From the NCBI GenBank assembly GCA_947170465.1, contig CAMVTS010000007.1, positions 1 to 61,229 on the forward strand: a DNA stretch of 61,229 nt. The letters run 5' to 3'. The position numbers and the translations under genes are program-made. How positions within the stretch are numbered: position 1 is the first letter of the stretch; each line of letters opens with the position of its first letter. Positions 1 to 61,229 of the stretch are shown here, piece by piece. This DNA comes from an uncultured Clostridia bacterium. GTDB lineage: Bacteria; Bacillota; Clostridia; Oscillospirales; Acutalibacteraceae. A model generated the notes under the pieces. The model made no database searches. It was not told the DNA's origin and saw only the letters and a list, made by a program, of their open reading frames with translations.

Positions 1-61
1 GTTCGACGAAAACATCATTCTCGACGGACTCAACGCGATTTATAAGAAGAACAGGCGATGA
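1..61 (+). CDS. 3' end of an unidentified CDS (…FDENIILDGLNAIYKKNRR*)
   Basis: Open frame from the window edge to TGA at 59-61, overlapping the next ATG (ATGA). Confidence 0.4.
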   Translation, partial: FDENIILDGLNAIYKKNRR

Positions 62-438
62 AGCGCGAGCGTTATCTCCCACAGGATAGGCATTCTTTGC
101 AGCTGGCAAAAGTGTTGCGAAAAAACTGTACGAGAGAAGAAAAACACCTTTGGTATGACTGTCTTAAAAAAATGCCGGTACAATTTTACCGCCAGTATGT
201 GATAGAAAAATATATTGTAGATTTTTTCTGCCCAAAGGCAAATTTGGTGATTGAATTAGATGGTTCTCAGCATTTTGAAGAAGAAGCGATGCTTTATGAT
301 GCGGAACGCACCAAAGTTTTGGAATCGTATGGTTTGTTAGTGCTGCGATATACGAATCACGACATTTACACAAAGTTTGACGATATATGCAAGGATATTT
401 ATCGGCACATCGTTATCCGTACAGAAAGCCTCCCTTAG
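58..438 (+). CDS. DUF559-family (very-short-patch-repair endonuclease-like) protein
   Basis: LRKNCTREEKHLWYDCL…FYRQYVIEKYIVDFFCPKANLVIELDGSQH…LRYTN is the typical DUF559 pattern. Confidence 0.85.
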   Translation: MKRERYLPQDRHSLQLAKVLRKNCTREEKHLWYDCLKKMPVQFYRQYVIEKYIVDFFCPKANLVIELDGSQHFEEEAMLYDAERTKVLESYGLLVLRYTNHDIYTKFDDICKDIYRHIVIRTESLP

Positions 439-593
439 CAAGGGAGGTGGCACGGCACCTTGTGCCGTGACGGAGGATTCCCTGCACCGTGCTGTCCTTT
501 ATTACCGCGGTATGTTCGGAAAAATCGGTGCGAATAAATCCTCAGTCACGCCGCACAGCGGCGCGACAGCTCCTTTACTAAAGGAGCCTTTAA
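425..593. repeat. MITE-like element with ~55-bp imperfect terminal inverted repeats
   Basis: AAAGCCTCCCTTAGCAAGGGAGGTGGCACGGCACCTTGTGCCGTGACGGAGGATTC matches, imperfectly, the reverse complement of GAATAAATCCTCAGTCACGCCGCACAGCGGCGCGACAGCTCCTTTACTAAAGGAGCCTTT. Confidence 0.75.
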
Positions 594-706
594 AGCGAGA
601 AATCAAAATGCACCGTTTTACCTAACCTACACCCGGAATTTCCGGTGTAAATATTATTTGCGTTTCACCTGCGCGGTATGCAGGGAGACAGCAGGAGGTT
701 TTATTC

Positions 707-1345
707 ATGACACAAGCAAACAAAAAAAACGCACAGCCGAAGTATTTCAAACCGGTATTCGCGGCACTGCTCGCGGCGCTGATTGTGCTGCTGACCTTCA
801 CCATCGGCGGTCTGCGCATCGGTCCGCTGACCATCACCTTTAACTGCCTGCCATTGGCGGTCGGCGCGATTTTCCTCGGCCCCGTTTACGGCGCGGTTCT
901 CGGTCTGGTGTTTGGTCTGTGCAGCTTTCTCGCCAGCTTTACCACCGGTTCGCTCACGACGATTCTGCTCAACGTCAATCCGTTCCTCACGTTTCTGATG
1001 TGCGTGGTTCCCAGGGTTGTCTGCGGCTTTGTACCCGGTCTGATTTACAAGCACCTTCCCAAGAACACGGAGCCCAAGCGTCTGGCAAGCTCCGCGCTTT
1101 CCTGCGCGCTGGTGCCGATTCTCAACACTATCGGCTTTCTCGGACTGATGTGGGTGTTCTTCGCCGGTCAGTTCCTCACCAATGACGACGTTATCGGCAA
1201 GGTTGGCAGCCAGCCTGCCGGCAACGTATTTCTCTTTATCTATTCTTTCGCGGGCATCAACGCGGTCATGGAAATCGTCCTCAACCTCGTTCTGGGTACG
1301 GCGATTTGCAGAGCCCTGCTTGCGGTGACAAAAAATAAAATTTAA
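707..1345 (+). CDS. ECF transporter S component (vitamin uptake; substrate unknown)
   Basis: Multi-TM protein with GLRIGPLTITFNCLPLAVGAIFLGPVYGAVLGLVFGL; followed by birA. Confidence 0.8.
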   Translation: MTQANKKNAQPKYFKPVFAALLAALIVLLTFTIGGLRIGPLTITFNCLPLAVGAIFLGPVYGAVLGLVFGLCSFLASFTTGSLTTILLNVNPFLTFLMCVVPRVVCGFVPGLIYKHLPKNTEPKRLASSALSCALVPILNTIGFLGLMWVFFAGQFLTNDDVIGKVGSQPAGNVFLFIYSFAGINAVMEIVLNLVLGTAICRALLAVTKNKI

Positions 1346-1351
1346 AATGAA

Positions 1352-1380
1352 AGGGCGGATTCTTCCGCCCTGTATTTTCT
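1352..1380 (+). terminator. Rho-independent terminator
   Basis: AGGGCGGA-TTCT-TCCGCCCT then T-rich tract. Confidence 0.7.
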
Positions 1381-1389
1381 TAAAAAGAG

Positions 1390-2367
1390 GTGGTCGTAAT
1401 GAAAAATCAGTTGCTCTCCATTTTAACCGAAACGGAGGACTATGTTTCCGGTCAGGCGCTTGCCGAACAGCTCGGCGTGTCGCGTCAGGCGGTCTGGAAG
1501 GCGATTAAGGCGCTGCGCGACGACGGCTGCGCGATTGACTCCGTCAATAACAAAGGCTACAAGCTGCTCTCGCTGCCCGACAGCCTGAATGAAACGGCGC
1601 TCCGCAAGCATTTGCACACCGCCGTGATTGGCAAAGAGATGGTGGTGCTCGATTCCGTCGGCTCAACCAACGACTACCTCAAACGTCTCGGCGACGACGG
1701 CTGTCCGAACGGCACCGTGGTCGTCACCCGTGAACAGACCAAAGGCAAGGGCAGAATGGGCAGGGTATGGTCGAGCAAGCGCGATGAAAATATTGCGTTT
1801 TCGTTCCTCCTGCGCCCGTCGATTACGCCGCATGAGGTCGGCGCCGTCACGCCGCTTGCCGGTCTTGCTGTCTGCAAGGCGCTGCGTGCGTTCACCGGTC
1901 TTGATTTGAAAATCAAGTGGCCGAACGACGTGATTCTCGGCAAAAAGAAGCTTGTTGGTATTCTCACCGAGATGAGCGCCGAGTTTGACGCAGTGGAGTA
2001 CCTTGTCATCGGTATCGGCATCAACGTTGACCAGGTGGAATTTCCGGAGGAAATCGCCTACAAGGCGACTTCCGTCCTGCTCGAAACCGGCAGGCACTAC
2101 GATAAAAATGAGCTGCTCGCCTGTGTGCTCAACCATCTGGAGGAGGAGTTCACGGTGAACCGCCTGGAGTTTTCGGCGGCAACCGCCAAGGAGTATTCCT
2201 CGCTGTGCGCCACCATCAGCCGCAGCGTCACCTTCCACCGCGGCACGCGCAGTATCAGCGGCGTGGCTGTCGGCGTGAACCTGCGCGGCGAGCTGCGCGT
2301 CATGCTCTCGGACGGCTCTATCTGCAACGTCAATTCCGGCGAGGTCACGGTGCAGGAAATTTATTAA
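1390..2367 (+). CDS. birA: Biotin operon repressor / biotin--[acetyl-CoA-carboxylase] ligase
   Basis: N-terminal HTH (SGQALAEQLGVSRQAVWKAIKALR); ligase motifs GKGRMGRVWSS and KWPNDV. Confidence 0.93.
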   Translation: MVVMKNQLLSILTETEDYVSGQALAEQLGVSRQAVWKAIKALRDDGCAIDSVNNKGYKLLSLPDSLNETALRKHLHTAVIGKEMVVLDSVGSTNDYLKRLGDDGCPNGTVVVTREQTKGKGRMGRVWSSKRDENIAFSFLLRPSITPHEVGAVTPLAGLAVCKALRAFTGLDLKIKWPNDVILGKKKLVGILTEMSAEFDAVEYLVIGIGINVDQVEFPEEIAYKATSVLLETGRHYDKNELLACVLNHLEEEFTVNRLEFSAATAKEYSSLCATISRSVTFHRGTRSISGVAVGVNLRGELRVMLSDGSICNVNSGEVTVQEIY

Positions 2368-2373
2368 ACAGAA

Positions 2374-2406
2374 CAGGGTTTGGACAAGTCCAAACCCTGC
2401 TTTTTA
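2374..2406. terminator. Bidirectional terminator between convergent birA and pncC-like genes
   Basis: CAGGGTTTGGAC-AAG-TCCAAACCCTG followed by TTTTT. Confidence 0.7.
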
Positions 2407-2946
2407 CTTCTTGTGTGTTTCGCTGATTGCCATGAATAGCGCCGCGCTGCTCGCCATAGCGCGAATGTAATCGCGCGTGTTTTTTTCGCCGAGCAGCAGC
2501 TTCACCGCGTAGGCTTCGCTGTCGGTGCACACGCCGAGAAAGACCAGCCCGACGGGCTTTTGCACGGTGCCGCCTGTCGGTCCGGCGATACCGGTCGTGC
2601 TGACGGCGATATCCGCGCCGGAGAGCTTCTTCACGCCCTCCGCCATCTGTATCGCCGTCTCGGCGGAAACCGCGCCGAGAACGCTGAGCGTGTCGTGCTG
2701 CACGCCGAGCACCTTTTCCTTGATTTCATTCGCGTAGGAGCATACGCCACAGTCAAACACAGCGCTCGCGCCGCTGACGCGCGTAATGCGCTCGCTGATT
2801 AAGCCGCCGGTGCAGCTTTCGGCTGTCGCCACCTTCAAATGCTTTTCGTTCAGCAGCTCCACCAGCCTGTATTCCACTTCCTCCGGCTTCATGCTGTTCT
2901 TTTGCAGCAGCTTGCGGAAGTCCGAAACTGTCAATGTTACCATCAA
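2404..2946 (-). CDS. CinA C-terminal / nicotinamide-nucleotide amidohydrolase PncC-like
   Basis: TAESCTGGLISERITRVSGAS…TTGIAGPTGG motifs. Confidence 0.9.
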   Translation of the reverse strand: MMVTLTVSDFRKLLQKNSMKPEEVEYRLVELLNEKHLKVATAESCTGGLISERITRVSGASAVFDCGVCSYANEIKEKVLGVQHDTLSVLGAVSAETAIQMAEGVKKLSGADIAVSTTGIAGPTGGTVQKPVGLVFLGVCTDSEAYAVKLLLGEKNTRDYIRAMASSAALFMAISETHKK

Positions 2947-3042
2947 ATCACCTCTCCTTTTATTGTACCACTTTCAATTCGATATTGCAATTCCTTTCGA
3001 TTTGCGCTATCATAGTATCAAAACTTATTTTGTGAGGCAGCT

Positions 3043-3768
3043 ATGGCTTGGTTTTTTTCAGGGGAGGAGATCCCGAACGACACCTATCTTCTCAGCGGCG
3101 ATAACGCCAGACACGCCAAGGTGCTCCGCTTGCGCTCCGGCGAGGCGGTCACGGTCGTCACGCCGCAGGGCGTTCAGTGTGAGGGAGAGGTCGCTTCCGT
3201 CACACCGGACAGCGTTATTGTGAATATTCTCAGCAAGCAGCCCTGCCTGAACGAGCCGGATGTGTTCGTCACGCTCTATCAGGCGCTCCCGAAGGGCGAC
3301 AAGATGGATTATATCGTGCAGAAATGCGTCGAACTGGGCGTGAGCCGGATTGTTCCCGTGCTGACAGACCGCTGCGTGTCTCGTCCGGACGAAAAATCCC
3401 TGCGCAAAAAGCGTGAGCGTTGGCAGAAAATCGCTTTGCAGGCGGCAATGCAGAGCCGCCGCGGTATCATTCCGGAGGTCGCCGGCTGCCTGAGCCTTCG
3501 TCAGGCGGCGGAGGAGACGCGTCAGAACGATGCGACCGTCTTTTTCTATGAGCTGGGCGGCGCTTCCGTCAAAGAAATCCTGCGCGAAAAGCCGAAAACC
3601 ATCGGCATGTTCATCGGCAGCGAAGGAGGCTTTGCCGAGGACGAGGCGGCGCTCATGCAGGAGATTGGCGCGCATACGGCAACGCTTGGAAGGCGGATTC
3701 TGCGCGCTGAGACCGCACCCCTGGCGGCGCTTTCTATTATAATGTATCAGACCGATAATTTTTCATAA
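3043..3768 (+). CDS. rsmE: 16S rRNA (uracil1498-N3)-methyltransferase
   Basis: QKCVELGVSRIVPVLTDRC…IGSEGGFAEDE…LGRRILRAETAPLAAL. Confidence 0.92.
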   Translation: MAWFFSGEEIPNDTYLLSGDNARHAKVLRLRSGEAVTVVTPQGVQCEGEVASVTPDSVIVNILSKQPCLNEPDVFVTLYQALPKGDKMDYIVQKCVELGVSRIVPVLTDRCVSRPDEKSLRKKRERWQKIALQAAMQSRRGIIPEVAGCLSLRQAAEETRQNDATVFFYELGGASVKEILREKPKTIGMFIGSEGGFAEDEAALMQEIGAHTATLGRRILRAETAPLAALSIIMYQTDNFS

Positions 3769-3781
3769 AGGAGACTTTACC

Positions 3782-4474
3782 ATGACAGGCATTATCTGCG
3801 CAATGCAGCTGGAAGCCGACGGGATTCTGGCGCTCTGCGAAAACACGAAAACCGAAACCATCTACGGCATGAATTTTACCACCGGCACACTCCACGGCAA
3901 GGAGCTGACCGTGGTTGTCTGCGGCGAAGGCAAGGTCAACGCCGCTATGTGCACGACCACGCTGATTGACCGTTACCATCCGGCGCTGGTTATCAACAGC
4001 GGCGTCGGCGGCGCGCTGTCTCCGCTTGTCAGTATCGGCGATTTGGTCGTCGGCAGCAAGGCGGTTGAGCACGATATGAACATGACGCCCCTGGGCTATC
4101 AGCAGGGCGAGGTTTGTATTCCCGGCGGCAAGCTGATGTATTTTGAGTGCGATAAGGCGGCTGCCACCAAGCTGGCGGCAATCGGCAAGACTATTCCCGA
4201 CACCCGCGTCGCACAGGGCATTATCGCCAGCGGCGACGTCTTTATTTCCGACCGCAAAAAGCGCCTCCTGCTCAACACGCGCTTCGGCGCTGTCGCCTGT
4301 GAGATGGAGGGTGCCGCCATCGGTCACGTCTGCCATTGCTGCGGCGTACCCTTCGCGATTCTCAGAGCCATCTCCGACGACCTCGACGAGAACAAGGGAA
4401 TGGATTTCAACAAGTTCTGCCGTCTTGCCGCGGAGAAAACCGTCAGGGTGATTGATGGGTTTATGGAGAATTAG
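3782..4474 (+). CDS. mtnN: 5'-methylthioadenosine/S-adenosylhomocysteine nucleosidase
   Basis: GIICAMQLEAD…SGVGGAL…CEMEGAAIGHVC…RAISDD. Confidence 0.92.
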   Translation: MTGIICAMQLEADGILALCENTKTETIYGMNFTTGTLHGKELTVVVCGEGKVNAAMCTTTLIDRYHPALVINSGVGGALSPLVSIGDLVVGSKAVEHDMNMTPLGYQQGEVCIPGGKLMYFECDKAAATKLAAIGKTIPDTRVAQGIIASGDVFISDRKKRLLLNTRFGAVACEMEGAAIGHVCHCCGVPFAILRAISDDLDENKGMDFNKFCRLAAEKTVRVIDGFMEN

Positions 4475-4582
4475 TTGTCAGTTATCAGTTGGACAGCGCG
4501 CTGTCGGAGGGAAAAAACGGATTCAAGTTTTCGCAGCTGATAACGAATCACTGCGCTGGCGGCGCAACTCTCAACTCAACTC

Positions 4583-4611
4583 TTGACATTAACGCTTTAA
4601 TGCGGTAAAAT
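4583..4611 (+). promoter_or_regulatory. sigma70-like promoter for ilvB
   Basis: TTGACA - 17 nt - TAAAAT. Confidence 0.7.
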
Positions 4612-4653
4612 AGAATTTGATGTCTTATCAACTATCAGTAAGGGGAAGAACGT

Positions 4654-6321
4654 ATGAAATTAACAGGCGCAGAAATTATTTGCGAATGTCTTTTGGAACA
4701 GGGCGTGGACACCGTATTCGGTTATCCCGGCGGCGCCGCGCTGAATACCTATGACGCGCTCTACAAATACAGCGACCGCATTACCCACATTCTCACCGCG
4801 CATGAGCAGGGCGCTTCCCATGCCGCCGACGGCTATGCGCGCTCTACCGGCAAGACCGGCGTGGTGATTACCACCTCAGGTCCCGGCGCTACCAACATTG
4901 TCACCGGTATCGCCACCGCCAATATCGACTCCATTCCGGTTGTCGCAATTACCGCCAACGTCAACCGCGACCAGCTCGGACGCGACAGCTTCCAGGAGGT
5001 CGATATCGTCAATATCGTCAAGCCGATTACCAAGGCAAGCTACCTCGTCAAGACCATTGAGGAGCTGGCGCCCACCATCCGTCGGGCGTTTGCCCTTGCC
5101 AACGAAGGCAGAAAGGGTCCTGTCCTGCTGGATGTTCCCAAGGATATCACCGCCATGACCACCGACTATGAGCCGGTTGAGGCGCGCCGTTATCCGCTGA
5201 TTCACATGGAGAATCCCGAGAGTATTCCGCGTGTGCAGGAGCTGATTCGTCAGGCAAAGAAGCCCATGCTCTATGCCGGCGGCGGTATTCTCAGCTCCGG
5301 CGCGTGCGAGGAATTTATCCGTTTTGCCGAGCTGATAGACGCGCCCGTTTGCTGTTCGCTGATGGGACTCGGCGCGATTCCGGCAAGCCATCCGCTGTGC
5401 GTCGGCAATATCGGCATGCACGGCGGCTACGAAACCGGTATGATTACCGCGGAGTGTGACCTGATGATTGCCTGCGGTGCGCGTTTTTCCGACCGTGTAG
5501 CCGGCGACAGAGAAAAATTCGGCGAGCAGGCGAAGATTGTCCAGCTCGAAATCGACAAGAAGGAAATCAACAAGAATGTCAAGGTCGACGAGTACGTTCT
5601 CGGCGACGTCAAGGACGCGCTCAAGGCGCTGCTCAACGGTCTGGAGCAGCAGAAGCACCCCGAGTGGCTGGCGCAGATTGACGTGTGGAAAAAAGCCATT
5701 GACAATTCGATTTACAATACCGACGAATTACCGCAGCCCTACGATATTATCGACGCGGTCAACCGCTTCAAGGCGGACGACGATATTATCGCTACCGACG
5801 TCGGTCAGCATCAGATGTGGGTCGCGCAGTTTGCGCGTATTGAAGCCGCGCATACCCTGCTGACCTCCGGCGGCATGGGCACCATGGGCTTCGGCATGGG
5901 CGCCGCGATTGGCGCGCAGGTGTCTCACCCCGACAAGCGCGTGTTCCTTTTTACCGGCGACGGCAGCTTCCACATGAACCTCAACGAGCTGGTGACAATG
6001 AAGTCCTACAACCTGCCCGTTATCGTGCTGGTGATGAACAACACCGTGCTCGGCATGGTGCGCCAGTGGCAAAAGCTGTTCTACGGCAGCCGCTTTTCCC
6101 AGACCGACCCCCACCGAGCGACCGATTTCGTCAAGCTCGCCGAGGCGTTCGGCGTGACCGGCATGAGAATCACCCGCGACAGCGAAATCGACGACACGCT
6201 CAGAAAGGCGCTGGCGCTCAACAAGCCCGTCGTCATCGACGTCCGCATCAGCCCCGACGAAAACGTCCTCCCGATGATTCCTCCGGGAAAGACCGTCAAT
6301 GAAATCGTCACAGAAATGTAA
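4654..6321 (+). CDS. ilvB: Acetolactate synthase, large subunit
   Basis: ThDP-enzyme motifs: FGYPGGAALNTYDALY, TSGPGATNIVTGIA, GDGSFHMNLNEL. Confidence 0.95.
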   Translation: MKLTGAEIICECLLEQGVDTVFGYPGGAALNTYDALYKYSDRITHILTAHEQGASHAADGYARSTGKTGVVITTSGPGATNIVTGIATANIDSIPVVAITANVNRDQLGRDSFQEVDIVNIVKPITKASYLVKTIEELAPTIRRAFALANEGRKGPVLLDVPKDITAMTTDYEPVEARRYPLIHMENPESIPRVQELIRQAKKPMLYAGGGILSSGACEEFIRFAELIDAPVCCSLMGLGAIPASHPLCVGNIGMHGGYETGMITAECDLMIACGARFSDRVAGDREKFGEQAKIVQLEIDKKEINKNVKVDEYVLGDVKDALKALLNGLEQQKHPEWLAQIDVWKKAIDNSIYNTDELPQPYDIIDAVNRFKADDDIIATDVGQHQMWVAQFARIEAAHTLLTSGGMGTMGFGMGAAIGAQVSHPDKRVFLFTGDGSFHMNLNELVTMKSYNLPVIVLVMNNTVLGMVRQWQKLFYGSRFSQTDPHRATDFVKLAEAFGVTGMRITRDSEIDDTLRKALALNKPVVIDVRISPDENVLPMIPPGKTVNEIVTEM

Positions 6322-6332
6322 ATAGAATAGCA

Positions 6333-6366
6333 AAAGGGTTCGGATTTCCGAACCCTTAGTTTTTTA
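6333..6366. terminator. Bidirectional terminator between ilvB and the LRR/dockerin gene
   Basis: AAGGGTTCGG-ATT-TCCGAACCCTT then TTTTTT. Confidence 0.7.
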
Positions 6367-7371
6367 CAATATGCCGTCGTCGTAGCCTGCGACGTACCGC
6401 TGAATCAGCGTGACGTCCTCTACGCTTACACGGTTGTCGTTGTTGACGTCGGCGAACGCCTGCGCAATCTGCTTGAAGTCGAGATACCCGGCGCAGTACA
6501 TCTGAATCTGCGTTGCGTCGGCGATATTCACGCTGCCGTCAAGGTTGGCGTCGCCGAATACATGCGCGTAGGTGTGATAATCCATGACGAAGTTCTCGTA
6601 GCAGTACTGAGCCGCGTAGGAATCCTCGATACACTGCACCTCCAATGTTGACTGTACCGACATGGGGTAGAGCGCGTAGGCGCCGATATTGCTGATGGCT
6701 TCGGGAATATACAGCTCCGTCATGCCGGCGTCGCCGCGAAACGCCGAAGCGCCGATGGTTTCAAGCGATTCCGGCAGGAATATCGTCTGCAGGGCGCTGG
6801 TTTCAAAGCAGCTTTCGCCAATGGCGGTCACGCCTTCGGGCACTGTCAGCGCCGTGATGCCGCTGTTGCGGAAGGAGGCTGTGCCGAGCCGCTTGACGTC
6901 AGACGGAAGCGTGACGGTCGCAAGCGCCGCGCAGTTCTGGAAAAGATAATCGCTGACCGATGTGATTTTCGTATCGGACAAATCCGCCGCCGTCAGACCG
7001 CTTTCGGCAAAGGCGCCCATATCTATCGCTGTGAGCGAGGACGAGAACTGCACGTTCTGCAGATTTTGACAGTCATAAAAGGCGTAGGAGCCGATATGGG
7101 CGTAGCTGTCGGGAATGCTGACGCTCGTCAGTCCGGTATGCGCGAAGCACCGGCTGGCAATGGAGGTCACCGGCAAATCGCCGAAGCTCTCCGGCAAGGT
7201 CAGCTCCGTGTCACTGCCAAGGTAGGCGTATAAGCCCCATTCGCCGTTGCTGTAGGTATACTGATAGGTGCCGTCGCTGACGGTCACCACCGTTCCTGCG
7301 GAAAAAGCAGAAGCAGACGTCACCACCAATGCAGCCGACAGAATGGCGGCTATTTTTTTGTGAAGCTTCAT
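6364..7371 (-). CDS. Secreted BspA-like leucine-rich-repeat protein with C-terminal type I dockerin
   Basis: Signal peptide; LRR_5 repeats (LTSVSIPDSYAHIGSYAFYDCQNLQNVQF); paired dockerin loops GDANLDGSVNIADATQIQMY and ADVNNDNRVSVEDVTLIQRY. Confidence 0.88.
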   Translation of the reverse strand: MKLHKKIAAILSAALVVTSASAFSAGTVVTVSDGTYQYTYSNGEWGLYAYLGSDTELTLPESFGDLPVTSIASRCFAHTGLTSVSIPDSYAHIGSYAFYDCQNLQNVQFSSSLTAIDMGAFAESGLTAADLSDTKITSVSDYLFQNCAALATVTLPSDVKRLGTASFRNSGITALTVPEGVTAIGESCFETSALQTIFLPESLETIGASAFRGDAGMTELYIPEAISNIGAYALYPMSVQSTLEVQCIEDSYAAQYCYENFVMDYHTYAHVFGDANLDGSVNIADATQIQMYCAGYLDFKQIAQAFADVNNDNRVSVEDVTLIQRYVAGYDDGIL

Positions 7372-7542
7372 GCGGTCGCCTCCGTTTTCTTTTTAATATT
7401 TATTATAAACTATTATAACATCTTGGTTTGTCAAGTCAAGACAAAACTTAATTCTAAAAAGAAAGTTTATTGTCTTTTTCAACAACGGAATTGTGAGGTT
7501 TTTGTGAATACATACGAAAATATCAAAAACTATGGAAAATAA

Positions 7543-7571
7543 TTGATTTATTAGGATGAAAACTGTAAAAT
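7543..7571 (+). promoter_or_regulatory. Putative promoter for the fibre locus
   Basis: TTGATT - 17 nt - TAAAAT, about 42 nt before the ATG. Confidence 0.5.
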
Positions 7572-7612
7572 ATTAATATGTAGAGATTATAAACTGTAAA
7601 GGAGTGTCCGCG

Positions 7613-8428
7613 ATGGGAGTTTTAAAGAGGCTTGCCAAGAGCTTTTCCAGCGAGAAGATGTCTGCCAAAAGCCGCAAAAGACTGATTATCTTTATCGCCA
7701 TCATCACCTTGCTATCCATGACAACCTCCACCGTCGCATGGTTTACGATTAACACCTTCGCCGGTGTAGAAAAGCTGGATGTCCACATCAGCGTAGCGGC
7801 ACAGTTAAAGGTGTCAATGGAAGACCACGGCACGAACCTTGACCAGTATGTCAAGACGATTACCAACGAAATGATAGACACCTATTTGGCAAAGCAAAAT
7901 ACAAAGCTTGCAGATATTGTACTCGATCCGGTAACCACCTCCGACGGCGTTCGTTTTGTCAATCAGCGTAATGTTGAACGGCAGCCGAATCAAAAATCCT
8001 ATCTGGAATTTGAGTGCTATTTTATCGCAACAGAGGATATGTGGGTACATCTCACAACCGAAGCGGCAGAGAATATACCCGGGAGCGAAGGAACCAAGGT
8101 GACGTCCAGTTCACCGTCTCCGCAGAATGACGTTGTCAACTGTACGCGTGTTGACTTCACCACGGATTCCAACGGTACGGCTACCTTTGAGAACAACAAA
8201 GGCACACAGGTGACGCAACTGAACACCTTTGACCTGCCGTCCGGCGCAATGGTGTATTCTGACAGCACACGCCTGTTCCACCTCGATGAAATGACGCCGA
8301 AAAAAGTCACCGTCCGTATTTGGATTGAGGGCGAGGATCCCGAATGTGATGACGATGTTCAGCTTGCAGAGTTGACTGTAGCAATGAGTTTCATCGGTTG
8401 TGACGACAGCAATACCCCGATTGCATAA
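7613..8428 (+). CDS. SipW-cognate signal peptide protein, TasA/camelysin-like (fibre protein 1)
   Basis: Start moved from GTG 7604 to ATG 7613 because AAAGGAG lies at 7598-7604. Signal region LIIFIAIITLLSMTTSTVAWFTIN; C-terminal VRIWIEGEDPEC. Confidence 0.7.
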   Translation: MGVLKRLAKSFSSEKMSAKSRKRLIIFIAIITLLSMTTSTVAWFTINTFAGVEKLDVHISVAAQLKVSMEDHGTNLDQYVKTITNEMIDTYLAKQNTKLADIVLDPVTTSDGVRFVNQRNVERQPNQKSYLEFECYFIATEDMWVHLTTEAAENIPGSEGTKVTSSSPSPQNDVVNCTRVDFTTDSNGTATFENNKGTQVTQLNTFDLPSGAMVYSDSTRLFHLDEMTPKKVTVRIWIEGEDPECDDDVQLAELTVAMSFIGCDDSNTPIA

Positions 8429-8457
8429 GATAACAAATCGTCCTTGGAGTGATTGAA

Positions 8458-9360
8458 ATGTTCGGAAAAAAGAAAACAAAAAGTGAACAGCCCATAACTC
8501 CAGAGGAGTTAAGTCAGTTAAATGACAAGCAGACAGCTGACCCGACGATACGAAAATTCCACGTCACTACCGACTCCGCCAAGATTATGGCGCTTAAAAA
8601 GCGGCGCAGAATTCTCAGTATCATTATCGGCGGCGTCGCGACCATGCTGTTGATTCTGTTTTTGGTTTCGCTGCTGGTCACCAAATGGGGCGATTTGGTC
8701 ATCGAGATTGACCGTCCGGCAGTTGCCAAGGGTTTTACCCTCAGCGAGAGCGAGGACTTTGCCAGCAAGTCGGTATCTCTCAGCGCCAAGCAGGCGCTTG
8801 ACGTTACCAACATCACCTACAGTTGGCTGCCCACCGACCTCGACACCAGCAAGGACGGCGAGCACAACGGTGATAATTACGTCGCCTATACCTTCTATAT
8901 GCGCAACGACGGCGAAGAACAGATTGACTACATCACCACCCTCGACATCACCGGTGTCGCCAAGTCCGCGGACGAAGCGGTTCGCGTGATGATTTACAAG
9001 AACGGTGAGCCGAGCATTTACGCCAAGGGTCAGTACGACGACCGTGAACAGCCCGAGACCGACGCAACGCGCTTTGTAGACGACAAGATTGTCATGCAGA
9101 CCAAGTCCGAGGCGTTCAAGCCCGGCGACGTGGACAAATACACCGTGGTCGTCTGGATTGAGGGCAACGACCCTGAATGCGTTGACGATATCCGCGACGG
9201 CTACGTCCGTATGAGAATGCTGTTCAAGCTCGACGACCCCGACGCTACCCAGAGCCCGTTCGGCGATTATTACAACAACGGCGAGCTGGTCGAGGACACC
9301 AAGAACTACAACGAAGGTCAGGGAATCGGCACGGACGTGACGACAGCCCCGGCAAACTAA
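8458..9360 (+). CDS. Membrane-anchored relative of the fibre proteins (fibre protein 2)
   Basis: About 65-aa basic N-terminus, then one TM (ILSIIIGGVATMLLILFLVSLLV) and a C-terminal domain with VVWIEGNDPECVDDI shared with protein 1. ATG 8458 preferred over GTG 8449. Confidence 0.65.
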   Translation: MFGKKKTKSEQPITPEELSQLNDKQTADPTIRKFHVTTDSAKIMALKKRRRILSIIIGGVATMLLILFLVSLLVTKWGDLVIEIDRPAVAKGFTLSESEDFASKSVSLSAKQALDVTNITYSWLPTDLDTSKDGEHNGDNYVAYTFYMRNDGEEQIDYITTLDITGVAKSADEAVRVMIYKNGEPSIYAKGQYDDREQPETDATRFVDDKIVMQTKSEAFKPGDVDKYTVVVWIEGNDPECVDDIRDGYVRMRMLFKLDDPDATQSPFGDYYNNGELVEDTKNYNEGQGIGTDVTTAPAN

Positions 9361-9371
9361 CATTGGTATTA

Positions 9372-9420
9372 AGCGCGCAAGCGCTGATATAATCAAAATA
9401 TCCCTATGGTGTTTTAGGGA
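9372..9420 (+). promoter_or_regulatory. Two consecutive hairpins in the leader of fibre protein 3
   Basis: AGCGC-GCAA-GCGCT (GNRA loop) at 9372-9385; TCCCTA…TAGGGA at 9401-9420, followed by an A/T tract. Confidence 0.45.
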
Positions 9421-9450
9421 CAAAAAATTATTTTTAGGAGGAATTTCTCA

Positions 9451-10302
9451 ATGAAAGCAAAATCAAGAAAGAGATTATTAATCTCGTCCGTAGCAATGCT
9501 GCTCGTAGCAATGCTCGCACTCGGAACCGCGACCTTCGCATGGTTTACAACTAGCCCTACTGCCAATGCAAGCGGTGTGATTTTAAAAGCAACCGCTTCA
9601 CAAGGTCTCAAAGTTTTAACAGAATCTCATAAGACTGCTGCACCTCAGGCAGAGTATCTGTCAAGTGATTATCTTAACTATGACAGTACTACACAAATTT
9701 CTTCTACGACTGCAAAATATTTGAACCCCGCTTCCTATGCTTTTACAGTTGGTTCTGCTCTTGGCACTCCTTTCAAAACAACTGCGGATAGCGACACTGC
9801 ATACAATGCTGACACATCTGCAGAAGTTGCACCTGCCACTGCTGGTTGGAGCGGTACTAACGATGTTTACGCTGAAAAGATTTACTGTAAATTAGTTGGC
9901 GCATCCTCATCTACTGACACAGCTGCTCTTTCACTTACTAGCGTTTCTATTTCAAATGTGACAGCTGAAGCGTATCCGATGATTAATTCTATGCGTGTTA
10001 TTATTACATATAACGGCGATGTAAAGGGCGCTTATGCATTACAGGCAGTAAACGGTGAAGTAACCTTATCGGCTGTCGGAACTCCGAATACTTACGAAAA
10101 TGCTACTAAGAGCACTGGCTCATTTACACAGTGGACAAGCGCTTCTAATGTTGCTCTCGGCAGCGTAGGAACTAGTGGAAATGATTACGTAGGTGTTCAT
10201 ATTTATCTTGATGGTGAAGATACAAACTGTAAATCTTCTAACATTAAGGTTGACAATCTGTTCAGCAACATTACCGTTAATCTTGCAATTCCCACCACTT
10301 AA
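9451..10302 (+). CDS. TasA-like SipW-cognate secreted protein, possible major subunit (fibre protein 3)
   Basis: MKAKSRKRLLISSVAMLLVAMLALGTATFAWFTTSPTANASG is a textbook SipW-cognate signal; strong AGGAGG RBS; C-terminal VHIYLDGEDTNC. Confidence 0.82.
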   Translation: MKAKSRKRLLISSVAMLLVAMLALGTATFAWFTTSPTANASGVILKATASQGLKVLTESHKTAAPQAEYLSSDYLNYDSTTQISSTTAKYLNPASYAFTVGSALGTPFKTTADSDTAYNADTSAEVAPATAGWSGTNDVYAEKIYCKLVGASSSTDTAALSLTSVSISNVTAEAYPMINSMRVIITYNGDVKGAYALQAVNGEVTLSAVGTPNTYENATKSTGSFTQWTSASNVALGSVGTSGNDYVGVHIYLDGEDTNCKSSNIKVDNLFSNITVNLAIPTT

Positions 10303-10354
10303 TCTTTTAAGTCTTAAATATTTGCTATAATAATATGAAATGGAGACCCTCTGA

Positions 10355-11077
10355 ATGAAAGTAGCTAAAAAAATATTTAATGTATTTATTGATATTGTTA
10401 TTGTATTGATAATGATTGTTTCCGTCATTACTGTAACCTTATCAATTACGTCGAAATCATCGGGGGTCTCCAATATTTTTGGTATTGCTCCTATGAGTGT
10501 AGCTTCAAACTCCATGGCAGATACTATCAATCAGGGAGATTTGATTTTCGGAAAGATTGATTCCAACAGAACCGAACCCTATGAGGTAGGTGATATTGTA
10601 TCGTTCTATCAGGAAATTGAAGGGCAGAATCAAATCAATACGCACCGCATTATCGAAGTGGTAAATGACGGTGGCGTGGTTTATTACAGAACTCAGGGCG
10701 ATAACAAAAACACTAATCCCGATCCAGATCCGGAACTTAAATCGCAGGATATGATTCTTGCGAAATATACCGGCACCAAAATCCCGGGTATCGGCAATTT
10801 CTTCAGTTTCATCAGAACTCAGCTTGGATTCTTCCTCGTGATTCTGCTGCCGATGATTCTCTTCTTTGTTTATCAGGCGATTCGTGTGATTATGAACATC
10901 ATCGCCTACAACAAGGAGAAGGCTGCCGAGGAAGCAGCGGCGGCTGTGGCAAACTCTGAACTCACAGAGGAGCAGAAACAGCGCGCGATTGAAGAGTATC
11001 TTGCCAAGCAGAAAGCACAGGAAAGTGAAACCGCGGTACAAACACCTGCCGACGGTGAATCTTCCGACGCTGAGTAA
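10355..11077 (+). CDS. SipW-type signal peptidase I (paralogue 1)
   Basis: MSVASNSMADTINQGDLIF (Ser), INTHRIIEV (His instead of Lys), YRTQGDNKNTNPDP; two TM segments. Confidence 0.88.
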   Translation: MKVAKKIFNVFIDIVIVLIMIVSVITVTLSITSKSSGVSNIFGIAPMSVASNSMADTINQGDLIFGKIDSNRTEPYEVGDIVSFYQEIEGQNQINTHRIIEVVNDGGVVYYRTQGDNKNTNPDPDPELKSQDMILAKYTGTKIPGIGNFFSFIRTQLGFFLVILLPMILFFVYQAIRVIMNIIAYNKEKAAEEAAAAVANSELTEEQKQRAIEEYLAKQKAQESETAVQTPADGESSDAE

Positions 11078-11100
11078 ACAAACAAAACAAATTTGTCCCT

Positions 11101-11234
11101 AATGCACGTAGGTGCAACTAACATTTGAACGGTCATTCTTTCCGGCCGAAAGGTCGGTCGGAAAGATAACCGTGCCTTATCCAAACACAAGGGCTTTGCC
11201 CGATAAATTAGAGAGATTTCAGCCGTAAGGCTGT
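11101..11234 (+). ncRNA. Candidate structured intergenic RNA (four stem-loops)
   Basis: TGCAC-GTAG-GTGCA; ACGGT/ACCGT plus TCTTTCCG/CGGAAAGA long stem with an apical GAAA; GGGC-TTT-GCCC; CAGCC-GTAA-GGCTG; then ATTTTTTT. Confidence 0.45.
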
Positions 11235-11264
11235 TGGTAGATTTTTTTAAGGAGACGATGAGCC

Positions 11265-12809
11265 GTGGATACAGTATTTGACTTTCTGTTTCAGTTTCTC
11301 GGCCAGTTTTTTGGCTCACTGTGGTCAATTATAACAGGCATTTTCAGCGGAATCGCTGGCATGTTCAACTTCCCGAAATATATCCAGATTATCAACGACT
11401 TTACCACGGAGCTCGGCGGTTTGGCATGGGTTATCGCAATTATCGCGATTATTCTGCTCGCCGCGCTGATGGGACTGATTGTCTGGCTCATTATCGTCGC
11501 CATAAAAAAGTTTATCAAGTCGCGCCGCAGCCGCAAGGACAACGCGTCGCTTGTCAAAGAAGTTCAGGCGCTCAACAAAGAGGTTATGCGCCTCAACCTC
11601 GAGAAGGACAAGATTCTCTCCATGAAGGTTTCTCAAATTGGTCTGAATCCCAACGAGATTGCCGAGCTTACCGGCGAGGAAATCGAAGCGCTCAACGCCG
11701 GCGGCGAAGAGGGCGACGAGGATACCGGCGGCATCCGCTTCCTCAAGCTTTGCCAGATCGACGAGGAATGGGCGGATTATCAGCCGCCTGTCTATGACAA
11801 CGACATCACCCTTCCGGAGTTCTGCGACCGCTTCCGTCTGTTCGCCTGCTCACGTCTGGGTCTGTTCTATGACATCAGCATGATTCGCCGTTTCGTGGCT
11901 GCTTTCGCTTCCACCAGACTGATTGTCTTACAGGGTATTTCCGGTACCGGTAAAACCTCACTTGCTTACGCCTTCGGTAAGTTCGTCTGCAATCCTTCCG
12001 TCATTACGCCGGTTCAGCCTTCCTGGCGTGACCGTTCCGAGCTGTTCGGCTACTTCAACGAATTTACCAAGAAATACAACGAAACCGAGTTGCTTCGCGC
12101 TATGTACGAAGCAAGATATAACGAAAACGTCTACCTGGTTATCCTCGATGAGATGAACATCGCGCGTGTTGAGTACTACTTCGCCGAGATGCTCTCTATT
12201 CTGGAAATGCCGAGACGCGAGGAATGGATTGTCGACCTCGTTCCCAGCCAGTGGAAGAACGACCCGAAGCTGCTTGACCACGGCAAATTCACCATTCCGC
12301 CAAACATGTGGTACTGCGGTACCATCAACAACGATGACTCGACCTTCGCCGTTACCGATAAGGTTTACGACCGTGCGATGCCGATTAACATCGACAACAA
12401 GGGCGTTGCCTTTGACGCACCCGACACACCGCCTGTTGTTATCAATTATCATCACTTTGAGGATATCCTCAACAAAGCAAAGGCGGACAATCCTGTTTCC
12501 GCTGACCTGCTCGATAAGCTCGCTTTGCTGGATGATTACATCATCAACCACTTCCGCGTAGCTTTCGGTAACCGTATTATGAAGCAGATTAAGGACTATG
12601 TTCCTGCTTATGTTGGCACCGGCGGAACCGAAATCGATGGTCTGGACTACATCCTCGCGCGTAAGGTACTGCGTAAGTTTGAGGCGCTGAACCTTTCCTA
12701 CATCCGCGACGAAATCGACGGCTTGATTGCCTACATGGACGAGCTTTTCGGCGAGGAGAATATGGGTGAGTGCAAGAGTTATCTGCTCATGCTCAAGAAA
12801 CTGGTATAA
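11265..12809 (+). CDS. Membrane-anchored McrB-like AAA+ ATPase
   Basis: N-terminal hydrophobic segments plus short coiled coil; Walker A GISGTGKTS, Walker B VYLVILDEMN, McrB-like VQPSWRDRSELFGYFNEFTKKY and GTINNDDSTFAVTDKVYDRA. GTG start. Confidence 0.8.
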   Translation: MDTVFDFLFQFLGQFFGSLWSIITGIFSGIAGMFNFPKYIQIINDFTTELGGLAWVIAIIAIILLAALMGLIVWLIIVAIKKFIKSRRSRKDNASLVKEVQALNKEVMRLNLEKDKILSMKVSQIGLNPNEIAELTGEEIEALNAGGEEGDEDTGGIRFLKLCQIDEEWADYQPPVYDNDITLPEFCDRFRLFACSRLGLFYDISMIRRFVAAFASTRLIVLQGISGTGKTSLAYAFGKFVCNPSVITPVQPSWRDRSELFGYFNEFTKKYNETELLRAMYEARYNENVYLVILDEMNIARVEYYFAEMLSILEMPRREEWIVDLVPSQWKNDPKLLDHGKFTIPPNMWYCGTINNDDSTFAVTDKVYDRAMPINIDNKGVAFDAPDTPPVVINYHHFEDILNKAKADNPVSADLLDKLALLDDYIINHFRVAFGNRIMKQIKDYVPAYVGTGGTEIDGLDYILARKVLRKFEALNLSYIRDEIDGLIAYMDELFGEENMGECKSYLLMLKKLV

Positions 12810-12897
12810 TCTCACATAGTATGCTTGCGGGATGTCAAAAAGTCTTTTCGGCATCCCAAAAGGCGTTTATTCAAAAGATAATTGAGGTGAAGTTGTT

Positions 12898-15417
12898 TTG
12901 GAAAATTTTGATCAGTATTATCGTTCCTATAAATACATGCAGAAGCACCTCGCGTCTGACTTTACCGCAAATTATCTTCACTCCAACATGGAGGACGCCG
13001 ACAACGGCAAGGACGTGCTCTCCGGTAAGCTCCATGAAAAGGTTATCGACATGGAATGGGTTATCGCGATTGAGGATACCCTTCCTTACATTGAAAAAGC
13101 AATCGACGAACAGCGCCGCTTCATCATTGAAAACAATGAGGTTTATCGTATTGACAAGGCGAAAATTATTAACAAGGATTCAGTCAAGCACCTGATTCAG
13201 CACACCAACTTTATCGACAGCATTGACGAGCACGGTAAGGTTACGCCGAATAAGGTTCTCACCATTGAACGTGAGGACAGCTTTGAAACCTACGAGAACC
13301 GCTTCCTCATTACGCTGATTGAAACCGCGCTGAACTTTGTTGCGGATAAATATCGCAAGATGGTGGACGCGCCCACAGATACCTACAATAAGGTGGAAAT
13401 GGAGCGCGATTTGGTGCTGAATAACCAGCGCATCACCTTCAGAACAGAATATTCCAACGAGGTTAAGGACGCACAGGACGCGTTGCTCGACGTCAAGGAT
13501 TACGAGAAGCTCTCGGATTTTGACCGTGTACGCCGTATCCGTGAAAAATTAAATTCTTTCCTCAATACCGATATGATGATTGCGCTCAAGAAGTGCATTC
13601 GCGTCAAGCCGCCCATCAACCGCACCAACCTGATGACCAAGAACCCGAACTACAAGGCGTCGCTGGATTTGTTCACCTATCTTGGCGCCTACAATAAGCC
13701 GGGTTATGAAATCATCGGAAAAGAGTTTTCCGGTAAGATGGATAAGGACGTGCAGGAAGCAGTCTATATGTCTCAGGGTTTCCAGCATTTCATGATTAGT
13801 ATCGCTACGAACCCGGCGCTCAAGAGAATGTTGGAGGAGCGCTATCAGGAATCAAAATCCGGCCGCGGCAAGGCAGGCGACTCCGAGTTGGCGGAAATGA
13901 TTGAAAAAGTCCGCCAGGAAGAAATGAAAATCCGCTTGCAGGAAATCCGCGAGCGCGAGAAAATAATCCGTGACCAGAAATCTGAAATCGCTGCGCTGAA
14001 ACGCGAAATAGAAAAACGTGACCGCACGATTGAATCCCTCAAGAGCACTATCAAACAGCTTGAGGAGCAGGTCAAAGAACTCAAGAACGAACTGCAGAAG
14101 GTCAAGGCAGAGCTTATCAAGGCGAAGGAACGTATCGCTGAGCTGGAAGCCAAGGTTGCCGAACTTGAAGCGCGTATCGCCGAGCTGGAAGCCATGGTGG
14201 CGGCGCTCACCGCACAGGTTGCGGAGCTTGAAGCGCAGAAGGCGGCGCTCGAAGCCAAGGTTGCCGAGCTGGAGCAGGTTGTTGAAGAACAAAAAGCTAA
14301 AATTGCCGAGCAGGAGCGCACGATTATCAGTCTCCGTCAGCGTATTGAAGAACTGGAAGTCTACGTCGCCGAACTGGAAAAGACAAAGGCGCAGTTAGAG
14401 CAGAAAGTCAGCGCACTTGAAGCTGAGAACGCCGAGCAGAAAACTACCATCGCCACACACGAAGCGACAATTGCAACGCAGCTGGCGGCTATCGCCGGGC
14501 TGGAAACCGAAATTGCCGGCGCGAAGTCGCAGCTTGCCGACCTCAACAGCACGCTTTCACAGCGTGAAGCCACTATTGTCGAGCAGACCGAAAAAATCAA
14601 CGGACTCACCGGTAATGTGGCACAGCTTACTTCTGATTTGGCAGCCGAAAAGCAGGCGCGCCGTGACGAGGTAGAAGCGCTTAACAAGAAATTTGAAGAT
14701 GAAAAGGCTGCTATGCTCGCGGCGCAGAACGCCGAGCGTGAACGCCTTGAAAAAGCGCATCAGGCAGCGCTTGATAAGCTCGATAAACAGAAAGAAAACG
14801 AAAAGGCGAAAATCCAGAAGGATGCTGACAGCCGCGTGAAGTCGGTTCAGAAAGAAGCCGACAGCCGCGTCAAGACAGTCCAGAAGGACGCCGAAAAGAA
14901 GGCGCAGACGCAAATCCGCGAAGCCAACAAAAAGGCGAGCTCCGCAGCTGCCATGTACAAGAAGGAACTCAAAATCGACCGTGGCAACGACGGACTCTTC
15001 AAGTTTGACTTCCCGGTCGGCGCACTGGGCGTGCAGGGCATGAAGGCGGTTTCGCTCGCCGCAAACGGCGATGACATGAGCCGTCTGCCGAACAGCAGAA
15101 ATTTGCAGTGTCTCTTCATTGTCAGCGACGGCAAGAAGGTCACCCTCTATTCCGGCTCACACAACAAGCTGCAGGTCATTCAGAATTTCCGCAACACCAC
15201 AGACATCAACGTATGCCGGGAGGCGGTGGCAGAAAATCTGCAAAACGCCGATACCTCCTGCGCGTACCTCACTTATAAATCCGTAGACAAAAATCTCGTC
15301 AGCAATTTCGCTGCCTACCTCAAATCCGCGGCGAAATTTGCGGCAACCCAGACATTCCACAACAAATCGCAGAAAAGCGGTAAATCCGCGTTAGGTATTT
15401 ACTTCTACAGAGGTTAA
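12898..15417 (+). CDS. DUF2357-like N-terminal domain with long coiled coil (McrB partner-like)
   Basis: TTG start with GAGGTGA RBS. N-terminus HTNFIDSIDEHGKVTPNKVLTIEREDSFETYENRFLITLIETAL resembles DUF2357 proteins encoded next to McrB ATPases; ~350-aa heptad-rich region (AELEAKVAELEARIAELEAMVAAL…). Confidence 0.65.
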   Translation: MENFDQYYRSYKYMQKHLASDFTANYLHSNMEDADNGKDVLSGKLHEKVIDMEWVIAIEDTLPYIEKAIDEQRRFIIENNEVYRIDKAKIINKDSVKHLIQHTNFIDSIDEHGKVTPNKVLTIEREDSFETYENRFLITLIETALNFVADKYRKMVDAPTDTYNKVEMERDLVLNNQRITFRTEYSNEVKDAQDALLDVKDYEKLSDFDRVRRIREKLNSFLNTDMMIALKKCIRVKPPINRTNLMTKNPNYKASLDLFTYLGAYNKPGYEIIGKEFSGKMDKDVQEAVYMSQGFQHFMISIATNPALKRMLEERYQESKSGRGKAGDSELAEMIEKVRQEEMKIRLQEIREREKIIRDQKSEIAALKREIEKRDRTIESLKSTIKQLEEQVKELKNELQKVKAELIKAKERIAELEAKVAELEARIAELEAMVAALTAQVAELEAQKAALEAKVAELEQVVEEQKAKIAEQERTIISLRQRIEELEVYVAELEKTKAQLEQKVSALEAENAEQKTTIATHEATIATQLAAIAGLETEIAGAKSQLADLNSTLSQREATIVEQTEKINGLTGNVAQLTSDLAAEKQARRDEVEALNKKFEDEKAAMLAAQNAERERLEKAHQAALDKLDKQKENEKAKIQKDADSRVKSVQKEADSRVKTVQKDAEKKAQTQIREANKKASSAAAMYKKELKIDRGNDGLFKFDFPVGALGVQGMKAVSLAANGDDMSRLPNSRNLQCLFIVSDGKKVTLYSGSHNKLQVIQNFRNTTDINVCREAVAENLQNADTSCAYLTYKSVDKNLVSNFAAYLKSAAKFAATQTFHNKSQKSGKSALGIYFYRG

Positions 15418-15419
15418 AT

Positions 15420-16757
15420 ATGAGCAGGAAAACAGGCAGCGGCAGGCGCTTCATGATTGCCAAAAACTTAATAATGATGCTTGCGACGCTGGCTGCGATT
15501 CTTGTTGCGATTTTCGCGTGGTTTGGTTCAAACAACGAAGCAAAAGCCAGTGGCATCTCCATGAAAACCAAAACTCCGGACAAGATTGAACTGGCGGTTC
15601 CAGATAAAGTGGAGGTTGATGGCAAGATTGTGGATTCTTTCCCTCTTGACAATCTGAAATGGAAAACCTCATTAGATTTTTCTTTGTCCGGCTATCTGAA
15701 AAACATGGTAAAAGATGTCACCAGTGACGGTAAGCAGTTTGCGGTTCCGAACTTTGCCGCGGCGAATAACCTGGCAGAGGGCAGAAGGGTAATCGCAGAC
15801 GACGTATGGGTAGATGGTTTATCCAGCAAAGAGGCACTGACTAACGACAAACCAAATGATGACGATCAGTATCATTACGTTTCGCTGGATTTTTATGTAC
15901 GTTCGCTGCAGCCTAATCCGGTGCGTATCACAGAGGATTCGTATCTTGCCGCGGGCTCTGAGATTGGCATCAAAGACGATTTAACGGATGGCGGCAAGGA
16001 TAGTGCAAGATTACTGAAAGGCAGTAATGTTTACCGCCCCAGTTCCTATGGCGCGTCTAAAAGCGATGATTCGTTTTCAGCCGATGCTATAATCGGCGCC
16101 ATGCGCGTGTCGCTTGTCGGGGCGCAGGTTGATTCGGTTCAGACAACTTCTCATGACACAATTGATTCCGTTACGCAGGAACAGGTGACCAGAGATGTCA
16201 CCACCGAGACCGCCTACAACGGCGGTACCTGGGCTAAGAAGGCTGCGTTGAAGCTTCTTTGGCTGCCGCGTCCGGATATTTATCTGCAGACGGACAACAA
16301 TCAGGATCAGTGGAAACTGTATACTGACATTAAACCGAACAGCGAACTGGCCAGTAAAACCTATATTCATTCTTTCTATTTGGGACAAACTCAACCAGAC
16401 GGAACTGCTTCTGTCAAAAAGGGACTGACCTATACACAGTATAGTGATGCAAATGTAAAAACAATAGACGGCACTGCTGACCACGATGGTGTCTATAAAG
16501 TGAGTAAAATCGACATTAATGACAAAGAGCTGGGTAAGACAAAAGGTTACTATCCGACTTTTGGACAGCAGCAGGAAATAGCGAGTGGTTCAACACCTTC
16601 CCAGATTACGTTTGTGGAAAGTGCAACTAATCCGACAACAACGGGTTATTACGTTTATAAATTCACATTGAATCTGTGGATTGAAGGCGAGGACGCTGAG
16701 GCTCGTCGTTCAATGAACACCGGCATATTCAATCTGATGCTTGGCTTTGAGGCATAA
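15420..16757 (+). CDS. SipW-cognate secreted protein (fibre protein 4)
   Basis: IAKNLIMMLATLAAILVAIFAWFGSNNEAKASG signal; C-terminal LNLWIEGEDAEARR; starts 2 nt after the DUF2357-like stop codon. Confidence 0.7.
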   Translation: MSRKTGSGRRFMIAKNLIMMLATLAAILVAIFAWFGSNNEAKASGISMKTKTPDKIELAVPDKVEVDGKIVDSFPLDNLKWKTSLDFSLSGYLKNMVKDVTSDGKQFAVPNFAAANNLAEGRRVIADDVWVDGLSSKEALTNDKPNDDDQYHYVSLDFYVRSLQPNPVRITEDSYLAAGSEIGIKDDLTDGGKDSARLLKGSNVYRPSSYGASKSDDSFSADAIIGAMRVSLVGAQVDSVQTTSHDTIDSVTQEQVTRDVTTETAYNGGTWAKKAALKLLWLPRPDIYLQTDNNQDQWKLYTDIKPNSELASKTYIHSFYLGQTQPDGTASVKKGLTYTQYSDANVKTIDGTADHDGVYKVSKIDINDKELGKTKGYYPTFGQQQEIASGSTPSQITFVESATNPTTTGYYVYKFTLNLWIEGEDAEARRSMNTGIFNLMLGFEA

Positions 16758-16799
16758 CGCGGTCAGATACAACAAAATACGATGAAAAGAGGTGAAATT

Positions 16800-18074
16800 A
16801 TGGGCAAATTCAGAAGCAGATTCTCTGCAATGGTTTTTAATGCAGTGGCTTCGCGAAAAACGAGCAAGAAACAACTCGCCTTGTCTGTAATTTCACTTTG
16901 TCTTGCGGCAGTGGTTCTGATCACCGGAACCTACTGCTGGTTCGCGCTGTCTAAGAGTAAGGCGGAAGGTAATAACATCAACCTTGTTGTCGGAAACGGT
17001 TTGCGTGTAAACGACTTGGGTGAGGCTTCACAGAAGTTTAACGACAAATCCTATCTGCAGCCTGCCTCCTCGGTAGACGGCAGAAACTTGTTTTTTCCAA
17101 CAGACGGCACCGATTTTTCAAAGGAAACTGCGTCAATGACATTCCGCAGTGCCAACGCCGGTGACCGTAATTACAATTACGTTCAGCTGGACTTCAACCT
17201 GACCGCTGAAGCAAACTACACCAGTATTTATCTCGATAAAAACACCAGTCTGAAAATTGAAGTTCCCAATCAGAGCGAGTTCGCCAGCCCGGATGATTAC
17301 GAGGCTTATAAGACGAAGGCGGAGAGAGCTGAAAAAGCACTGCGTATGGCGATTTATTACGACGGCATGGATAAGCCGGTCGTTTTCACCTCACAAATGA
17401 ACCCTTGGCCGCTTGATGCGGTGAAGGATATTGACCGTACAACCGGTCGTTTTCTGGAAAGCGCCAACCAGGTTGCCTATCCGTTTAAGGATTATTCCTA
17501 CGGAAAAAATCAACTTGCTGTTCTCAACCAGGGCGAAACCAGACCATTTTCACTGATTATCTGGCTGGAAGGAACCGATACAGAAAACTGTATCAGCGAC
17601 GCAGTAATGCTTAAACAGCTGGTACTGAACCTGACGTTTACTACCTCCTGGGACAACACCGAAGAGATTACATTTGAGGATGCAACAGAGGGATACAGCG
17701 TACGCCAGCTTCTGAAAGATTATCCTGCTTATTCCCTGGTGCTGGATTATGACGATTCCGTACACAATGTCAACCACATGAGATTTACCATGCAGAAGGC
17801 AGAAGCAACACAGGATAATTATCAGTGGAAGTGTAATCTTCCCGGTATTGCTCATAACAACATCCGTTTCCTTGTACTGGACGGTTCAGGAAATATAGTT
17901 GAGGAATGGAGCAAAACAACGGGAGGCGCGTCAACACTGAACCGTGGCACAGCGACCAAGTATACGGCGGATACGTTAGCGCTCAAAGACTCATGCGGAC
18001 ACTGGTATGACGGTGATATTGAACAGCATGGCGAGGGTCACGACAGCGGTGTCCCGGATGACGATGATTGGTAA
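16800..18074 (+). CDS. SipW-cognate secreted protein (fibre protein 5)
   Basis: LALSVISLCLAAVVLITGTYCWFALSKSKAEG signal; LIIWLEGTDTENC motif. ATG 16800 follows GAGGTGA. Confidence 0.68.
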   Translation: MGKFRSRFSAMVFNAVASRKTSKKQLALSVISLCLAAVVLITGTYCWFALSKSKAEGNNINLVVGNGLRVNDLGEASQKFNDKSYLQPASSVDGRNLFFPTDGTDFSKETASMTFRSANAGDRNYNYVQLDFNLTAEANYTSIYLDKNTSLKIEVPNQSEFASPDDYEAYKTKAERAEKALRMAIYYDGMDKPVVFTSQMNPWPLDAVKDIDRTTGRFLESANQVAYPFKDYSYGKNQLAVLNQGETRPFSLIIWLEGTDTENCISDAVMLKQLVLNLTFTTSWDNTEEITFEDATEGYSVRQLLKDYPAYSLVLDYDDSVHNVNHMRFTMQKAEATQDNYQWKCNLPGIAHNNIRFLVLDGSGNIVEEWSKTTGGASTLNRGTATKYTADTLALKDSCGHWYDGDIEQHGEGHDSGVPDDDDW

Positions 18075-18095
18075 TTAAGGAAAGGAGGCGCTGCT

Positions 18096-20678
18096 ATGAA
18101 AAAAAAGAATAAAAAAAATGTTCTGCTGTCAGTAGCGGCGTTTATCCTTGTGGCTGTCACGGTTGTAGGTGTGACGTATAGCTGGATTGACGATGTAAAG
18201 CTGGTACAATTCCAGAACGCTGACGTCAGCGACGGCGCTCCGCTGAAAACCGGCGTCGATATCAATGCCAACGTGAATATCACATCAGCAGATACTTCAG
18301 TCAATCTTGGTAATCTGCTGGGGTTGAATGAATACACGTATTCTTACTCTGATGGCGATAATCAGAAAACCCACATCCGCTATGACGGCAGCAATGACGA
18401 CAGTAAAAAGCCAAATTGGAATACAATCAACCAGAACAAAGGTTACTTCTATGAATCGGGAGACATGCATTTGTCGCCTTGCTACAGCGATGGCGAGACC
18501 TTCTATTTCCCGACCAGTCAGGAGAACGTTTACCGCGAAGGCAACAAGGACGACGAAAACGTCAACTACATCAGCTTTACGGTTAAGGTGAGCTCGCCGG
18601 AGCAGAATGTTGATTTGTGGTTTGAGGAAGAACCGTCAATCTGCTATCTGGACAGCAACGATACTTTGCAGTCGATAGAGCAAGCGCGTTTTGCGATTAG
18701 TATTGACGGTAAATCCCACATATATTCTCCTACCGGAGAAGCACTGACCTGTAACAACGATCTGAACGACACGACAGATGTACAGGGCGTCAGAAAGACA
18801 ACTGAGTATACCTATAACCATTCCGACAATGACAATGCCCGCGGTACAAACAGCAACGTCCTCTTTTCTATCAAAAAGGGCGGTACTGTTACCATGAATG
18901 TCAAAATCTGGCTTGAAGGCGGCTATGATACCAATATTACCGCTTCCAATATCAACTTCAAGCTGATTTCTTCGCGCAACATGACACGTGAGTTTGTTAT
19001 TGTTGACAGAACTACATCAAACTCCAAAAAGAGCTGGTTGGATGACGATGGTGCTACCATGTTTATGACGTTTCCCTCGGTTTTGGATATGTATACACGC
19101 ACATTGATGGGAAACGATTATAATTCAGAGGAAGAAGATCCGGCTGATTACTGGGACGACTTACGAAATGATATACGCCATCGTTTCCCGGATGCACCTT
19201 TTTACGAATTAAAAAAGGATGCAGCAACGTCAACCGCTATGGGATTTGATGTTCTGTCTCCCTATATAGGCAGTACAAAGGTGGAAATCCCCTATTATTT
19301 CAACGGTGAAGAAATGATTATTTTCCGTTGTACAAATCAGGGGTGGAATACTTATGCGACAAATAATGACAATCAGATTGTGACCCCCAAGCGAAGTGAC
19401 TACAAGGTTTATGCGTGGAACTGGTGGCAGACGACTATTCCAAACGCTTATTCCACCGGCGTCTATACACTCTATGGTGGTTCTCACGATCAATACGCAG
19501 CTCCTATTTTCACAGACGATAAAAAAGCAAATACCGATTTGGGTTACGGAACATGGGGCGATGTTATCACTATTACAGTAGAACAATCCTACAATGGAGT
19601 GGATTGGGCGAAGAAAAATAGTGATAACAACAACGTATACATCCGAGATTATACGGATGCAGATACGACAGGGGAAACTTATATTCACTCCATGTACTGG
19701 GATACCAACAAATGGACAGCAACGATTCCAAAGTCATCTGTTTTATTGCAGTTTAATTACACAGAGAACCAAAGTATTCTAGGTTGTTACGGTTATAATT
19801 CCTACAACAGCACAAACCCGCAGCAACGACCGGAAGGGTCATTAAAATACACCTTTACTGTTAAGCGTGACAATGATAGTAATACAAACGGTATGGGATA
19901 TTGGGAGGGTGCCAACCATATTTATATGATTAAAAACGGGGTTTTTGCGACGGCATCTACACTGAAGGCGCATATTTTCTATAAGCATAAAACAGATAAT
20001 AACGCCGATTTAACGGTTGTCAACGCCGCATTCCCAGGTGCTGACCTGAGTGTGGTGGAAAACGTAGACTATAAGGGAAAGAGTGTATACCAGTCGCAGG
20101 AGCTTGACGCGTCCCCCGGGCTCTATCCAGACAGAAGGGTCGAAGGATATAAAAGCGATTATATGGACACACAAGTCGTATTTAATAATGGCAGTGATTC
20201 AACGAAGACCAATGACTTACTCGTTTTCCCGGGTTGCTATTACAACCCGGAAGGAAATGAATGGTTAGGCAGCCTCCACGGCAAGGGAAGAGCCGCTGCT
20301 ATAACAGATACCGACGACGGCACCGACGATAGTGGCGGCGGAGATTCGTCTGCAGACCATGGCGATATGACTGGCTATACGACGGAGACGAATTTTGTTT
20401 TCAAAATCAGTGGTAAGGAATATAAGGCGTATTCCAATGGTACGAATTATCGTGTTAAACTGCCGCTCAAGGTTGGCGACAACTGGACAACGGTTTTGGA
20501 AGGCAGTACTAACTACGGTCTGGAAGAGGCAAGCAAGTACTATACTGCTCCCGGCGGATCGGTAAATATTAACAGCGCACACAGAAATAACTTCTCGTTC
20601 AGAGCGTTTGCAGCGGGTAACTATGTCATTCAGTTTACCAAGAGCGGAGATACGCTGAGCCTGACGAGCTTGAGCTGA
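18096..20678 (+). CDS. Large SipW-cognate-like secreted protein (fibre protein 6)
   Basis: VLLSVAAFILVAVTVVGVTYSWIDD signal; VKIWLEGGYDTN motif; long unassigned C-terminal region. Confidence 0.6.
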   Translation: MKKKNKKNVLLSVAAFILVAVTVVGVTYSWIDDVKLVQFQNADVSDGAPLKTGVDINANVNITSADTSVNLGNLLGLNEYTYSYSDGDNQKTHIRYDGSNDDSKKPNWNTINQNKGYFYESGDMHLSPCYSDGETFYFPTSQENVYREGNKDDENVNYISFTVKVSSPEQNVDLWFEEEPSICYLDSNDTLQSIEQARFAISIDGKSHIYSPTGEALTCNNDLNDTTDVQGVRKTTEYTYNHSDNDNARGTNSNVLFSIKKGGTVTMNVKIWLEGGYDTNITASNINFKLISSRNMTREFVIVDRTTSNSKKSWLDDDGATMFMTFPSVLDMYTRTLMGNDYNSEEEDPADYWDDLRNDIRHRFPDAPFYELKKDAATSTAMGFDVLSPYIGSTKVEIPYYFNGEEMIIFRCTNQGWNTYATNNDNQIVTPKRSDYKVYAWNWWQTTIPNAYSTGVYTLYGGSHDQYAAPIFTDDKKANTDLGYGTWGDVITITVEQSYNGVDWAKKNSDNNNVYIRDYTDADTTGETYIHSMYWDTNKWTATIPKSSVLLQFNYTENQSILGCYGYNSYNSTNPQQRPEGSLKYTFTVKRDNDSNTNGMGYWEGANHIYMIKNGVFATASTLKAHIFYKHKTDNNADLTVVNAAFPGADLSVVENVDYKGKSVYQSQELDASPGLYPDRRVEGYKSDYMDTQVVFNNGSDSTKTNDLLVFPGCYYNPEGNEWLGSLHGKGRAAAITDTDDGTDDSGGGDSSADHGDMTGYTTETNFVFKISGKEYKAYSNGTNYRVKLPLKVGDNWTTVLEGSTNYGLEEASKYYTAPGGSVNINSAHRNNFSFRAFAAGNYVIQFTKSGDTLSLTSLS

Positions 20679-20704
20679 AATACAGATAAAAAGGTGGTGA
20701 TACC

Positions 20705-22015
20705 ATGAAACTGAATAAAAAACTGGCGGTGGCGATACTCGCGCTCGTTGTAGGAATTACATCATTTATTCCGTCGACGTTTTCATGGTATGACCATGAC
20801 GACACGCTTTCCGGTGTGAAGATGGGGTACAGCCGGGAGAATCTTCCTGTTTCTTCCGGTGAAGCAAGCAACCTGCACATGACCACCAAAAAATACCGTA
20901 TGGACGGTAAAAAGGTGTTCTATGATGATAAGGGCAACAAGGAGTACGCGAAAACGAACTACGACGGAACAGGAACAGAGCTTCCTCCCATCAATACAGA
21001 CTCGGTAGCTCCCGATACCACTCAGTACTATGGCACAACTTTCACGAACTATAACAGCGCACCGGCATATGTAAACTTGTACCTCAAGGATTTCTCCAAT
21101 AATCCAAATAATTACATTGGCACAACTGCGCCGAGCTTGACGCACAAGGGTTTATCATCAACTGTTCATCTGAAAAACCGCAATCAGGTTCGTGTATACT
21201 GTCAGTTTTTTGCCGCCAACGACTGGAAAGAAGACGGCGCGAAACGTTATCTTGTATATAAGGTAAAGGGAGACGACACTTTTCATTACAGCGAAATCAC
21301 ACAACAGACACCGACAAAGATTACAGTCAAAGAAGGTAACGCAGATGTTGCCAAAGATACCTATTATGCGGATTTGCCGGATCATACTACCGAGTTTTTC
21401 TTTGCAACAGACGGAAAAAAATCTGGCTTTGTCGGAAGCGAGGGTGTCTTTTCCAGCGTAACCAATCCGTGGTACAGAAGCAATACGATTACCAACATTC
21501 AGCCGGGCGTATGCTATCGCCTTACCGGTGCGTCAGATGATACGACGTGGTTTGCGGCGCATACAACGGTTGACGTACCGAACGGCATCAGCATTATGAC
21601 CAGCTTCGATACGCTTACGATCAGTGGCGGTCAGAGTGCATACGTTACGTTGACAGGCGGCACTAACTTTACCGGTGTCAGCGCATCATACGCGTGTACC
21701 GGAGATAATCTTTCGGTCAACGCCAATACCGGTTATGTCACTGCGTCTGCCGGATTTTCAAGCGGCACCATTACCACGACTGTTACAGGCGGTCTGGGAG
21801 ATATAACAACTTTTGAGACACAGGTTTCCAATCCCGAAACATTGAAATCTGTGACAGTTGCGATGAATGTTGAGGTTCCCGGAGCCACACCGGATCCGGA
21901 TGATGACAAGAAAATCATTCCCGGAAAAACAGAGATTGTTTGGTATATCGCCAATGAACAGACAGGGGCTTCTTCGGGGGAAGCAGCGTTTACTGCGATT
22001 TATTACACCAAATAA
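20705..22015 (+). CDS. Secreted protein with SipW-like signal and Ig-like segment (fibre protein 7)
   Basis: KLAVAILALVVGITSFIPSTFSWYDHDD; later TISGGQSAYVTLTGGTNFTGVSASYACTGDNLSVNANTGYVTASAG resembles a Big-type fold. No clear WxEGxD motif. Confidence 0.55.
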   Translation: MKLNKKLAVAILALVVGITSFIPSTFSWYDHDDTLSGVKMGYSRENLPVSSGEASNLHMTTKKYRMDGKKVFYDDKGNKEYAKTNYDGTGTELPPINTDSVAPDTTQYYGTTFTNYNSAPAYVNLYLKDFSNNPNNYIGTTAPSLTHKGLSSTVHLKNRNQVRVYCQFFAANDWKEDGAKRYLVYKVKGDDTFHYSEITQQTPTKITVKEGNADVAKDTYYADLPDHTTEFFFATDGKKSGFVGSEGVFSSVTNPWYRSNTITNIQPGVCYRLTGASDDTTWFAAHTTVDVPNGISIMTSFDTLTISGGQSAYVTLTGGTNFTGVSASYACTGDNLSVNANTGYVTASAGFSSGTITTTVTGGLGDITTFETQVSNPETLKSVTVAMNVEVPGATPDPDDDKKIIPGKTEIVWYIANEQTGASSGEAAFTAIYYTK

Positions 22016-22018
22016 ACG

Positions 22019-22579
22019 ATGAAAGAAAGAAACTTACAGATTATGCGCCGCGTGAAGAATATCGCTTTGATAGCGATAATCGCGGCGCTCGCTGTTGTCA
22101 TGGCGTTTACGGTGATTTCGCGCATGATAGGTATGCCGCCGACGATATTTGGATTGACGATGTACCGCGTCAGCTCCGGAAGCATGGAACCGGCGTTAGC
22201 AGTCGGGGACATCATTATTGTGCAGGATTGTGGCGGAAACACAGTCAAAGAAAATGACATTGTTTCCTATCTGTCCGATTCCGGAGAGACGACAGGGCAA
22301 ATTGTCACACACCGGGTAGTCAGGGCGCCGTACCAAAAAGGCGACGCGACATATCTGGTGACAAAGGGCGACGCCAATTCAGCCGAGGATCGCCCTATAT
22401 TGGTAGCACAAGTAAAGGGCAAAATGCTGTGTAAACTGCCGTTTTTGAAATGGCTGTTTGACATCTTTTCAACACCTTGGGGCATGCTGGCGCTGATTGC
22501 GCTGGTGCTTTTGGCTTTTTCCGGTGAAATTATCCAGCTGATAAAAACCCTTCGCGGTAACGAAAAACCGAATAACTAA
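22019..22579 (+). CDS. SipW-type signal peptidase I (paralogue 2)
   Basis: YRVSSGSMEPALAVGDIIIVQD, IVTHRVVRAP, LVTKGDANSAEDRP; N- and C-terminal TM segments. Confidence 0.9.
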   Translation: MKERNLQIMRRVKNIALIAIIAALAVVMAFTVISRMIGMPPTIFGLTMYRVSSGSMEPALAVGDIIIVQDCGGNTVKENDIVSYLSDSGETTGQIVTHRVVRAPYQKGDATYLVTKGDANSAEDRPILVAQVKGKMLCKLPFLKWLFDIFSTPWGMLALIALVLLAFSGEIIQLIKTLRGNEKPNN

Positions 22580-22582
22580 GTT

Positions 22583-22615
22583 AGCGCGCCCTTGTGGCGC
22601 GCTGTTGTTTTCTTT
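22583..22615 (+). terminator. Probable terminator after sipW paralogue 2
   Basis: AGCGCGCC-CTTGT-GGCGCGCT followed by GTTGTTTTCTTTC. Confidence 0.55.
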
Positions 22616-22704
22616 CGAATTGGTATAAAAAACAAAAATACTGAGTTGTAATTGGACAACCTTACGAATTTGACGGAATAGCACACAATTTTGCTTTGTG
22701 CATG

Positions 22705-22733
22705 TTGATAAAAAATATCTTTTATGATAAAAT
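22705..22733 (+). promoter_or_regulatory. Putative promoter of the 3285-aa gene
   Basis: TTGATA - 17 nt - TAAAAT. Confidence 0.55.
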
Positions 22734-22822
22734 TAAAATGTATAATTATGGAGCAGTAGGCTTTTTACAAACACAATCCCTGCGTTTCTATAGATTCAGA
22801 ATCCCCAACTGGAGGTATCGCT

Positions 22823-25800
22823 ATGAAAAAGAGAATCCGACATTTTTCAAAATCTACGTTGTCAATTATTCTGTCACTGTGTATGCTCATCTCATGCGTC
22901 AGCGTCGGTCTGATCGCTACCGACGCGGCAAGGATTGCAGAGGAAGAAAGAGTAGGATGGGATACTAATTCCTTAACATTTAACGGGCAAATAAAAACAG
23001 ACAAATCCGGTTATTCTAGTGAGTGGCAAACCATCACGATGAGTGGTAATAGCTCAAACTATTATTATTTTTGGGCAATTATTGAAAAAAATAAAACCGT
23101 ATCTTTTGGCTTTAAGGATCAGTGGAATCAATATTTGAAAGGCGGAACTAAAACTGCAGTAAATGCAACAAACAGCACAACAGGCATTTCACGAAACTAC
23201 TGGACCGGAATGAGTAAGAATGAATCCGGAGCCGATTTGAGCTTCACAACGCCGAATAGCACATATAGTCAATATATTGTTATTGTTCAGTGTTGGACGG
23301 ACAATTGGAACGTTCGAGTTGATATGATTCCTTGCATACCTAGTACAGTAAATGTACATTATCAGGATCAGTACGGCTCGTACCATAAATATCTTTATGC
23401 ATGGCAAAGCTATCATGGAGGTTCTTCTTATAACTCTACCAATGCAGTGACAAATTATACTAATCATGTTGGCGATAGAGAATTAAACGGTTCTTATGAC
23501 AGTGTTCCGCAAGATACTAGAGCCGCAGAAGGAGTGACAGAGTATACCCAAGATTGGAATACACATAATTTATCCTACTATGATTATCCTTCAAATTATG
23601 GAGTATTTTACGTAAAGATGAAGGATAGTAGCGGTGCGTCACAAGATTTGACCATCAATAGAGATGATGTGTCAGGTAAAAGCGAGATTTGGGTTTATAA
23701 CGCTTCAAATGACAATACCACAATAGTCGTTACTGATCGTGTAGCGTTACGCAATAAGATTAATGACACTGATATTGTTAATGCATATAATAGTGGCGCA
23801 AATACTGTTTATACTGTTGAATCTTATACGACTTTCAAAACAGCCTATCAAGATGCTGCCCGTAAGTTTTCGGCATACGCAACCACGCAGGCTGAAATCA
23901 ATTCAGCAATTACGTCCTTGCAGTCTGCGTTTGACGCATTGGAAATAGCATCTACCCCTTCTCTCGACTCCTTTACGATCGACGGCGCTGCTTCCAAGAC
24001 ACTTAATATTGGCGAAGAAGCGACGCTTGCTTCAACGACAAGCCACACCGATAACGAGGTGACATATTCTACTGCAAGCGACGCTATCAGCATTACCGGC
24101 ACAACAGTGAAGGCGTTAAAGCCTGTAAGCAGTGCAACCATTACCGCAACATTGGTAGATGGTGAAACATATACCAAGACGGTTACCGTAAAGGTGAATA
24201 CACCTGCACTGACGCTGACATATAATCCTGCAACGATTCTAACAGGCGGAGCTACCACCAAAGCGCCAACAGTTACGGCGACAGGTGCGAATGCTTCATC
24301 TGAGATTAGCAATAAAACCTTTACAATCACTTCGGGAGGCACTTCCGGTACAGTTGCTGCCGACGGAAAAGTGACGTCAACATCCGTCGCCGGTACGGTT
24401 ACAGTTCAGGTGACCGGCACCGTCAGCCACAACGGTGTGTCGTATACCTCTGCTACCGGCACAGCGAATATTACGGTACAGGAGCCGGCAAGTGTGTATT
24501 TTAAGTACGATCAGAGTGGCGGTACGAATACCAAGGGACTTGACGGTACAAAAATGGCGTATGATAATTCCCTGAACCTTTATAAACTGAGCGTTGACTT
24601 AGAAAAGGGTACCGAGGGTAATTGGTATTATATTGTAGTTTACGACGCAAGCGAGTCTAACAACCTTTCCCATTACGATGAAGTATTAACAGAGGAATTA
24701 AGAACCGGAGGCGGTCACACCCTTTATTCAGGGAACAATGAAGATCATCCTATTCATCTTGTGGCTACCGTTACCGGTACGTATAATTTTTACTTTGACG
24801 CGGCAAATAATAAACTGTATGTTGAATATCCTCACACCGTCACCTTTAATATGAATAATCACGGAGATGCTCCGGATTCGCAGGTGATCACCTACGGTGG
24901 GAAGGCAACAAAGCCTGATGACCCAACAGCGACGGGATATACCTTTGGCGGATGGTATAAGGAGAGCGACTGCACCAATGCCTTCAACTTCGATACAGAT
25001 ACCATTACTGCCAACACGACCCTTTACGCCAAGTGGTCGTCGCTTCCTCAGCTTGGTGCGCCGGATATCAAATATAACAACGCTGCCACTACCCCGGTCA
25101 CAATGGATGCGGCAGAAGGCAGCAAGGCGAGAATTACATGGGCTGCCGTCAATAACGCAGGCTCTTATGAGATTTTCAAGGATGGCGATCCCCTGGGAAC
25201 CACCACGAATCTGTATTTTGACATCGAACGCGGTTATTCCCACAGCGGTACCTATACGGTAAAAGCCATTCCGGGCAATGCTGCTGCGCACAGTCCCTCC
25301 AATGCTTCCAATGGTATTCAATTTACTTTTAACAAAGTCCAGCTGACGGCTCCCGTTGTGGCGGCGGATCACGACTGGGTTCTCCACGGTCATGGTGTTA
25401 CATTCAGTATTTCCGGCGGCAGCAGTACGGCTACGCTGGGGAAAGATTTCAAATATCAGCACACCGGAGCCGACGAAACATCATACACTGACGTTTCTGG
25501 AAGCAGCTGGTCTACCGAAAACCTGACGAATACAACTGCCGCAGATGCGACGCCCACCTTCAAATTCAAGGCTGTGGCGCTAAAGACAGACTATTTTGCT
25601 GACAGTTCGGAAACCTCTAAGCAAATCACTGTAAAGCCTTCCTTTGCACTGGACTCCGGCAAAACAAGTACGTTTACTCCCGGCACAGGTACCGAGATGG
25701 TCTATGACGCAACGAAAGGCGCCTATTATTTGTCCGTCACAGTCTCCGATACTTCAAAGTACTATTTCCGTTTCAACCAAAAGGATGCAAACCGAAAGTG

Positions 25801-28800
25801 GGCTGGTGATTGGAATGGTAATTATCCCAATGTACACGATGTCGTTGTGGACGGCGAAAAGGTGGCAGCGGCCACAGATGTATCTGGTTGGGATAACAAA
25901 GCCTCGCTGCACTATTCCGGAGCAGCGAAGAAAATCATTGTCTGGTTTGATTACGCCGCCAAGAAAACATGGATTGTTGGCAACAGCACGACATATCAGG
26001 TCACTTTTACCCAGCCTTCATCCGCCGGTTCAAGCATCAAGGTGGCGGACAGCACCACTTCTCCGCATACTTTCTATGAAGGAGAAACGGCGGAATATAC
26101 GGTCACGGCAGGTACCGGGTATGTGATTACAAGCGTTACCGCTAATGGTTCAACCGTTGCGGTTGACCGTCAGAGCACGTATACCGGCAGCTTCTCGGTG
26201 TCAGCGGATACCAGCGTAAGCGCTGAGATTGTTCCACAGTATACTATCACCAAAGGAGAAGCCGCCGGAGGTTCCTTTACGGTAAAGCGTGACAATATGG
26301 AGGTTACGCAGTTTATCGCCGGCGACGAACTAACGCTGACAGCAACAGCGGACGCCTATCACGATTTTACAAAGTTTGCAGTTACGGGTGGCAAAACTGC
26401 GACATTCAACAACTCTCCCGCAACGTTGGATACTACCGGGGCAACCGGTAACATCACGATTACCCCTACTTTTACAGCGAAAAGCTACTCCTATACGACC
26501 GAGGCATACTATTCTGCCACCGGAGCGGATGGCTCTTATACAAACGCTTTGTCAAATGCGGTTACGCCGGCTTCCGGCAGCGCGACGTATGAAAACGGCG
26601 TAACGGTTACTGCTGCAAGCAAAGACGGCTATTCCTTCTACAAATGGAGCGTGTCTGGTGGTGAGGTTGATAACGCGAACAGTGCTTCGACTACCTTCAA
26701 ACCGACGGCAAACGGCGCAAAGGCAACTGCTTTGTACAAGCGGGCGTATACCATTACGTCCAATACGCCTACCGGCGGCACGGTGACAGTTGATAAAGAA
26801 CATCCTGTTGCAGGTGAAAGCTATACGGTAACAGTTGCAGCTTCCACCGGCTACAAGTTCAAATCTCTGACCGTCGGCGGCGCAAGCGTTACGGTTTCGA
26901 ACAACAAATATACGGCGACGGCTTCCGGTGAAACAGCAACCGTTCCGGTTGTCGCAGAATTTGAACCGGACACAACGCTCGAATTCTATATTGCCGGTCG
27001 TTTTCATGTCAGAACAGCGGCGGGCAGCAATGACTGGACAAATTCATTTGACAGCGGTGACTGGGCGAATGACGGAGGAAAGAATATTAAGTTTTCCTAT
27101 GACCATGGCACCCTTTACAAAGTTGAAACCTATGCGAGTCCAAAAGAGCTGACAACAACGATTTCAAATCAAACCCCGTGGTTCTTTGTCTATGATAAAA
27201 CCCATGATAAGCAATGGCATCCGGCAAGCGGTGTTAGCTTTGATAATACGACAACATCAGCTAATCTGACCTCGAACAATGCAGAAAACAATGTCAGGTT
27301 TAACAGCAGCTCGACGGATACGCCTGTTACCATTTATTTCGATGCAGCAACGCACAAGTTGAGCTATGAGATTCCAGTGTTCTATGACGTGACAATCACG
27401 GAGGCAACCGGCGGCACTGTTACCGCAAGCCCTGCCCGCGCAACGGAGGATACCGAGATTACATTAACGGTGACTCCTGATACCGGTTATCATCTGGACA
27501 GTCTAACGGTCATCAAAGACGGAGAACAGGGTCCGATTCAGGTAACGAATAATAAGTTCACCATGCCTGCCGGCAACGTTACCGTTACGGCTGTGTTTGC
27601 GAAGAACGTCTATTCCGGCTTTATCTATCAGGCAAAGGCTTCCGAGTCCGGAAACGCCCTGACGGATGCGGCATTTGAAACCTATACGCACGATTTGAGC
27701 AGCGCTGTTACCGGAGCAGCGACCGGCAACGAGATTGACGGCATTGCCATTAATGCCGCTAAGTCCGGCTATACGTTCTACAAATGGGTCGTCACCGGCG
27801 GTACACTGACCAAGGCGGATACGACTGCCAGCAACACCTTTAAGCCGACCGCTAATGGCGCAACGCTGACGGCGTATTTCAGAAAGAACTACACACTTTC
27901 ATTGACGCAGAGCACCGGCGGTGCAATCGCAGCTGATAAAACGGAGCTCGCTGCCGGCGACGCATACACCATCACCGCAACCCCGGAAAGCGGACAAAAG
28001 CTCAGTAAGCTTCTTGTTGGTGGCACCGACGTTATTTCCAGCGTGGAAAATCAGATATACAACGGAAAAGCCGGCGGAAACAGCGATACCATTACGGTTG
28101 TTCCGACCTTCACGACGATTCCGCCGACAACTGTCCGCATCAACAAACGAGTTACCAACTACACCCATATTTATATATGGACAACGATTAATGACGAACG
28201 CAATCCTGTTGTGGACTGGCCGGGTGAAGAATTTAAGAACGATTCTGACTGGACGGTGGATCCGGTGTATCCGGACTACTATGTCCGTAACTTCCAGAAG
28301 GACTGGGGCGGTTTCCAGGTTATCTTCAGCTCCGGCAAAGATACAACCCAGACTGCTGACAGTGCTGTTTATGAGAATGGCGAGCAGTACTTTATTGATT
28401 TTGTAGACGGTACGAACGCGCCGGTATTGACCAAGGGCTTACCTACTTACACCATCGCCGGAACGAAAGGCATGATGGGTTCCGAATGGTCGACTACGGA
28501 TACCAACAACAATATGACTGCCGGTGACAACAACACCTTCACTTTAGAGAAAACAAACGTTTCCAAGGGTCATCATGAATTTAAGGTTGTCACCAACCAT
28601 GATTACGAAAACGGCAGTTATCCGACTAATAATCAGACGCTGGACGTGCTCTACAACCATTCTACGGTCAACTTTACCTATAGCCCGACAGCAGCAAGCA
28701 ACAAGCTCACGGCGGTTGTCAGCGGCGGTGATTTTGAGGTAAAAACCGAGGCAACCAACGGCACGGCGGTCATCAGTCAAAGCGCACCGGTTTCCGGCGA

Positions 28801-31800
28801 CGCCACCAGTCTCACACTCAACGCATTTGCGAATCCGAGTGCAACGACCTATGATGTTTATGTCAAAGTGACGCCTGATGAGCATTATGAGGTGACCGGA
28901 TGGTCGCAAGAGCCTGTCGGAACACCGACCAAAGTGGGCGACGTGGTAACAGCCAAGTTTACCGTTACCAACGACGTTACCATCACGCCGACGATTGCCA
29001 AGAAGAAGCATAACGTTGTCTTTACCAACCAGAATACCGGCGGTACGGTTGCAGTGAATAGTCAAACTGCTTCTCCGCAGGTTGTCAATGAGGCGGAAAC
29101 CTATACGGTAACGCTTACGCCTGCAACAGGCTATGAGGTCAACACCTTTACTATCAACGGCACCAGCCATAAAGGCGATTTGACGAATCCTGACGCTGCA
29201 TGCAGCTACACAGCGACAATGGGTAACGCGGACGAAACCATTTCCGTCACCTTTACCAAAATCAACTATTCGCTTTCCGGTGCTGCAACCCCGGATTACG
29301 GTTCGGTGAAATTCTACTCTGATTCCGATTGTACGAATGAAATCACCACCGCTACCTATCAGCAGACCATATACGCAAAATTCCTTCCGGCAACCGCGTA
29401 TTACGCGCTCGGCAGCTATTCTGTCAGTAGCGGTTCCGGCGCAACCGTCAACAGCGGAACCGGCAACATCCGTCCGGTTGTAATGGGTGCGCATGATTTA
29501 ACGCTGACAGCTAATGTTGTCGCGGCAACTCCGGTTATCGGCTCGTGCCCGAGCATGACGGTTCCCGCCAACGAGGGCTTCACATACGCGCAGCCTTCTG
29601 TAACGCCGCCTGCAAACAGCACGCTGACATTCAGCTATACGTTCCAGGGTGAGACGAACAACACCGGTACCTTTACAGCGCCTGTCACTGCCGGAACCTA
29701 TCCACTGACCATTACGGCGAGCAACAAGCCTGACGGCATTTCTGTTGCGGCAACAGCGTCTGTAACGGTTACTATTACTGTTACTTACCGCAACGAAGAA
29801 ATCACCTACTACGTGGATATGCACGACAACGTCATTTCCGGTTCTGGCGTTGAGGTGGCAATTGTGGACGCACAGAACAGCAGCAAAGTGAAATCTATCG
29901 ATGGCGAGGCGTGCAAAGCAACACTTACGCAGCAAGGAGTTGGTACCAATCACCCCAGCTCGGTCTATGCTGCCGGCATTAAAACACCGTTTGTTAAAAA
30001 CGGCGATGAATATAATGCCCTCCATATCCGCATAACCTATAATGGTGTATCTTATTGGAAGGAACTCAATTCCAACCAGATTAAAACAGTGCAGAATACA
30101 AAAAGTATGTGGTTTGAAGCCGTCAACGAATCTTCACTGGATTTGAAGCTGACAACGGCAGATTACACAGGAACGCCGAAGGTTGCCAGCGGTAAAAAAC
30201 GAATTTACGTGGCAAAGCCCATCAGTTGGGAAAGTGACACACCGTGGACAACGGTTGGTATCTATTACTGGGATAAGGATATTTCGACCGAATGGAAATC
30301 AGCAGATAATGAAATGAAGCATCTTGGTAAGGATAGTGACTATCATTACTACTATGCGGACATTCCTTCCGGCGCGAACAATATTATCTTCCAGGGTCGC
30401 GAGGGAGTCGATACCTATTCTCAGACAAATAATATCGAGAATATCAAGACGAACAGCTTCGTGCTCTATAAAGACGGTACCAGCCCCAAGGGTAAGGCTG
30501 CTGACGCGGCAGCTGCCATTCCTGCGCTGACAAAGTATATCAGCACTGCTCAGATGAATAAGGGCGCCAACAATGTTGATATTTCTCCTGTGAGATACAC
30601 AGCTGCCAGCGTAAAATACGACAATTCGAATGATACCGTGGTAAGCGTCACTGATGAGGGCAAAATTAATGCGCTGAAGTCCGGAACCGCTACCATCACC
30701 GTGAAGCTGCACAGCTCTATCAGCGAAAAAATAACAACCCCCGGAGCTTACTTCAATGATGACGTGATTTCCTTCGACATTTCAGTTACCGTCCATGATC
30801 CGAATCAGTTCTATGGCTTCAACATCATGTCTCTCGGCACCTCAGAGTATACGTTTGATATTCCGCAGGTGAGCAACAACAACAAAATCATTCAGCCGGG
30901 TTATTTCGTCATGGGTAAGAATGACATCGCCGTTACCGTTACAGGTCTGGTTGGCGTTGGCAGCTCCACAAAATCCGCTGTCATTACCTCAGACGAAACA
31001 GTTTCTGTAACGGATCTCGGTTCCCAGACCACGCGGGTCAAAGTAAAATATGCCGATCCGGAAGAAGCGTTTACCACTGATTACAGCAATATTTGTCTGA
31101 ACGGAACCATTACAACCCGTTCTATTCGCACGGATGCCGGCTCCCGCTATGGCTTTACCGAATGGCAAAAGGCGGATGAATCGAAGCCTGACTATAAGGT
31201 GAAAAAGACCATTTCTGAACATCAGACTGAACCAGCGCTGGATGGCGTTGAAACGGCAGTGACTTCGAGCTTTGAATTTGACCGCACTTCCACCTATTAT
31301 AAGGCGGTGTTCACTCCTTATGAGTATGTTGATGTTACCTTCACGTATCAATACTACGAGTACAAGCCGCGTCTGGTTGATGGTTTGTTCAACTATCAGT
31401 ATGAGTACGACAACGGGGACTATCTGGATGAAACGGTCGGCACCGAAAAGTTTAAAGCGTGTCATAATGCAAAAGAATATGTCAGAACAAAGTTTGAGGT
31501 GCGCAAAAAGACAGCAGCATCGATAGAAGTAGATGACGATTTGGTCACTCAGGCATGCAAGGCGATTGAGGCAATGCCGCAGAACAGTTACTATGACTAC
31601 TCCATTGACACATCTTGTATTACAATCGAGAGCAGAAACGCAGGCACCTATTCTGCAGAGGTTACGGTAAAACTGAAACATAAGCCCAGAATGTATTCGG
31701 TTTATGTGAATGGCGGCGAGAATCCGATAGGAGAGTATTACTATCAGCAGTATGTAACCGTCAACAAGCCGGTTGGACTTGGCGAACATGTGAAGTGGTA

Positions 31801-32680
31801 TGAATGTGAGGACAATGATGTTGATTTAACAACCGGTACGCCCAATTATCCGCTGCTTTCAACTGGCAACAGCTATAAATTCCGCGTAAAGGATGATACT
31901 CACCTTCGTGTTGTCAACGGTTCGCTTAACGCGCAGGACTTCAACCGTTCCGAGGTTGACTTCATGGATTATGACCTGACGCATCTGAACAATAAAGAGT
32001 ATGTCATGCAGAACTTCTATATTGCAGACTTCTTTAATCCGATGGAAACATACGAAACGGCAACCAGAAAATGTGACGACGCAACCTTTGTTGGCGGCGG
32101 CGTGGTTTACTATTCCATGAAGGGCGGTTCTCCGAACAGCGCAACTGCCGCTTATGTGGATCAGGACACCGGCACGATTGACAAGGAAGCCATCGCGGAG
32201 ATGCTGAAGGAGAATATCGAGTCCAGTATTACTGAGGATAAATACAGCAAGACGTTTGAGCAGTATGAGGCGGAGCTGGGTACGGATGAAGCGATGAAAA
32301 TCGCCTACGGAACGGAAATTCCGGTAACCCAGAACTATGACCGAAACGGTAAAACCGGCATTATGTACCGCTATTTGCCCTTGCAGACGTATCAGACGAA
32401 TAAAAACAAGGAGCTTATTGTTGATGAAAACGGCAATTTTGTAACCACCGTCAACGACAACACCTTCCGTTACTCCAACACACTGCAGGCATATCAGTAT
32501 ATCTACGCCAGCGGCAACGAGAACAAAGAGACCAATGAAGGAAGAAACATGAGGCTGTATGCTTATTATGTCTATTCCTACCAAGGCTATGATTTGGAGA
32601 CCAATGTTCCCGAAACGCGCTATGTGGTGGTGATTTCGGATAACTATTCTGACGCTTCCACCTACTGGGCAGGCAACTAA
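22823..32680 (+). CDS. Giant (3285 aa) secreted modular protein: FIVAR-like, InlB-type repeats, Big_2-like and starch-binding (CBM26-like) segments
   Basis: Signal peptide; FIVAR-like SYTTFKTAYQDAARKF…INSAITSLQSAFDAL; VTFNMNNHGDAPDSQVITYGGKATKPDDPTATGYTFGGWYKESDCTNAFNFDTDTITANTTLYAKW (Listeria-Bacteroides repeat); IYIWTTINDERNPVVDWPGEEF…FQVIFSSGKDTTQTADS (CBM26-like); Big_2-like NDTVVSVTDEGKINALKSGTATITVKL. Confidence 0.8.
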   Translation: MKKRIRHFSKSTLSIILSLCMLISCVSVGLIATDAARIAEEERVGWDTNSLTFNGQIKTDKSGYSSEWQTITMSGNSSNYYYFWAIIEKNKTVSFGFKDQWNQYLKGGTKTAVNATNSTTGISRNYWTGMSKNESGADLSFTTPNSTYSQYIVIVQCWTDNWNVRVDMIPCIPSTVNVHYQDQYGSYHKYLYAWQSYHGGSSYNSTNAVTNYTNHVGDRELNGSYDSVPQDTRAAEGVTEYTQDWNTHNLSYYDYPSNYGVFYVKMKDSSGASQDLTINRDDVSGKSEIWVYNASNDNTTIVVTDRVALRNKINDTDIVNAYNSGANTVYTVESYTTFKTAYQDAARKFSAYATTQAEINSAITSLQSAFDALEIASTPSLDSFTIDGAASKTLNIGEEATLASTTSHTDNEVTYSTASDAISITGTTVKALKPVSSATITATLVDGETYTKTVTVKVNTPALTLTYNPATILTGGATTKAPTVTATGANASSEISNKTFTITSGGTSGTVAADGKVTSTSVAGTVTVQVTGTVSHNGVSYTSATGTANITVQEPASVYFKYDQSGGTNTKGLDGTKMAYDNSLNLYKLSVDLEKGTEGNWYYIVVYDASESNNLSHYDEVLTEELRTGGGHTLYSGNNEDHPIHLVATVTGTYNFYFDAANNKLYVEYPHTVTFNMNNHGDAPDSQVITYGGKATKPDDPTATGYTFGGWYKESDCTNAFNFDTDTITANTTLYAKWSSLPQLGAPDIKYNNAATTPVTMDAAEGSKARITWAAVNNAGSYEIFKDGDPLGTTTNLYFDIERGYSHSGTYTVKAIPGNAAAHSPSNASNGIQFTFNKVQLTAPVVAADHDWVLHGHGVTFSISGGSSTATLGKDFKYQHTGADETSYTDVSGSSWSTENLTNTTAADATPTFKFKAVALKTDYFADSSETSKQITVKPSFALDSGKTSTFTPGTGTEMVYDATKGAYYLSVTVSDTSKYYFRFNQKDANRKWAGDWNGNYPNVHDVVVDGEKVAAATDVSGWDNKASLHYSGAAKKIIVWFDYAAKKTWIVGNSTTYQVTFTQPSSAGSSIKVADSTTSPHTFYEGETAEYTVTAGTGYVITSVTANGSTVAVDRQSTYTGSFSVSADTSVSAEIVPQYTITKGEAAGGSFTVKRDNMEVTQFIAGDELTLTATADAYHDFTKFAVTGGKTATFNNSPATLDTTGATGNITITPTFTAKSYSYTTEAYYSATGADGSYTNALSNAVTPASGSATYENGVTVTAASKDGYSFYKWSVSGGEVDNANSASTTFKPTANGAKATALYKRAYTITSNTPTGGTVTVDKEHPVAGESYTVTVAASTGYKFKSLTVGGASVTVSNNKYTATASGETATVPVVAEFEPDTTLEFYIAGRFHVRTAAGSNDWTNSFDSGDWANDGGKNIKFSYDHGTLYKVETYASPKELTTTISNQTPWFFVYDKTHDKQWHPASGVSFDNTTTSANLTSNNAENNVRFNSSSTDTPVTIYFDAATHKLSYEIPVFYDVTITEATGGTVTASPARATEDTEITLTVTPDTGYHLDSLTVIKDGEQGPIQVTNNKFTMPAGNVTVTAVFAKNVYSGFIYQAKASESGNALTDAAFETYTHDLSSAVTGAATGNEIDGIAINAAKSGYTFYKWVVTGGTLTKADTTASNTFKPTANGATLTAYFRKNYTLSLTQSTGGAIAADKTELAAGDAYTITATPESGQKLSKLLVGGTDVISSVENQIYNGKAGGNSDTITVVPTFTTIPPTTVRINKRVTNYTHIYIWTTINDERNPVVDWPGEEFKNDSDWTVDPVYPDYYVRNFQKDWGGFQVIFSSGKDTTQTADSAVYENGEQYFIDFVDGTNAPVLTKGLPTYTIAGTKGMMGSEWSTTDTNNNMTAGDNNTFTLEKTNVSKGHHEFKVVTNHDYENGSYPTNNQTLDVLYNHSTVNFTYSPTAASNKLTAVVSGGDFEVKTEATNGTAVISQSAPVSGDATSLTLNAFANPSATTYDVYVKVTPDEHYEVTGWSQEPVGTPTKVGDVVTAKFTVTNDVTITPTIAKKKHNVVFTNQNTGGTVAVNSQTASPQVVNEAETYTVTLTPATGYEVNTFTINGTSHKGDLTNPDAACSYTATMGNADETISVTFTKINYSLSGAATPDYGSVKFYSDSDCTNEITTATYQQTIYAKFLPATAYYALGSYSVSSGSGATVNSGTGNIRPVVMGAHDLTLTANVVAATPVIGSCPSMTVPANEGFTYAQPSVTPPANSTLTFSYTFQGETNNTGTFTAPVTAGTYPLTITASNKPDGISVAATASVTVTITVTYRNEEITYYVDMHDNVISGSGVEVAIVDAQNSSKVKSIDGEACKATLTQQGVGTNHPSSVYAAGIKTPFVKNGDEYNALHIRITYNGVSYWKELNSNQIKTVQNTKSMWFEAVNESSLDLKLTTADYTGTPKVASGKKRIYVAKPISWESDTPWTTVGIYYWDKDISTEWKSADNEMKHLGKDSDYHYYYADIPSGANNIIFQGREGVDTYSQTNNIENIKTNSFVLYKDGTSPKGKAADAAAAIPALTKYISTAQMNKGANNVDISPVRYTAASVKYDNSNDTVVSVTDEGKINALKSGTATITVKLHSSISEKITTPGAYFNDDVISFDISVTVHDPNQFYGFNIMSLGTSEYTFDIPQVSNNNKIIQPGYFVMGKNDIAVTVTGLVGVGSSTKSAVITSDETVSVTDLGSQTTRVKVKYADPEEAFTTDYSNICLNGTITTRSIRTDAGSRYGFTEWQKADESKPDYKVKKTISEHQTEPALDGVETAVTSSFEFDRTSTYYKAVFTPYEYVDVTFTYQYYEYKPRLVDGLFNYQYEYDNGDYLDETVGTEKFKACHNAKEYVRTKFEVRKKTAASIEVDDDLVTQACKAIEAMPQNSYYDYSIDTSCITIESRNAGTYSAEVTVKLKHKPRMYSVYVNGGENPIGEYYYQQYVTVNKPVGLGEHVKWYECEDNDVDLTTGTPNYPLLSTGNSYKFRVKDDTHLRVVNGSLNAQDFNRSEVDFMDYDLTHLNNKEYVMQNFYIADFFNPMETYETATRKCDDATFVGGGVVYYSMKGGSPNSATAAYVDQDTGTIDKEAIAEMLKENIESSITEDKYSKTFEQYEAELGTDEAMKIAYGTEIPVTQNYDRNGKTGIMYRYLPLQTYQTNKNKELIVDENGNFVTTVNDNTFRYSNTLQAYQYIYASGNENKETNEGRNMRLYAYYVYSYQGYDLETNVPETRYVVVISDNYSDASTYWAGN

Positions 32681-32691
32681 TTGAATTTCTG

Positions 32692-32720
32692 AAAAAGGGT
32701 TGTTTTTACAACCCTTTTTT
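32692..32720 (+). terminator. Rho-independent terminator
   Basis: AAAAAGGGTTGT-TTTT-ACAACCCTTTTTT. Confidence 0.75.
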
Positions 32721-32757
32721 ATTATAATAAAAACATCAAAGCATAAGGAATACCGCC

Positions 32758-33471
32758 ATGAAAATGAGTCTGAAAGAAAAAATATACCACAAAATCCCCG
32801 AAAGCAAGCGCGAAGGAGCTGTCAAGGCGGTTCACGCGCTGCGGATTGCCAAGAACATCATCTGTTGGAGCTTGATTATCGTATTGGTTATCATCGTGAT
32901 TGTCTCGCTGATGATGCGCATGCGCGGCGAAACGCCAGCCATTTTTGGCTATACCTTGCAGCGCGTTTCAACGGGAAGCATGGTGCCGGCTCTGGAGGTT
33001 GGAGACGTATTCCTGAGCAAAAACGTAGACGACGTGAACATACTTGCTGTCGGCGATATTATCACCTACGAGGGCGGAGCCAATTTTGACTACAAGCATG
33101 TTACCCACCGCGTGGTGGCGGCTCCTTATAAAGATGATACCGGCGCATTGGTGCTTCGCACAAAGGGTGACGCGAACAATACAGAAGACCCGGTTCTTCC
33201 TGCTGAGCGCGTGGAATCGAAATACATTGTCAAAATCACGTTCCTCACGAAGCTCTATGAGGTGTTCCTCTCACCCTGGGGACTGCTGATTTTCGTCGGG
33301 CTGCTGTTGTTGGTGTTCTTTGACGAGCTGTTAAATGTTGTCCGGATTCTCAGCGGCAATTACTCTGACGAGGACGAGGAGGATATCAACGACATTATCG
33401 CGCGGATTCAGCGTGAGGACAAGGAAAAGGCGCTTGCCGAGAAAAAGCCGGAGGACGAGAATGCAGACTAA
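32758..33471 (+). CDS. SipW-type signal peptidase I (paralogue 3)
   Basis: QRVSTGSMVPALEVGDVFLSK, YKHVTHRVVAAP, LRTKGDANNTEDP. Confidence 0.9.
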   Translation: MKMSLKEKIYHKIPESKREGAVKAVHALRIAKNIICWSLIIVLVIIVIVSLMMRMRGETPAIFGYTLQRVSTGSMVPALEVGDVFLSKNVDDVNILAVGDIITYEGGANFDYKHVTHRVVAAPYKDDTGALVLRTKGDANNTEDPVLPAERVESKYIVKITFLTKLYEVFLSPWGLLIFVGLLLLVFFDELLNVVRILSGNYSDEDEEDINDIIARIQREDKEKALAEKKPEDENAD

Positions 33472-33769
33472 ATCCTTCTACGAGCGGATTTATGACGCGG
33501 TGTGCACGATACCGCCGGGGAAGGTGGCGACCTACGGACAGATAGCCGCACTTGCCGGAAACGGCGGCGCGGCGCGTGCAGTGGGCAACGCGCTGCACAT
33601 CAATCCATCTCCCGGCGTGATACCCTGTCACCGCGTCGTCAACGCGCAGGGCAGATTAGCGCCGCATTTCGCCTTTGGCGGCGACGAGGAGCAGCAGCGC
33701 CTGCTCGAAGCCGAGGGCGTCGTCGTCCGTGACCACCACGTCGATTTGAAAATCTATCAGATGAGATAA
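33461..33769 (+). CDS. O6-alkylguanine-DNA alkyltransferase family protein (MGMT/Ogt)
   Basis: IPPGKVATYGQIAALAGNGGAARAVGNALHINPSPGVIPCHRVVNAQG; ATG 33461 overlaps the 3' end of the upstream gene by 11 nt. Confidence 0.9.
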   Translation: MQTKSFYERIYDAVCTIPPGKVATYGQIAALAGNGGAARAVGNALHINPSPGVIPCHRVVNAQGRLAPHFAFGGDEEQQRLLEAEGVVVRDHHVDLKIYQMR

Positions 33770-33773
33770 TCTG

Positions 33774-33800
33774 CCGCCCGAATTTCCCGGGCGGTTTTTC
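33774..33800 (+). terminator. Rho-independent terminator
   Basis: CCGCCCG…CGGGCGG then TTTTT. Confidence 0.65.
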
Positions 33801-33856
33801 TGAACCAAAACGTCTCCTCCTGTGTCTGTATTAACAGAGAAAGGCGCGGTGACAGC

Positions 33857-35626
33857 ATGAAGAAACCACAATATGACGTCAATCAGCGGCAGCTGCGGCG
33901 CTGTGTCAAAAAAGCGCAGCGCGGTGACAAACGGGCGAAGGAGCAGCTCGTCGGCATGACCTATTCCTACGTTTATTACTACTGCCTCAAAATGCTCCGC
34001 AGCGAGGACAAGGCGCGCGACGCGGCGCAGGATATTTTTGTAACGGTTTTTGAGAAGCTCTCCACCGTCAAAAAGCCGGAAGCCTTCTTTGGCTGGCTGA
34101 AAACCGTCATGGCGAACCACTGCCGCAATCTGGTGACGCGGCAGCGTGAGACAGAGGAGCTGCGCGAGGACTGGGAGGACGACAATCCGCAGGTGGTGCC
34201 GGAGGAATGTCTGGAAACAGAGGAAACCTGCGCCATCATTCGCGCGGCTGTGGACGCGCTGCCGGAGATTCAGCGCGAGGTAATTCTTCTGTATTACTAC
34301 CAGCAGCGCAGCGTGAAGGAAATCGCGGATTTGCTTGAAATCAAAGAAGGAACCGTCAAGAGCCGCCTGTATACGGCGCGGCAGGCGCTGCGGAGAGTGC
34401 TCAGTTATTATGACAGAGATGAATTGTCATTCTCCATGCTTTCCTATGCGCTGTTCAGCGAAGCAAAGGCAAAAAGCGGTGCGGCGGCTGCGGTAACGCT
34501 CGGCACAGGCGAGGTGCTTGCCATTTCTTCAACCGCGAAGGTCGGCACAATTGCCGGAGCCGGAATCGGCGTCAAGGTGGCGGCGTCTTCTTGTGCCGGG
34601 GTTCTGGCGGCAACCGGTACGGGAACGTATCTTTACGCGCAGCATGTTTCCGTACAAAATAATGCGGCTTTGATGACGGCGCAGGAGAAAATCGCGGAGC
34701 CGACAGAAGCGGAGCTGTGGGCGCTGTTTTATCTGACGTTTACCGACGCGGACAGGCGGCGAACGCTGACCTTTCACGCGGACGAGCCGTTAAACTCCGC
34801 CGCCAACAAGGACTATCTTCTTGACCGTGCGTGCAACACGGCGGATTTCTTTCACACCCTGCAGGCGACCAATTACCAGTTTGACAAGGCGCATCCGGAG
34901 AATCAGAACGCAAAAGACAGCGCTCGTTACGTAACCTACAGCTGCGACGCGGGCAGCCGGCGCGCCAAGGAGCTGACCTGCTCGGCAGATGGACAGCCGG
35001 TTTCCTATTACCTGTTTCAGAATCACAAGTTCTACGACGCCGATTGCGGCACAGAGGAATGGACAGCCTACGCCGATTATGATTCGACGGTTGCGGAAAA
35101 GGTCAAAAACGCACGTCCCAAGCGGCGCTTGCAGGAATTGTACCGCAATCATTACGTCCGCGTCAATTTTCTGGACGGCGGTGATTATATCGCCTTTGTT
35201 GATGTGTCAAAGCGCCGACGCTACATGCCGGAGCTGGAGCCCGATCCGAATCCCTATACCTATTATCTGCGCCCGGATTTTTTCGGGACGCCCAATGTTC
35301 AGTACCAGCCGGAGCCGCTGCTCATGCGGATGGGCATGTACGATACCGACTCATGGGAGATTACCGGCGAGACGGAGCAATTCGGCAGACCGTGCCTGAC
35401 CGTCAGGGGCGCTGCCAAGGAGCCCTATGACATCTATTCCTATCGGCTTACCATGGACAAGGAAACCGGTGTGCTGATTGCCTATGACTGCTTTGACGAA
35501 AACGGTACGCTGACGCGGCAATTAGTGACTTATGAATTGATTGTAGACGAGCCACTTGACAACAGTATCTTTGACGATACCGCCGGCATCCGTCAGTTGC
35601 CGGGAGGTGGTTTGAATGACCAATAA
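33857..35626 (+). CDS. ECF-type sigma factor fused to a TM segment and large C-terminal extracytoplasmic-looking domain
   Basis: sigma2 EDKARDAAQDIFVTVFEKL and sigma4 LPEIQREVILLYYYQQRSVKEIADLLEIKEGTVKSRLYTARQALRR; hydrophobic VGTIAGAGIGVKVAASSCAGVLAATGTGTYLY; about 300-aa C-terminal domain. Confidence 0.85.
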   Translation: MKKPQYDVNQRQLRRCVKKAQRGDKRAKEQLVGMTYSYVYYYCLKMLRSEDKARDAAQDIFVTVFEKLSTVKKPEAFFGWLKTVMANHCRNLVTRQRETEELREDWEDDNPQVVPEECLETEETCAIIRAAVDALPEIQREVILLYYYQQRSVKEIADLLEIKEGTVKSRLYTARQALRRVLSYYDRDELSFSMLSYALFSEAKAKSGAAAAVTLGTGEVLAISSTAKVGTIAGAGIGVKVAASSCAGVLAATGTGTYLYAQHVSVQNNAALMTAQEKIAEPTEAELWALFYLTFTDADRRRTLTFHADEPLNSAANKDYLLDRACNTADFFHTLQATNYQFDKAHPENQNAKDSARYVTYSCDAGSRRAKELTCSADGQPVSYYLFQNHKFYDADCGTEEWTAYADYDSTVAEKVKNARPKRRLQELYRNHYVRVNFLDGGDYIAFVDVSKRRRYMPELEPDPNPYTYYLRPDFFGTPNVQYQPEPLLMRMGMYDTDSWEITGETEQFGRPCLTVRGAAKEPYDIYSYRLTMDKETGVLIAYDCFDENGTLTRQLVTYELIVDEPLDNSIFDDTAGIRQLPGGGLNDQ

Positions 35627-36044
35627 AAGCAAGGAAGCGCTGAAAGGAATTGTCGGAATCCTGCTCGGGCTGACGGTCTTTCTGGAATACATACCCGGCT
35701 TGTTTCCGCTCATCTGGCTGCTGCAGCCGTTTTTAATCGCTTACGCGCAGCTGATGGTTCGGGAAAAGCGGTGGTATCGCGCTTCTATCGGCACGCTGCT
35801 TGCCGCTAACGCGGTCAATGTGTTGGTGCTGATCGTTCAGGCGCTGCGCTCACAGGCGCTCACCGAGGAGCTGAAACAGCGCAACCTGATAGCCGGCGAG
35901 AACTTTTCTTATGTTGTGACCGTGGCGGTGCTGCCTGCCATTTATAAGGCGGCGGCGATGGCTGCCTTTGTCAGTTTTGTCATTGTGTTTTTGGAGTGTA
36001 TCATTCTGTCAGGCAAGCGTGACAGAAAGAATACTATCGCTTAA
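35616..36044 (+). CDS. Small integral membrane protein, unknown
   Basis: Overlaps the 3' end of the sigma-fusion gene; several hydrophobic segments. Confidence 0.6.
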   Translation: MTNKSKEALKGIVGILLGLTVFLEYIPGLFPLIWLLQPFLIAYAQLMVREKRWYRASIGTLLAANAVNVLVLIVQALRSQALTEELKQRNLIAGENFSYVVTVAVLPAIYKAAAMAAFVSFVIVFLECIILSGKRDRKNTIA

Positions 36045-36135
36045 TCACCCGGTAATATCCTGCAAAATTTGCATTTTTTGCCGACTTGTGTTATAATACA
36101 GGCAGATTGTGTGAATCCAGTTAAACGGTGATAAA

Positions 36136-36954
36136 ATGGACTACAAACTGATTGCGGTCGATATCGACGGTACACTGACGAATTCCAAAAAAGAACTCAC
36201 GCCGCATACGCGATACACCCTGCTCGAAGCGCAGAAGCAGGGCAAGCGTGTGATTATCGCCTCCGGCAGACAGCCGCTGGGCGTGTATCCGCTGGCGGAG
36301 GATTTGATGCTTGACCGCTACAACGGCTACATCATGTGCTACAACGGCGGCAAAATTATCAGCTGCGCTGACAACCGCACAATTCTGACTAAGCTGTTCC
36401 CGCGCGAATATCTCAGCGACATTGTCGCGGTGCTCAAGGATTCGAACATCACCATGATGACCTTCGACGACAAGAAGATTATCGCTGACAAGAAGGTCAA
36501 CGACTACACCTATGTTGAAACGGAGGTCTGCAAGACCGACATGGTGACCTTCGACGATTTTGTCGCGGCGGTGAAGTTTGACTTCAACAAGATTCTGCTC
36601 GCCGGAGAGCCGCTGGAGCTTGACCGCTACCAGCAGGTGCTGCAAAAGCGTTATGACGGCTTGCTCGACGTCTACAAGAGCGCGCCGTATTTCATGGAGA
36701 TTATGCCCTTCGGCGTATCGAAAGGCTCCATGCTGCCGCTGCTTGTCGAGCACCTCGGAATGAGCAGGGAAGAGCTGATTGCCTTCGGCGACCACTACAA
36801 CGACATCACCATGATTGGCTATGCCGGCATGGGCGTGGCGATGGGCAACGCCGAGGAAGGCGTCAAAAAGGTCGCCAACTACGTTTGCGAGACCAACGAT
36901 GACGACGGTGTGGCAAAAACCGTCGAAAAATACGTATTGAACCGTCCCCTGTGA
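36136..36954 (+). CDS. Cof-type HAD-IIB hydrolase
   Basis: AVDIDGTLTNSKKELTPHT…IASGRQPLGVYPLAEDL…SKGSMLPLLVEHLGMSREELIAFGDHYNDITMIGYAGMGVAMGNAEEGVK. Confidence 0.92.
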   Translation: MDYKLIAVDIDGTLTNSKKELTPHTRYTLLEAQKQGKRVIIASGRQPLGVYPLAEDLMLDRYNGYIMCYNGGKIISCADNRTILTKLFPREYLSDIVAVLKDSNITMMTFDDKKIIADKKVNDYTYVETEVCKTDMVTFDDFVAAVKFDFNKILLAGEPLELDRYQQVLQKRYDGLLDVYKSAPYFMEIMPFGVSKGSMLPLLVEHLGMSREELIAFGDHYNDITMIGYAGMGVAMGNAEEGVKKVANYVCETNDDDGVAKTVEKYVLNRPL

Positions 36955-36960
36955 CGGAGA

Positions 36961-36984
36961 AAGCCGGCTGTATGCCGGCTTTTT
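36961..36984 (+). terminator. Rho-independent terminator
   Basis: AAGCCGGC-TGTAT-GCCGGCTTTTT. Confidence 0.7.
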
Positions 36985-37026
36985 GCTTGCATGTTTTTCT
37001 CACACGTTGCTGAACGCGCAAGGCTT

Positions 37027-37052
37027 CAAAAGGCGGAGAAAGTGCCCACCGG
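37027..37052. repeat. Copy 1 of intergenic repeat CAAAAGGCGGAGAAAGYGCCCACCGG
   Basis: Near-identical to 58489-58514. Confidence 0.5.
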
Positions 37053-37195
37053 TACCGCTTTATTTAAATTACACAAATATTGCGCTGAAATTTTGGCAGG
37101 CGGCAAAAAACTATATTTCTAATAAAGAAAAATAGCTGTTTTCAAATCCTCTATAATAATATTGGATATGTATCAAATCATAAGGAGGAGAATGT

Positions 37196-39451
37196 ATGGC
37201 AAAGTTCAAGAAAATTCTTGCCCTGATACTTGCCGTTTGCGTTATCTGCACCGCAGGCGTTATCGCGGTCAATGCCGCCGAAACCGACGCCGAGGCTGCA
37301 GACGTCGGCGCGGGTGGTATCACCATTCACTATTATTGCGAGTCAGGCACTCCCACCATTTACTACTGGAACAGCCTGCCGACCAATCTGGTGACGAGTT
37401 ATCCCGGCAAGACGATGACTGCGGAAGGCAACGGCTTCTACAAGTACACCTTCAGCAACGTGACGAAGATTAACTTCCTGTTTGTCGTCAACGGCAAGCA
37501 GTCCGACGAATACACCCAGAACACCGGCGAATGGTGGCTCAAGAACAACCGCTGGACAAGCAAAGACCCCAGCTCCGGCGTAGTATGGGACAGAGTTGAC
37601 CTGCGTGAGGATTCCATCTATTTTGTCATCACCACCCGTTTTTATGACGGCGACAAGGGCAACAACGTCCACTGCTGGGATGACAAGACCGCCGGCAACC
37701 CCGATTCCGACCCGGCATGGCGCGGCGATTTCAAGGGCTTGATTCAGAAGCTCGACTATATCAAGGCGCTCGGCTTCTCCGCTATCTGGATTACGCCGGT
37801 TGTCGAGAATGCCTCCGGCTACGACTACCACGGTTATCACGCGCTCGATTTCTCCAAGGTTGACCCCCGTTACGAGAGCAAGGGCGCTTCCTATCAGGAT
37901 TTGATTGACGCGGCGCATGAAAAGGGCATGAAGATTGTCCAGGACGTTGTATGGAACCATACCGGCAACTGGGGCGAGAGCTTCCTGTGCCCAATCTTCC
38001 GCAAGAACTACAGCAAGGATCTGGCTTCCGCTGACTGTATGGAGATTATCCCCGGCAGTGAGATGGCGACCGGTTATCCGAACTACGCTTCTCTCAAGCC
38101 CGGCGACCAGTTCCAGGCGCGTCTGGACGTGATGCAGGCGACTAAGAACCCGAAGTACAACTCCAAGGGCTACTACCACGACCCGGAGAACGCCGGTTGG
38201 GGACAGGCGACCGAGCAGACCGGCTCCATCGAGGGCGACTGCCGTGACGTCAACACCGAGAACCAGCCCGTAGCGGACTACATCAACAAGGCTTATACCC
38301 AGTATGTCGATATGGGCGTTGACGCGTTCCGTCTCGACACGGAAAAGCATATCAACCGCTGGACGCTCAACAGCGCCTACTTCCCGACCTACAGTAAGTA
38401 TAAGAACTTCTATATCTTCGGCGAGGTTTGCGCAAGATGGAGTGAGTTCATCAACGAGGGCGGCGCTTCCGACTCCTGCTTCTTCTACACCTGGAAGGAG
38501 ACCGACAGCAAGTGGATGAACAACTGGAGCAAGACCCCGTTCACCGATTCTTCTCACAACGGTACGAACATTAAGCTCTCCATGGAGCACTACGGTCAGT
38601 ATCAGCAGAAGAGCGTGCCCAACACCAGCAAGAACGCCATGCTTGAGGGTGTGAAGTATCATACTCCCGACTACAGCAAGGCGAACGGCACCGGCGTTAT
38701 CGACTTTACCATGCACTGGAACTTCGAGAACGCGAACAAGGCGTTCAACACCGCGCTCGGTGAAGACCACGCCTTTAACGATTCCACTTGGAACGTTACC
38801 TACGTAGATTCCCACGACTATTCTCCCGACTTCTGCCAGAAGGTTCGCTATATCGGCGGTACTCAGGCATGGGCGGAGAATATGGACTTGATGTTCACCT
38901 TCCGCGGTATTCCCTGTCTGTACTACGGCTCTGAGGTCGAGTTCCAGAAGGGTGCCGAAATTGACGTCGGTCCCAACGCGCCTCTGTCCAAGACGGGCCG
39001 TGCGTACTTCGGTGACAACATCGAGGGCAACGTCACCGCGACCGACTTCGGCAAGTACACCGCCAGCGGCAACGCGCAGACCACGCTGAACAAGCCCCTT
39101 GCTCAGCACGTGAGAAAGCTCAACATGATTCGCCGTGCGATTCCGGCTCTCCAGAAGGGTCAGTACACCACCTCCAACGTGAGCGGCGGCAACATGGCGT
39201 TCACCAGACGTTACACCGCGAACGGCGTAGACAGCCTGGCGTGCGTAGCGATTTCCGGCGGCGCAACCTTCAAGAACCTGCCTGACGGCAAGTACATCGA
39301 CGCGGTTACCGGCGACGTCAAGAATGTTTCCGGCGGCACCCTGACCGTTTCCAGCGTCGGCAGCGCCAACATGAGAGTATATGTCTGCTGCGCAAGCGGC
39401 TTCAAGGGCATCTCCGGCAAAATCGGCGATACCGGCACCTATCTCAAATAA
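37196..39451 (+). CDS. Secreted GH13 alpha-amylase with N-terminal CBM26-like starch-binding module
   Basis: Signal peptide; ITIHYYCESGTPTIYYWNSLPTNLVTSYPGKTMTAEGNGFYKYTF; GH13 motifs DVVWNHT, GVDAFRLDTEKHI, FGEV, VDSHD. Confidence 0.93.
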   Translation: MAKFKKILALILAVCVICTAGVIAVNAAETDAEAADVGAGGITIHYYCESGTPTIYYWNSLPTNLVTSYPGKTMTAEGNGFYKYTFSNVTKINFLFVVNGKQSDEYTQNTGEWWLKNNRWTSKDPSSGVVWDRVDLREDSIYFVITTRFYDGDKGNNVHCWDDKTAGNPDSDPAWRGDFKGLIQKLDYIKALGFSAIWITPVVENASGYDYHGYHALDFSKVDPRYESKGASYQDLIDAAHEKGMKIVQDVVWNHTGNWGESFLCPIFRKNYSKDLASADCMEIIPGSEMATGYPNYASLKPGDQFQARLDVMQATKNPKYNSKGYYHDPENAGWGQATEQTGSIEGDCRDVNTENQPVADYINKAYTQYVDMGVDAFRLDTEKHINRWTLNSAYFPTYSKYKNFYIFGEVCARWSEFINEGGASDSCFFYTWKETDSKWMNNWSKTPFTDSSHNGTNIKLSMEHYGQYQQKSVPNTSKNAMLEGVKYHTPDYSKANGTGVIDFTMHWNFENANKAFNTALGEDHAFNDSTWNVTYVDSHDYSPDFCQKVRYIGGTQAWAENMDLMFTFRGIPCLYYGSEVEFQKGAEIDVGPNAPLSKTGRAYFGDNIEGNVTATDFGKYTASGNAQTTLNKPLAQHVRKLNMIRRAIPALQKGQYTTSNVSGGNMAFTRRYTANGVDSLACVAISGGATFKNLPDGKYIDAVTGDVKNVSGGTLTVSSVGSANMRVYVCCASGFKGISGKIGDTGTYLK

Positions 39452-39466
39452 TTATCCGACATAGCA

Positions 39467-39495
39467 AAAGGCAGCCTGTACGGGCTGCCTTTGTT
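39467..39495 (+). terminator. Rho-independent terminator
   Basis: AAAGGCAGCC…GGCTGCCTTT. Confidence 0.65.
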
Positions 39496-39507
39496 TATGG
39501 TTAATTT

Positions 39508-39533
39508 AAGCCTTCCCCCCCGGGGGAAGGCTT
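39508..39533. repeat. Perfect palindrome AAGCCTTCCCCCCCGGGGGAAGGCTT
   Basis: 12-bp arms with a 2-nt centre. Confidence 0.6.
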
Positions 39534-39613
39534 TCGCTTTGTTAAACGTTGTCCTGTAAAACATGTCTGAATTTGTAATCATGGAATACAATACAATTAT
39601 CTTTCCCCAAAAC

Positions 39614-39643
39614 AAAAACCGCTGTGCAAAGACAGCGGTTTTT
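39614..39643. terminator. Bidirectional terminator-like hairpin
   Basis: AAAAACCGCTGT-GCAAAG-ACAGCGGTTTTT. Confidence 0.65.
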
Positions 39644-39695
39644 GTGGTTATGCAGCGAAAAGGGTGGAGTACGCTGCGAGGGGATTGTTGATTGG

Positions 39696-42600
39696 TTATG
39701 CGCCGAGGTGGTCGATTAATTCGGCAATATAATTCTGAATCGCGGTAGCGTCGGTGACGTCGATTTTGCCGTCGCCGTTGGCGTCGGCAACAGCCAGCTG
39801 TGCCGGTGACAGCTCCGCCATTTCCGCGAGGTACTGCTGTAACAGAGTGGCGTCGGTAACGTCTACCTTGCCGTCGCTGTTGACGTCGCCGATAATGCCG
39901 GCATTGACGGTCTCGGTGGTCGGCTCGGCGGTCACGCCGCTGTAGCTCTGTGCGCCGTCGGTGACGGTGAAGGTGATTTCCGGCTTGACGGCCTTGCCGG
40001 TAATGGTGAAGGTGTCGGCAAACTCGTCGCCCTCAGCGAGATAAACCGGGGTAATCACCGCGTCGTCAAGCCCGTCAATGGTGACGGTTTCCACGTTGAC
40101 GGTTTCGGGCTTCATGAATTTGCTGAATTTCAGGATATAACCGCCGTTTTCCTCGTCAGCGGTAATGGTCGCCGCCGCGTGGGTGGTGGTATCGACTAAG
40201 CTGAAATCGAGGTTGAGCTTCTCCGGCGGAATGTCGAACGCCTCGGAGGTCTGAGGCTCGTAGCCGTCCTTGGAGATGGTGACGCGGAAGGTGCCTTCGT
40301 CGGTCATCCAGGCGTAAGCGCCCTCGCTGTCGGTCAGCTGGGGATTCTCCTGCTCGTAGTCAGCGGCGTTCCAGGGCTCCCATTCGCTCGTTTCCTCGTT
40401 GAGCTTTTCGATAGTCGCAGTCGCACCCTCTACGCGGTTGCCTCTGACCGCTTCATAGACAATGCCGGACGGGTCAATGGCGTTGCGCTGTTTGCTGTCC
40501 TTTGAGGGATCCTTGTTGTACATATCCGTGTCGCCGGGCAGAATAGGCAGTCCGTCAGGTCCCAGACGGACGCCGCCGTGCGTCATGCGGAAGAAGTTGT
40601 CGTCCGTATTGCCCCATTGCCACAGGCATTGGAGACCGCCGACAACAGTGTCCTTGAACGCGTCAGCCCATTCGCCCTTGATAATGTTGATGAATACGTC
40701 CTTGGCGGTGTTTTTGGCGGTTTCGCGGTAGTCGCCGAGGTCGCCGTGCGGCTTGCCGTCCTTATCGTAATAGAAAATCTTTTCTACGTGGGAGGTATCG
40801 TTGATGTCGCCGGGTGCGCCCACCGTCTCAGTACGCTTGGCGGGTCCGTAGAGACTGGACTTGTAGGTGTCCTTGCGTTCGCCGTAGAACCAGAACAGGT
40901 TCAGCGCGCCGGGAACGTAGGTCTGACCGGAAGTCAGCTCGTGGTTGGCAATGTCAAAATAGCCCTCGCCAATCCACTTGTCGGTTTCCGCGTCGTAGAA
41001 CAGCGGCATAAACTTCCAGTCGTCTCCCTTGTGGCTCATCAGCACCATGGAATGGATATTCTCGTCGTTTTCAAGCTCAAACTCGAAGCGCAGCATTTCA
41101 GCGGGATTGATTTTCACGACGGGGCTGGTGCCCTTGGTGAACATGCCGGTGATGTCGTAGGTGTTTGCCTGACCACCGTGGGAAAGGTTGGTCTGATGCG
41201 GCGCGATAAATCTCGTGATGTTCACGGTCTCGGTTGCCTTGACAATCCTGACCGCGCCGGGCGTGTAGGTGAAGCGGACAGCGTCGCTTCTTGCGCCGTT
41301 ACATTCGGCGTAAACCTCAAACACGTCGCCGTTGACGGCGGTCTTGTCCGACGGAACAATGCTCAGGCTGTCGGAGATGTACTTGCCTGTGTACTTGTTC
41401 GGGGTGACGGTGTGGGTGACGGAAGCGTTGTCCTTGACTCTGGTGATATGAATGTTGACGTCCTTGCCGGAAGCGGCGCTGTAGCCGGAGACAATGACGG
41501 TCGGTTCGGTCACAGAGGAATTCGCGAAAAGCGAGAGCTTCGCGGTGGTGAACTGTACTTCGCCCAGTGGCTTTCTGAAATAGGTGCCGCTGTGATTGAA
41601 TTCCAGCTCGGCGGTCACGTTTTTCAGAACATCGTTGGCGCTGTTGACGTATGCGGAGAAGCGCAGCTCGCCCTTTGTTTTGGCACCGCTGAGGTCAAAG
41701 CTCTTGTAGTCGCCGGTGTACGCGGCGTTGTCAAATTCAAAGCCCTCGGCGGCAAAGGAGTTGGTGATAAGATCGATATTATCGGGTGTGTTGAGGTAAA
41801 GCCGCCTCATTTGGATATCCTCGTCGTTCCAGTCGTCGCGGATGTCGTACTTGACGGTGAAGTGAACCAGCGTGTGGTCGGTGCCGATATTGCCGGTGGA
41901 TTCAATGCCGGTGTTTTCGGGATTGAATACATAGAAGCGGCGGTCGGTGAACTTGGGGCAGTCCTTGAAGGTGGAGTTGTTGAACGTCGCTTCCTGAACA
42001 GCGGTGTTCAGGGTGGTGAGCTCGTAGCAGCGCTCAAACGCATAGTCGCCAATGCTTTCGAGCTCGTCGGAGCAATCAACCTGTGTGAGCTTATGGCAGT
42101 CCTTGAACGCTGCGTTGGAGATATAGTGCAGCGACTGCGGCAGCTTGATATAGCTGATGTTGGAATTAATAAAGACGTTGCTCTCCATATCGACGACGGT
42201 TTCGGGAATGACGACGTTCTGCAGCATATCGCAGCCGTAGAAGCAAGACGACGGCAGCTTTCTTACGCCGGCGCCGATCTGGACGGCGCAGAGGTTGTCG
42301 CACTCCTCAAACAGGCTGCTGCCGAGGGTTTTGACGTTGTCGGGAATGATGAGGACTTCCAGGTTGGAGCCTCTGAAACAGTAGTTGCCCAGCTTCACGA
42401 CGGTTGCGGGAATTGTGAGGTAGGTCAGGCTCTTATCGTCGGTGAACAGGTTTTCCGTCAGCGTGGCGATGCCTTCGGCGAAGGTCACGCTGCTGATGTT
42501 GGAAAACGCAAACGGTGATTCGGTGGTTGACAGGGTTTTGGGAATGTAAATGGTTGTCAGCGCGCTGTTTTCAAACACGTGGTAGCCGAGCGTCTGTATG

Positions 42601-43988
42601 CCTTCATGGAGTGTAAAGTCTGTCAGGGAAGTGGTATTCAGGAATGCGCACCTCTCAATGGTCTTGACGCTCTTCGGAATGTCAACGTGGTTCAGTGCGG
42701 TGCAGCCGCTGAAGGCGTGTGCTTTGATTGTTCTGAGTGAAGAGGGAAGAGTGATGTTTGCCAGCTTCTGACAGCCGCTGCACAGTGAGTCGCTGATTTC
42801 GGTGACGCTATCGGGAATGATGACGTTTTCCACTGCGGAATTTTTCAGCATGCCTTCAACCAGCGTGGTGGTGCCTTCGGCAAAACGAACGGTTTTCAGG
42901 CTCGCGCACTGATGGAACGTATTGTTGCCCTTGCTGACGGAAGCCGGAATGGTCACCTCGGTGACTGCCGTTCTCTCGAAGGAATAAGAACCGACGTCGG
43001 TGAGATTCTGGCTGAATGTGACCTTGGCAAGCTTGGAGCAATCCTTGAAGGCGGCGTTGCCGATGGCGGTGACGTTGTCCGGAATGGTGATTTCAGTGAG
43101 GTTGGTGCAGCCCTCAAACGCACCGGCAGGAATATAGGTGACGCCCTTGCCGATGGTGACGCTCTTCAGCTTCGGACACTGGTACAGCACATAGTCACCC
43201 AATTCGGTCACGCTGTCGGGAATGACGATGGACTCCAGCGCTTTCATGCTTGCCAGGGAGTCCTTGCCAAGTGTGGTGACGGTGCCGGGAATGGTCAGCG
43301 TGCGCAGGGAGCTGTTGTTCTCAAACATGTCGTTGGGAATCGCGGTGGTACCTTCACCAAAGGTGACAGCGTCGAGCAGCTCCATATCCGCGAAGCACTG
43401 GTCGGCGTAGGTAACGGTGGACGGAACGCAGATTTCCGAAACGACCGTACCGGCTAAGAAACGGTTGCCCAGCTTTTCGGTGCCCTCGTGCAGGGTGACG
43501 TTGCCGAGAATCGGGCACTGGTTGAAGGCGCCGTCCCCAATGCTCTTGACGGTTGCCGGAATGTCAACCGACTGCAGCGCCGCGCACTTCTCAAACGCGC
43601 GGAAGCCGATGGTGGTGACGGTGGACGAGAAGTTGATTGTTTCCAGCAAGCCGCAGTTGGCAAAGGCGTATTCTCCGATGGTCTGAATACCCTCGGAGAA
43701 GGTGACGGTCACGATTTCGGTGTTGCCGTTGAAGGCTCCGCTGCCGATGGCGGAAACGGTCTTTCCGCCGAGCGTTGCCGGAATCGTCAGCGTTGCCGCT
43801 GTGCCGTTGTATTTGGTAAGCTGCGCGGTATCGTCGCCGAGCACTTCATAGGTGAAGTCGCCGTCGGTCAGGGCTTCGGCGGCGTATGCCGTGGTACCAA
43901 ACACGTTTCCGACCATGACCATGCTGAGCAGCAAGGTCACGGCAAGTGTGACTGACAAGATTCTTGTCAGCGATTTGTGTTGTTTCAT
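39696..43988 (-). CDS. Large secreted BspA-like LRR protein with C-terminal type I dockerin
   Basis: Start at ATG 43988 (MKQHKSLTRIL…, RBS AAGGAGG). Many LRR_5 repeats; dockerin IGDVNSDGKVDVTDATLLQQYLAEM…VADANGDGKIDVTDATAIQNYIAEL. Confidence 0.92.
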   Translation of the reverse strand: MKQHKSLTRILSVTLAVTLLLSMVMVGNVFGTTAYAAEALTDGDFTYEVLGDDTAQLTKYNGTAATLTIPATLGGKTVSAIGSGAFNGNTEIVTVTFSEGIQTIGEYAFANCGLLETINFSSTVTTIGFRAFEKCAALQSVDIPATVKSIGDGAFNQCPILGNVTLHEGTEKLGNRFLAGTVVSEICVPSTVTYADQCFADMELLDAVTFGEGTTAIPNDMFENNSSLRTLTIPGTVTTLGKDSLASMKALESIVIPDSVTELGDYVLYQCPKLKSVTIGKGVTYIPAGAFEGCTNLTEITIPDNVTAIGNAAFKDCSKLAKVTFSQNLTDVGSYSFERTAVTEVTIPASVSKGNNTFHQCASLKTVRFAEGTTTLVEGMLKNSAVENVIIPDSVTEISDSLCSGCQKLANITLPSSLRTIKAHAFSGCTALNHVDIPKSVKTIERCAFLNTTSLTDFTLHEGIQTLGYHVFENSALTTIYIPKTLSTTESPFAFSNISSVTFAEGIATLTENLFTDDKSLTYLTIPATVVKLGNYCFRGSNLEVLIIPDNVKTLGSSLFEECDNLCAVQIGAGVRKLPSSCFYGCDMLQNVVIPETVVDMESNVFINSNISYIKLPQSLHYISNAAFKDCHKLTQVDCSDELESIGDYAFERCYELTTLNTAVQEATFNNSTFKDCPKFTDRRFYVFNPENTGIESTGNIGTDHTLVHFTVKYDIRDDWNDEDIQMRRLYLNTPDNIDLITNSFAAEGFEFDNAAYTGDYKSFDLSGAKTKGELRFSAYVNSANDVLKNVTAELEFNHSGTYFRKPLGEVQFTTAKLSLFANSSVTEPTVIVSGYSAASGKDVNIHITRVKDNASVTHTVTPNKYTGKYISDSLSIVPSDKTAVNGDVFEVYAECNGARSDAVRFTYTPGAVRIVKATETVNITRFIAPHQTNLSHGGQANTYDITGMFTKGTSPVVKINPAEMLRFEFELENDENIHSMVLMSHKGDDWKFMPLFYDAETDKWIGEGYFDIANHELTSGQTYVPGALNLFWFYGERKDTYKSSLYGPAKRTETVGAPGDINDTSHVEKIFYYDKDGKPHGDLGDYRETAKNTAKDVFINIIKGEWADAFKDTVVGGLQCLWQWGNTDDNFFRMTHGGVRLGPDGLPILPGDTDMYNKDPSKDSKQRNAIDPSGIVYEAVRGNRVEGATATIEKLNEETSEWEPWNAADYEQENPQLTDSEGAYAWMTDEGTFRVTISKDGYEPQTSEAFDIPPEKLNLDFSLVDTTTHAAATITADEENGGYILKFSKFMKPETVNVETVTIDGLDDAVITPVYLAEGDEFADTFTITGKAVKPEITFTVTDGAQSYSGVTAEPTTETVNAGIIGDVNSDGKVDVTDATLLQQYLAEMAELSPAQLAVADANGDGKIDVTDATAIQNYIAELIDHLGA

Positions 43989-44147
43989 GTTGTATCCTCC
44001 TTGAAGCATTATTTATGAAAATCGCAGTCATTCTGCGACTTTCTTGTTTTAATATACCATATTCTAACACTTAAGTCCATAACTGTCATAAAAATGTCCG
44101 TGACTCTTGTGAACATGGGCATCATCCTGAATCCGTGAAACTGATAG

Positions 44148-44223
44148 GTAGGGGACGGCTTCCCAGACGTCCCGTAACGCCTAATGTTTTGTTCAGCGGG
44201 ACGTGTAGGAACCCGTCCCCTAC
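44148..44223. repeat. 76-bp palindromic element with 27-bp imperfect arms
   Basis: GTAGGGGACGGCTTCCCAGACGTCCCG vs the reverse complement of CGGGACGTGTAGGAACCCGTCCCCTAC. Confidence 0.65.
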
Positions 44224-44321
44224 GGAAAGGTATCATGAAGATTTTCCGAACGCACACATTCGCTTGAAAGAATGTTGCTTTTTGGTATGGATTATTGTAT
44301 AATAATATGGATTAAAAGGAG

Positions 44322-45065
44322 ATGGTTGACTTGATAGAAGTACAGCGCTTTACCAAGAAATTCGGCGACAAAACCGTCGTCAGGGATATCTCGTTTATCG
44401 CAAGAGACGGCGCGATTACCGGCTTTATCGGACACAACGGCGCCGGAAAATCCACTACCATCAAGGCGATTACCGGCGTGATTCAGCCGACAGAGGGCAC
44501 GATTCTGATTAACGGCGTGGATATCGTCAGGGATTCGATGAACGCCAAGCGGCAGTTTGGCTATGTGTCGGACAGCCCCGACCATTTTCTGCGGCTGAAC
44601 GGTCTGGAATATCTCCACTTCATGGCGGATATCTATGACGCGCCGGCAGACGGCAGGGCGGAATTTATCGAAAGCTACGCCAAGCGCTTTGGCATTTACG
44701 ACGCGCTCGGCAGCTCCATTCTGTCCTACTCCCACGGCATGCGCCAGAAAATCATGATTATGGGTGCGCTGATCCACAATCCGTCCGTGTGGATTCTGGA
44801 CGAGCCGATGACCGGACTCGATCCGCAGTCGGCGTTTGAGCTCAAGCAGATGATGCGCGAGCACGTTGAAAAGGGCAACTCGGTCTTTTTCTCCACCCAT
44901 GTGCTCGAGGTCGCCGAAAAGCTCTGCGACGAAATCTGCATTATCAAGGCAGGCGAGCTGCTCTACAGCGGTACCATGGACAATTTGAAGGCGACGCACA
45001 AGTCGCAGGCGTCCCTGGAAAATATTTTCCTGGAATTAACGGAAACAAACAAATCGGAGGGTTAA
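44322..45065 (+). CDS. ABC transporter ATP-binding protein
   Basis: Walker A GHNGAGKST; LSYSHGMRQK signature; VWILDEPMTGLDP. Confidence 0.93.
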   Translation: MVDLIEVQRFTKKFGDKTVVRDISFIARDGAITGFIGHNGAGKSTTIKAITGVIQPTEGTILINGVDIVRDSMNAKRQFGYVSDSPDHFLRLNGLEYLHFMADIYDAPADGRAEFIESYAKRFGIYDALGSSILSYSHGMRQKIMIMGALIHNPSVWILDEPMTGLDPQSAFELKQMMREHVEKGNSVFFSTHVLEVAEKLCDEICIIKAGELLYSGTMDNLKATHKSQASLENIFLELTETNKSEG

Positions 45066-45069
45066 AAGT

Positions 45070-45411
45070 ATGAATCAGATGTGGCCTTTTTTACTTGCGG
45101 CGCTGGCAGTATACAGTATCTTCCTCGGCGTGAGAATCCTGCTCACCGGCAGACTGACAGAAAAAGAAGAAGCAAAGCTGAAGGACTTTTCCAACAAGGG
45201 CGCGAGAACCTACAAGCTCGTTTACGCCGTCGTCAGTATTGTCGGCGGACTGCTGATTTTGGCTGTTGCGGTCATCAGATTTTTGGAAAATATGAAGAGT
45301 ATCGGCGACACGTTCGTGCTCAGACTGGTCTTTATCGGCGTGGCGCTGGCGATAGGACTGTCGATGCTGTTCGTCCGCAACGCCTGTAAGAAGATGAAAG
45401 ATGATGAATAA
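45070..45411 (+). CDS. Small membrane protein in the ABC transporter operon
   Basis: Three hydrophobic segments; tight spacing with neighbours. Confidence 0.65.
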   Translation: MNQMWPFLLAALAVYSIFLGVRILLTGRLTEKEEAKLKDFSNKGARTYKLVYAVVSIVGGLLILAVAVIRFLENMKSIGDTFVLRLVFIGVALAIGLSMLFVRNACKKMKDDE

Positions 45412-47101
45412 GAAAACAACAACGGGGAGCTTCTCCAAGGTGTGGAAGCTCATCACCGTTTTACAGAAGTGCAACGGCAAGGGCGTGATTGGCGGCAAGG
45501 ACGCGCTGATTTCGCCGGCGGCGGCAAAAATTCTCGCGGTCACCGGACTGGTGCTGCTGACCGGCGCCATCGGTCTGGTGGCGTTCTTTACGGAGCCGTT
45601 TATCGCGCAGGCGGTTGAGGTGATGGATATCGCCAAATCGCTGATGCTGATGATGCTGTTGGTGAGCTTTATGCTCTCCGTCAAAAACGTCGTCACGGTG
45701 CTCTATACCGCGGACGACCTCGCCGCGCTGCTGCCCATGCCGTTTTCGGCAAACCAGATTGTCGCCGCCAAGCTCGCGGTCACCCTGCGGTTTCCGCTGG
45801 GTCTGAGCATGGTTGTGCTCAACTCCGTCTGTCTCGGTCTCGGACTGCGTGCCGGAAAGGGCGCGGCGTTTATCGCCGGCACTCTGCTTTCCAGCGTGAT
45901 GATTCCCGTGACCGGTCTGGCGATTGCCGCCTTGCTGGTTGTGGTGGCTTTTCGCGTGTTCGGCTTTATCCGCAACCGCGACATCACAGCGGCGCTCGGC
46001 GGCCTCTTTACGCTGGCAATCACGGTTGCCTATATCATTATCAGCAACCGTCTGAGGAACAACGGTTCCTCTCAGGCAGCCGCCGCGATGACGGCGTTTG
46101 CTTCCGTTTCGGACAGCTTCCCGAATATTTCGTTCATGACGCGCTTTATGGCTGAGGGCAGCGTCCTTTGGCTACTGCTGAGTCTGGCGGTCTCGCTGGC
46201 GGCGATGGCGCTCGCCATGCTGGCGGTCAGGCTGTTCTATCTCTCCACCGCGCTTGCAATGCAGAGCACCGGCACCGGCAAAAAGACAGTTTCCAAGGGT
46301 GCTCTCTCCGGAAAAAAGCAAGCCGACACCGGCAAAGCGCTGTTTTCCTGTGAGGCGAAGCTGACGCGACGGAATCCTGCCTACCTGATTTACGGCTTTG
46401 CCATGACCTTTATCTGGCCGCTGATGATTGTCCTGCCGTTTGTGTTCGGCAATAGTTCCTTTGACGGGATTCTCCGTTTGCCCATCAGCACAGGCGCGTC
46501 GCTGCTCTGCGCCGTTTCGCTCGGTCTGGCGGCTTCCTGCTTTGCCTGCGGCTTCAATAACCTCGCCGTGACCGCGTTTACACGCGAGGGCAGCAATTTC
46601 TCCGCGCTCAAAGCCATGCCGCTGGATTTCAAGGCGTATTACAACAGCAAGCGCAACCTTTCTCTGTTGGTATGCTCGCTCGGCAGCGTGCTCTATATCA
46701 TCATTCTCGGCGTTGTCTGCCTGATGACGGGCTTTATCACCATTCAGAGCAGCTGGACGGTTCTCTGCGGCGCCGTCATTGCCTTTCTGAGCAACATTAT
46801 TATTATCAATTGTATGCTCCTCAAAAACGCCAAAAAGCCCCGGTTTGACTGGGACAGCGAAACCGAGTTTTCCAGAAGGCTGACATGGCTGAACGTCGTG
46901 GCAATCGTCATCGGCACGGTCGCGTTTATCGCGTTTTTCATCGCCCTGTTCGTACCGGCTGCGCTCGGCGAGAATGGCATGATTCTGCCGCTTGCCGCCG
47001 GTATCTTCGTCCTGCTCGCGGCAGCTCTCGCCGCGACTGCCTTCGCCGTCAGCCGCGCGTTTGTCAGAATAGCGGAAAAATCCCTGATGGCAGTGGAATA
47101 A
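45401..47101 (+). CDS. ABC transporter permease-like membrane protein
   Basis: Large multi-TM protein overlapping the upstream gene, in the operon with the ATPase. Confidence 0.75.
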   Translation: MMNKKTTTGSFSKVWKLITVLQKCNGKGVIGGKDALISPAAAKILAVTGLVLLTGAIGLVAFFTEPFIAQAVEVMDIAKSLMLMMLLVSFMLSVKNVVTVLYTADDLAALLPMPFSANQIVAAKLAVTLRFPLGLSMVVLNSVCLGLGLRAGKGAAFIAGTLLSSVMIPVTGLAIAALLVVVAFRVFGFIRNRDITAALGGLFTLAITVAYIIISNRLRNNGSSQAAAAMTAFASVSDSFPNISFMTRFMAEGSVLWLLLSLAVSLAAMALAMLAVRLFYLSTALAMQSTGTGKKTVSKGALSGKKQADTGKALFSCEAKLTRRNPAYLIYGFAMTFIWPLMIVLPFVFGNSSFDGILRLPISTGASLLCAVSLGLAASCFACGFNNLAVTAFTREGSNFSALKAMPLDFKAYYNSKRNLSLLVCSLGSVLYIIILGVVCLMTGFITIQSSWTVLCGAVIAFLSNIIIINCMLLKNAKKPRFDWDSETEFSRRLTWLNVVAIVIGTVAFIAFFIALFVPAALGENGMILPLAAGIFVLLAAALAATAFAVSRAFVRIAEKSLMAVE

Positions 47102-47121
47102 TTTTTTTCCGGAGTACCTTT

Positions 47122-47155
47122 TGTCATGATGTTGTCATACTCGGTGTGCTATACT
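47122..47155 (+). promoter_or_regulatory. Pho-box-like promoter A
   Basis: TGTCAT (47122-47127) N5 TGTCAT (47133-47138) N11 TATACT (47150-47155), with extended -10 TGc. Confidence 0.65.
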
Positions 47156-47186
47156 ATAGCCATCAAAGAGAAAAGGAGCCTTCAAA

Positions 47187-47651
47187 ATGAAAAAGATGAC
47201 TGTCAACAACGAATTAACCCTTTCCTATAACGAGCCCTTCACCATCATGACTGCCGGTGAACTGACGAAATACTGCGGCACCGCTAAAAATCACTGGGGC
47301 ATTGCCGATAAGGCAAGCCACAGCCTGTTCATCGTCTCGTGGACAAAACCGGGCTTGCTGAACTTTTTTACCGACGCAAAGACGATTCTGAATCAGATTG
47401 AGCGCTGCATGAAAAGAAATCTCCGCCAATATGACCGCGAGGACAGCTTTATCATCAGCGTCGCCGGCAAGGACGCGCGCGGTATCCGCTTTACCTACGC
47501 TGCAAACGACGTGAACGTGATGCAAATCGGCGAAACCTCCGTGTTCCGCGCGAACAAAAAGTTCTACGTGATTCAGTACGTTTCCCGCGTGGAAGGCGAC
47601 GCGCATAACCGCGGCGTGTATCACAACATCTTAAAGACCGTTACCGTATAA
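47187..47651 (+). CDS. Uncharacterised 154-aa protein
   Basis: RBS AAAAGGAG; own promoter and terminator; no family recognised. Confidence 0.7.
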   Translation: MKKMTVNNELTLSYNEPFTIMTAGELTKYCGTAKNHWGIADKASHSLFIVSWTKPGLLNFFTDAKTILNQIERCMKRNLRQYDREDSFIISVAGKDARGIRFTYAANDVNVMQIGETSVFRANKKFYVIQYVSRVEGDAHNRGVYHNILKTVTV

Positions 47652-47656
47652 CACAA

Positions 47657-47695
47657 AACGGCTCGGAACATTTTGAAGTTCTGAGCCGTTTATTA
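47657..47695 (+). terminator. Terminator-like hairpin
   Basis: AACGGCTCGGAAC…GTTCTGAGCCGTT. Confidence 0.6.
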
Positions 47696-47765
47696 TTGCG
47701 AAAAAATATGGCGGACGCGCGTTATCTATGGTATACTTATTTTGAAAATATAGGGAGGTGGCGTT

Positions 47766-49286
47766 ATGCTCTATACACCATTAACGAAAAAAGCGCTGAT
47801 GATTTCCTTCAACGCGCATAAAAATCAAACGGACAAAAGCGGCATGCCATACGTCTATCATCCGTTTCACCTCGCTGAGCAGATGGACAGCGAATACGCC
47901 GTCTGCGTCGCCCTGCTGCATGATGTGGTTGAGGACACCGACATGACGCTTGAAGATTTGAGAGAAGCAGGCTTTCCGCCGGAGGTCATCGAAGCGCTGG
48001 CGCTGATGACGCATCATGACGGTGTGCCGTATATGGATTATGTCCGCCGGCTCAGCGGCAATCCGCTGGCGAAGCAGGTCAAGCTGGCAGACCTCCGTCA
48101 CAACAGCGACCTCACCCGGCTGGATTATGTAGATGATACAGCCCGTCGGCGCGTCGAAAAATATCAGCAGGCGATAGACTTGCTTACGGGCAAGGTTCCT
48201 GTTCTGCAAGACCGTATCCGCGGCTGCCTGATTGGCGGCGCGGCAGGAGACGCGCTTGGCTATCCGGTGGAATTTATCTCCGAGAGAGAAATTGATAAAA
48301 GATACGGCTCAGGAGGCATTCAGGAATATGAGATGAGCCGTTACAGCCATAAGGCGCTGATTTCCGACGATACCCAGATGACGCTTTTTTCCGCGGCGGC
48401 GGTGGCGGCATGTATTACACGCGCCAACCATCGCGGCATTGCCGCAGACCCGAGGGTTTACGCCAATTTTGCCTATCAGGGCTGGCTAGTCACGCAGGAA
48501 ATGAGCTTTGACGAGGTGCGCAAAGCCGAAAAAGACAATCAGGTTGACATTTGCGCCGGCTTTTTGATGGAGCAGCCAAAATTATATGCCAGAAGAGCGC
48601 CGGGTATCACCTGCCTTTCCGCGCTGCATACCAGAAAGCGGCAGCGCGAGGAAAAAATATACGTCAACAGCTATGTGAAGGATGTTATCAACAATTCCAA
48701 GGGATGCGGCGGCGTGATGCGCGTGGCGCCTGTCGGCATGCTGAATACCGATGATATGGACTTGCTCGACCGGGAGGGCGCTGAGTTTGCCGCCATTACC
48801 CATTGTCATTCTCTGGGGTATATGCCGGGCGCGGTGCTGACGCATGTCGTTCACCGCTGCCTTTACCGCAAGGGTCAGACGCTCCGGGAGATTGTGGAGG
48901 AAGCGCGCGACTCGGTGGCAAGACTGTATGCTGAGGATGAGCATATCGGCACGCTGGTTGATATTATCAACCTTGCTATCGCACTTTCCGAAAACGACGC
49001 GCCTGACCTTCAGAATATTCACGAGCTTGGAGAAGGCTGGATTGCGGAGGAGGCGCTCGCCATCGCGCTTTATTGCTGCCTGCGCTATCCGGACGACTTT
49101 TCAAAGTGCCTTGTCGTCTCCGTCAACCACAAGGGCGACAGCGATTCTACCGGCGCGATTGCCGGCAATATCCTCGGCGCGTGGTCTGGCTATGAAGCGA
49201 TGGACAACAAGTGGAAGCAAAATCTGGAGCTGTCCGATGTGATGCTGGAGTTGGCGGACAGCATTTACGGCGAGGTGAGAAAGTGA
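47766..49286 (+). CDS. RSH-type HD hydrolase domain fused to ADP-ribosylglycohydrolase
   Basis: HD part: MISFNAHKNQTDKSGMPYVYHPFHLAEQM…VALLHDVVEDTDMTLEDL; ADPRGH part: RIRGCLIGGAAGDALGYPVEF, SDDTQMTLF, HKGDSDSTGAIAGNILGA. Confidence 0.9.
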   Translation: MLYTPLTKKALMISFNAHKNQTDKSGMPYVYHPFHLAEQMDSEYAVCVALLHDVVEDTDMTLEDLREAGFPPEVIEALALMTHHDGVPYMDYVRRLSGNPLAKQVKLADLRHNSDLTRLDYVDDTARRRVEKYQQAIDLLTGKVPVLQDRIRGCLIGGAAGDALGYPVEFISEREIDKRYGSGGIQEYEMSRYSHKALISDDTQMTLFSAAAVAACITRANHRGIAADPRVYANFAYQGWLVTQEMSFDEVRKAEKDNQVDICAGFLMEQPKLYARRAPGITCLSALHTRKRQREEKIYVNSYVKDVINNSKGCGGVMRVAPVGMLNTDDMDLLDREGAEFAAITHCHSLGYMPGAVLTHVVHRCLYRKGQTLREIVEEARDSVARLYAEDEHIGTLVDIINLAIALSENDAPDLQNIHELGEGWIAEEALAIALYCCLRYPDDFSKCLVVSVNHKGDSDSTGAIAGNILGAWSGYEAMDNKWKQNLELSDVMLELADSIYGEVRK

Positions 49287-49510
49287 AGCTGTTTAGACGT
49301 TTTTCGTCCGCGGAATTTGACAAACCGGCGTTTCCTCCCGAAACTCATGACGCGGTGATTCGCAGCTCCATCTGCACCGGCGAAAAGGTCGCCGGCTTCA
49401 GGAACAAAAAGGACGGCAATTTCACCGAGGTCATGCTGATTCGTTCGGACAAGGACTTGGAGGAGTTCAAGACGCGGTACCATGTCACAACCATCAAAAC
49501 AATCTATTGA
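49283..49510 (+). CDS. Small uncharacterised protein, coupled to the upstream gene
   Basis: GTG 49283 overlaps the upstream stop (GTGA); MKLFRRFSSAEFDKPAFPPETHDAVIRSSICTGEKVAGFRNKKDG. Confidence 0.6.
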   Translation: MKLFRRFSSAEFDKPAFPPETHDAVIRSSICTGEKVAGFRNKKDGNFTEVMLIRSDKDLEEFKTRYHVTTIKTIY

Positions 49511-49515
49511 CAGCG

Positions 49516-49549
49516 TTCCCCACAGCCGGCACTGTGGGGAAAATTTTTT
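49516..49549 (+). terminator. Rho-independent terminator
   Basis: TTCCCCACAG…CTGTGGGGAA then ATTTTTT. Confidence 0.7.
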
Positions 49550-49574
49550 GAAAAATTCGGATTTTCTCGTTTTT

Positions 49575-49608
49575 TGTCAGGGTTTTGTTGTACTGTGTTT
49601 GCTATACT
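49575..49608 (+). promoter_or_regulatory. Pho-box-like promoter B (degenerate)
   Basis: TGTCAG (49575-49580) N5 TGTTGT (49586-49591) N11 TATACT (49603-49608); same spacing as promoters A and C. Confidence 0.5.
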
Positions 49609-49669
49609 AAGCTTGTAAAAAACAAAGCAATCAAAATGAAATCAACAAAATGAAAAAGGAGAAATCATC

Positions 49670-50425
49670 ATGAAAAAGACCATCATCATTCCTGCAATCA
49701 TCGCTGTTATTGCCGCAACGGCTTCCGCATTCGCCATGACCGCCTGCAATCCTTCCGTTGCTCAGTCCGCCGCCAAAATCGTGGCGGCGACTCCCGTCAA
49801 GAAGGCAATCGAAGTTGTGACCCAGAAGCCGACCAGTGTTCCCACTACTGCACCGACTACCGCCGCACCGACCACTGCGCCTGCTACGCAGGCTTCCAAA
49901 AAGGCTCCCATTCAGGAAAAGAAGGAAAATCCGGCTCCCAAAAAGGCTCCCGTTCAGGAAAAGAAGGAAAATCCGGCTCCCAAGACCGATGCCGAGAAGG
50001 TTTATGCTGCCGCCAAGGAAGCCGTTGCCAAGTGCACCAACGAGGGCATGACCAAGGAGCAGAAGCTCAGAGCGGCTTTCGATTACCTCAAGAACAATTA
50101 CATGGAAGGCATTCGCCGCAGCGACTACAGAGAGATGGACTGGCCGGTGGTTTACGGCACGGATATGCTCATCAACGGCAAGGGCGACTGCTTCAGCTAT
50201 GGCGCTTCCTTCGCGTACATGGCAAAGGCGATCGGCTGCTCCGACTGCTACGCCTGCAACAGCGGCGGACACGGCTGGGCTGAGGTCGAGGGCAAAATCT
50301 ACGACCCCGAATGGAGCAAGCACAGCACCAACTACTCCTACTTCGGCATGAGCTACGACGAGCCCTGCGACGTTCCCTACAAGGGCGCGCTCGGTTCCGC
50401 CGGCTGGATGCACGTCGCGGTTTGA
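49670..50425 (+). CDS. Secreted transglutaminase-like protein (possible lipoprotein)
   Basis: ATASAFAMTACNPS lipobox-like; catalytic-looking KGDCFSYGASFAYM, GGHGWAEVEGKIYDPEW. Confidence 0.8.
   Translation: MKKTIIIPAIIAVIAATASAFAMTACNPSVAQSAAKIVAATPVKKAIEVVTQKPTSVPTTAPTTAAPTTAPATQASKKAPIQEKKENPAPKKAPVQEKKENPAPKTDAEKVYAAAKEAVAKCTNEGMTKEQKLRAAFDYLKNNYMEGIRRSDYREMDWPVVYGTDMLINGKGDCFSYGASFAYMAKAIGCSDCYACNSGGHGWAEVEGKIYDPEWSKHSTNYSYFGMSYDEPCDVPYKGALGSAGWMHVAV
49898..49981 (+). repeat. Two tandem 42-bp units in the linker of the transglutaminase-like gene
   Basis: AAAAAGGCTCCC(A/G)TTCAGGAAAAGAAGGAAAATCCGGCTCCC x2, encoding KKAP(I/V)QEKKENPAP. Confidence 0.85.
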
Positions 50426-50464
50426 TATATTATACTATCTGACAACTCACAATTACCCACTGAA

Positions 50465-50490
50465 AAACGGACGTGTTGCCACGTCCGTTT
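50465..50490. terminator. Terminator-like hairpin between convergent genes
   Basis: AAACGGACGTG-TTGC-CACGTCCGTTT. Confidence 0.65.
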
Positions 50491-50493
50491 GGT

Positions 50494-51933
50494 TTACTTT
50501 ACGCCGGTTTTGCCGACGGGTGACGTCACCTCGTAGCCTGCGAGGTACATCTGGATTTCGGTCGCGTCTGCAATGCTCATTTTCTCACCGCGAACGCTGC
50601 CGCGCAGTTCGATTTCACCGTCCGGATCGTCCTCCAGCTCGCTGAGCAGCCTTTGCAGCAGCGTCACGTCCTCAATGCTGACAGCGCCGCTGCCGTCGCA
50701 GTCGCCGACGGTGTAGTACAGTTCGTTAATCTTGAAATAATCGTCCAGCCACGCAGAGCGCGTCTGTCCCCATTCAAGGAGGTAATCGACGTTTTCCTGA
50801 TAGGTGGGGAAGGGCGGCATCATGACGTTGATTGCGTAGTAGATGCGCCAGCCCGCTTCCTTGTAGTTGCGCGCAAATACGTCGCCATACGTGTCAATCA
50901 GTTGTTCCGCTCTGCCGCCTTCGACAAACAGGCTGCGGAAATAATCCGCGTGACGCGCGTACTCGCGGCGGATTTCCAGATTGAACCAGTCGTAGGTGCA
51001 CAGCTTGGCGTAGTACAGCTTGTCGTTGATGTGCAGTCCTTCCGGAAGAATACAAATCGCGGAACGCGGTGAGAAGTCCTTGTTGATGTTGCCCATTGTC
51101 AGGTCATAGTCCCACGGAGGTCCTGCGTGGAATTTGCCGCCTCTGTAGTAGAAATACACGGAGCTGAAATCGAAGTCGTTCGTCTTGAGGAACTCGTTGA
51201 GCACGTAGTACTTGACGAAGGACGGCATGTCTATGATTTCCTCCATGCGTTCACGGTCGCCGCTGGCAACCGCGTCGTCGAGCTTGTCAATCAGGGTTTT
51301 GATATTCGCCTGCATGGCTTCATCCGGCTCGTCCGGGTCGTTCACGCCAAAGCGCAGACCGCTCTTGCTGGTGATGTAGGTGGTGCCCTCGTCAACACGG
51401 CTGCGCTCATATTCCAGCGTAAATTCACCGCTTTTATCATCGATATCCGCCTTTACCGGCGTCATCAGCGTGTAACAGCCGCGGAAGGTGCCGTCCAGCC
51501 ACAGCTCCACGTAACGCTGACGGGAGGTGTTCTCGATGCCCAGCTCATTCGCCATTTCAAAGGCGAGGTAGTTGCGCAGGAAGGTCGGGTCAAAGGCGTT
51601 GGCGAGCAGTACCCATTTTTTGCTCTTGCCCATGCCGAGCAAGTCCTGCTTTTTGTCAAACTTGAAGGTAAAGGGCTTTTTTGCCACCATGGCGGTGCTG
51701 TTTCCTCTCACCTTGACAACCATGTCCTTGTCAATCACGGTGTCCTCGCTGTCGGTGATGACGACGTGGCCGTTGACGTAGCCGTCCTCTTTCTTGAGCG
51801 AGGTACCGTTGCCGTCGGCGGTGGTGATGTAAATTTTCGGCACCTCCGCTTTTTCGGTTTCGGCTGCGGAGACAAGGGGAACGGCGCACACTAGCATGGC
51901 GCAGGCGAGCAGGATGGCAAGTATTTGTTTCAT
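50494..51933 (-). CDS. Secreted CotH-kinase-family protein with C-terminal dockerin
   Basis: Signal peptide; VKVRGNSTAMVAKKPFTFKFDKKQDLLGMGKSKKWVLLANAFDPTFLRNYLAFEMA…GPPWDYDLTMGN; dockerin VGDCDGSGAVSIEDVTLLQRLL…MSIADATEIQMYLAGY. Confidence 0.9.
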   Translation of the reverse strand: MKQILAILLACAMLVCAVPLVSAAETEKAEVPKIYITTADGNGTSLKKEDGYVNGHVVITDSEDTVIDKDMVVKVRGNSTAMVAKKPFTFKFDKKQDLLGMGKSKKWVLLANAFDPTFLRNYLAFEMANELGIENTSRQRYVELWLDGTFRGCYTLMTPVKADIDDKSGEFTLEYERSRVDEGTTYITSKSGLRFGVNDPDEPDEAMQANIKTLIDKLDDAVASGDRERMEEIIDMPSFVKYYVLNEFLKTNDFDFSSVYFYYRGGKFHAGPPWDYDLTMGNINKDFSPRSAICILPEGLHINDKLYYAKLCTYDWFNLEIRREYARHADYFRSLFVEGGRAEQLIDTYGDVFARNYKEAGWRIYYAINVMMPPFPTYQENVDYLLEWGQTRSAWLDDYFKINELYYTVGDCDGSGAVSIEDVTLLQRLLSELEDDPDGEIELRGSVRGEKMSIADATEIQMYLAGYEVTSPVGKTGVK

Positions 51934-51938
51934 TGCGT

Positions 51939-52619
51939 TTACTCCTTGTGAATTTTTTCAGCAGAAAGGACGGTGACGGTGCTGTTTGCCACCCTGAAGC
52001 GCACGTCATAGCCGGCGTAGGCAAAGCCGTATACGCGCTGCGGGTCGTCCTGATAGCCCGGTCTGGGGTCATAGGAGAGCGCTTCGTGCAGGGCGGCAAG
52101 CTGTGTTTCGTTAAAGAGCGCCGCCACCTCCGGCGGCATTGTCACGCGGAGCGGTTCTGTCGAGCCGTAGCTGCCGCCCTTTGCGCTGGGAACGCTGTCG
52201 GCAAAGGGGAGATAGGGCTTGATGTCCAGAATCGCCGTGCCGTTCATCAAATCGGCGCCGGCAACGGTCAGCACCATGCCGCGTTCGCCGTCCGGTTTGG
52301 CGGAAATCAGCTTCACGCGCGTCAGTCCGATGGGATTCGGACGGTTGGGAGAACGCGTGGCGAATACGCCGGCGCGCTTGTTGCCGCCAAGCTTCGGCGG
52401 TCTCACCGTCGGCGACCAGCTGCGCTTGCCCATCGGGTCAAACAGCCAGATCAGCCACAGGTACTCAAACGTCTCGATTCCCCTGAACGCCTCCGGCTGG
52501 CGAAAGTCGGGCTCCATCACGATTTCCGAGAGCAGATGCTCCGACATGCCGCTCTGACGCGGCAGCCCGAATTTGGTCGGGAAATCATTGTAAATCCGCG
52601 CGATGGGTTCAAACTCCAC
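51939..52619 (-). CDS. trmO: tRNA (N6-threonylcarbamoyladenosine37-N6)-methyltransferase TrmO
   Basis: FPTKFGLPRQSG…FATRSPNRPNPIGLTRVKL…DIKPYLPFAD. Confidence 0.93.
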   Translation of the reverse strand: MEFEPIARIYNDFPTKFGLPRQSGMSEHLLSEIVMEPDFRQPEAFRGIETFEYLWLIWLFDPMGKRSWSPTVRPPKLGGNKRAGVFATRSPNRPNPIGLTRVKLISAKPDGERGMVLTVAGADLMNGTAILDIKPYLPFADSVPSAKGGSYGSTEPLRVTMPPEVAALFNETQLAALHEALSYDPRPGYQDDPQRVYGFAYAGYDVRFRVANSTVTVLSAEKIHKE

Positions 52620-52695
52620 GCCGTCACATCCTTGTAATTTGCTGTGTATAGTATACCATTCTATCGAATAAATTGCAATCCTAAAATTATTCCGG

Positions 52696-52724
52696 TTGAC
52701 CTGAGGCTGGTTTTTGTGTAAAAT
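52696..52724 (+). promoter_or_regulatory. sigma70-like promoter upstream of TIR remnant / ADA-SLOG gene
   Basis: TTGACC - 17 nt - TAAAAT. Confidence 0.6.
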
Positions 52725-52769
52725 GAATGTAAGAACAGATATCTTTTTCGAAGGGGCAGGAGAAAAGAC

Positions 52770-52811
52770 ATGAGTAAACCGGCAGATGTTTTTATCAGCT
52801 ATAAGTCATAA
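52770..52811 (+). pseudogene. Truncated TIR-domain gene remnant (MSKPADVFISYKS*)
   Basis: RBS AGGAGAAAAGAC-ATG; 13 codons matching TIR box 1 (DVFISYKS) then TAA; only 47 nt to the next ATG. Confidence 0.65.
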
Positions 52812-52858
52812 TCAATAAGAGACAAGAAAGAAAAGCTGTTATAAGAGGAATCACCGAG

Positions 52859-55309
52859 ATGTTTGGAAAATTTTATCTTGACAAGGAAAAGGACGTCATT
52901 ATCGAGCTGGATATGACGAAAGAGGGCTTGTTCTACACCCTGCGCACGCCCAATCATGCCAAGGGTAATTTGATTACCAATCTGGCAAATCTCTGCTCGC
53001 TGCCGCTCAGTACCGGCGACGACGGCCTCAAGGTGATACAGGGCGGGGTGCCGTGCTATGTGGACGAGCGCAACCGCGAGGTATACGTCCTGCGGCTGGC
53101 GGACACCAAGGTCGCCAACATCTATCCCGACGGCGAAATTGAGCGCAAGGCGTATATTCCGGCGATATCCAAAACCCTGATGAGCCAGACCAAGGACTAC
53201 CGTCTTGACGCGCGCAAAACACTGGTCAAGACCTATATCCGCCGTGAATACAAATTCCGCACCGATTTGCACACCCACATGAACGCCAACCTCGACGCGG
53301 ATATCCTGATAGCGCTCGGCATTTTTCACCAGATTCGCTATCCGCTCTACTACGTCAAAAAGCTGAACCTCCGGCTGACGCAGGCGCAGAAGGATATCCT
53401 GTCGGAGCGCCGTCAGGAGGCCGCCAAGGGCTTTGTCCATTCCGCGCTGACCGGCAAGTACCTCACGCGCAAGATTGACGACAACACCTTTCTCAATTTT
53501 GCCGACTTGATTCTCAACAATCCCGACGCCGCCTATAATATTCCGAAAATCCGCGCGTCTCTGACGATTCTGAAGGACGGACAGGCAGTGTTCACCAATC
53601 TGGAGAAGGTCTATCTCTACCGCTACGTGTTCACCAAGGGACAGCCCTCTGAGGAGAGAATAGCGCTTGACAATTACCGCGACATTCCCGACGGGGATAT
53701 CGCACAAGCAGTCGGACAAATGCTGCGAGACAAAGAACAGCCTGCCTACGCGCACTTGACGCTGTTTCAGAATAAGCTGCTGTGGGTGGCAAGAGGCTTT
53801 CAGCGACGCGGTGTACTCTATGCGGAAATTTCCGACACCACCCTTGTCAAGCCGGAGGCTTCGGTGCACATGCTGCGGCAGGTGCATGAGGTCATGCCGG
53901 AAATCACACGCGAAACCGGCGTGGTGCTGCGCTTTTTGGCGGCTATCCGAAGGATTCCGCTCACCATTGTGCGCGACAATGCCGTACAGGACGACGTCGC
54001 GCAGCAGCTGCGCATTATCAGGGCGCTCGCCGTTGACCCCTACGTCGCCGGCAGCGATATTATCGGCGAGGAAATCAACGATATCCGCGATTTGCGGCAG
54101 GTGCTTGCGGAGCTGGTGATGATTGCCGGAGAAAATCCCGGCTTTGTCATTCGGATTCACGCCGGCGAGAACGACAGTCTGCGCGATAACGTCGCCAATT
54201 CCCTTGCCTGCGTGAAGGACGCGCTGGCTCCCGGTCAGCCCATGCCCCGGCTGCGTATCGGTCACGGACTCTACACCGCCAATCTTCACACGCCCAAGGG
54301 TCAGCAGCTCATTGAACAGCTGCGCGACAGCGGCGCGGTGCTGGAATTTCAGCTCACCTCCAACGTCCGTCTCAACAACCTCAGCACCCTCGGCAGGCAT
54401 CCGCTGCGCGATTACCTCAAGGGCGGCGTGCGGTGCGTACAGGGTACCGACGGCGGCGCGATTTACGGAACCGATTCGATTGACGAGCAGCTCGCGCTTG
54501 AACGCCTGCTCGACCTCTCCTATGAGGAGATGCTGGCAATGCGCCGTGCCGAGGACGAGATTTTTACCGGCAGTCTGCGCACCTTCAACGAACGCGGCGC
54601 GCACTTCCGTCAGCTTTGCGGCGGTGATATAGACAGGTTTCTCCGACAGCGCATTGCGCAGACCAAGGGCGGCGATACCGCCATGAGCATTGCGCCGCAG
54701 AAGCTCGACAGCGAACAAGTCCTGCGCGACCGGATTCGGGAGATTCCCACCGACAAGGTACCGGTGATTCTGCTCGGCGGCAGCTTCAACAGCAGCCGTC
54801 ACGCCACGCGCATGAGAGAGCCGCTCAGAGAACTCCTCCGCGAACTGGTTGACCGTCTTGACCCGGAGCAGGTCTGCTTCGTGATTGGCAGCCGCCTGAC
54901 CGGCTACGAGCGCGAGCTGGTGGAGCTGGCAGCGGATAAATTTGAGATTTTCGCGATTGTGCCCACCCGTCTGAACGCCGCCGAGGTCAAGCGCCTGCGG
55001 CAGAGCGGTGTTGGCGTGCGCGTGTCGATTGAGCCGACGCGCATGGGGCTGTACAAGAGCTTTGCCTATGAGATTTTCAAACGCCGTCCCTCGGTGGTGC
55101 TCGCCTTTGACGGCAATTCCGCCGGCGCCAACACCGTCCAGGAAGCCAAAAACGGCAAGCGCGAGGCGCGTATCTTTGTCAACCGCCATGCGAGGGTGCT
55201 CTACGCCAAGGCGCAGACGATTCAGGGCTACGTCAGCGTGATTGACGGCGTTCAGGACGTCGATATGATTCTCGCCTCCGTCCGCCGCGTCCGGAACGCG
55301 ATGAAATAA
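52859..55309 (+). CDS. Adenosine-deaminase-like protein with C-terminal SLOG-like domain
   Basis: ADA motifs DLHTHMNANLD, RIHAGEND, RIGHGLYT, LTSNVRLNNL, QGTDGGAIYGTD; C-terminus VPVILLGGSFNSSRHATRM…VLAFDGNSAGANTVQEAKN is Rossmann/SLOG-like. Confidence 0.8.
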   Translation: MFGKFYLDKEKDVIIELDMTKEGLFYTLRTPNHAKGNLITNLANLCSLPLSTGDDGLKVIQGGVPCYVDERNREVYVLRLADTKVANIYPDGEIERKAYIPAISKTLMSQTKDYRLDARKTLVKTYIRREYKFRTDLHTHMNANLDADILIALGIFHQIRYPLYYVKKLNLRLTQAQKDILSERRQEAAKGFVHSALTGKYLTRKIDDNTFLNFADLILNNPDAAYNIPKIRASLTILKDGQAVFTNLEKVYLYRYVFTKGQPSEERIALDNYRDIPDGDIAQAVGQMLRDKEQPAYAHLTLFQNKLLWVARGFQRRGVLYAEISDTTLVKPEASVHMLRQVHEVMPEITRETGVVLRFLAAIRRIPLTIVRDNAVQDDVAQQLRIIRALAVDPYVAGSDIIGEEINDIRDLRQVLAELVMIAGENPGFVIRIHAGENDSLRDNVANSLACVKDALAPGQPMPRLRIGHGLYTANLHTPKGQQLIEQLRDSGAVLEFQLTSNVRLNNLSTLGRHPLRDYLKGGVRCVQGTDGGAIYGTDSIDEQLALERLLDLSYEEMLAMRRAEDEIFTGSLRTFNERGAHFRQLCGGDIDRFLRQRIAQTKGGDTAMSIAPQKLDSEQVLRDRIREIPTDKVPVILLGGSFNSSRHATRMREPLRELLRELVDRLDPEQVCFVIGSRLTGYERELVELAADKFEIFAIVPTRLNAAEVKRLRQSGVGVRVSIEPTRMGLYKSFAYEIFKRRPSVVLAFDGNSAGANTVQEAKNGKREARIFVNRHARVLYAKAQTIQGYVSVIDGVQDVDMILASVRRVRNAMK

Positions 55310-55373
55310 TTTCAGTATTTTTTAATCTTGCAGTGGTAGAATACTGACAAATCCAGACAAGGAGGTATTCACC

Positions 55374-56786
55374 ATGAAATTCAAAGTGACAAAATCGTAC
55401 ATCATACTGATATCCCTGCTGACGGCGACTGCGACGGGCATGACAATCAGCGGCTGCGGAAGCCAAGGGCAGACTTCCGCGACCTCGGCGGTATCCGAAG
55501 CGACGCAGAGTGAAGCGACAACCGCGGCAAGCACGACAGCGCCGGCAACCACCAAACGCCTTTCGGAGAGCGACGTTACCGTCAATGAGACTGTTTCCAA
55601 CACAGAGGACGGCGGTCACGCGATAACGGCGGACGGCGAGAGCGCCGATTACAGCCATATCCTTGTCACCAAAACCGGCGAAGCCGACGGCGACGAGGCG
55701 GACTTCTACGGCGAGAACGCCGCGATATTTGCCACCAACGGCGGCACGCTGAATCTCAGCGATATCGTCGTCAAGACAGACGGCACGCACGCGAACGGCG
55801 TATTCAGCTACGGCGAGGGGACGACGGTCAATATTGCCGATTCCTATATCAACACCACCGGCAACTGCTCCGGCGGTCTGATGACGACCGGCGGCGGTAC
55901 CATGAACGCGAGCAACCTCACCATTGAAACCTCCGGCAATTCCTCGGCGGCAATCCGTTCCGACAGAGGCGGCGGCACCGTCAACGTCAGCGGCGGTTAT
56001 TACGCGACAAGCGGCAAGGGCTCGCCGGTGATTTATTCCACCGCTGATATCACGGTCAGCGACGCGGAGATGGTTTCCACCGCTTCTCAGGGAGTTGTGG
56101 TTGAGGGCAAAAACTCCGTAACGCTCAACAACGTTTCGCTGACAGCCGACAATAATCAGAAGAACAGCGACAAATCCAGCTTCTATCAGGCGGTCATGAT
56201 TTATCAGTCCATGTCGGGCGACGCGGCGCAGGGACTTTCCGGCTTCACCATGAACGGCGGCAGTCTTGTCAATCAGAACGGCGACGTGTTTTTTGTCAAC
56301 AATACCGCGACCGAAATCAGCCTGAATAACGCCGAAATCACCAACAACGGCGACGGCGTATTTCTCAGAGCGGCTGCCGCCGGTTGGGGCAAGGAAGGCT
56401 CGAACGGCGGTCAGGTCAAGCTGACGGCGGAAAACCAGACCATCAACGGCGATATGCTGGTTGACAGCGTTTCGACGCTCAATCTCTATCTCAGGAGCAA
56501 TTCCGCCTTTACCGGCGCCATCAATCCCGACGGCGCGCAGGGTGACGTCTACGTCGAAATCGAAAGCGGCTCCACATGGACGCTGACGGCGGATTCCTAT
56601 ATTTCCTCGCTCACCTGCGACGCGAGTGCTATCCGGCTTAACGGTCACAAGCTCTTTATCGACGGCAAGGAATACACAGAAGGCTCCGCTTTACAGGGAA
56701 CAGCAATTGAAATCCAGGTTTCTTCCTCCGGCGGCGGTCATGAAGGCGGCAAGCCGGAAGGCAATCCTCCGGCAAAACCCGACTAA
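55374..56786 (+). CDS. Secreted lipoprotein with predicted right-handed beta-helix
   Basis: LTATATGMTISGCGSQ lipobox-like; short repeats (GGTLNLSDIVVKTDGTHANGVFSYGEGTTVNIADSYINTTGNCSGGLMTTGGGTMNASNLTIETSG). Confidence 0.75.
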   Translation: MKFKVTKSYIILISLLTATATGMTISGCGSQGQTSATSAVSEATQSEATTAASTTAPATTKRLSESDVTVNETVSNTEDGGHAITADGESADYSHILVTKTGEADGDEADFYGENAAIFATNGGTLNLSDIVVKTDGTHANGVFSYGEGTTVNIADSYINTTGNCSGGLMTTGGGTMNASNLTIETSGNSSAAIRSDRGGGTVNVSGGYYATSGKGSPVIYSTADITVSDAEMVSTASQGVVVEGKNSVTLNNVSLTADNNQKNSDKSSFYQAVMIYQSMSGDAAQGLSGFTMNGGSLVNQNGDVFFVNNTATEISLNNAEITNNGDGVFLRAAAAGWGKEGSNGGQVKLTAENQTINGDMLVDSVSTLNLYLRSNSAFTGAINPDGAQGDVYVEIESGSTWTLTADSYISSLTCDASAIRLNGHKLFIDGKEYTEGSALQGTAIEIQVSSSGGGHEGGKPEGNPPAKPD

Positions 56787-56790
56787 TACA

Positions 56791-56830
56791 AAACACCGCC
56801 TGATTCACAGCGAATCGGGCGGTGCGTTTT
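56791..56830. terminator. Bidirectional terminator-like hairpin
   Basis: CACCGCCTGATTC-ACAGC-GAATCGGGCGGTG with flanking A/T tracts. Confidence 0.7.
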
Positions 56831-56854
56831 ATTATGAAAGAGGTGATGTGTCTG

Positions 56855-57475
56855 TTATTCCGCGTTCTGCCAGCCGGTGCCGTTGTGTACCGGAATCACG
56901 GCGGTGAGCTCGGCTGCGGCTTCGGTTGCGGGCTGGGTCACTTTTTCGTCGAGCTGCTTCTGGAGCTGCCTGACGTTCTGCTGCAAGGTCTCGATTGCCT
57001 TCTTGCTTTCTTCTCTCTCAGCGGCGAGCTTCTTTTCCTCGGCGGCTTTTTTTGCCTCGGCGAGCTTTTTGGCTTCGGCTGCCTTCTTTGCTTCCGCGGC
57101 TTTTTTTGCTTCGGCTGCTTTTTGGGCTTCGGCGGCTTTCTTAGCTTCCTCCGCCTTCTTGTCCGCTGCTACCTTTTCTTCAACCGCTTTCTTTGCGGCG
57201 GCTGCCATTTGCTTCTCGGCGGTCTGCCTGGCAATGACGGCCTGCTTCTCCTGTGCGGCTCTCTGCTGGATTAACTTCTGCGCCTGCTGCTTTGCTAAAT
57301 CCAATGCGGAGGCTTTCTTTTCCGCCGCAACGGTGGCGCTCTGGGTGGTGGCTGCCTTCTGCTTGTTGTTGTTGATGACGTTGACGCCGACGACGGTTCC
57401 GATAGCGGATACGCCTGCGATGGCTGCGAGTACAATGGCGATGATGGCGACTTTCTTTTCGTTGTTCTTTTTCAT
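56855..57475 (-). CDS. Single-TM, Ala/Lys-rich helical (TolA-like) protein
   Basis: Start at ATG 57475 (MKKNNEKKVAIIAIVLAAIAGVSAIGTVVGVNVI); long AEAKKAAEAKKAAEAKKLAEAKKAAEEKK helix. Confidence 0.7.
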   Translation of the reverse strand: MKKNNEKKVAIIAIVLAAIAGVSAIGTVVGVNVINNNKQKAATTQSATVAAEKKASALDLAKQQAQKLIQQRAAQEKQAVIARQTAEKQMAAAAKKAVEEKVAADKKAEEAKKAAEAQKAAEAKKAAEAKKAAEAKKLAEAKKAAEEKKLAAEREESKKAIETLQQNVRQLQKQLDEKVTQPATEAAAELTAVIPVHNGTGWQNAE

Positions 57476-57534
57476 GGTGATGTCTCCTTTAGATTGATTG
57501 TATTCAGTGGGTTTGTTCCCTTGACTGTGACTAA

Positions 57535-57568
57535 AGTATACCAGACCGACTATGACAACATCATGACA
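57535..57568 (-). promoter_or_regulatory. Pho-box-like promoter C (minus strand)
   Basis: On the minus strand: TGTCAT (57568-57563) N5 TGTCAT (57557-57552) N11 TATACT (57540-57535). Confidence 0.65.
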
Positions 57569-57598
57569 AAAAACAGGCAAAATAAAAAAATTTCAAAA

Positions 57599-57632
57599 AA
57601 AATTCCGCATGGCTGTGACCATGCGGAATTTT
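57599..57632. terminator. Terminator-like hairpin
   Basis: AAAATTCCGCATGG-CTGTGA-CCATGCGGAATTTT. Confidence 0.65.
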
Positions 57633-57679
57633 ACGCAACAGCTGTTTAAGAATTCTATTTAAGAATAGTATTACTCTTA

Positions 57680-58423
57680 TTAAATGATAAAGCCGCCGTT
57701 CACGCCGAGCACCTGTCCGGTGATGAAGTCCGCCTTGCCGGAACAGAGGAACACCGCCGCGTCGGCGATTTGCTGTGGCGTGCCGAGCGAATTCAGGGGC
57801 GTTTCGTCTTGGAGCTCACGGAGCGTACTTTCGTCGAAGCCCTTCATCATGTCGGTCATCACCACGCCGGGCGCAATGCAGTTGACGCGCACGCCGGAGA
57901 GTCCGACCTCCTTGGCGAGCGCCTTGGTCAAGCCGATTACGCCGGCCTTTGCGGCGCTGTAATGCACCTCACAGGACGCGCCGACCTGTCCCCACATGGA
58001 GCTGATGTTGAGAATCACGCCGCCGTGGTTGGGCAGCAGCCAGCGCTTCAAGACCTCGCGGCAGCAGTAGAACACACCGTCGAGATTCACGCCGGTCATG
58101 GCTTTCCAGTCCCCGTCGGTGAGGTCGGTGAACAGCTTTTGCTGCGCGATACCGGCGTTGTTGACGAGCACGTCAAGCTGTCCAAGCGTCCGGCTGATTT
58201 CGTCCATCATGGCGCTGACCGAAGCGCTGTCCGCAACGTCGGCGCAGACGGCGACGGCGTTCACGCCGTATTGCGACGAAAGCCGTTTTGCAAGCTGCTC
58301 CGCTTTTTCGCGGCTGTGGTGATAATGTACGGCGACGTTGCAGCCGGCTTCGGCAAAGGCTTCACAAAGCGCCGAGCCAATACCGCCGGCGCCGCCGGTA
58401 ATCAATATATTTTTCATAAGCAA
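57680..58423 (-). CDS. FabG-like short-chain dehydrogenase/reductase
   Basis: NILITGGAGGIGSALCEAFAEAG, LVNNAGIAQ, YSAAKAGVIGLTKALAKE. Start could be 58417. Confidence 0.9.
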   Translation of the reverse strand: MLMKNILITGGAGGIGSALCEAFAEAGCNVAVHYHHSREKAEQLAKRLSSQYGVNAVAVCADVADSASVSAMMDEISRTLGQLDVLVNNAGIAQQKLFTDLTDGDWKAMTGVNLDGVFYCCREVLKRWLLPNHGGVILNISSMWGQVGASCEVHYSAAKAGVIGLTKALAKEVGLSGVRVNCIAPGVVMTDMMKGFDESTLRELQDETPLNSLGTPQQIADAAVFLCSGKADFITGQVLGVNGGFII

Positions 58424-58488
58424 TTAAATAATTGTAATACGACGATTTGACCCGCCGTTCATGAAACATTGGTAAATAGTGAAGGTTT

Positions 58489-58514
58489 CCAAAGGCGGAG
58501 AAAGCGCCCACCGG
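58489..58514. repeat. Copy 2 of intergenic repeat (CCAAAGGCGGAGAAAGCGCCCACCGG)
   Basis: Near-identical to 37027-37052; lies directly 3' of glnS. Confidence 0.5.
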
Positions 58515-58518
58515 CGCA

Positions 58519-60200
<1,682 letters not shown>

Positions 60201-60201
<1 letters not shown>

Positions 60202-61229
60202 TATTCGTCGCCTCCGTTTAATTTTTCCAAACCGATTTCGAGCCTTCTCAGGGACTCGTCTCTGCCCAGAATATCCAGAATTTCAATCGCGCCGCCGGGT
60301 GTGACGGTCTTGCCTGCGGCGGCGATACGCACCGGCCACATGACGGTGCCGTTTTTCAAGCCCTTTTCGGTCGCCATGTTGATCAGGCAGTCGTGAATCG
60401 GCTCCGCTTCCCAGGCAGGCAGCGCTTTCAGGCGTTCGTAGGCTTCTTTGAGCACCACCGGCGCGTTTTCAAGGTTGGTCTTGCTCTTTTTGTTGACAAA
60501 GAGCTCTTTGTCATACTCCGGAAGTGCCGCGAAGAAATCGAGCATTTCCGGAATCTGCGTCAGCCGGGTGACGCGCTTCTGGAGAATGTCGGCGAACTTC
60601 TCATAGGGCATGTCCTTGCCGCCGAACAGCTGCTGATAATACGGCATGGCGACGGCGGTAAATTCCTCCGGGGTCATATTCTTGATATACTCGCCGTTGA
60701 ACCAGCTGAGCTTGTCGTAGTCAAAGACGGACGGCGATTTGCTGATACCGCTGATGTCAAACGCCGCCTCCAGCTCCTTCAGGGTGAAAAGCTCCTGATT
60801 ATCCTTGGGGCACCAGCCCAGCAGGGCGATATAGTTGATAATCGCCTGCGGCAGATAGCCGTCGTCAATCAAATCGTAGAAGCCGGTCGCGCCGTGACGC
60901 TTGCTCAGCTTGGACACGTTGCCTTCCTCGTCCTTGCCCATAATCAGCGGCAGGTGAATGTAGGTCGGAATCTCCCAGCCGAAGGCTTCATAGAGCAGGT
61001 TGTACTTCGGCGTGGAGCTGAGGTACTCGGAGCCGCGGACAACGTGCGTAATGCCCATGGTGTGGTCGTCAATGACGTTGGCGAAATTGTAGGTCGGGTA
61101 GCCGTCGGTCTTAATCAGAATCTGATCCTGCAGCTCACTGTTCTCGACGGTAATCTCGCCGAACACCGCGTCGTTGAAGGTCGTGCTGCCCTCAGTGGGC
61201 ATTTTCTGACGGATAACGTAGGGCGTTCC
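60201..61229 (-). CDS. gltX: Glutamyl-tRNA synthetase (5' end outside the window)
   Basis: In-frame [26 protein letters not shown]…[25 protein letters not shown]…SKLSKRHGA; the reading frame continues to the window edge. Confidence 0.95.

What the first reader, a model, noticed from the sequence alone, without database searches (positions are those of the whole stretch)
11265..15417. McrB-like AAA+ ATPase and DUF2357-like coiled-coil protein embedded in a SipW/TasA-type fibre operon
Directly seen: a GTG-start protein with N-terminal membrane segments and a McrB-style AAA+ core (GISGTGKTS; VILDEMN; GTINNDDSTF). It is followed by an 839-aa protein with a DUF2357-like N-terminus, ~350 aa of coiled coil and a separate C-terminal domain. 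The second ORF ends 2 nt before the ATG of a SipW-cognate secreted protein (15420), and sipW paralogue 1 lies upstream, so co-expression with the surface proteins is likely. Established: DUF2357 proteins normally pair with McrB-like NTPases in type IV restriction-like/McrBC-type systems, usually with a PD-(D/E)XK nuclease. I see no obvious nuclease motif here. Inference: this pair may have been recruited to power, gate or remodel a surface fibre, or it may be a membrane-tethered defence module hitch-hiking in the operon. I know of no description of this architecture.
Basis: partly seen in the sequence, partly recalled or inferred. Interest (0 to 1): 0.88.

Follow-up and report, generated by a model that had tools for sequence, protein, structure and literature searches.

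The report
Nuclease-less McrBC pair in surface-protein operon
Two genes related to a DNA-cutting anti-virus machine have lost the cutting part, gained a membrane anchor, and for a long evolutionary time have travelled with genes for secreted surface proteins, so they more likely drive or control the cell surface than cut DNA; the type was named in print in 2024 ("CoCoPALM") but its job is unknown.

Summary
ORF1 (11265-12809, 514 aa) is a membrane-anchored McrB-like AAA+ NTPase. ORF2 (12898-15417, 839 aa) is a DUF2357 (McrC-type) protein with a long coiled coil. No PD-(D/E)xK domain was found: the C-terminal domain folds like part of a DegV/FakB fatty-acid-binding protein. The architecture is not undescribed: it fits the "CoCoPALM" group named in eLife 2024 (PMC11090510), whose function is unpublished. 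Synteny is very strong: of 95 non-redundant homologous loci, 92 carry SipW-type peptidase, 90 the DUF2357 partner and 83 secreted proteins, all same-strand; ordinary McrB-like genes in 54 other genomes have no SipW hit within 200 kb. No full-length copy was found in phages, plasmids or viral contigs. Second finding: a membrane-anchored surface protein (8449-9360) co-occurs with the NTPase (19 genomes each, 18 shared, P about 4e-21), whereas SipW is in 88 of 150. In one SipW-less clade the pair stays next to another membrane-anchored exoprotein. Best explanation: a membrane AAA+/DUF2357 machine acting on an anchored surface-protein complex. A hitch-hiking defence cassette is disfavoured; defence of another kind is not excluded. 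Fibre formation, motor activity and nucleotide preference are untested.

The parts
7604..8428 (+). secreted surface protein with SipW-type signal peptide motif (called TasA0a here); first gene of the gene string
8449..9360 (+). membrane-anchored exoprotein (called TasA0b or 'anchor' here): cytosolic tail, transmembrane helix (within residues 32-78), beta-sandwich ectodomain, no SipW-type AWF motif
   Evidence: alignment A6; AlphaFold2 pLDDT 81.0; 19 genomes, 18 shared with the 19 that have ORF1
9451..10302 (+). secreted protein with SipW-type signal peptide (LGTATFAWFT), called TasA1 here
   Evidence: no TasA/camelysin family match
10355..11077 (+). sipW1, SipW-type signal peptidase I
   Evidence: TIGR02228 76.9 bits over cut-off 51.85; NF046067 E=1.7e-32, below its own cut-off
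11265..12809 (+). ORF1: membrane-anchored McrB-like AAA+ NTPase, 514 aa, GTG start
   Evidence: PADLOC PDC-M26A E=3.4e-42
11415..11501 (+). ORF1 transmembrane segment (residues about 51-79), followed by a basic/helical stretch (about 82-120)
   Evidence: hydropathy; weak FtsL-like match E=0.0087
11934..11960 (+). ORF1 Walker A GISGTGKTS (residues 224-232)
   Evidence: invariant
12138..12158 (+). ORF1 Walker B VILDEMN (residues 292-298)
12327..12338 (+). ORF1 McrB signature NNDD (residues 355-358)
   Evidence: invariant in 17; N-x-D-D in 97 of 97
12898..15417 (+). ORF2: DUF2357 (McrC-type) protein with coiled coil, 839 aa, TTG start
13051..13374 (+). ORF2 stretch matching Pfam DUF2357 (residues 52-159)
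   Evidence: PF09823 24.8 bits, cut-off 23.3; the only DUF2357 match in the genome
13873..14964 (+). ORF2 coiled-coil stretch (residues about 326-689); length varies from absent to long among homologues
14938..15414 (+). ORF2 C-terminal DegV/FakB-like domain (residues 681-839); found in 16 of 96 homologues
   Evidence: AlphaFold2 pLDDT 88.5 / pTM 0.83; Foldseek top 38 hits all DegV/FakB, best E=4.2e-6; TIGR00762 E=1.4e-5 in homologue L113
15420..16757 (+). secreted protein with SipW-type signal peptide (TasA2)
16782..18074 (+). secreted protein with SipW-type signal peptide (TasA3)
18096..20678 (+). secreted protein with SipW-type signal peptide (TasA4)
20705..22015 (+). secreted protein, SipW-type signal peptide motif (TasA5)
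22019..22579 (+). sipW2
   Evidence: TIGR02228 84.9 bits
22582..22604 (+). strong intrinsic-terminator-like hairpin after sipW2: likely 3' end of the operon

Best explanation
The pair is a CoCoPALM-type module, a relative of McrBC that has become part of a cell-surface protein system. Shown by computation: ORF1 has a membrane segment and intact AAA+ NTPase motifs; ORF2 carries the DUF2357 domain of McrC; neither has a recognisable nuclease; the pair is co-inherited with SipW, secreted proteins and a membrane-anchored exoprotein. Inferred: ORF1 forms an McrB-like hexameric ring on the cytosolic face of the membrane; the DUF2357 part of ORF2 inserts in the ring and stimulates NTP hydrolysis, as McrC does for McrB; instead of delivering a nuclease, ORF2's coiled coil (with its DegV-like tip in this lineage) reaches to a membrane or cytosolic partner. 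The most likely partner is the anchored protein at 8449-9360, whose tail is predicted to lie on the same side of the membrane. NTP turnover would then pull, remodel or gate that anchor and so control assembly, release or turnover of the SipW-processed surface proteins. The direction of the work (build, release or disassemble) is not determined.
For: Motifs invariant in 17 of 17 and nearly all of 97 homologues. DUF2357 above cut-off. SipW 92, partner 90 and secreted proteins 83 of 95 non-redundant loci, all same strand. Independent Bacilli sample: 34 of 34 partner, 26 of 34 SipW. Ordinary McrB-like genes in 54 phylum genomes: no SipW hit within 200 kb. Anchor and NTPase co-occur: 19 genomes each, 18 shared, Fisher P=4.5e-21, against SipW in 88 of 150 genomes; both exceptions are incomplete genomes whose loci end at a contig edge. 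In the SipW-less clade a different anchored exoprotein with a cytosolic tail follows the pair. Distance correlations: ORF1-ORF2 0.93, ORF1-SipW 0.74, ORF1-anchor 0.76, permutation maximum 0.14. 83 of 83 CoCoPALM-type rows lie on one side of a branch (97/98). Minimal ORF2s of 361-410 aa are DUF2357 with little else, so activation of the NTPase may be the core job.
Against: No biochemistry; contact between the pair and the anchor was not modelled. Co-inheritance also follows from shared vertical descent: no housekeeping gene was used as a control for the distance correlations, and the Fisher test treats related genomes as independent. Most SipW loci work without the pair (19 of 88 SipW-bearing genomes in the family have it), so it is not needed for SipW secretion as such. 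TasA homology of the secreted proteins is not shown. The DUF2357 profile finds no solved McrC chain by sequence.
Confidence: 0.58

Rival explanations
1. Membrane-tethered defence: the pair senses phage at the surface (or uses the surface proteins as bait) and triggers an abortive response through an effector not yet recognised.
For: The wider family is McrBC/CoCoNuT, predicted defence (PMC11090510); ORF1 matches the PADLOC candidate PDC-M26A at E=3.4e-42; patchy presence (19 of 150 family genomes).
Against: No nuclease or HEPN-like gene family is conserved in the neighbourhood; no full-length match in 50,697 phage or 72,556 plasmid records, and none in viral contigs; slow, clade-like evolution and co-inheritance with surface genes; the PDC-M26A match centres on the AAA+ core, which other McrB-like proteins share.
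Confidence: 0.2
2. Quality control: an AAA+ extractor that removes misfolded or stalled surface-protein precursors from the membrane, not an assembly motor.
For: Membrane AAA+ architecture beside a signal peptidase and many precursors; no dedicated protease is needed if it only unfolds.
Against: No protease domain or conserved protease neighbour besides signal peptidases; DUF2357 partners in McrBC stimulate hydrolysis and are not known as substrate adaptors (own knowledge).
Confidence: 0.12
3. Regulatory switch: the pair gates the surface system in response to a signal (nucleotide, c-di-GMP, lipid) and does little mechanical work.
For: EAL-domain genes, some with HD-type domains, sit in the same gene string in 31 loci; DegV/FakB-like domain in 16 of 96 ORF2s.
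Against: No EAL gene is in the window's operon, and those found look degenerate at several catalytic positions; only part of a DegV fold is present in the window, so fatty-acid binding is not implied.
Confidence: 0.08
4. Chance neighbours: an unrelated NTPase pair inserted in the operon.
For: Gaps of 187 and 88 nt separate ORF1 from its neighbours, one holding a stable hairpin.
Against: Conserved order across Ruminococcus, Oscillospiraceae, Christensenellaceae and Bacilli; P=4.5e-21 for co-occurrence with the anchor.
Confidence: 0.02

Closest known systems
[quoted passage not shown] eLife 2024, PMC11090510)
   Same: McrB-like NTPase fused to a membrane/coiled-coil segment, DUF2357 partner with coiled coil, association with signal peptidase-family proteins; NNDD motif fits their 'NxD followed by a second D'.
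   Different: The text read does not mention the anchored exoprotein, the SipW-less Bacilli clade, the coiled-coil-less minimal partner, EAL neighbours or the DegV-like C-terminal domain; supplementary tables could not be read.
McrBC type IV restriction (McrB + McrC)
   Same: AAA+ core aligns to McrB structures 6hz4/6ut6; DUF2357 partner.
   Different: Membrane-anchored, no DNA-binding specificity domain recognised, no PD-(D/E)xK nuclease.
CoCoNuT systems / TerY-P-associated McrBC (PADLOC PDC-M26-like; locus L074 in genome G110)
   Same: Related AAA+ and DUF2357 proteins, coiled coils.
   Different: CoCoNuTs have a nuclease in the operon; here none is conserved. L074 is in a kinase/phosphatase/VWA context (by eye) and lies outside the CoCoPALM-type branch.
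B. subtilis tapA-sipW-tasA operon
   Same: SipW-type peptidase with secreted proteins in one operon; TasA is a jelly-roll fibre subunit assembled by donor-strand exchange (PMC9674648).
   Different: No TasA family match; an AAA+/DUF2357 pair and an anchored exoprotein are present; the TasA paper searched does not mention ATP.
DegV/FakB fatty-acid-binding proteins
   Same: Fold of ORF2 C-terminal domain (Foldseek E=4.2e-6, probability 1.00).
   Different: Only about 150 aa, equal to part of the two-domain protein; no sequence match for the window's own domain.

Membership tests
CoCoPALM | McrB-like AAA+ core | tested here: met
CoCoPALM | NxD instead of NxxD signature | tested here: inconclusive
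   N355-N-D-D358: satisfies NxD followed by a second D (N-x-D-D in 97 of 97), but the ungapped alignment to McrB also satisfies NxxD
CoCoPALM | FtsB-like transmembrane plus coiled coil fused to the NTPase | tested here: inconclusive
   Transmembrane segment clear; FtsB/FtsL likeness only a weak match, E=0.0087
CoCoPALM | DUF2357 partner, usually with coiled coil | tested here: met
CoCoPALM | association with signal peptidase-family proteins | tested here: met
CoCoPALM | place in the published GTPase tree | not testable with these tools
   supplementary files not available; own tree puts the CoCoPALM-type rows on one side of a branch, 97/98
McrBC type IV restriction | PD-(D/E)xK nuclease on McrC | tested here: not met
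   C-terminal domain absent in most homologues and DegV-like in the window
CoCoNuT | nuclease (HEPN or other) in the operon | tested here: not met
   no such conserved neighbour cluster in 95 loci; individual neighbours were not all scanned for nuclease domains
TasA/camelysin fibre proteins | TasA sequence family or jelly-roll fold | tested here: inconclusive
   no family match; anchor model is a beta-sandwich with only weak hits, rank 5 being Pyrobaculum bundling pili 7ueg, E=2.8e-3 but TMq 0.22
SipW-type signal peptidase | match over a curated signal peptidase model | tested here: met
   TIGR02228 76.9 and 84.9 bits, cut-off 51.85; the Bacillus-specific SipW model NF046067 is below its cut-off
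DegV/FakB | complete two-domain DegV protein | tested here: not met
   159 aa, TMt 0.38 to the closest DegV

The most novel reading that the evidence does not exclude
CoCoPALM is an NTP-driven assembly or release machine for a SipW-processed surface filament: a restriction-type AAA+/DUF2357 engine re-used to act across the membrane on a dedicated anchor protein. No energised assembly machine is known for TasA-type filaments (own knowledge).
Probability: 0.35. Interest if true: 0.85.

Novelty: new member of a known kind. Interest (0 to 1): 0.6.

Why it matters
It gives a concrete, testable partner (the anchored exoprotein) to a group that so far has a name but no published function, and shows that the McrBC engine has a nuclease-free, membrane-bound branch tied to the cell surface in gut and rumen Firmicutes. 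If the motor reading is right, an antiviral restriction engine was converted to surface work, and SipW-type surface systems would have an energised form.

Tried and rejected
Degenerate PD-(D/E)xK at the ORF2 C-terminus: rejected by fold. Defence island or mobile cassette: not supported. TasA identity by sequence: Pfam, NCBIfam and PDB profile searches gave nothing useful. DUF2357 profile against PDB chains: no McrC hit. Rfam: no match in the window. My second-round C-terminal domain profile was built from mis-cut sequences and matched everything; only the first round (16 of 96) is used. Literature for PDC-M26, and for SipW with McrB or Ruminococcus, gave nothing relevant.
Full report
What is there. 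The two ORFs exist as described. ORF1 (GTG 11265 to 12809, 514 aa) has a strong hydrophobic segment near residues 51-79 and a complete set of McrB-type AAA+ motifs; these motifs are conserved in essentially all of 97 homologues, and its profile aligns to solved McrB chains. ORF2 (TTG 12898 to 15417, 839 aa) shows DUF2357 above the Pfam cut-off when its N-terminal part is scanned alone, then a coiled coil, then a separate C-terminal domain. It is the only DUF2357 match in the genome.

No nuclease found. The C-terminal domain of ORF2 was found in only 16 of 96 homologues; many others end in the coiled coil, and Bacilli-type partners of 361-410 aa have little beyond DUF2357. For the window's domain, AlphaFold2 gave pLDDT 88.5 and pTM 0.83, and the first 38 Foldseek hits against the PDB are all DegV/FakB fatty-acid-binding proteins (best E=4.2e-6). 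The longer homologue L113 matches TIGR00762 (DegV) at E=1.4e-5. The window's domain corresponds to only part of DegV, so lipid binding is not implied.

Neighbourhood. Within the family, 19 of 150 genomes have an ORF1 homologue of this type (over 400 bits), nearly always with ORF2 next door. The genome scan found at least 574 relatives, of which the 80 closest were read. Gene clustering over 95 non-redundant loci gives SipW in 92, ORF2 in 90 and secreted proteins in 83, all on the same strand. The typical order is secreted protein, anchored protein, secreted protein, SipW, ORF1, ORF2, further secreted proteins, SipW. Because the 80 loci are the closest relatives, an independent sample was drawn from an order of Bacilli: 34 loci read from 117 genomes, 34 with the partner and 26 with SipW. 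The eight without SipW form a supported clade (100/94); some of these have short flanks. In the loci examined there, ORF1-ORF2 is followed by a protein with a cytosolic tail, a transmembrane segment, a DxDGDG-type stalk and a C-terminal beta-like domain (read by eye), and in L230 by a type I signal peptidase (PF10502; L237 has a very similar protein). As a negative control, 54 other genomes of the phylum have ordinary McrB-like matches at or below about 130 bits, and none of these lies within 200 kb of a SipW match.

The anchored protein. The protein at 8449-9360 has a cytosolic tail, one membrane helix and a beta-sandwich ectodomain. In 150 family genomes it occurs at over 170 bits in 19, ORF1 occurs in 19, and 18 are shared (Fisher P=4.5e-21). 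The two exceptions are incomplete assemblies whose loci stop at contig ends (the G019 contig begins in sipW; the G029 contig is 4472 bases). SipW itself is in 88 of the 150. So the pair tracks the anchor more than SipW in general. Vertical descent contributes to such patterns, and the distance correlations (ORF1 with its neighbours 0.74-0.93) have no housekeeping control.

Not mobile. No match covering 80% of ORF1 was found in phages or plasmids, and no relative in viral contigs.

Operon. All genes from 7604 to 22579 are on the + strand; a strong terminator-like hairpin follows sipW2 at 22582 and another lies before the operon at 6334. The 187-nt gap before ORF1 holds a very stable hairpin without a U tract (z=-5.25). 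Promoter predictions are at the chance level (26 found, 24.8 expected). One transcript is plausible, not shown.

What is known. [quoted passage not shown] a library search found no later paper. The window fits that description. The NNDD motif satisfies NxD followed by D but cannot be told from NxxD, so that feature is inconclusive, as is FtsB homology. GTP preference is unknown.

How it likely works. By analogy with McrBC (established knowledge), a ring of ORF1 would be stimulated by the DUF2357 part of ORF2. With no nuclease and a membrane anchor, the work is most simply directed at the membrane side, and the anchored exoprotein is the best candidate partner. The direction of work and any fibre are inference. 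TasA-type fibres in B. subtilis assemble by donor-strand exchange (PMC9674648); whether these secreted proteins form fibres is not known, and the structural hint (7ueg, TMq 0.22) is too weak to count.

Scoring. The specific window is a new member of a known, functionally uncharacterised kind. Interest 0.6: a very consistent association, a new candidate partner and an unexpected DegV-like domain, but no function shown.

Noticed in passing
31 loci, e.g. L064:1970-2770, L065:5254-6003, L067:10750-11502: EAL-domain proteins (PF00563 E to 1.4e-49) lie about 4 kb upstream on the same strand; several catalytic positions look lost, and some (L132, L139) carry an added HDxGK-like domain. Suggests a c-di-GMP link in part of the group.
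   Followed up: partly
L230, L236-L239 (Bacilli): SipW-less clade: ORF1-ORF2 is preceded by a conserved gene of about 357-374 aa and followed by an anchored protein with DxDGDG stalk; L230 and L237 also lie beside cell-division genes (mraZ, rsmH, ftsL-like, penicillin-binding protein), judged by eye.
   Followed up: partly
L074 (G110:C303): A divergent McrB/DUF2357 pair beside VWA, PP2C-like and kinase-like genes (TerY-P-like, judged by eye) in a genome that also carries the CoCoPALM-type pair.
   Followed up: partly
window 11137-11166: Very stable 13-bp hairpin (UCUUUCCGGCC...) in the sipW1-ORF1 gap, no U tract, single copy in the window; region z-score -5.25.
   Followed up: partly
window 22823-33471: 3285-aa surface protein with InlB B-type repeats followed by a third SipW-type peptidase (32758-33471); all three SipW matches of the genome lie in this window.
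   Followed up: partly
window 6364-7371 (-): Protein with leucine-rich-repeat-like part and a dockerin-like C-terminus, convergent with the upstream acetolactate synthase-like gene (read by eye).
   Followed up: no
G586, G590 (Bacilli): Two CoCoPALM-type copies in one genome, one from the SipW-linked and one from the SipW-less clade.
   Followed up: no

Follow-up and report, generated by a model that had tools for sequence, protein, structure and literature searches.

The window, by which we mean the whole stretch of 61,229 nt of Clostridia DNA that was analysed, carries a 13-codon mini-ORF between the divergently transcribed genes for a TrmO tRNA methyltransferase and an adenosine-deaminase (ADA)-domain protein. 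The features at this locus are as follows.

51939–52619, minus strand: TrmO tRNA methyltransferase (PF01980, E 1.6e-39), the divergent neighbour of ADA and the synteny anchor
52696–52724, plus strand: predicted sigma-70-like promoter, TTGACC-17-TAAAAT (10/12 in a consensus scan)
52758–52763, plus strand: well-spaced ribosome-binding site (RBS) of the mini-ORF, AGGAGA (from the sequence)
52770–52811, plus strand: mini-ORF of 13 codons, remnant of the 5' end (box 1) of a TIR gene (TIR-profile score with its null; DNA match to loci L041 and L033)
52812–52858, plus strand: rebuilt ADA leader of 47 nt with an AGAGGA RBS at 52844–52849 (from the sequence; the leader is absent from relatives)
52859–55309, plus strand: ADA-domain protein of 816 aa (PF00962, E 5.7e-13; predicted fold)

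The putative promoter boxes, TTGACC at 52696–52701 and TAAAAT at 52719–52724, are separated by 17 nt, and the plus strand of 52600–52900 has just one other promoter-like site, a weaker one at 52623 (9/12). Short matches to the segment containing the −10 end of the promoter recur across many genomes of the genus. The TAA of the mini-ORF and the ATG of ADA are 47 nt apart, and thus the promoter, the good RBS and the gap described in the initial annotation are all present. Since the strongest promoter-like site precedes the mini-ORF and the consensus scan found none between the mini-ORF and ADA, the two are probably co-transcribed from the promoter before the mini-ORF. Elsewhere in the window, the translation of 47766–49286 (506 aa), read by eye, suggests an HD/RelA-SpoT-like N-terminal part and an ADP-ribosylglycohydrolase-like C-terminal part.

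The assignment of the downstream gene to the adenosine deaminases was borne out by the PF00962 match and by the predicted model (mean pLDDT 82.6), which matched solved adenosine deaminases at Z 20–24. The HxH motif, the H and E of HAGE, the H of GHG and the metal-binding Asp are invariant among 35 sequences; the window ADA has both the ADA fold and the metal-site residues of the PF00962 superfamily and, going by the sequence and the model, looks intact. The protein has a conserved N-terminal region (about residues 1–120) and a Rossmann-like C-terminal part (about 630–816), which shows an alternating strand-helix pattern at 634–775 in the predicted model. A profile of this C-terminal part gave no convincing match among solved structures, Pfam returned no SLOG match and a weak, sub-threshold Toprim match for the protein, and PADLOC returned a weak CARF_ADA match, mainly over the ADA part. 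The same architecture recurs in a family comprising the window protein (52859–55309) and loci L065–L144, whose members have a Rossmann-like C-terminal part and an extra N-terminal region of ~120 aa that matches nothing in Pfam; the scan found 429 relatives, with variable neighbours, and Pfam, NCBIfam and PADLOC name only the ADA part. The gene is present in 41/161 genomes of the genus and 12/391 genomes of the class, and the plasmid collection holds no relative of it. This conserved, hundreds-strong family is a more promising subject than the mini-ORF.

TIR-type genes are often immunity-related. Positions 52770–52811 read ATGAGTAAACCGGCAGATGTTTTTATCAGCTATAAGTCATAA, which translates as MSKPADVFISYKS followed by a stop. 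A TIR profile was derived from the domains of related genomes, and over its first seven columns the mini-ORF scored 19.4 bits. Of the 1,288 ATG starts that the window contains, the next best scored 10.8 bits, and 40 Mb of second-order Markov null sequence, with 822,672 ATG starts, yielded none that reached 19.4 bits. At the DNA level, the 24-nt core GCAGATGTTTTTATCAGCTATAAG was compared by 480 strand-searches of fetched loci, about 4 Mb counting both strands. Its two best matches fell in box 1 of the intact TIR genes L041 (22/24) and L033 (21/24), while the third-ranked matches reached 18/24 and lay in unrelated sequence. L041, a TIR-LRR gene, was chosen for its DNA match (E 1.4e-4 for a single genome) and is hence biased as a DNA control, whereas L033 was chosen by the TIR profile alone and is the sole unbiased one. 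Box 1 (V-F-I-S-Y) of PF13676 lies near the N-terminus of the mini-ORF, and another N-terminal TIR of the genus, L019, carries FISYKSEEY. Because of the profile score with its null and the near-identical DNA in TIR genes, the sequence identifies a TIR gene as the source of the 13 codons, and the reading of the mini-ORF as a TIR box 1 in the initial annotation is upheld.

Beyond box 1 the TIR fold, including the catalytic glutamate region, is absent, as the stop follows codon 13, and the TIR profile found no further TIR sequence in the 61-kb window. Only 47 nt remain before ADA and the profile finds no other TIR, which agrees with the earlier proposal that the remainder of the gene was deleted rather than frameshifted. 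The three TIR_2 genes of the source genome sit elsewhere, and the one inspected closely encodes a TIR-MORN protein. A degenerate DNA pattern for the first 12–13 codons, allowing three mismatches, found the window only among 161 genus and 394 order genomes, and a 27-nt pattern for ADVFISYKS, allowing one mismatch, found the window and one stop-containing site only among 391 class genomes. No TIR gene sharing the first 12 codons was found in these searches of the genus and the order, and E. coli genomes gave no DNA match.

The flanking genes allow the locus to be compared with its relatives. TrmO and ADA are divergent and directly adjacent in seven relatives (counted by genome), as they are in the window, and their pairing looks old on the basis of this gene order. 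In these seven relatives there is no TIR motif between TrmO and ADA, and the distance from anchor to anchor is 150–210 nt, versus 272 nt in the window. The boundaries of the insertion are ambiguous on alignment to the seven syntenic relatives, whose intergenic sequences are too diverged. Other relatives hold unrelated genes in the gap (L228, L229 and L230), and for this reason the gap, as judged from gene content, is a site where genes are gained and lost. The gene inside the gap of L228 (3763–4278) encodes a small secreted-like protein. The ADA start also differs: it reads M-x-x-FG in 63/70 distinct loci (taking the last Met before FG), while the window ADA begins directly with M-F-G, two codons downstream of the start used in nearly all relatives, and has ACC GAG at the positions of their first two codons.

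Our preferred reading, to which we give a probability of roughly 0.8, is that a TIR gene was gained before ADA in one lineage and then nearly all deleted, so that 13 of its codons now stand before a rebuilt ADA leader. An N-terminal TIR gene of the PF13676 type would have arrived between TrmO and ADA in the lineage of the window only, and all but its first 13 codons would then have been deleted. Either this deletion or the preceding insertion would have replaced the native leader and start codon of ADA, with foreign DNA presumably joining ADA near its start codon, and the start would have moved two codons downstream, behind a new RBS. ADA would now probably share the promoter lying before the mini-ORF. 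Against gain followed by loss stands the fact that no relative with an intact TIR at the TrmO-ADA site was found, the intermediate being unseen. On this reading the mini-ORF is an ordinary scrap of a gene, presumably with no function of its own, and does not prove that a two-gene defence system was lost here. Two short similarities were considered as traces of an ancestral ADA leader, one in the mini-ORF leader (TATCTTTTT..AGGGG, similar to L079) and one in the 3' piece (GAAAAGCTGT, similar to L083), and both were rejected as short enough for chance.

The strongest competitor of gain and loss is a functional, Thoeris-like pair in which a nucleotide signal made by the TIR protein activated ADA via its C-terminal domain, and of which the TIR half was lost. 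The position of the remnant, directly upstream of ADA on the same strand and probably under one promoter, suggests such a pair, and the initial annotation took the remnant as direct evidence either of a former TIR partner upstream of ADA or of a retained leader. We surveyed ADA orthologues in a species-level collection (one genome per species), taking the best 80 of 429 relatives, with identities from about 59% upwards. The TIR profile found a TIR adjoining ADA in two of these 80 loci: in L092, a complete TIR domain lies 65 nt upstream of the ADA orthologue, and in L096 a TIR lies downstream. Chance would give about 0.2 adjacencies in 80 loci, a rough estimate that uses no measured TIR density, and the two adjacencies may exceed chance. 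However, they represent different architectures on different sides of ADA, a C-terminal TIR after an unrecognised part (X-TIR) in L092 and a TIR-Sel1 in L096, and 78 of the best 80 of 429 loci have no TIR there. In L092 (2–634), the part before the TIR has a macro-like GTGDQG stretch and ends at the contig edge.

No TIR adjoins ADA in the genus loci examined or in eleven class loci, and ADA is highly conserved in genomes with no adjacent TIR. Apart from the complete TIR domain of L092, no TIR-like motif was found upstream of other ADA starts among the 129 examined, a number that includes duplicates, as some genomes appear under more than one locus id. Besides ADA itself, any one neighbour is shared by at most 12 of the best 80 of 429 loci, and the genes directly upstream of ADA, going by a visual reading of their N-terminal residues, look mostly unrelated and housekeeping-like. 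Because TIR genes rarely adjoin ADA and the neighbours vary, these comparisons do not support a general TIR-ADA partnership. The proposed search of related genomes for a TIR upstream of ADA was thus rewarded in L092, but not in the other loci among the best 80 or in the genus loci examined. A former TIR partner in the functional sense is not borne out by the TIR-free syntenic orthologues and by two dissimilar adjacencies, and we regard the lost pair as unlikely. A remnant beside a gene suggests that a partnership was lost, and about 100 orthologous loci, among which the pairing is not general, correct that view.

A broader version, in which ADA would be the effector of an undescribed TIR-signalled system whose TIR is easily lost or works in trans, the window and L092 being snapshots of loss and presence, appears still less probable. 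A deaminase would, to our knowledge, be a novel kind of effector for a TIR system, and we found no literature on SLOG, adenosine deaminase and TIR as one system. If the ADA family responded to TIR-made nucleotides, the case would matter more.

It is also improbable, and slightly more so, that the mini-ORF is retained as a translated leader that would tune ADA expression. Its strong RBS, intact 13-codon frame and probable shared promoter are what a leader would have, but the mini-ORF is unique to the source genome, Rfam gave no match, and the 47-nt gap allows no direct stop-start coupling. The short ORF is not conserved upstream of the other ADA starts examined; the leader role is unsupported because no relative carries the mini-ORF. 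A frameshift fusion of the mini-ORF with ADA was rejected, as the two lie in different frames with no slippery site and the relatives lack such an extension.

That the assembler dropped a full TIR gene is very unlikely. The genome is a 191-contig draft, which leaves room for such an error, but three indirect checks speak against it: there are no direct repeats in 52600–52900, the genome contains no other strong copy of the 221-nt region, and the flanking TrmO-ADA pair is syntenic with relatives. A chance ORF resembling TIR box 1, which the very short frame and the absence of TIR sequence past codon 13 might suggest, is largely refuted by the empty null and by the near-identical DNA in TIR genes, and is scarcely credible.

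Among known proteins, the gene that left the scrap would be closest to the TIR_2 proteins (PF13676, N-terminal TIR), such as the TIR-LRR protein of L041 and L019 of the genus, whose N-termini carry box 1, (V)FISYK, as does that of the mini-ORF. L041 and L033 share near-identical DNA with the mini-ORF over 21–22 nt; whereas TIR_2 proteins have the full domain, the mini-ORF keeps box 1 only and lacks any C-terminal part.

Thoeris defence combines the TIR protein ThsB with ThsA, a SIR2-SLOG protein (PMC11204291, PMC7272460), and the window resembles it in that a TIR scrap adjoins the gene for a protein with a possibly Rossmann-like C-terminal part. However, the TIR in the window is not intact and the pairing is not conserved, in that only a remnant lies where Thoeris would have an intact TIR conserved beside its effector. 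The effector here would be a deaminase and not a SIR2 protein, and the SLOG label of the initial annotation is unconfirmed, with no Pfam match.

Cad1 is a CRISPR-associated CARF-adenosine deaminase (PMC11645235). The window ADA shares its ADA fold (Z about 22, predicted model), and the metal-site histidines and Asp are conserved in the window ADA family. The order of the parts differs: in Cad1 the ADA part lies at about residues 231–580, after the sensor, whereas in the window protein the ADA part precedes the extra Rossmann-like part.
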